From a virus, in the IMG/VR virus record IMGVR_UViG_3300046812_000275, positions 1-20,014 of that record: a DNA stretch of 20,014 nucleotides; one strand, written 5' to 3'. The notes beneath the pieces were generated by a model. It saw nothing but the letters and a program-made list of their open reading frames with translations, was not told the DNA's origin and did not search any database. Below, one piece after another: positions 1 to 20,014 of the stretch. Positions within the stretch are counted from its first letter, which is position 1, and each line of letters opens with the position of its first letter. The translations under genes and the position numbers were made by a program.

Positions 1-2
1 GC

Positions 3-101
3 CAGCTCAAGCTGCCGGGCAAGATCATCCACGCCGGCGGGATCCCCAGGATCGTGCCGCGCGGCGGCAGCGGCAACGACGACGGCAACGACAAGCACTA
101 G
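3..101 (+). CDS. C-terminal end of an upstream phage gene (partial)
   Basis: This is an open frame running in from the left edge and stopping at the TAG at 99-101. The visible 32 residues end in a Gly/Asn/Asp-rich tail (GSGNDDGNDKH) after a short basic/hydrophobic stretch. Nothing in it identifies a family. It belongs to the same + strand operon as the next gene, because its stop codon overlaps that gene's Shine-Dalgarno (GGAGAGG, 101-107). The frame choice rests only on this arrangement and the absence of stops. Confidence 0.5.
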   Translation, partial: QLKLPGKIIHAGGIPRIVPRGGSGNDDGNDKH

Positions 102-116
102 GAGAGGATCCCGACC

Positions 117-992
117 ATGAGCGACAACAGCAACGAACCCGCCAACGACACCGAGGCCGCGATCATCGCCGGTCGCGACAGCGTCGATCTCGAGACGCGC
201 ATCACCAAGCTGGACCTGGAACATGGATCCGTGCACGTCGGGATCGACGCCGATGGCGAGATCCACGTGCTCGCCGACGTCCACAAGTTCGACGACGCCC
301 GACGCCCCGCGCCGCTGCGCCGCGCCGGCACCGCGGTGCTTGAGGAGCTCGGCAGCTTCACCGAGTACGTCAACCGGTACAAGACGGTCGACACCGTCGC
401 CTGGGCCGACGCCGGATCGTTCGGCGTCACCGCGGTGTTCAACGAGCACCCCGAGGGCCAGGATCTGGGGGACGCCGGGTTCCGCGACAACCGCGCGATC
501 TACAACTGCCCCCGGTCGCACGAGTGGCTGGAGTGGACCAGCAAGGACGGCAAGGCGATGGGCCAGGCCGCGTTCGGCGACTGGATCGAGCACCACCTGG
601 ACGACCTGGCGGCGCCCAACGCCGAACTGCCGGACTTCCCGCAGCCGACCACGCTCCTGGAGATGGCGCGCAAGCTGTCGATCAACATCGGCGGCACGTT
701 CAAGCGCGAGATCAACCCGACGACCGGTGAGGGCACGCTGATCTCCAAGCAGGAGCACGGCGCCGACAGCACCAAGATCCCGCGCGCCTTCCTGCTCAAG
801 GTCCCCGTGTTCATGAATGGGACGGCGTACTACGTCGAGGCGCGGCTGCGGTTCGCGCTCGGCGAGGGCGGCCCGTCGTTCACGTACCTGCTGCACAACC
901 GCGTGGCGATCGAGCGCGACGCCTTCGGCGAGGTGCGCGCCCAGGTCGCCAAGCAGTGCGCGATCCCCGTGCTGGCCGGCAAGGTCGGCTGA
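117..992 (+). CDS. DUF2303 family (YfdQ-like) phage protein
   Basis: The 291-residue protein matches the pattern I know for DUF2303, the YfdQ-like prophage family. It has a central F-G-V ... Y-N-C-P segment near residues 102-132 followed by W..W, then a F..(F/W)IE..L element (153-162), a LLEMAR-type helix near 181-187, and a C-terminal IP..F....PVF..G..Y.VEARLR core. The biochemical role of this family is not established. It is commonly found among phage recombination and early genes, which fits here because the exonuclease gene follows. The ATG at 117 is supported by GGAGAGG nine bases upstream. Two inverted repeats (1001-1009 with 1026-1034, and 1076-1098) lie in the 165-base gap after it, so its transcript probably ends there. 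Confidence 0.85.
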   Translation: MSDNSNEPANDTEAAIIAGRDSVDLETRITKLDLEHGSVHVGIDADGEIHVLADVHKFDDARRPAPLRRAGTAVLEELGSFTEYVNRYKTVDTVAWADAGSFGVTAVFNEHPEGQDLGDAGFRDNRAIYNCPRSHEWLEWTSKDGKAMGQAAFGDWIEHHLDDLAAPNAELPDFPQPTTLLEMARKLSINIGGTFKREINPTTGEGTLISKQEHGADSTKIPRAFLLKVPVFMNGTAYYVEARLRFALGEGGPSFTYLLHNRVAIERDAFGEVRAQVAKQCAIPVLAGKVG

Positions 993-1075
993 TCGTCCCC
1001 GGCCCGCCGAGCTAATGCGTGGCCGCGGCGGGCCGCAGTGCCTGGCACCGGCCTGGTAGTAGGTGCCCCTCAGAT

Positions 1076-1108
1076 GCCCTCGGGTGATCCCCGGGGGCGT
1101 TCGTCGTT
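1076..1108 (+). terminator. Probable intrinsic terminator after the DUF2303 gene
   Basis: A 9-bp stem (GCCCTCGGG, 1076-1084, with CCCGGGGGC, 1090-1098, one G-T wobble) has a 5-base loop and is followed by the moderately T-rich GTTCGTCGTTT. A second perfect 9-bp inverted repeat (GGCCCGCCG 1001-1009, CGGCGGGCC 1026-1034) lies just upstream. The T tract is interrupted, so termination may be partial. Confidence 0.5.
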
Positions 1109-1122
1109 TCGGCGGCGTGGGC

Positions 1123-1150
1123 TTGCGCCGTTTACCGCGGTGCTATAAAC
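1123..1150 (+). promoter_or_regulatory. Promoter/operator, copy 1 of the 21-bp GTTTAC...AAAC dyad
   Basis: The 21-bp dyad occupies 1130-1150. Its arms are GTTTA and TAAAC, with inner GC/GC symmetry, and its right half holds a -10-like TATAAA at 1144-1149. A -35-like TTGCGC lies at 1123-1128, a short 15 bp away. The exonuclease ATG starts 8 bases after the hexamer, so a transcript would begin at or next to the start codon. The same element recurs at 4698, 6904 and, inverted, 8873. Confidence 0.6.
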
Positions 1151-1157
1151 TGTCCGC

Positions 1158-2288
1158 ATGTCTGGACTCTCCCCCGCACAACTCGCCATGCGCCAGATGG
1201 GCATCACCGCCACTGACGCCGCCGCCCTGACCGGGCACCACCCGTACCGCTCGCCGGTGGACGTGTACCTCGACAAGCGCGGCGAGGCGCCGCCGTTCGA
1301 CGGCAACGAGCGCACCAAGTGGGGCCTGCTGCTCGAGGACCCGATCCGCGCCGACTACGCCGAGCGCCACGGCGCGTTCGTCGACGTGCCGGGCACGCTG
1401 CAGCATCCCGATCGCGAGTGGGCGATGGCCACCCCCGACGGCGTCGTGTACGTCGGGCGCGCCGCGCCGATCGGCGGCGCCGACCGCGGCCTGGAGATCA
1501 AGACGCACACGATCCACGAGGCGTGGAAGTACGGCGAGCCGGGCACCGACGAGGTTCCGATGTACGAGCTCCTGCAGTGCACCTGGAACATGTTTGTGGC
1601 CGGCCTGCCGCGCTGGGACATGGTGGTGTTCATCGATAACCAGCCGGCCGACTACGTGATCCCGCGCGACGAGGAGCTGGTGCAGCTCCTCTACGACGCC
1701 GCGATCCGGTTCCGCCGCGACAACCTGGACGCCGGCGTGCCGCCGTCCCCCGATGGGACGGACAGCTACGACACCTTTCTGCGCGGCCGCTACCCGTCGC
1801 ATGTCGGCGACGACCTGATCCGCATCGCCGACGACGACGCCGACGTGGCCGTGCTGCGCGAGGTGTGCGAGATGCTCGCCGAGATCACCGAGCGCGAGGA
1901 AGCCGCCAAGCAGTCGTTGAAGGCGAGGATCGGCGACAAGTCCGGCCTGGTCTGGAACGAGGGCGGCAAGGATCGAAAAATCACGTGGCGCAAGGCGCGC
2001 GACGGCCGCAAGGTCGACCACGCCGCCGCGCTGCAGGACGCGTGCGGGTTCGCGGCGCTGACCGCCGGCGGCGAGGCCGCCCTGGTGCGCGTGCAGGCGT
2101 TGGCCTTGCGCGAGGGCGCCGCCGGGCAGCACGATGCGGCCGACCTGCTCGAGCGCCTGTGGGAGACGCTGCGGCAGCTGTCGCAGGAAGATCGGTTCAT
2201 CAGGCCGCGCACCCAGCCCACGATCGGGTCGCGGCGGTTCATCAAACCCAGGACGTGGAAGGCCGCCAAGGCCAAGGACGAGGAATAG
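1158..2288 (+). CDS. YqaJ/lambda-type viral recombinase exonuclease
   Basis: This is predicted to be the 5'-3' exonuclease that resects double-stranded ends for single-strand annealing recombination. The N-terminal part matches the YqaJ-like nuclease fold. It has an ITATDAAALTG opening (16-26; the usual form is GGSDA..ILG), then PVDVYLDK, then E60 in GLLLED. The catalytic set follows: D94 in ATPDGVV, and E113-x-K115 in LEIKT. A glutamine helix (LLQCTW, Q140) sits where the family's Y..Q.Q motif is expected. Residues after about 190 form a helical, charged C-terminal region of unknown role. The ATG at 1158 lies 7 bases after the 21-bp dyad and has no Shine-Dalgarno. The gene lies 4 bp upstream of its likely annealing or accessory partner. 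Confidence 0.88.
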   Translation: MSGLSPAQLAMRQMGITATDAAALTGHHPYRSPVDVYLDKRGEAPPFDGNERTKWGLLLEDPIRADYAERHGAFVDVPGTLQHPDREWAMATPDGVVYVGRAAPIGGADRGLEIKTHTIHEAWKYGEPGTDEVPMYELLQCTWNMFVAGLPRWDMVVFIDNQPADYVIPRDEELVQLLYDAAIRFRRDNLDAGVPPSPDGTDSYDTFLRGRYPSHVGDDLIRIADDDADVAVLREVCEMLAEITEREEAAKQSLKARIGDKSGLVWNEGGKDRKITWRKARDGRKVDHAAALQDACGFAALTAGGEAALVRVQALALREGAAGQHDAADLLERLWETLRQLSQEDRFIRPRTQPTIGSRRFIKPRTWKAAKAKDEE

Positions 2289-2292
2289 GACG

Positions 2293-3441
2293 ATGGCAAC
2301 CAACGACGACGACAGCATGCCCGACCCCAGCGCCGGCGCGATCGAGCGCCGCGACTTCGGCGGATCGCAGATCCAGCGCGACAGCATCGCCACCCAGGCC
2401 CTGGTCGCGCAGGCGCGCGCGGCCGTCGAGGCCCGGTACACGATGGCGATGCACCGGCCGCGCAACCTCGACACCGTGCGCGTGAAGCTCATGAAGGAGT
2501 GCCGGCGCCCCGGGTTCGCCGCGGTGGCGCGCTACCACAAGCCCGTGGGCGATGGCGTCGAGGGCCCGTCCATCCGGTTCGCCGAGGCCGCGGCGCGGTG
2601 CATGGGCAACATCTACACCGAGGAGTACGTGGTGTACGAGGACGAGGATCGGATCGTGATGCGCGTGTCGGCGACCGATCTCGAGGCCAACCTGACGTTC
2701 CCCAAGGACGTGCGCATCAGCAAGACGATCGAGCGCCGCCAGGCGAAGAAAGGCGATCGCGTCGTCGGCCAGCGCACCAACAGCCGCGGGCAGACCGTGT
2801 ACCTGATCGCCACCCAGAGCGAGGACGACCTGGCCAACAAGGTCGGCGCGCTCTGCTCGAAGGCCCTGCGCGTGTGCCTGCTGCGGTGCATCCCCGGCGA
2901 TCTGGTGGACGAGGGGCAGGCGCTGTGCGTGTCGATCGCGCGCGACGAGGCGGCCAAGGATCCCAACGCCGCGCGCAAGGGCGTGTGCGACGCCTTCGCC
3001 GAACAGGGCGTGATGCCCGACCAGCTCGCGCGCTGGCTGGGCCACGAGCTCGAGACGACGTCCCCCGCGGAGATCGTCGAGCTGCGCAAGGCGTTCGCGG
3101 CGCTGCGCGACGGCGAGGCGTCGTGGTCGGGGATCCTCGAGCACCGCCTGCAGGTGCTGGCCGACCGCAAGCCGCAGCCCGCCGGGCCGCCGCCGGGCGT
3201 CCCTAGCACGCCGGGCCCGGCTGCTGTGTCCCCCGAAAGTCCCCGCGCGACCCCCGCCGCGGAGACATCGCAGGGACAGACGCCGGCGCCGGCCGTGGTA
3301 GCGCCGCAGCCGGCCCAGGACGCCGCGCCGGCGCGCGCCGCAGGCAAGGGCACCGCCGCCGCCAAGGACGCCCTGCGCAAGACATCGCCTCAGGACGAGT
3401 TGCCGGCGTGGGCCGGCGGGGTTGACCCGGATGCGAAGTAG
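2293..3441 (+). CDS. Probable phage recombination protein paired with the exonuclease
   Basis: The 382-residue protein resembles a widespread phage family recognised by a GPSIR(F/L)AEA box (here 91-99) and a later ALR.C.L..IPGD(L/I)VDE box (191-207). I know no proven activity for this family. Its position 4 bp behind a YqaJ exonuclease makes a single-strand annealing or recombination-mediator role likely, but this is inference. A folded core spans about 25-300. The last 80 residues are Pro/Ala-rich and end in acidic/basic low complexity, like the disordered tails of ssDNA-handling proteins. ATG 2293 is chosen because GAGGAA at 2280-2285 gives a good Shine-Dalgarno; an in-frame ATG at 2134 lies inside the exonuclease gene. 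A strong terminator follows. Confidence 0.7.
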   Translation: MATNDDDSMPDPSAGAIERRDFGGSQIQRDSIATQALVAQARAAVEARYTMAMHRPRNLDTVRVKLMKECRRPGFAAVARYHKPVGDGVEGPSIRFAEAAARCMGNIYTEEYVVYEDEDRIVMRVSATDLEANLTFPKDVRISKTIERRQAKKGDRVVGQRTNSRGQTVYLIATQSEDDLANKVGALCSKALRVCLLRCIPGDLVDEGQALCVSIARDEAAKDPNAARKGVCDAFAEQGVMPDQLARWLGHELETTSPAEIVELRKAFAALRDGEASWSGILEHRLQVLADRKPQPAGPPPGVPSTPGPAAVSPESPRATPAAETSQGQTPAPAVVAPQPAQDAAPARAAGKGTAAAKDALRKTSPQDELPAWAGGVDPDAK

Positions 3442-3485
3442 GGGCACCATCTGGACTTCGGCACCTGACTGTCGTCGTCGGGTTC

Positions 3486-3524
3486 GGGCCGTCCGGGATG
3501 CGTCCCCCGGGCGGCCCATTCTTT
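3486..3524 (+). terminator. Strong intrinsic terminator closing the recombination operon
   Basis: A 12-bp stem (GGGCCGTCCGGG, 3486-3497, with CCCGGGCGGCCC, 3506-3517, one G-T wobble) carries an 8-base loop and is followed by ATTCTTTT. This is the clearest intrinsic terminator in the window. It sits only ten bases before the next start codon with no promoter in between, so genes downstream need read-through, antitermination or a promoter inside the stem region. Confidence 0.75.
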
Positions 3525-3534
3525 TGGTGCCGCG

Positions 3535-3822
3535 GTGAAGCGCCTGCTGTCGGTGGTCGGGCACGGCCCGGACGGGCAGCCGGTGTACGGCGGTGCCTTC
3601 CGGTTCTGCGAGACACACGGCATGCCGCTCGAGGATCTCCTAGCGATCCTGCGCGAGCGGCGCGCCGCGATCGACGCCTTCGGTTACCTGGCCGATGCGA
3701 TCGCGGCTGGCATGAAGCCCGACAAGGTCGCGCGTCGGCTTGAGGCGGCGCTGCGGGACAGCGGCTGCGATCCCGCGGTGGCCGACGCCGTCGCCGCCAA
3801 GATCGCGAGGGGGCCAGCGTGA
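3535..3822 (+). CDS. Small protein of unknown function
   Basis: The 95-residue protein starts at GTG 3535, right after the terminator, with no clear Shine-Dalgarno. It opens with MKRLLSVVGHGPDGQPVYG and then has a C-x-T-H pair (CETHGMPLED, near 28-37). Two or three helices follow, containing LADAIAAGMKPDKVARRLEAAL and a short Asp/Ala helix. I do not recognise a family. Its GTGA overlap with the DUF2786 gene implies translational coupling. Possibly a small regulatory or DNA-associated protein, but nothing shows this directly. Confidence 0.65.
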   Translation: MKRLLSVVGHGPDGQPVYGGAFRFCETHGMPLEDLLAILRERRAAIDAFGYLADAIAAGMKPDKVARRLEAALRDSGCDPAVADAVAAKIARGPA

Positions 3823-4676
3823 CCGACGACCGCGAGCGCATCCTGGCCAAGATCAGGAAGCTGCAGGCGCTGGCCCGCTCGAGCAACGAGCACGAGGCCG
3901 CCACCGCCGCGGCGCGCGCCGCCGAGCTCTTGGCCGAGCACCAACTGACCGAGGCCGAGCTGGGCGAACCCAGCGCCGTCGTCGACGAGGGCATCAGCGA
4001 CACGCGCGGCGGCAAGGCGCCAGACTGGGAGGGCCAGCTGATCAAGGGCATCGCCGCCGGCACCGGCGCGCGGATCTACTTCGAGCGGCGGCGCCGCGGC
4101 GGCCCCTGGGTCGGGGCGTGGAAGGCGATCGGAACGCCGGATCAGATCGCGACGGCCAGGTACCTGCTGCAGGCGCTGCGCCGCGAGATCGAGCGCCTCG
4201 CCGACGCCGCGTACACCGAGGCGTTCCCGGTGCGGCACTGCTCGGCGATCCTCGGCGGGGTCGTCGTCCCCTGCGCGTACCTGGCGAGCTCGCCGCTGCG
4301 CTGTCACCGCTGCGCGCGGCCGCGCCAGGTGCGCAGCGAGGCGCGGGGGTGGAAGGCCCAGTGGCGCCTCGGCTGCGCGGTGCGCGTCGCGCTGCGGCTG
4401 ACCCGGGCGCGCCTCGAGACGATCGCGCGCGCGCGGGCCGCGGCGGCACCGAGCTCGCCGGCGGCGGGTGCGCTGGTGCGGGTCGACGGGATCGCGCAGG
4501 CGATCGCGCAGCACATCAAGCAGGGCGAGTACAAGTTCACCGAGGCGCCGCCGCCTGAGATCGATCGGACGAACGTCGATGCGCTCGTCCTGGGCGCGCG
4601 CGCCGGCGAGCAGATCCCGCTGGGTGGTGGCGTCGGACTTCCTGCCCCCTCGCTGCAGCTGAAAAAGGGCACCTGA
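3819..4676 (+). CDS. DUF2786 domain protein
   Basis: Residues 1-48 are a clear DUF2786 domain: ILAKIRKLQALA, then SSNEHEAATAAARAAELLAEH, then Q-L-T/E. Such phage and bacterial proteins usually continue into a DUF7168-like region; here WKAQWRLGCAVRVALRL (about 180-196) looks like the usual W+..F..G....+.A.RL element. Between the two parts lies a segment with scattered cysteines (CSAILGG, VPCAYL, LRCHRCARP, about 142-170) that I do not recall from typical members and that could bind zinc. The function of the family is unknown. GTG 3819 overlaps the previous stop (GTGA). The gene ends 47 bp before the HTH regulator start, leaving only the operator region between. Confidence 0.75.
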   Translation: MTDDRERILAKIRKLQALARSSNEHEAATAAARAAELLAEHQLTEAELGEPSAVVDEGISDTRGGKAPDWEGQLIKGIAAGTGARIYFERRRRGGPWVGAWKAIGTPDQIATARYLLQALRREIERLADAAYTEAFPVRHCSAILGGVVVPCAYLASSPLRCHRCARPRQVRSEARGWKAQWRLGCAVRVALRLTRARLETIARARAAAAPSSPAAGALVRVDGIAQAIAQHIKQGEYKFTEAPPPEIDRTNVDALVLGARAGEQIPLGGGVGLPAPSLQLKKGT

Positions 4677-4681
4677 ATCCC

Positions 4682-4718
4682 ACCGGTTTGCCTACCGGTT
4701 TACTTCACGGGTATAAAC
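4682..4718 (+). promoter_or_regulatory. Promoter/operator of the HTH gene, copy 2 of the 21-bp dyad with extra half-sites
   Basis: The 21-bp dyad is at 4698-4718, with outer arms GTTTA and TAAAC and a divergent centre. It carries TATAAA at 4712-4717, and TTGCCT at 4688-4693 lies 18 bp upstream. An extra ACCGGTTT is repeated 12 bp apart (4682-4689 and 4694-4701), so the site looks like a tandem operator. The HTH gene's ATG begins 6 bases after the hexamer. Autoregulation by that protein is a reasonable inference. Confidence 0.6.
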
Positions 4719-4723
4719 CAACA

Positions 4724-5002
4724 ATGAAAGCGCAAGCGCTGACCGATGCAACCGGCCCTGGTGGTCGACCGCGTCGCACCAAGCCCAAGCCGTCGGCGTT
4801 CGCCGCGTGGTTGAAGGCATCCAAGCTCACCCCCGGCAAGGCCGCCGAGCTGCTCGGGGTCGCCGTGTCCTCGGTGTACAACCTGCGCAACGCCTATTTC
4901 GCTCCCGGGCTGGATCTGGCAGTGAAGATCGCCGAGGTGAGCGGGGGCGCGGTGCCGGCCGACAGCTGGCCGACGCCGCGGCGACGACCGCGCGCACGCT
5001 GA
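4724..5002 (+). CDS. Cro/YdaS-like HTH transcriptional regulator
   Basis: The 92-residue protein has a helix-turn-helix at about residues 36-57 (LTPGKAAELLGVAVSSVYN). It is followed by the LDLAVKIAEVSGGAVPADSW pattern seen in small phage Cro/YdaS-type repressors. The N-terminus is basic and low in structure, and the C-terminal tail is Arg/Pro rich. ATG 4724 is preferred over an in-frame ATG at 4688, because the longer form would run through the promoter/operator and has no Shine-Dalgarno either. It probably acts as a dimeric DNA-binding regulator of early transcription. Its own upstream region carries the dyad, making it the best candidate to bind all copies. No partner repressor on the opposite strand is visible in the window. 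Confidence 0.8.
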   Translation: MKAQALTDATGPGGRPRRTKPKPSAFAAWLKASKLTPGKAAELLGVAVSSVYNLRNAYFAPGLDLAVKIAEVSGGAVPADSWPTPRRRPRAR

Positions 5003-5036
5003 AACAGCGGGAACACGACGACGACAAGGAACATCG

Positions 5037-5087
5037 GTGACGTCACGTGACGTTCCCGACCGACGACGGGGGACGCGTGTCACGTAA
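5037..5087 (+). CDS. Possible 16-residue leader peptide before the replication gene
   Basis: GTG 5037 has a well-placed Shine-Dalgarno (AAGGA, 5026-5030). It opens a 16-codon frame (MTSRDVPDRRRGTRVT) ending at TAA 5085-5087, overlapping the likely start of the replication initiator (GTG 5077) by 11 bases. This would allow translational coupling. The palindrome at 5040-5053 is read in it as TSRDV. It may simply be chance translation of a DNA site. Confidence 0.3.
   Translation: MTSRDVPDRRRGTRVT
5040..5053. repeat. Palindrome ACGTCACGTGACGT, copy A, before the replication gene
   Basis: This is a perfect 14-bp palindrome centred on CACGTG. It is flanked on the right by TCCC, as in the copy at 5465, and on the left by GTG. 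It lies in the gap between the HTH and replication genes, where an operator or an origin repeat would be expected. Related copies lie at 5465-5488 and 13958-14008. Confidence 0.7.
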
Positions 5088-6108
5088 CTGGTTCAAAAAA
5101 GACGCGAATTTTCAGCAGAACCCAAAGGTGATGGAGGCCGGGTTCTGGGGCGCCGTCGTGTACGACGCCCTTTTGGCCATCAACCGGCAGCACCAGTGCG
5201 ACGGCCACATCAAGCCCAGCCTGTGCAGACCGGAGTACGTCGCGCGCTACCTGCACCTCGATGCCGCAGATGGCCTGAGTCTTGCGCCGGTGGAATTGGC
5301 GCGAAATGGGCTAGTTCGCGCGGCCAAGGCAAAGCTGATCTCCATGTCTGTGATCGGCGTGCAGCTCACCGGATGGACACGGGAATGGCGCGATGCCTTG
5401 TCGACCGAGCGCACCAGGAAATGGCGCGCAAAACAGGACGGAAATGAGGCCGGAAACGACGAGCCGGGAACGTCACGTGACGTTCCCGAACGCGGGAACG
5501 GTAAGAGTAGAGTAGAGGAGAGTAGATCTCAGATACCAGAGACAGAAGGGTCTGCCAGCGGCAGCCCCGCGCCTTTGCCCACCCGGGGACCGTTCACGGA
5601 AGCGACCCGCGCAGCGGTCGAGGCCATCAGGAAGGCGTCCGGCCTGCCCACAGCCGACCAGCTGGCCGCTGGAGCGCCCGGCAAGGCCGGTAATCCGGAA
5701 TCCGCGGGGAAGCGTCGGCGCGGCAAGCTCAGCGCTCCTACGGAAGCCCTGGCGCTCGCCGTGCTGCTGGTCGGGTACGTGGTCGACAACCAGCCCGACG
5801 GCCGGCTGGCGCAGCAGAGCGACGCCAAGCGCGCCGAGCTCGCCGAGCGCTGGGCCGACTCGATCCGCCTGCTGCACCAGCAGGACGGGCTGACCTACGC
5901 GGCGATCGAGGCGATGATCCACTGGGCCCAGAAACACGAGTTCTGGAGCGGCGTGATCCTTTCGGGCGCCAACCTGCGCGACAAGTGGGACACCATGGCG
6001 GCGCAGCGCGGCCGCGGCGCCAAGCCGACGGCACAGGGCGGCGCTGCGACCGGGCCGGCGACGCCCATCGACCACGAGCAACACCCAGACGGCGAGGTGA
6101 CCCTGTGA
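5077..6108 (+). CDS. Phage replication initiator / replisome organiser (DnaD-like)
   Basis: The 343-residue protein has the two-part form of phage replisome organisers. An N-terminal winged-helix-like region opens with SRNWFKKDANFQQNPKVME (2-20). A low-complexity linker (about 115-220) contains GTSRDVPERGNGKSRVEESR. The C-terminal domain carries W..SI.LL...DG (259-271), I..MI.WA....FW (277-290) and ILS...LR.KWD (294-305), typical of DnaD-like replication proteins that bind origin DNA and recruit the helicase loader. I prefer GTG 5077, preceded by GGGGGA, because families of this kind begin near the SRNW motif; GTG 5047 would add ten residues. The first 480 bases are visibly less GC-rich than the rest. 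It overlaps the loader gene by GTGA. Confidence 0.82.
   Translation: MSRNWFKKDANFQQNPKVMEAGFWGAVVYDALLAINRQHQCDGHIKPSLCRPEYVARYLHLDAADGLSLAPVELARNGLVRAAKAKLISMSVIGVQLTGWTREWRDALSTERTRKWRAKQDGNEAGNDEPGTSRDVPERGNGKSRVEESRSQIPETEGSASGSPAPLPTRGPFTEATRAAVEAIRKASGLPTADQLAAGAPGKAGNPESAGKRRRGKLSAPTEALALAVLLVGYVVDNQPDGRLAQQSDAKRAELAERWADSIRLLHQQDGLTYAAIEAMIHWAQKHEFWSGVILSGANLRDKWDTMAAQRGRGAKPTAQGGAATGPATPIDHEQHPDGEVTL
5465..5488. repeat. 24-bp perfect palindrome, copy B, inside the replication gene linker
   Basis: A perfect 24-bp palindrome centred on CACGTG at 5474-5479; arms run CGGGAACGT from the left edge. It lies in the linker-coding part of the initiator gene and is translated as GTSRDVP. Initiator genes of many phages carry their own origin sites internally, so this is a candidate origin element. 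Confidence 0.8.
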
Positions 6109-6902
6109 GCAACCCTGTGGACGACGATGACATGTTCGCGATGCGCGACGAGGACGACGACGGGCCGGGCGCGCTCCCGGGGCCGCGCACCGGCGAGGTG
6201 ACGGCGGGCGCCGCCGCCGCCGAATTCATGGCCGCGCTGACCCGGCACCTCCCGCACCCGGACGACGCCGCGGGGTGGGCCGCGCGCGAGGCCGCCGATC
6301 GCGACAAGCTCGCCGCCGAGGCGCGCCACCGCGCCGCCGCCGAGCTCGAGCGGCGCGCCCGGTACCTGCGCACGTCCGGGATCGACTGGCCGGCACGCCT
6401 GGTCGACGACGCGCTGGCCGCCGACCCGCAGCGGCCGCTGATGCTGCGGGTGGCGCAGTTCGGCGCGCCGCCGCGCGCGCCCGGCAGCCGCAACGTGCTG
6501 GTGCTCGAGGGCGGCGTGGGGGCCGGGAAGTCGACGGCCGGGACCTGGTGGGCGATGCGGTTCGGCGGCAGCTCGCCGCTGTACATCCGGTCGGCCACCT
6601 TCGAGGGCGAGGGCCGGTACGACAAGGCGATGCGCGCGCGCCTGCGCGATGCCAGCAGCATCGTGCTGGACGATCTGGGCGCCGAGTTCAAGGACGGCCG
6701 CGGTAACCTGGTGGCGGCGCTCGACGAGCTGATCGATATGGTGTACTCGCAGCGGCTGCCGGCGGTGATCACCACCAACCTGACCGGCGAGGCGTTCAAG
6801 GCCAGGTATGGCGCCGAGGGCGAGCGGATGCGATCGCGGCTGCGCGGCTGCGCGCGCTGGGCGTCGGTGTCGAGCAGCGATCTCCGCACGGGCTTGACGT
6901 AG
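6105..6902 (+). CDS. DnaC-like AAA+ replicative helicase loader
   Basis: The 265-residue protein carries a P-loop at 136-144 (GGVGAGKST), a Walker B at 186-192 (IVLDDLG) followed by A-E, and a sensor-I-like TTN at 223-225. An RMRSRLRG arginine segment (241-248) follows where DnaC/DnaI loaders carry their R-S-R motif. The first 100 residues are acidic, then helical and charged, probably contacting the helicase or the initiator. It should load the host or phage DnaB-type helicase at the origin defined by the preceding initiator, to which it is coupled by GTGA (start GTG 6105). The promoter for the next operon overlaps its last codons (TTGACG, 6894-6899). Confidence 0.88.
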   Translation: MSNPVDDDDMFAMRDEDDDGPGALPGPRTGEVTAGAAAAEFMAALTRHLPHPDDAAGWAAREAADRDKLAAEARHRAAAELERRARYLRTSGIDWPARLVDDALAADPQRPLMLRVAQFGAPPRAPGSRNVLVLEGGVGAGKSTAGTWWAMRFGGSSPLYIRSATFEGEGRYDKAMRARLRDASSIVLDDLGAEFKDGRGNLVAALDELIDMVYSQRLPAVITTNLTGEAFKARYGAEGERMRSRLRGCARWASVSSSDLRTGLT

Positions 6903-6924
6903 CGTTTACCGCGCTGCTATAAAC
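6894..6924 (+). promoter_or_regulatory. Promoter/operator, copy 3 of the 21-bp dyad
   Basis: This is the best promoter of the set: TTGACG (6894-6899), an 18-bp spacer, then TATAAA (6918-6923), with the 21-bp dyad at 6904-6924. It differs from copy 1 at only one base (position 11 of the dyad). The ATG of the next gene is 7 bases after the -10, without a Shine-Dalgarno, so the message should be leaderless. Confidence 0.7.
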
Positions 6925-6930
6925 CAGAGC

Positions 6931-7188
6931 ATGGCGATTGAACATGTACCAGGCCCGGCGTCGGCGACGCCGCGGGATCGCGACCCCGGCGGATCCATCC
7001 ATCCATGCTTCACCTGCGGCGCGCCGGCGGCGTGCATCGGCCTGTACGAGGAGATGACGGAGGACGACACGCCGCAGGCGTCGTGCAACGGCTGCTGTGG
7101 CCACGGCAACGAGGACGGCCATTGCGAGCCGATCGATTCCGAGGCGGGGCGCACCATGCTGGCAATCCTGCTCGGTGAGTCGACGTGA
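6931..7188 (+). CDS. Small cysteine-rich (probable zinc-binding) protein
   Basis: The 85-residue protein has C26-x2-C29 and a second cluster C52-x2-C55, C56 and C65 (with H58 and H64 nearby). This suggests one zinc-binding site split by an acidic loop (EEMTEDDTPQ). I recognise no named family. It is the first gene of a dyad-controlled operon and couples by GTGA to the methyltransferase gene. ATG 6931 is the first start after the promoter. It might be a small DNA-binding or regulatory protein, but no target is visible. Confidence 0.7.
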   Translation: MAIEHVPGPASATPRDRDPGGSIHPCFTCGAPAACIGLYEEMTEDDTPQASCNGCCGHGNEDGHCEPIDSEAGRTMLAILLGEST

Positions 7189-7928
7189 CCGCCGTGAAGC
7201 GCAAGCCCGCGCGGCGCGGGAGCGCGTTCCACCTGAGCAAGTCGGCCAACTGGGGCACGCCACGGCCGATCATCGATCTGGGCCGCTCGGTGCTGGGGGA
7301 GATCGACTTCGACGCCGCCAGCGATGCGACGTGGAACGCGATCATCGGCGCGCGCGAGTTCTACGACGGCAGCGCGGGCCGCAACCTGATCGCCGGCGAT
7401 CCGCTGCCCAAGGGCGTGCGCCGCGTGTTCACCAACAGCCCCGGCGACGCCAGCGGCGAGATCGTGCGGATGTTCTGGTTCCGCCTGGTCGAGCTGTGGG
7501 TGCAGCGGGTGATCGATTCCCTGTGGTGGGTCGGGTTCTCCCTCGAGCAGTTCCTGTCCCTGCAAAAGCTGCCCGACGGGTCGCCGTCGCCGTGGCCGTC
7601 GCCGCTGTCCTGCTGCGCCGCGACGCTGATCGGGCGCCGCCGCTGGCGATACCTGCAGGTCGTCGACGGCGTCGTGGTGCCGGGCGGCAAGCCCACGCAC
7701 GGGTCGTACGTCACCCTGCTGCCGTCGCACGACGCCGCCGAGCGCCGCGACCAGCTCGCGATTATGCGGGCCGCTGGGCACCGGCTGGGCGAGTTGATCA
7801 TCCGGCCGCACAACGACGGCGAGGTGGACGAGGCGCCGGTGCGCGGGCCGCTGGAGCTCGCCGCCGAGGCCGCCGCCGCGCGGGTGGCGATGGACCGGCG
7901 CGCCGCGGCACGCAGGATGGCGGCGTGA
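7185..7928 (+). CDS. Phage N6-adenine DNA methyltransferase (Dam-like), variant motif
   Basis: The protein fits the phage DNA N-6-adenine-methyltransferase family. It opens with NWGTPRPII (22-30), has DFDAASD at 41-47 for the SAM-binding region, and then VFTNSPGDASG (81-91) where the catalytic N-P-P-Y/G motif is expected. FW..LVE..V..V....WVGFSLEQ..SLQ (97-127) follows, typical of phage members of this group. The proline after Asn84 is replaced by Ser (N-S-P-G), which could alter catalysis. It would methylate adenines in phage DNA, perhaps against host restriction. The C-terminal 100 residues are helical and Ala/Arg rich. Start GTG 7185 (GTGA overlap), and the gene overlaps the RusA gene the same way. 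Confidence 0.78.
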   Translation: MTAVKRKPARRGSAFHLSKSANWGTPRPIIDLGRSVLGEIDFDAASDATWNAIIGAREFYDGSAGRNLIAGDPLPKGVRRVFTNSPGDASGEIVRMFWFRLVELWVQRVIDSLWWVGFSLEQFLSLQKLPDGSPSPWPSPLSCCAATLIGRRRWRYLQVVDGVVVPGGKPTHGSYVTLLPSHDAAERRDQLAIMRAAGHRLGELIIRPHNDGEVDEAPVRGPLELAAEAAAARVAMDRRAAARRMAA

Positions 7929-8482
7929 GCCGGGCCGCGCAGGCGGTCGCCGAGCTCGCCGCCGCCGGCGACGTCGCGCTGGCCACCCCCGAGGGGTTCG
8001 TGCTGTGGATCGACGGCCAGCCGCGGCCGCAGGGCAGCAAGAAAGTGATCCCAGGGCTGTCGTTCCCGATCGAGGCTGGCAAGCACATCGGGAAGTGGCG
8101 CACCCGCATGAAGCGCGCGGCGCGCGTGGCCAACGCCGGGCGCCAGCCGCTCGACGGCCCGCTGCAGCTGCGCGCGGTGTTCTACTTCACCCGGCCCCGG
8201 ACGCACGTCGGCGTGAAGGGCCTGCGCAAGGCGGCGACGGCGGCGCCGACGTCCCACCACTTGGGCGACCTGTCCAAGCTGGTGCGCGCGCTCGAGGATG
8301 CGATGGTGGACGCGCGGGTGATCGTGGACGACAGCCGGATCACCAAGATCGACGCCACCAAGCTGTGGGGCGACCGGGCCGGCGTCGCGCTGGCGATCGC
8401 GCCGCACCGGGACATCGCCACGCACGACCCGACGATGCGCGTGCTCGACTTGTCGCAGCTCGGGATAGAAGGCGTGCGGTGA
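7925..8482 (+). CDS. RusA-type Holliday junction resolvase
   Basis: The 185-residue protein has the RusA layout. An opening strand WIDGQPRPQGSKK (28-40) is followed by a family-like YFTRP strand (88-92). The acidic core is GDLSKLVRALEDAM (114-127) and then V-D-D-S-R-I (134-139). D115, D125 and D135/D136 are candidate metal ligands. The site of the second Asp in E. coli RusA's D-x-D is Ser117 and the Lys site looks like Arg121; variants of this kind are, as I recall, common in phage members, so activity is still likely. It would cut four-way junctions made during recombination and replication before packaging. Start GTG 7925 overlaps the methyltransferase stop. A tail (about 150-185) has no assigned role. 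Confidence 0.85.
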   Translation: MSRAAQAVAELAAAGDVALATPEGFVLWIDGQPRPQGSKKVIPGLSFPIEAGKHIGKWRTRMKRAARVANAGRQPLDGPLQLRAVFYFTRPRTHVGVKGLRKAATAAPTSHHLGDLSKLVRALEDAMVDARVIVDDSRITKIDATKLWGDRAGVALAIAPHRDIATHDPTMRVLDLSQLGIEGVR

Positions 8483-8868
8483 CCGCCAGCGCCTGGCGCC
8501 GTCGCGCGCAGCGGACCATGCGCGGCGTGCTCGAGGAGCACGGCGGCAAGCCCTTCCAGGACGTGATGCGCGCGATCGACGCCGCGTACCCGTTCGGGCC
8601 GCGCCGGCACCACCCGTACAAGATCTGGCTGGACGAGCGCAGGAAGCTGGCCGCCGAGCTGATGCGCGGCCCGGCCGGCACCGCCGCGAGCTCGCCGCTG
8701 GCGATCGCGTGTCCGTCGTGCGGCGCCGGCGAGGGCCGCATGTGCCGCGACATCGCGACCGGCGGCGCGCTGTTCGACGAGCAGGAACAGCACGCGTTCC
8801 ATGACGCGCGCCGATCGCGCGACAGCGGGCCGCTGTTCGCCGGGCCGGGATCTGCCCCCACTACTTGA
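8479..8868 (+). CDS. Phage zinc-finger protein with AYPFGPR..HPYKIWLDE motif
   Basis: The 129-residue protein has two parts. An N-terminal helical segment holds the recurrent phage pattern A-Y-P-F-G-x-R...HPYKIWLDE (36-53). A C-terminal site has C78-x2-C81-x7-C89 and histidines at 105/108 in the C..C.A..G..C........H...R arrangement, like small actinobacterial and phage zinc fingers. The role is unknown; nucleic-acid binding is a fair guess. GTG 8479 overlaps the RusA stop (GTGA), so it closes this operon. The next promoter begins right at its stop. Confidence 0.72.
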   Translation: MTASAWRRRAQRTMRGVLEEHGGKPFQDVMRAIDAAYPFGPRRHHPYKIWLDERRKLAAELMRGPAGTAASSPLAIACPSCGAGEGRMCRDIATGGALFDEQEQHAFHDARRSRDSGPLFAGPGSAPTT

Positions 8869-8893
8869 CCGCGTTTCTAGCAATGCGGTAAAC
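8865..8893 (+). promoter_or_regulatory. Promoter/operator, copy 4 of the 21-bp dyad (inverted)
   Basis: The dyad is at 8873-8893 and reads in the opposite direction to the other copies: its reverse complement begins GTTTACCGC and ends AAAC. TTGACC (8865-8870) is a good -35. The matching -10 position is GGTAAA (8887-8892), a weak hexamer, 16 bp downstream. GTG 8901 lies 8 bases later. The flipped orientation with the same spacing to the start points to a symmetric protein-binding site rather than to promoter sequence alone. Confidence 0.6.
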
Positions 8894-8900
8894 CGGAGTG

Positions 8901-9224
8901 GTGAAGTATGAGGATCTGCAGCTGCTGCAGCGCTACGCGCTGGCCCAGTACGACGCCGCGGCGGCGGGCCTGCAGGCGGTGCAGATGGACCTGGACCGGA
9001 ACCGGGTCACCGAGTCGACGGCGTACCGGAAGCTGCGGCGCTGGTTCCTGGACATGGACAAGGCCGGCAAGGCGAAGGCGCGCACGTTCCTGCGCGACGG
9101 GATCGCCAAGCTGACCGGAAAGATCGCGGACGATGATCACGGAGATGCACGGCACGGCGAAGTCGGAAGCGGCGGCGATGGGGGAGGCGTGGGAGACGAA
9201 GGCGCGGGCGGCACGGGCGGCTGA
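8901..9224 (+). CDS. Small helical protein of unknown function
   Basis: About 107 residues: a well-formed helical core (residues 1-75, with YEDLQLLQRYALAQYDAAAA and ESTAYRKLRRWFLDM) and a low-complexity Gly/Asp tail that runs over the start of the next gene. I do not recognise a family. GTG 8901 is chosen because it keeps the 8-base distance from the dyad's -10 position seen in copy 1; GTG 8898 is equally open and adds one residue. The tail past about residue 75 overlaps the next frame by 92 bases and looks like translation of sequence shaped for that other frame. Confidence 0.6.
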   Translation: MKYEDLQLLQRYALAQYDAAAAGLQAVQMDLDRNRVTESTAYRKLRRWFLDMDKAGKAKARTFLRDGIAKLTGKIADDDHGDARHGEVGSGGDGGGVGDEGAGGTGG

Positions 9225-9822
9225 TCCCTCGGCCGATCCCATCCCGCGGCCGCACCTGGTCGAGCATGCCAAGGCGGTGGCCGTCGACGCCGCGCGCCTG
9301 GCGCTGAACCTGGGCGCGCTGTCGCAGGCGATCGCCACGTCCGCCGACGAGTACATGGCGCTGTGGAAGGTCGGCAAGCAGTGCGCGGATCTCCTGCTCG
9401 AGGGAGAGCGGCACCTCAAGAGCACGCAGGCCGAGCTGGACGCCGAGCGCGAGTACAGCCGCGACAAGGTGCGCAGTTACGAGGGTCGCATCAGCGCGGG
9501 GATGGCCGACAACGAGCGGTTGAAGGGCCGGGTGGACGAGGAGCGCGAGCGCGCGCAGGGATTCGAGGACGCCAACGTCAAGCTGCGCACCGAGATCGCC
9601 GCTGCTGGGAAGATCGCCGCCAAGGCGGTGGCCGACCATGCGGCGCTGGAGCGCGGCATCGAGTCGGCGACCACGATCGATGACGAGGCGTCGGCGCTGC
9701 GCGCCCAGCTCGAGCGGATGCGCGTGGCCGACAAGGCGATGCGTGCGACGATCTGCGAGCGGCTGTATCTGCCGCCGGACACCGAGTGGTCGGGGATCCT
9801 GCCCCTGATCGGAAAGCGCTGA
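9133..9822 (+). CDS. Coiled-coil protein of unknown function
   Basis: The 229-residue protein has an Ala-rich N-terminus and then a segment ending EYMALWKVGKQCADLLLEGERH. A long heptad-rich region follows (about 95-170: STQAELDAEREYSRDKVRS and onward), then a shorter helix pair. The C-terminus CERLYLPPDTEWSGILPLIG resembles a small folded cap. No catalytic motif is visible. The start is uncertain: ATG 9133 overlaps the previous gene by 92 bases, while ATG 9178 would shorten this to 47 and has a GGAAG upstream. Scaffold-like, structural or DNA-binding roles are possible; none is shown. Confidence 0.65.
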   Translation: MITEMHGTAKSEAAAMGEAWETKARAARAADPSADPIPRPHLVEHAKAVAVDAARLALNLGALSQAIATSADEYMALWKVGKQCADLLLEGERHLKSTQAELDAEREYSRDKVRSYEGRISAGMADNERLKGRVDEERERAQGFEDANVKLRTEIAAAGKIAAKAVADHAALERGIESATTIDDEASALRAQLERMRVADKAMRATICERLYLPPDTEWSGILPLIGKR

Positions 9823-9825
9823 CCC

Positions 9826-10116
9826 GTGGACAAGGACGGAACGAACGGCGGGGACTTCGAGCGCGCGCAGCCGGCGCGCGGCGAGACGGTCGGCCAGCGC
9901 GGCGCGCGGCGCGGCGGCCTGGCCGCCAGGCTGGGCGCGGTGATGGTCCGCAGGGTGCCGACGGTCTGGGAGGTGCTGCGGCCGGGCAAGGCCGGCGAGC
10001 GCGACCGGGTGCGCACCTACTACCGGACCGACGAGCGGTACATGTCTCCCGAGCAGCTCGTGGCGCGCGCGCGGTACAACAAGCGCAAGCGCCAGACCCA
10101 CCGCCGCCGGCGGTGA
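9826..10116 (+). CDS. Small basic protein of unknown function
   Basis: The 96-residue Arg-rich protein begins at GTG 9826, with GGAAAG nine bases upstream. Its N-terminal third is Gly/Arg/Ala low complexity. The rest holds VPTVWEVLRPG and VRTYYRTDERYMSPEQLVARARY and ends in a basic tail (NKRKRQTHRRRR), which suggests nucleic-acid contact. No family is recognised. An inverted repeat follows in the 81-base gap after it. Confidence 0.6.
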   Translation: MDKDGTNGGDFERAQPARGETVGQRGARRGGLAARLGAVMVRRVPTVWEVLRPGKAGERDRVRTYYRTDERYMSPEQLVARARYNKRKRQTHRRRR

Positions 10117-10128
10117 CTTCGCGCGGCC

Positions 10129-10160
10129 CGCGCTGGCACCTCCCCCGTGCCACCAGCGCG
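10129..10160 (+). terminator. Hairpin between genes (weak terminator or mRNA structure)
   Basis: CGCGCTGGCAC (10129-10139) pairs with GTGCCA-CCA-GCGCG (10147-10160) with a 3-base bulge and a C-rich loop. There is no T tract, so it may stabilise or process the transcript rather than terminate it. It fills most of the gap between 10116 and 10198. Confidence 0.4.
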
Positions 10161-10197
10161 ATCGCCGCCGTCGGACTGGCCGGGGACCAGGAACGTC

Positions 10198-11076
10198 ATG
10201 GGAGCACAGGCACAGGAGCGCCTCGCCGCGGAACCGATCGAGTTCCGGCTGCCGCCGATCGGCTACCGCAGGTCACTGCGGGTCACCACGCACGCCATCA
10301 AGCGGATGGTGGACCGCTCCAACGACTTCGGGATCGCCTGGCCGCAGGGCGGTCACGAGACGGCGGCGATCGGCAGCGCGATCGACCTGCTGATCTGCGA
10401 GGCCCGCGCGCGCGACGCCGTCGGCGTCTGGTGGGATACGGGCGGCGACGGCGAGGAAAAGCAGGTCGAGCTCGCCACGCTCGACACCGGCGCCGGCCGG
10501 CCCGCGCTGCACGCCGTGATCGTCGACAACGACGTGGACGACGGGCAGGCCAAGGCGGTGCTGACCATCCTGTACGACCGGCAGCTGCACGCGTCCATCC
10601 GCACCGGCCGCTTCACGAAGGAGCGCCGCAGCAGCGGCGAGGCCGCCCGGCTGGTCTCGTTCGGGGCCAAGCTCGAGGGCCTCGCGATCATCCCGACGCC
10701 GGGCGCGGCGCCGGTGCCGATCACGTCCAACGCCACGCTGCCCACCGCCTTCGAGCAACCCGCCGAGCTCACGCCGCCGCCAGTGCCCGACACGCTGCCG
10801 TCGCGCAGCGCGCGCCGCGATCGGCCGGCGCCCCGCGCCGAGCAGCACACCGCCGAGGTGGAGGCCGCCGGTCTGGTCGCCGCGCCGGGCGCGCTGATCA
10901 CGTTCCAGCCGCTCGACGGCGATCGCCAGACCGTCGAGGTGCACACGTGGGACGCGGTGCCCGGCATCATCTCCGACCTGGTCGACGACGGGATCGACAT
11001 CACCAAGATCGCCACGTACCGCCTGGTGCCCCTCAAGGTGCGCCGGGCCATCACCGTCACCCTGGGAGAGGAATAG
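10198..11076 (+). CDS. Two-domain protein of unknown function
   Basis: The 292-residue protein (from ATG 10198, with AGGAA five bases upstream; an in-frame GTG at 10147 lies inside the preceding hairpin) has two conserved-looking parts. These are joined by a Pro/Ala/Arg-rich linker (about 170-225). The first contains RVTTHAIKRMVDRSNDFG and then strands such as GVWWDT, ALHAVIVDND and AVLTILYDR. Its layout reminds me loosely of small RelE/BrnT-like folds that start with a T.HA..R motif, but the match is weak. The second (about 225-292) contains LITFQPLDG, a VPGIISDLVDDGIDITKIATYRL segment and an ordered end. No catalytic residues can be assigned. Confidence 0.6.
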   Translation: MGAQAQERLAAEPIEFRLPPIGYRRSLRVTTHAIKRMVDRSNDFGIAWPQGGHETAAIGSAIDLLICEARARDAVGVWWDTGGDGEEKQVELATLDTGAGRPALHAVIVDNDVDDGQAKAVLTILYDRQLHASIRTGRFTKERRSSGEAARLVSFGAKLEGLAIIPTPGAAPVPITSNATLPTAFEQPAELTPPPVPDTLPSRSARRDRPAPRAEQHTAEVEAAGLVAAPGALITFQPLDGDRQTVEVHTWDAVPGIISDLVDDGIDITKIATYRLVPLKVRRAITVTLGEE

Positions 11077-11079
11077 CCC

Positions 11080-11730
11080 ATGTCCGAGTACACCGAGGCG
11101 GTCGAGGCCGCCACCACCGAGGCGCGCGCGCGCTTCAACGCGTTCCGCGATGCCGCCGTCCATGATGGCCCGCTGCCGAGTGACCCCCACGAGGCCCTGC
11201 AGGTCGACCTGATGCGCCGCGCGCGCGGCCGGCGCCGCGACTTCGATGGGCTGGCGCTGCGGCTGGTGCAGGAAGTCGGCGAGGCGTTCGAGGCCCGCGA
11301 CGGCGACCCCGCGGTGGCGGCGCTCGGGCGCGCCCTGGTCGCCGCCGGCGAGCTGCTGATCGGGCAGGGCATGTCCCTGGTGCCGGTCGTCGACCTGGTG
11401 CCGCTGACCAGGAACCCCAACGTGGGGCCGTCGTGCTCGCCGGCCGGCGCGCTGGGCTACCTGGCGCGCGCGTGCACGCCGATCGGCGCCCGGGACCTGG
11501 CGTGGCGCCGGAACCTGGTGGCCGGCGTCGCCGCGGCGCTCGCCGCCGCCACCGACACCGTCGAGATCAACAGCAGCGGCGGCGAGGCGATCGACCTGCT
11601 CGAGGTGTACCGCATCGTCGCGACGGAGATCCTGCTGCCGCTGCCGCCGCACCGGACGGTCCCGGAGATCTTGCGGGACCACGGGATCGACCCGACGGTG
11701 GAGGGCGGCACGCCGCCGCGCACGCCGTGA
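11080..11730 (+). CDS. Alpha-helical protein of unknown function
   Basis: The 216-residue protein begins at ATG 11080 behind a strong Shine-Dalgarno (GAGAGGAA, six-base spacing). It is mostly helical: an N-terminal Glu/Ala helix, ALRLVQEVGEAFEARDGD, ALGRALVAAGELLIGQGM, then a middle loop with PLTRNPNVGPSCSPAG and more helices (DLLEVYRIVATEILLPL). I do not recognise the family. It overlaps the next gene by GTGA. Codon use and GC match its neighbours. Confidence 0.65.
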   Translation: MSEYTEAVEAATTEARARFNAFRDAAVHDGPLPSDPHEALQVDLMRRARGRRRDFDGLALRLVQEVGEAFEARDGDPAVAALGRALVAAGELLIGQGMSLVPVVDLVPLTRNPNVGPSCSPAGALGYLARACTPIGARDLAWRRNLVAGVAAALAAATDTVEINSSGGEAIDLLEVYRIVATEILLPLPPHRTVPEILRDHGIDPTVEGGTPPRTP

Positions 11731-12017
11731 CCGCGCCGACCTGCTGCGTTTGCGGCGCGCCCGGCGACCTGCGCCCCTATGGGCCGGGTGGCGCGCCCAT
11801 CTGCTTTCCGTGCGGCACCGCGCCAGAGCGGGTGAACGCCACGGCTGCGGTGTTCACGTCCCAGCTCGAGGCGGCGTGCGACGCCGACCCGGCTGGCATC
11901 CCGCTGCTGACCGACGATGGGCCCATCCCGCTGGCGGCCGCCGACCCCGAGCGGGCGGTGACGATCCTGTACACCGGCGACGGCAAGCCGATCGCGGACG
12001 GCCGGGGGAAGGCGTGA
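11727..12017 (+). CDS. Small zinc-ribbon protein
   Basis: The 96-residue protein starts at GTG 11727 (GTGA overlap). It opens with C6-C7-x2-C... (TCCVCGAPGDLRPYG) and a matching C-F-P-C pair about 20 residues on (GAPICFPCG). This is the usual shape of a treble-clef or zinc-ribbon knuckle. After it come two short stretches with Asp/Pro-rich loops and a C-terminal strand pair (ERAVTILYTGDG). The function is unknown, and it is coupled to the next gene by GTGA. Confidence 0.65.
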   Translation: MTAPTCCVCGAPGDLRPYGPGGAPICFPCGTAPERVNATAAVFTSQLEAACDADPAGIPLLTDDGPIPLAAADPERAVTILYTGDGKPIADGRGKA

Positions 12018-12292
12018 CCCCGCGCGAGCGCATCGAGCGCAACGATCGCGAGCGCGCCGCCGGGCTGGCGCGTACCCTGCGCAGTTCCGTGCAGCGCACG
12101 CTGAACGAGGGCGCTGGAGCCGTCCATCTGCTGGAAAAGGCCGAGCGCGTCGCCGCCGAGCTCCTGGAGTATGCGTTCGGGGCCGGCCGGCACCTCGAGC
12201 GCGAGCGGATGCGGCGCCAGGGACGGCTGCTGCTCAAGCAACGCGCCACCGGCCGCGGGCCGCGGCGCGATCCGTACCTGAGGGCGTACTGA
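12014..12292 (+). CDS. Small charged helical protein of unknown function
   Basis: The 92-residue protein (GTG 12014) is Arg/Glu-rich and predicted to be one or two long helices: RERIERNDRERAAGLARTL, LLEKAERVAAELLEYAFGAG and a basic tail GRGPRRDPYLRAY. No family is recognised. It is held in the operon by a GTGA overlap upstream and a shared-base TGATG junction with the next gene, so its translation is tied to both neighbours. Confidence 0.6.
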   Translation: MTPRERIERNDRERAAGLARTLRSSVQRTLNEGAGAVHLLEKAERVAAELLEYAFGAGRHLERERMRRQGRLLLKQRATGRGPRRDPYLRAY

Positions 12293-13200
12293 TGTCCCCC
12301 AGCGACCGGCCCGACGCGTCCCTGCTGACCGATGCCGCCCTGCTCGAGGAGCTGCGCCGGCGCCGGGAAGCGCGCGCCGCCGGGGTGTGCGACTTCTGTG
12401 CGCGCCGGGCGGTCGACGTGCCGCCGTGCGGGGAACCGGCGCGCCACCAGGCCGCCGCCCAGCACCAGGTGATGCTGTGGGCCAAGCTGGACGCCCAGCC
12501 CGCGCGCCTGCGCGGCGACGCGTCGCTGGTCGCCGAGGGCGCGCCGCCCACCCAGCCGCTGGTGTCGTGCGCCGACACCCTGCAGGCCGAGCTGGTCCGG
12601 GACCTGGTGCGCGAGGTGGGCCGGCAGACCGCCAGGGACGGCAACGGGCCCACGCTGGCGCACCTCATGACGGAGATCGGGGAGGTGGCCACGGCGCTGC
12701 TCGAGCGGGGCGCCCCGCAGCGCGGCGAGCTCGTGCAGGTCGCCGCCGTGGCCCTGGGGTGGGCCGAGGCGACGGCGCGCCGGTACGAGGCCAAGCAGGA
12801 GCACGACCGGCACCAGCGCGAGGCCGCCCAGGACATCGACCACGCGGCCAGGGTCCTCGAGGTGCAGCCGGCCGGCCCGGCAGCCTTCACGGCCATGGCG
12901 GTGGCGCTGCGGGCCGACGCCGCGCGCGCGGAGCACCGGCGCGGGGGCCTGCAGTACAGCAAGGCGAACGCCGCCAACGTCCTGGCGCTGGGCGAGCTCG
13001 GCGCCGCCCACCTCACCCCGCACGCCGCCGACGCGCTCGCCGCCATCCGGGTGGGCCTCAGGGTGCGCAAGGGCGGGGTGGCGCTGTCGTTCCAGCGCGC
13101 CGTCGCGCTCGCCGACTACCTGCAGGAGTGCGCCCTGGTGGCCCCGCGGGTGTTCCACGGGAAAGCAGAGGAATCGATGGAAGCGCAGGTGGTTACGTGA
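12292..13200 (+). CDS. MazG-like nucleotide pyrophosphohydrolase-domain protein
   Basis: The middle of the 302-residue protein (about 120-162) holds a MazG-like signature: H124-L-M-T-E128-I-G-E131-V-A-x-A-L, then GELVQVAAVALGWAEA, where E146 is the second acidic cluster. The usual ELADVA aspartate is Gln here, as in phage members with ELVQVAA. Such all-alpha enzymes hydrolyse NTPs or alarmones. An N-terminal Cys set (C33-x2-C36...C46) may bind zinc. The C-terminal half (about 205-290) is a separate helical region, ending with a YLQE segment, that I cannot name. ATG 12292 shares a base with the previous stop. It overlaps by GTGA the deoxyribosyltransferase-like gene, which supports a nucleotide-pool role. 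Confidence 0.68.
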   Translation: MSPSDRPDASLLTDAALLEELRRRREARAAGVCDFCARRAVDVPPCGEPARHQAAAQHQVMLWAKLDAQPARLRGDASLVAEGAPPTQPLVSCADTLQAELVRDLVREVGRQTARDGNGPTLAHLMTEIGEVATALLERGAPQRGELVQVAAVALGWAEATARRYEAKQEHDRHQREAAQDIDHAARVLEVQPAGPAAFTAMAVALRADAARAEHRRGGLQYSKANAANVLALGELGAAHLTPHAADALAAIRVGLRVRKGGVALSFQRAVALADYLQECALVAPRVFHGKAEESMEAQVVT

Positions 13201-13595
13201 TCGACGTGGTGTACATGGCCCACCCGGTGGGCGCGCCAGATGCCGCCGGGGTAGCCGCCAACGTGGCGCGCGCCACCCGCTGGTACCGGTGGCTGCTCGA
13301 CACCGAGCCTGGCCGCGCGATCACGGCGCCTTGGCTGGCCACGCTGCTGGCCGGCGTTCCCGACGACGACGCCAACCGGGCACGCGGCCTCCGAGACGAC
13401 TGCGCGATCGCGTGCCGCCTCGATGGGATCGTCCTGGTCGGTGGGCGTATCTCCACGGGCATGCGGCACGAGCTAGACGCCGTCGTGGCCGCCGGCGGAT
13501 GGGTGTCGGACTGCACGTGGCTGGGCGACGAGCCCCCGACCATCGATGCGCCGCTGCACCCGATCGACGCCGGGCGGTTCTGGTGGGGACGATGA
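13197..13595 (+). CDS. DUF4406 / nucleoside 2-deoxyribosyltransferase-like protein
   Basis: The 132-residue protein opens with IDVVYMAHPVGAPD (a strand ending in the small-G/P loop typical of this Rossmann-like family). It has an N..RA..WY..L helix (about 23-36), PWLATLLAG, and RDDCAIACRLDGIVLVGGRISTG...ELDA (about 64-95). In these families the second acidic strand and the GGR/S..M..E segment form the nucleotide-binding site. It would act on nucleosides or nucleotides in the cytoplasm, alongside the MazG-like protein. GTG 13197 overlaps the previous stop, and ATGA links it to the next gene. Whether it retains enzymatic activity cannot be read from the sequence. Confidence 0.65.
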   Translation: MIDVVYMAHPVGAPDAAGVAANVARATRWYRWLLDTEPGRAITAPWLATLLAGVPDDDANRARGLRDDCAIACRLDGIVLVGGRISTGMRHELDAVVAAGGWVSDCTWLGDEPPTIDAPLHPIDAGRFWWGR

Positions 13596-13987
13596 CCGCC
13601 CACCTTCGCCGACCCTGCCCCGGCTGCCTCGCACCCGTGCCGCGCTACCAGGTGCAGGAGTACGACAGCGGCGGGGTGGCGTGCCGGTTCACCTGCCGCA
13701 ACTGCAGCAGGGTATGGCACGTCGAGCCCAGCGGCATCTGGGAGGCCAGGACGCCGTGCCACCGCTGCGGGACCGACTGCGAGGCGCAGCCCGGCGGCCT
13801 GGTCTGGCGCCTCGAACCGGCGCAGGCTGGGTGGCGCGTGCTGTGCGCGCCGTGCCACCAGGCGTGGCGCGACAAGCTCGCTAGCCTAATTGTCCTGGTA
13901 TCACGCTATCCTGAGCAGGTAGTGGACGCGTTCCTGAGGATGGCTGAGGCCGCGGGAACGTCACGTGACGTCACGAACAACGAGTGA
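13592..13987 (+). CDS. Multiple zinc-ribbon protein with GTSRDV tail
   Basis: The 131-residue protein (ATG 13592, overlapping the preceding stop) has four Cys pairs: C9-x2-C12, C35-x2-C38, C56-x2-C59 with C63, and C85-x2-C88. They suggest two zinc ribbons of the nucleic-acid or protein-binding type. A helix (ASLIVLVSRYPEQVVDAFLRM) follows, and the protein ends AGTSRDVTNNE. That end is encoded by the same CACGTG palindrome seen in the replication gene, so the tail may exist because of the DNA site. The stretch around 13879-13925 is less GC-rich than the rest. No precise family is recognised. Confidence 0.65.
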   Translation: MTAHLRRPCPGCLAPVPRYQVQEYDSGGVACRFTCRNCSRVWHVEPSGIWEARTPCHRCGTDCEAQPGGLVWRLEPAQAGWRVLCAPCHQAWRDKLASLIVLVSRYPEQVVDAFLRMAEAAGTSRDVTNNE

Positions 13988-14008
13988 CGTCACCAAGCGT
14001 CACGTGAC
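13958..14008. repeat. Cluster of CACGTG/GACGTC palindromes before the terminase small-subunit candidate
   Basis: Within 51 bases lie ACGTCACGTGACGT (13958-13971), an overlapping CGTGACGTCACG (13964-13975), GTGACGTCAC (13984-13993) and GTCACGTGAC (13999-14008). The last ends two bases before the ATG at 14011. Copies of the first word occur at 5040 and 5465. The cluster replaces any Shine-Dalgarno. It could be an operator, or a packaging or replication site. Confidence 0.75.
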
Positions 14009-14010
14009 AA

Positions 14011-14589
14011 ATGGCAAGGAAGGCACCACCCAAGTCCGCGAAAGTAGCCAAGCGCAGGCCGCCGGCCAAGCGCAAGCGGCAGTCCATGCGCGGCGTCGTG
14101 CGCGAGGTGCGGATGGGCGTGCTCGAGGACCTGCTGGTGCAGCTCATGCCCTGGGAGGACATCGTGGCCATCCTCGGCGAGCCCCCACCGCGCGGGTTCG
14201 GGCTGACCGAGGAGCTCCTGGAGAGCTGGGCCCGGGTGATCCGGCAGCGCTGGCGGGCCGAGGCCGACGCCACGCGTGCGGTGCTCAAGGCCGAGCACCG
14301 GGCCCGGGTCGGCGCCGTGTTCCGCCGGGCGTACCAGCGCGACAACACCATGGCCGACAAGGTCGCGCTGGACGCCGAAAAGGTGCTGGCCCAGATCGAC
14401 GGCGTGCTGCTGCCCGGCCAGGTGGTGGTGAACAACAACACGCTGAACATCGCGGCGCTGACCCCCATGCAGCGGCAGCAGGAGATCGACCAGCTCTTGG
14501 AGAAACGCCGGGCGGCGCTCGCCGCGCGCGGGGCGAAGTCGCTACCCTCGGCGACGATCATCGAGGCAACCGCGGCCGAGCGCCGCTAG
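14011..14589 (+). CDS. Candidate terminase small subunit (DNA-binding)
   Basis: The 192-residue protein begins with a Lys/Arg-rich arm (1-27). A helical region with a possible HTH follows (about 36-56: GVLEDLLVQLMPWEDIVAILG), then FGLTEELLESWARVIRQRWRAE. A long helix pair has ALDAEKVLAQIDGV (119-132), where many phage small terminases carry their oligomerisation helices, and an N-N-N linker and charged tail complete it. This build and the place four genes upstream of the large terminase suggest the DNA-recognition subunit, but no family-specific residues prove it. ATG 14011 has no Shine-Dalgarno; translation may re-initiate from the stop 23 bases upstream. The palindrome cluster is immediately in front. 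Confidence 0.5.
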   Translation: MARKAPPKSAKVAKRRPPAKRKRQSMRGVVREVRMGVLEDLLVQLMPWEDIVAILGEPPPRGFGLTEELLESWARVIRQRWRAEADATRAVLKAEHRARVGAVFRRAYQRDNTMADKVALDAEKVLAQIDGVLLPGQVVVNNNTLNIAALTPMQRQQEIDQLLEKRRAALAARGAKSLPSATIIEATAAERR

Positions 14590-14598
14590 GAGACGAAC

Positions 14599-15168
14599 AT
14601 GCAGAGCACGATCGAACAGGCACGGGAGCACGCGCTGGCGGCGCTCAAGCACGTAGATCCGACCTGCCCCGGCGGCAGCAACTTCCACGGCAAGGCCGGT
14701 GAGGCGATGATCTTCACCTGCGCGACGTGCCATCGCGAGGTGCGGGTGTCGAACCTGACCGCCGACGGCGCCAGCGCGGATGTCGAGGTGCCCAGCCTCA
14801 AGCGCCGCGACCCCGACCAGGTCGACATCACGCTGCGGGTGCCGCGCGAGGCGATCGACCAGGCACGCCGGCGCGCCGAGCACCAGGCGCTCGACAAGCT
14901 GGGCCGCGAACGGCTGCACGCTGCCGGCTGCCCGCACCAGGCGCTCGGCACCGAGGGCGAATCGTTCCACCCGGCGCTCGTCGAGGGCGCATACACGCTG
15001 CGGTGCGCGCTCCCGAGCTGCGACGTGGAGGCGAAGGTGACGATCGACGAGGCGCTGGCGGTGGCGCCGCTGTCGATGGACCACCACCGCGCCGACCGTC
15101 TGGCCGACGCCGCGCGCGCGGCCGCCGACGAGTCGCTGCTGGACGTCGTGCCGCCGTCCGCGACCTGA
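14599..15168 (+). CDS. Protein with two Cys/His modules, unknown function
   Basis: The 189-residue protein starts at ATG 14599 behind AGGAGA (five-base spacing). It has two similar putative zinc sites. The first runs from C23 through H30 to FTCATC (C41, C44). The second runs from C111-x-H113 through H124 to LRCALPSC (C136, C141). Each is followed by a short charged or hydrophobic strand (HREVRVS and DVEAKV). A linking helix (REAIDQARRRAEHQALDKLG) separates them. The module also resembles one in the next gene. No family is recognised. The repeat suggests duplication of a small nucleic-acid-binding unit. Confidence 0.62.
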   Translation: MQSTIEQAREHALAALKHVDPTCPGGSNFHGKAGEAMIFTCATCHREVRVSNLTADGASADVEVPSLKRRDPDQVDITLRVPREAIDQARRRAEHQALDKLGRERLHAAGCPHQALGTEGESFHPALVEGAYTLRCALPSCDVEAKVTIDEALAVAPLSMDHHRADRLADAARAAADESLLDVVPPSAT

Positions 15169-15186
15169 TACCCTACTGCAGTAAAC
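15166..15186 (+). promoter_or_regulatory. Degenerate fifth copy of the 21-bp dyad
   Basis: Read on the - strand this site starts GTTTACTGCAGT and keeps one arm of the dyad; about 12 of 21 positions match copy 1, all but two of them in the left half. It lies in the 36-base gap before the gene at 15205. There, unlike the other copies, a Shine-Dalgarno (GGAGGA, 15195-15200) sits between it and the start. A half-operator is possible; a chance match is not excluded. Confidence 0.3.
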
Positions 15187-15204
15187 CCGACGACGGAGGA
15201 CGAC

Positions 15205-16749
15205 ATGGACGACAAGAACAGGCCGATGACCGCGCTGGCCCACCCGCTGCCCGACGCGATCGCCGCGGCGGCCGCCGAGCACGATCGCCACCTGCGCGAG
15301 GTGCGCGCCGAGGCGAAGATCCCCCCGTGCATCGACGACAAGCTGCTGGGCGCGATCCTGTCGCACGTGGCCCAGCAGAACGTCGGCGGGTTCATGGACA
15401 CGCGGGTGTCCGCGGTACGCATCGAGGGCGCCGGCGGCGACCACTGGAGCGCCGAGCTCGACGTGGAGTGTGCTGGCATCGGGTACACCGTGTACGTGAC
15501 GCTCGACGGCAACCGCTACGAGATCGGTCCGATGCTGCGCGTGCCACCGCGGTGGGCCAAGACGCTGGGGCGCGCGCGGAGGCCGACCGAATGGGAGCGC
15601 CAGGTGCTCGGCGAGTACCAGCCGGCGCAGCCCCACGCCGAGTCCGCGCGCGCCTACGAGGAGCGCAAGCTGATCCAGATCGCCGCGTGCCAGGTCGGGC
15701 AGGGCTGGCACGCCGGGCGTGCGGGCCGGTGCGATGGCCTCGACTTCGTGCATGACCACATGAAGCCGGACGGCACGCACATGGTGGCATGTCCAGGCTG
15801 CGGCTGGAAAACCTCGGTGTCCGAGGAGCTGGCGCTGCGGCAGTTCATCAGCGCCGAGTTGTACAAGCGGATCATCAGCGGTGGCCTATCGAACCCGGGC
15901 GCGCAGCAGCGGACGCTGGCCGCGGTCAACGAACGCATCGGCGCGCTGATGTACGAGATCGCCAAGCAGGGGCGGATCGCCACGGTCGAGACGGCGACGC
16001 ACGAGGATCTCGATCGGCTGGCCGGGCTGGTCAACGTCAAGCGCGAGGAGATCAGGGCGGTGGCGCCTGGGCTGTGGGCAGAACAGACCGGCAGCCTCGC
16101 CGAGGCGCTGGCGAAGATCGCGCGTCTTGGGCAGCAGCTCGGTGAGGCGCGGGCCGATCTCGCCAAGGCGAACGCCGACTGGCAGCAGGTCGTCGCCGTC
16201 GCCGAGCGAAGGCTCGATGAGGTCCAGCGAGCGAAGCGCTTGGAAGCGGCCGCGGTAGCCCACGCCCGCGAGCTGGTGGACCAGAAGGCCGCGCTGCGCG
16301 ACGAGCTCTCATGCTGGAAGGGCGACCCGCTGCTGCAGGCGACGGCGGCCTGGTCACGCGCGGTGCGCGATCTCGACGACAACGGCGTGTCCGCCGAGCG
16401 GACGAAGGCGATCGTGGACGCGCGCGATCGGTTCATCGAGATCGCGCAGGAGCGCGGCGACTCGTGGCGGTTCGCCTACTACGGCGCGATGGACCTGGGC
16501 TGGTCGCTGTTCAAGCTCGGCCAGGATCTCGCCGGGCGTCGGCGCGAGGAGCGGCGCCTGGACCTGCAGCGCACGCACGTGGCGCCCAGCGAGACGGGCG
16601 CGCCGATCCCTCGCGAGGAGTGGGCGGCCGAGCTGGCAGCCAAGCTGCGCGCTCGAGCGGCGGCGCGCGCCAACCCGGTGGCGTGCCAGGGCGATGACTC
16701 CGACGACGTCGGCGCCGACGTGATCGACCAGGCGCCAGCGATCCGGTGA
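15205..16749 (+). CDS. Large coiled-coil protein with a Cys/His site, unknown function
   Basis: The 514-residue protein begins at ATG 15205 with GGAGGA four bases upstream. Residues 1-110 hold a small alpha/beta region (GYTVYVTLDGNRYEIGP). A zinc-like site follows: C176, H183/H185, C196-x2-C199 (MVACPGCGWKTSVS), similar to the modules in the previous gene. Then comes a long charged helical region with heptad character (about 235-365) and a second conserved-looking region (WSRAVRDLDD and RFIEIAQERGDSWRFAYYGAMDLGW, about 383-434). No enzymatic motif is visible. It sits between the two terminase-region genes and could be structural, scaffold-like or DNA-associated. The GTGA overlap couples it to the next gene. 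Confidence 0.68.
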   Translation: MDDKNRPMTALAHPLPDAIAAAAAEHDRHLREVRAEAKIPPCIDDKLLGAILSHVAQQNVGGFMDTRVSAVRIEGAGGDHWSAELDVECAGIGYTVYVTLDGNRYEIGPMLRVPPRWAKTLGRARRPTEWERQVLGEYQPAQPHAESARAYEERKLIQIAACQVGQGWHAGRAGRCDGLDFVHDHMKPDGTHMVACPGCGWKTSVSEELALRQFISAELYKRIISGGLSNPGAQQRTLAAVNERIGALMYEIAKQGRIATVETATHEDLDRLAGLVNVKREEIRAVAPGLWAEQTGSLAEALAKIARLGQQLGEARADLAKANADWQQVVAVAERRLDEVQRAKRLEAAAVAHARELVDQKAALRDELSCWKGDPLLQATAAWSRAVRDLDDNGVSAERTKAIVDARDRFIEIAQERGDSWRFAYYGAMDLGWSLFKLGQDLAGRRREERRLDLQRTHVAPSETGAPIPREEWAAELAAKLRARAAARANPVACQGDDSDDVGADVIDQAPAIR

Positions 16750-17435
16750 CCGCCATGGACATCCCCGCGATCGAACCCATCCTGTGCCGCTGCTGCGGCC
16801 TGGTCACCGCGCCAACCCAGACGCTGCGCGGGCTGGTGCCGTCGTGCATCAGGTGCACCGGGCACTGGGCCCAGGCCATCCGCTGCGGCGGCGTGCACGG
16901 CGATGCGCTCCAGCGCGAGGCGCTGCAGCTGTGGAAGGTCGGCATGTGGGCGCCCTGGTACGTCGTCGCCGTCCTGGCGACCGACGACGCCCACCTGGCC
17001 AACCGCCTGCTGGTGGACGTCGGCGGCGGCAAGGTGCCCCCGGTCAGCCTGCGGGTCGAGCAGCCCCCGCGCCTGTGGGAGGTGGTGCTGGCGCGCGCGC
17101 TGTGCGCAGGCACCATCCCAAGCCACGAGGAAGTCGTGGAGGCGTGTATCCTGCCGTTTGCCGGCTGGCCCAACACCGAGGCGACGCGCGCGGCGATCGC
17201 CGGCGAGCTGCGGCGCGCCATCGGCGCCGCGGTCGGCGAGGTGGTGGAGCTCGACATCGAGGTGATGCCCGAGCCGGGTCACGCCGGCGGGTTCGTCGCC
17301 ACCGTCACCGCCCGCGTGGCCCCCGAGGGCAGCGTGGTGATCTCGCAGGCGCCGCCGGCGGCCACCAACGCCGAGGAGCACGCCGTCGACCAGCTCGCCA
17401 AGGTGCTGCCCTTCCGGGGCCGCGCCGAGGCGTAG
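16746..17435 (+). CDS. Zinc-ribbon protein of unknown function next to TerL
   Basis: The 229-residue protein (GTG 16746, or ATG 16755 three codons later) starts with a Cys ribbon C14-x2-C17...C34-x2-C37. A mixed alpha/beta body follows (about 40-160, containing MWAPWYVVAVLATDDAHL), then helices (ATRAAIAGELRRAIGAA) and a beta-rich end (FVATVTARVAPEGSVVIS). I do not recognise the family. It is directly upstream of the terminase large subunit (three bases), so it is translated with it and might act in packaging, though nothing in the sequence shows this. Confidence 0.62.
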   Translation: MTAMDIPAIEPILCRCCGLVTAPTQTLRGLVPSCIRCTGHWAQAIRCGGVHGDALQREALQLWKVGMWAPWYVVAVLATDDAHLANRLLVDVGGGKVPPVSLRVEQPPRLWEVVLARALCAGTIPSHEEVVEACILPFAGWPNTEATRAAIAGELRRAIGAAVGEVVELDIEVMPEPGHAGGFVATVTARVAPEGSVVISQAPPAATNAEEHAVDQLAKVLPFRGRAEA

Positions 17436-17438
17436 CCC

Positions 17439-18893
17439 GTGGCCGAGGGCCTCGCCGTCGAGCAGATCGAGCGCGTCGAGCCGGTCGAATGGACCGAGGA
17501 CGACGACGCGCGCCTGGCGGCCCTGCTAGAGGCCGAGTACGGCGGCGAGGATCTCGACGGCTACATCCGCCGGGTGTCGCCGCGGCACCTGCCGCCGCGG
17601 CACATCGCGCCGATCATCAAGCTGTGGAACCGCACGCGATACGAGCGCGTGCTGGCGTGCATCGAGCTGCCGCCGCGGCACGCCAAAACGACGACCGGCC
17701 TGCACGGGCTGGGCTGGCGGTTGAAGCGCGATCCGGCCTGCACCAACGCCTTCGCCACGTTCGGCGACGACTACGCGGCCAGCCGCTCGAGGATCGCCCG
17801 CACGCTGACCCGCGCCGGCGGCGTGACGCTGTCGAAGGAGATGGCGAATCTCCACGAGTGGCGCACGACGTACGGCGGCGGGTGCCTGTTCCACGGCTAC
17901 CAGGGCGAGTGGACCGGCCAGGGCATCAACGGGGTGGCGCTGATCGACGACCCTTTCAAGGACCGGCGCGCCGCCGAGTCGGGGAAGATCCGGGAGAACG
18001 TCTGGGAGTGGTTCTGCGATGTGCTGTGGACGCGACTCGAGGAGAGCGCCTCGGTGCTGGTGCAGCACACCCGCTGGCACACCGACGACCTGATCGGCCG
18101 GCTGCTGGCCGGCAAGTTCGCGGGCTACACCTTCGAGCGGCTGCGGCTGCCGGCGATCTGCGACGACCCCAGCACCGACGCCATGGGCCGCGAGCTCGGG
18201 GAAGCGCTGTGGCCCGATCGGATCCCGCTCGAGGAGCTGCTCAAGATCGAGAAATCGATCGGGCCCTACGGCTGGGCGTCGCTGTTCCAGCAGCAGCCGC
18301 GGCCGCGCGGCGCGCAGCTGTTCAACGACCCCGCGCGCTTCACGCTGGCCAACTGGTCGCCGGACGGCAAGCGCGTGCTGCTGTGCGCCGACCCGGCGGC
18401 GACCGACGACAACCACGCCGATCACTCGGCGGCGTTCGCGCTGTACGCCGAGGGCTACGGCGACGACATGAAGATCTGGGTGGTCGACTGCTACCGCCGC
18501 CAGGTCACGGTGCCGACGTTCGCGCGCGCCCTGTGGGGCATGCAGGTGAAGCATTACAAGGCGCCGGTGGCCGTCGAGGCGGCCGGCGCGTTCAAGGCGG
18601 TGCCGCAGCTCCTGCGCGAGCTCGCGCAGGGGATCCGCCTGATCGCCATCACGCCGCTGGGCGACAAGTACACCCGCGCGCAGCCGCTGGCGGCGGCGTG
18701 GAACGCCGGGCGGGTGCTGGTGCCGTATGACGCGCCGTGGGCCGAGCAGATGATCTCGGAACACGTCGACTTCACCGGCCTGGACGATCCCGAGGATGAC
18801 CAGGTCGACGCGATGGCCCACGGGTTCAACACGCTGTGGTCGGCGCGCCCGGCGAAGCGCGGCCAGAAGCGGAACCGCGGCGGGTTCGGCTGA
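17439..18893 (+). CDS. terL: Terminase large subunit
   Basis: The 484-residue protein is a clear phage packaging ATPase-nuclease. The ATPase half has a Walker A variant LPPRHAKTT (77-85), a Walker B VALIDDPFK (166-174) and a coupling segment QHTRWHTDDLIGRL (209-222). The C-terminal RNase H-like nuclease supplies D318 (CADPAATDD), a V-E pair at 379-380 and D457 in DDQVDAMAHG (453-461), the three expected metal ligands. Length and motif order match the psiM2-like/terminase-6 family. It translocates genome DNA into the procapsid and cuts it, together with a small subunit (candidate at 14011) and a portal outside the window. Start GTG 17439 lies three bases after the previous stop, with GAGG upstream. 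It is followed by a compound palindrome. Confidence 0.93.
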   Translation: MAEGLAVEQIERVEPVEWTEDDDARLAALLEAEYGGEDLDGYIRRVSPRHLPPRHIAPIIKLWNRTRYERVLACIELPPRHAKTTTGLHGLGWRLKRDPACTNAFATFGDDYAASRSRIARTLTRAGGVTLSKEMANLHEWRTTYGGGCLFHGYQGEWTGQGINGVALIDDPFKDRRAAESGKIRENVWEWFCDVLWTRLEESASVLVQHTRWHTDDLIGRLLAGKFAGYTFERLRLPAICDDPSTDAMGRELGEALWPDRIPLEELLKIEKSIGPYGWASLFQQQPRPRGAQLFNDPARFTLANWSPDGKRVLLCADPAATDDNHADHSAAFALYAEGYGDDMKIWVVDCYRRQVTVPTFARALWGMQVKHYKAPVAVEAAGAFKAVPQLLRELAQGIRLIAITPLGDKYTRAQPLAAAWNAGRVLVPYDAPWAEQMISEHVDFTGLDDPEDDQVDAMAHGFNTLWSARPAKRGQKRNRGGFG

Positions 18894-18935
18894 TGCGATC
18901 CTCAGAGGATCGTACGATCCCCAGAGGATCGCATC
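18892..18935. repeat. 44-bp compound palindrome overlapping the terL stop; possible terminator
   Basis: The segment is a near-perfect 44-bp inverted repeat centred on GTAC (18912-18915). Each arm is itself a smaller hairpin (GATCCTCAGAGGATC and GATCCCCAGAGGATC). It begins within the terL stop codon and lacks a T tract. It could fold as one long hairpin or two small ones, so a factor-assisted terminator, a protein site or a packaging-cut region are options. Confidence 0.7.
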
Positions 18936-18936
18936 G

Positions 18937-18966
18937 CTGGACGTGATCAGGGGGCGGCGCTAGTTT
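18937..18966 (+). promoter_or_regulatory. Possible promoter before the small gene at 18974
   Basis: CTGGAC (18937-18942) and TAGTTT (18961-18966) are separated by 18 bp. The ATG at 18974 follows 7 bases after the -10-like hexamer, with no Shine-Dalgarno. This is the same spacing as the dyad-linked starts, but the dyad itself is absent. Both hexamers are weak. Confidence 0.35.
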
Positions 18967-18973
18967 CCCGACC

Positions 18974-19171
18974 ATGCCCCACGACAAGAACGGAAAGCAG
19001 CTCGAGGCCGGCGACCTGGTGACGGTCGAGGCCAAGGTGACGTCGGTGCAGCCCGGCGAGGACTACTGCAACGTGACCGTGGAGACGGTCGAGCCGATGT
19101 TCCCCGGCGACAACAAGAGCACGATCACGCTGAACACCAAGCAGGTGGCCAAGGTCGATCCGCCGCTCTAG
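18974..19171 (+). CDS. Small conserved-type phage protein (beta-rich)
   Basis: The 65-residue protein is almost all strand: GKQLEAGDLVTVEAKVTSV, EDYCNVTVETVEPMFPGD, and STITLNTKQVAKV. The pattern D..G..L..GD.V.V...V..V.....CNVTVE recurs in small phage proteins and looks like a compact beta-barrel (SH3/KOW-like) fold. This is recognised by pattern only, and the role is unknown. ATG 18974 is the only sensible start. The TAG stop (19169-19171) overlaps the stop of the convergent - strand gene. Confidence 0.65.
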   Translation: MPHDKNGKQLEAGDLVTVEAKVTSVQPGEDYCNVTVETVEPMFPGDNKSTITLNTKQVAKVDPPL

Positions 19172-19506
19172 AACGGGATGGACGACTCGCCGGCCTGCTG
19201 GCGCAGGTAGCGCTCGAGCTCGTCGGCGATCGCGGCATCGGACCAGGCGCGCAGATCGAGGACGTCCATCCCCTCGAAGTAGCCCCGGCGGTTGTCGCGG
19301 TCGTAGTGGTGATCGGCGCACAACGGCACGCAGTCGCGATCGGTGCCGCTGCGCCGCGACAGCGCGCGCACCCCGACGTCGCCGGCGTGGGCGGCCTGGA
19401 CGACGCCGCGGCAGTCGCCGGCGCCGTCGACCCCGCGCAGGCGGCACGGGCGCAGCTTGATGGCCCGCAAGAAAGCCCAGTCCCGCTCGCGGTCGCTGTA
19501 CCTCAC
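19168..19506 (-). CDS. HNH-like nuclease
   Basis: The 112-residue protein has the spacing of a small HNH/DUF968-like nuclease. CRLRG (C21) and DCRGVVQAAHAGD (C32, H40) come first, then VPLCADHHYDRDN (C63, H66, H67), where the last His pair and the following Asn fit the C-terminal half of a beta-beta-alpha metal site. It would nick or cut DNA; HNH proteins beside the terminase are known to aid cos cleavage in some phages, but here it is on the opposite strand, so other roles (homing-like, defence) are equally possible. GTG at 19506 overlaps the previous - strand stop (GTGA). The frame continues open upstream to 19569, but that would ignore the coupling. Confidence 0.68.
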   Translation of the reverse strand: MRYSDRERDWAFLRAIKLRPCRLRGVDGAGDCRGVVQAAHAGDVGVRALSRRSGTDRDCVPLCADHHYDRDNRRGYFEGMDVLDLRAWSDAAIADELERYLRQQAGESSIPF

Positions 19507-19727
19507 GGGTGCGCCGCAGCCGCGTGGGCGGCGCGCTGGGCGGTTACGTCGCCGACGCAGTCGCTGCACACAGCGAACGGCTGGCGGCAGCTGCAGACCG
19601 TCCAGCGCATCGCAGGGCGCTTGCAGCCCGGCGTCGAGCAGGGCGGCCGGTGCGCCGCCGCATGGCCAGGCCAGCGGTGCCAGAACGTCGCGGGGGTGCC
19701 GCGGCCCGCCGAGCTGGACGCGATCAC
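19503..19727 (-). CDS. Small cysteine-rich protein
   Basis: The 74-residue protein has C30, C35, C45, C47, C54 and C57 in 28 residues (PPCSTPGCKRPAMRWTVCSC, then FAVCSDCVGD). This is a compact zinc-binding arrangement, enough for one or two metals. It ends in an Ala/His tail. The GTG start at 19727 overlaps the upstream - strand stop, and its own stop overlaps the next start, both as GTGA, which is the main support for it being real. No family is recognised. Confidence 0.6.
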   Translation of the reverse strand: MIASSSAGRGTPATFWHRWPGHAAAHRPPCSTPGCKRPAMRWTVCSCRQPFAVCSDCVGDVTAQRAAHAAAAHP

Positions 19728-20014
19728 GGCGGCCCCGGACAGGCCCAGAACGCCGGCGGCAGCACGTCGGGGTGGTGGAACCCGCCGATCGCGCTCGGGT
19801 GGGCGGCCTGGATCGCGATCTCCGTGATCTCGAACGCGCAGCGCCTGCAGCGGATCACGTCGGCGTGGGCGCGCTGCAGCAGGTGGCGGCGAGGCGCCGC
19901 CGGTCGCGGGGCGGGAGCGGCGATCGGTCGAATCGGGCCAAATCGGCCAGGAGACGTGCTGTAGCGCCTTCGCTCGCCGGGCGCGGAACGCCGGCCCAGG
20001 GCGGCCAGCGCGAT
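19724..20014 (-). CDS. Partial zinc-ribbon-like protein, open to the window edge
   Basis: This frame is open without a stop from the right edge to the TGA at 19724-19726 (96 codons). Its C-terminal part (VIRCRRCAFEITEIAIQAAH, then FHHPDVLPPAFWACPG) holds a C-x2-C pair, histidines and a final Cys, so it looks zinc binding. The N-terminal part is Pro/Arg rich. The true start may lie outside the window, or could be GTG 19858, giving 44 residues. Its stop overlaps the start of the next - strand gene, which makes a three-gene operon. Confidence 0.5.
   Translation of the reverse strand: MALAALGRRSAPGERRRYSTSPGRFGPIRPIAAPAPRPAAPRRHLLQRAHADVIRCRRCAFEITEIAIQAAHPSAIGGFHHPDVLPPAFWACPGPP

Follow-up and report, generated by a model that had tools for sequence, protein, structure and literature searches.

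The window, that is, the whole stretch of DNA analysed, is an entire IMG/VR record of 20,014 bp and is classed as linear. All genes identified at 117-19171 lie on the plus strand. This rightward unit carries a RecE-like exonuclease, helicase loaders and a RusA-like resolvase. At the right end, the open reading frames D, C, B and A form a minus-strand chain from 20014 down to 19168. Four-base GTGA overlaps join them at 19503-19506, 19724-19727 and 19855-19858. The features of the right end are:

17439-18893, plus strand: terminase large subunit (Terminase_6C, E 6.9e-7; phrog_38, E 2.8e-63)
18892-18935, no strand: near-perfect palindrome of 44 bp (palindrome scan, RNA folding)
18974-19171, plus strand: gene E, 65 aa, convergent with gene A (strong coding signature)
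19168-19506, minus strand: gene A, HNH-superfamily nuclease, 112 aa, GTG start (relative at locus L002, coding signature, dN/dS, profile matches)
19503-19727, minus strand: ORF B, 74 aa, six cysteines in 28 residues (GTGA overlap with A, Cys density)
19724-19858, minus strand: ORF C, 44 aa, one CxxC, GTG start (GTGA overlap with B, GC3, log-odds)
19855-20013, minus strand: ORF D, open at the contig end, coding doubtful (GC by codon position)

An earlier sequence-only reading had placed the minus-strand genes behind the terminase. They do not follow it directly. The gap between the terminase and the HNH gene A measures 274 bp and contains gene E on the plus strand and the 44-bp palindrome. The stops of genes E and A share the CTAG at 19168-19171. 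The palindrome starts at the terminase stop and consists of two 17-bp near-palindromes 19 bp apart. It has the top score in a palindrome scan of the window. A search for its core pattern in 38 loci matched two, both of them stretches of the window itself. RNA around the palindrome folds with a z-score of -4.36 and has no T tract. The element is perhaps a U-less terminator or a pair of operators. Neither a sigma-70-like promoter nor a T-tailed terminator was detected in 18700-20014. Second in the same scan is a perfect 24-bp palindrome, CGGGAACGTCACGTGACGTTCCCG, at 5465-5488 inside a DnaD-like gene (5047-6108); its sequence suggests a possible regulator binding site.

Gene A is a real gene. Its GC3 is 0.96 and its codon log-odds are +0.39 per codon, with +0.58 for the terminase. 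Gene E has a GC3 of 0.97 and log-odds of +0.79. Both A and E share the codon signature seen in the rest of the phage's genes. Gene E has sub-threshold matches to KOW (E 0.049) and SSB-type (E 0.037) models; it has no NCBIfam match and no match in phage records at E <= 0.1.

The coding signal varies among the upstream ORFs. ORF C is a fair call (GC3 0.96, log-odds +0.32); over its stretch at 19727-19855, the plus-strand frame scores +0.28 versus +0.31 for the C frame. ORF B is ambiguous. Its GC3 is 0.91 and its log-odds are -0.14, and at 19506-19724 a plus-strand frame scores +0.05 versus -0.16 for the B frame. The density of six cysteines in 28 residues is mildly unusual: it was reached in 1.5% of 5,000 shuffles of its own frame, in 4.8% of shuffles when any of six frames counts, and in one of 348 real open stretches of 74 aa from 1-18890. 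The Cys-rich partner that the sequence-only reading saw here thus stands as to cysteine content and is weakened as a gene by the coding statistics; from its sequence, B is a possible zinc-binding protein. Coding by ORF D is doubtful: GC by codon position is 0.72/0.79/0.81 and log-odds are -0.38. The last ~157 bases (19858-20014) have no codon periodicity, and the final 42 bases of the window have no exact match among viral contigs. The upstream gene had been described as cut by the window edge. This is not necessarily so: GTG 19858 can serve as the start of ORF C, and the ORF that is cut, D, is the one without codon periodicity. Neither B, C nor E scored above a cut-off against Pfam, PHROGs, NCBIfam or PADLOC.

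An overlapping chain of coupled minus-strand ORFs in a plus-strand region, ending at 19168, is therefore present as first described, with B, C and D less certain as genes than A. B and C are plausible, unproven genes. It is possible, if doubtful, that the HNH gene is the one real gene here and that the ORFs upstream arose by chance or from a misassembly near the contig end. Such an effect would be compatible with the reading of gene A preferred below. It would agree with the missing codon periodicity at 19858-20014, the ambiguous signal of B and the GC content of 0.752 in 19168-20014 versus 0.719 before. Relatives of B were not found in viral contigs, and B, C and D gave nothing better than E 0.25 against the record of the close relative of gene A (G001) or the locus of the terminase relative (L010), both introduced below. 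The successive GTGA overlaps, and GC3 values of 0.91 for B and 0.96 for C, argue for genes instead.

One close relative of gene A was found in IMG/VR by a search that may omit records very near the window's own. It is encoded by IMGVR_UViG_3300033233_001247 (G001, 35,883 bp) at locus L002. The two genes share 78% protein identity and 81.5% DNA identity with a dN/dS of 0.48. At this dN/dS, both look selected as proteins. The G001 gene, too, starts where it overlaps the ORF upstream by GTGA. At the DNA level, the top local alignment of the window with G001 covers 19508-19166, which is the HNH ORF and hardly anything more. Since the relative has the same overlap and start and the alignment ends there, GTG 19506 is the most likely start of the HNH gene, rather than 19569.

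Similarity to G001 is confined to this gene. When the window was compared by tblastx with the two halves of G001, the best 40 matches contained one strong one, the HNH gene (222 bits); the others, antisense frames of the HNH gene aside, reached at most 36.3 bits. The flanks of the HNH gene in G001 have no DNA similarity to the window's flanks, and the window's terminase has no match in G001 at E <= 0.001. Upstream of the HNH gene, G001 encodes a ParB-methyltransferase protein, a matchless 113-aa ORF, a helicase, a ParB-like protein and two small ORFs. Downstream follows an AAA_23, weakly SbcC-like ATPase and then a long run of minus-strand ORFs, two of which have no PHROGs match. The HNH gene of G001 thus has DNA-metabolism neighbours. 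In L002 (1582-6669), a UvrD-like helicase lies on one side of it and an AAA ATPase on the other. This helicase and ATPase match many PADLOC models, likely at the superfamily level only.

From these comparisons, the HNH gene seems to have been passed between otherwise dissimilar phages as a single gene. A separate cassette, as suggested earlier, gains from the sharing with an otherwise dissimilar phage and loses from the extent of it: the gene is shared alone, and its partners B, C and D are not. Examined for presence or absence as a unit in relatives, the cassette reduces to the HNH gene, the only part common to the window and G001. Single-gene sharing (seen in the best 40 tblastx matches with G001), the end of DNA similarity at the ORF ends and the lack of an HNH match in the nearest terminase relative would also fit a free-standing selfish gene of the homing type, which spreads by cutting genomes without it. 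We regard this as rather unlikely. A start within a GTGA overlap in both phages is the place of a coupled operon gene and not of an inserted island, and the distant relatives described below lie within DNA-metabolism modules. That a mobile single-gene nuclease targets the terminase-gene E region, for example at the 44-bp palindrome, is very improbable; if true, it would tie that site to the gene's spread or to the formation of genome ends.

The position near the terminase raises the question of packaging. HK97 gp74 is a packaging-associated HNH protein that helps the terminase to cut DNA. The best IMG/VR relative of the window's terminase is 56% identical (L010/L012 in G003, 53,650 bp). In G003, a portal gene follows 10 bp after the terminase, then a gene for a minor head protein, both on the plus strand. 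The HNH profile, run against nine records, matched only the known carrier G001; G003 had no match at E <= 10, so that gene A is absent beside the nearest terminase relative. A second terminase relative (L013, 55%) ends at the terminase, which leaves G003 as the one informative relative for the neighbourhood. A packaging HNH gene as a conserved neighbour of the terminase was not seen in it. Upstream of the window's large terminase gene, at 14599-17435, three plus-strand genes of 189, 514 and 229 aa follow a 192-aa gene and have no PHROGs match at E <= 0.01. By tblastx, the 192-aa gene resembles DNA ahead of the L010 terminase; the corresponding interval in L010 is below 1 kb.

A packaging-associated HNH protein acting in the manner of HK97 gp74 is accordingly an improbable reading of gene A. 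It draws on the distance of 274 bp to the terminase gene and on an HNH-terminase partnership described in PMC12817073, which names the HK97 gp74 type. The result most favourable to it comes from locus L032. There, a distant HNH member lies one gene behind a terminase (PF17289, E 2.8e-18) on the same strand, so a packaging link may exist in the wider family. In the window, the HNH gene lies on the opposite strand, with gene E and the hairpin in between. The portal gene of G003 takes the place next to the terminase, and no match for that of the window is seen in the carrier G001 at E <= 0.001. Sequence comparison thus does not support a packaging role of gene A. The doubt about packaging in the sequence-only reading is upheld, and conservation of the same genes at this place in all relatives, which would have made them core genes, was not seen, as G003 has no HNH match. 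An HNH gene next to a terminase need not mean packaging. As a separate observation, the L032 stretch 2825-8651 holds the terminase, a same-strand 264-aa ORF that is glycosyltransferase-like by eye and has no PHROGs match, and the HNH gene; ORFs past the HNH gene look sugar-related by eye.

Another rival reading is a defence, exclusion or toxin cassette of the HNH gene and small Cys-rich partners. Small coupled ORFs on the opposite strand are in line with it. Expression of the P1 nuclease Ref is described as toxic to E. coli (PMC4713147), and Gp16 of phage NM1 as inhibiting the growth of S. aureus (PMC12817073). Such a cassette is nevertheless hardly to be expected: HNH, B, C and E matched none of the PADLOC families at E <= 0.1, and the partners are not shared along with the HNH gene.

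The protein of gene A has no match among Pfam or NCBIfam models, and the DUF968 profile has no match in the window at E <= 1. Its family tie runs via relatives. The G001 protein scores 17.4 bits against DUF968, below the cut-off of 27.8, at profile positions 90-150 of 171. It matches phrog_16371, phrog_1588 (3.2e-4), phrog_96 and phrog_131 weakly. In seven records searched with phrog_1588 at E <= 10, the window and G001 had one match each, both times the HNH gene; a control matched 7 of 14 named genomes. Gene A itself matches phrog_1588 with E 0.001 in a one-record search and E 0.11 against the whole PHROGs library. A profile of the two HNH sequences matches a protein at L023/L032 (G011) with E 4.7e-6. 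This protein passes the Pfam cut-off for DUF968 (30.7 versus 27.8 bits), stays below that for Ref (PF16786; 19.6 versus 26.9 bits) and, at L023, matches phrog_1588 with 5.1e-11.

A wider scan yielded 12 loci including L002, with the exact duplicates L031, L033 and L036 dropped. The resulting alignment A4 has ten rows: gene A, the G001 relative and eight distant members. At E <= 0.1, nine rows match DUF968 and seven match Ref (best E 0.001); gene A is the sole row that matches neither. Six residues are invariant in all ten rows and are candidate metal-site residues: C21, C32, H40, C63, H66 and H67. A third histidine is present in the eight distant rows, whereas gene A and the G001 relative have D71 and N72 nearby. 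With this histidine missing, activity of gene A is not assured. Only 20 residues precede the first conserved cysteine of the 112-aa protein, leaving it without an Orf-like or Ref-like N-terminal part.

A structure model based on A4 has a pLDDT of 74 and predicts strands at 36-40 and 59-63 and a helix at 64-68; a model from the two sequences (pLDDT 56) was too poor to use. The first nine of 17 Foldseek matches were Cap5 (eight) and EcoKMcrA (one), which we take to be HNH nucleases; all had E >= 0.76 and are not significant. The best VIA-align match was 3g27, a putative phage protein of E. coli K-12, with a non-significant Z of 4.5. Cap5, McrA and IscB chains had Z 2.4-3.4, and two unrelated proteins 2.0-2.9. 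Gene A has the residue pattern of the HNH superfamily and, in the model, its strand-strand-helix order, with fold matches that are not significant. Gene A is firmly an HNH-type protein at the superfamily level; the original label HNH-like is borne out by the invariant residues and the DUF968 and Ref matches of the relatives. Gene A has no DUF968 match above the cut-off, no Orf-like N-terminal domain and no Ref match, and the L023 relative is below the Ref cut-off. By sequence, gene A is a divergent stand-alone relative of DUF968 and Ref and not a formal member of either.

Among 50,697 phage records, no relative of gene A was found at E <= 0.01; ten records matched at E <= 10, the best at 0.09. 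Plasmids had none at E <= 0.1. A search of 398 genomes of the phylum of G002 had none at E <= 1e-4 and says little, as it had no positive control. PDB sequence searches had no match at E <= 1 and one chance match at E 2.7. The Rhodospirillales match L006 is antisense to a 904-aa ORF and was rejected as an HNH relative. Streptomyces phage Bmoc gave two profile matches with E 0.0128, of which the one examined is antisense to an annotated gene. A 62-base phage DNA match to 19100-20014 falls within the HNH gene, but the long open frame of the matching stretch codes for a different product, and the match was taken as chance.

The distant HNH genes have neighbours of their own. In L027 and L028, the HNH gene and the end of a helicase gene overlap, with a DNA methyltransferase gene nearby. 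Judged by their ORFs, loci L029-L031 and L033-L037 appear to represent a single module. An ORF for a primosomal protein lies upstream in L029, L031, L033, L035 and L036 (identified by profile only in L031), and the module has an opposite-strand helicase (by profile only in L029).

Taken together, gene A is probably a laterally exchanged HNH nuclease of DNA metabolism that ends a leftward operon and has no packaging role. It would come last in a leftward unit whose genes are probably coupled in translation and which runs towards the rightward unit of replication, recombination and terminase genes. Its product would most likely nick or cut DNA during phage replication or recombination. Candidate substrates are recombination intermediates or host DNA. 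The protein may act alongside a recombination protein, in the way that Ref works with RecA. It would take no part in packaging and would be exchanged between phages as a single gene. We infer this action on replication or recombination DNA by analogy with the published activities of DUF968 proteins, Gp16 and Ref; catalytic activity, substrate, timing and partners of gene A are predictions. This reading is based on one close relative, and the operon start lies off the contig. If it is true, the phage HNH group of DUF968 and Ref gains a divergent relative that stands alone, and gene A is a case of a single gene that moved between dissimilar phages and retained a start coupled to its operon. Gene A is thus mostly ordinary, with a small twist.

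Several known systems can be compared with gene A. With the HK97 gp74 type, compared by gene position alone, it shares the location near a terminase gene; unlike this type, it is on the opposite strand and does not accompany the nearest terminase relative. Publications covering YbcO, HNH and RusA together were not found in the literature. DUF968 proteins (PF06147) are described as an Orf recombination-mediator domain joined to an HNH domain (PMC4118853). Their HNH part groups with gene A by the pattern AAH ... D ... PLC..HH. In contrast to them, gene A is a stand-alone protein of 112 aa that lacks the Orf-like N-terminus, the third histidine and a direct match. Ref of phage P1 is reported to cut RecA-bound DNA only (PMC4713147, PMC3973344), and its metal core is described as beta-beta-alpha (PMC3973344). 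Seven of the ten A4 rows match Ref weakly, whereas gene A has neither the long charged unstructured N-terminus nor a direct match.

Gp16 of phage NM1 is described as a RecA-stimulated early protein that has NinB-like and HNH domains and nicks DNA (PMC12817073). The invariant residues of gene A resemble the CxxC, His and CxxHH in that description: a zinc-finger Cys pair, a CxxH and an HNH-type histidine correspond in kind. This likeness comes from the description and not from a sequence alignment. As described there, Gp16 differs by its NinB-like N-terminus and its CxxC, as the first Cys pair of gene A is 11 residues apart and the third histidine is absent. Gene A, its G001 relative and the L023 protein are joined by phrog_1588, a family of unknown function in PHROGs that all three match.
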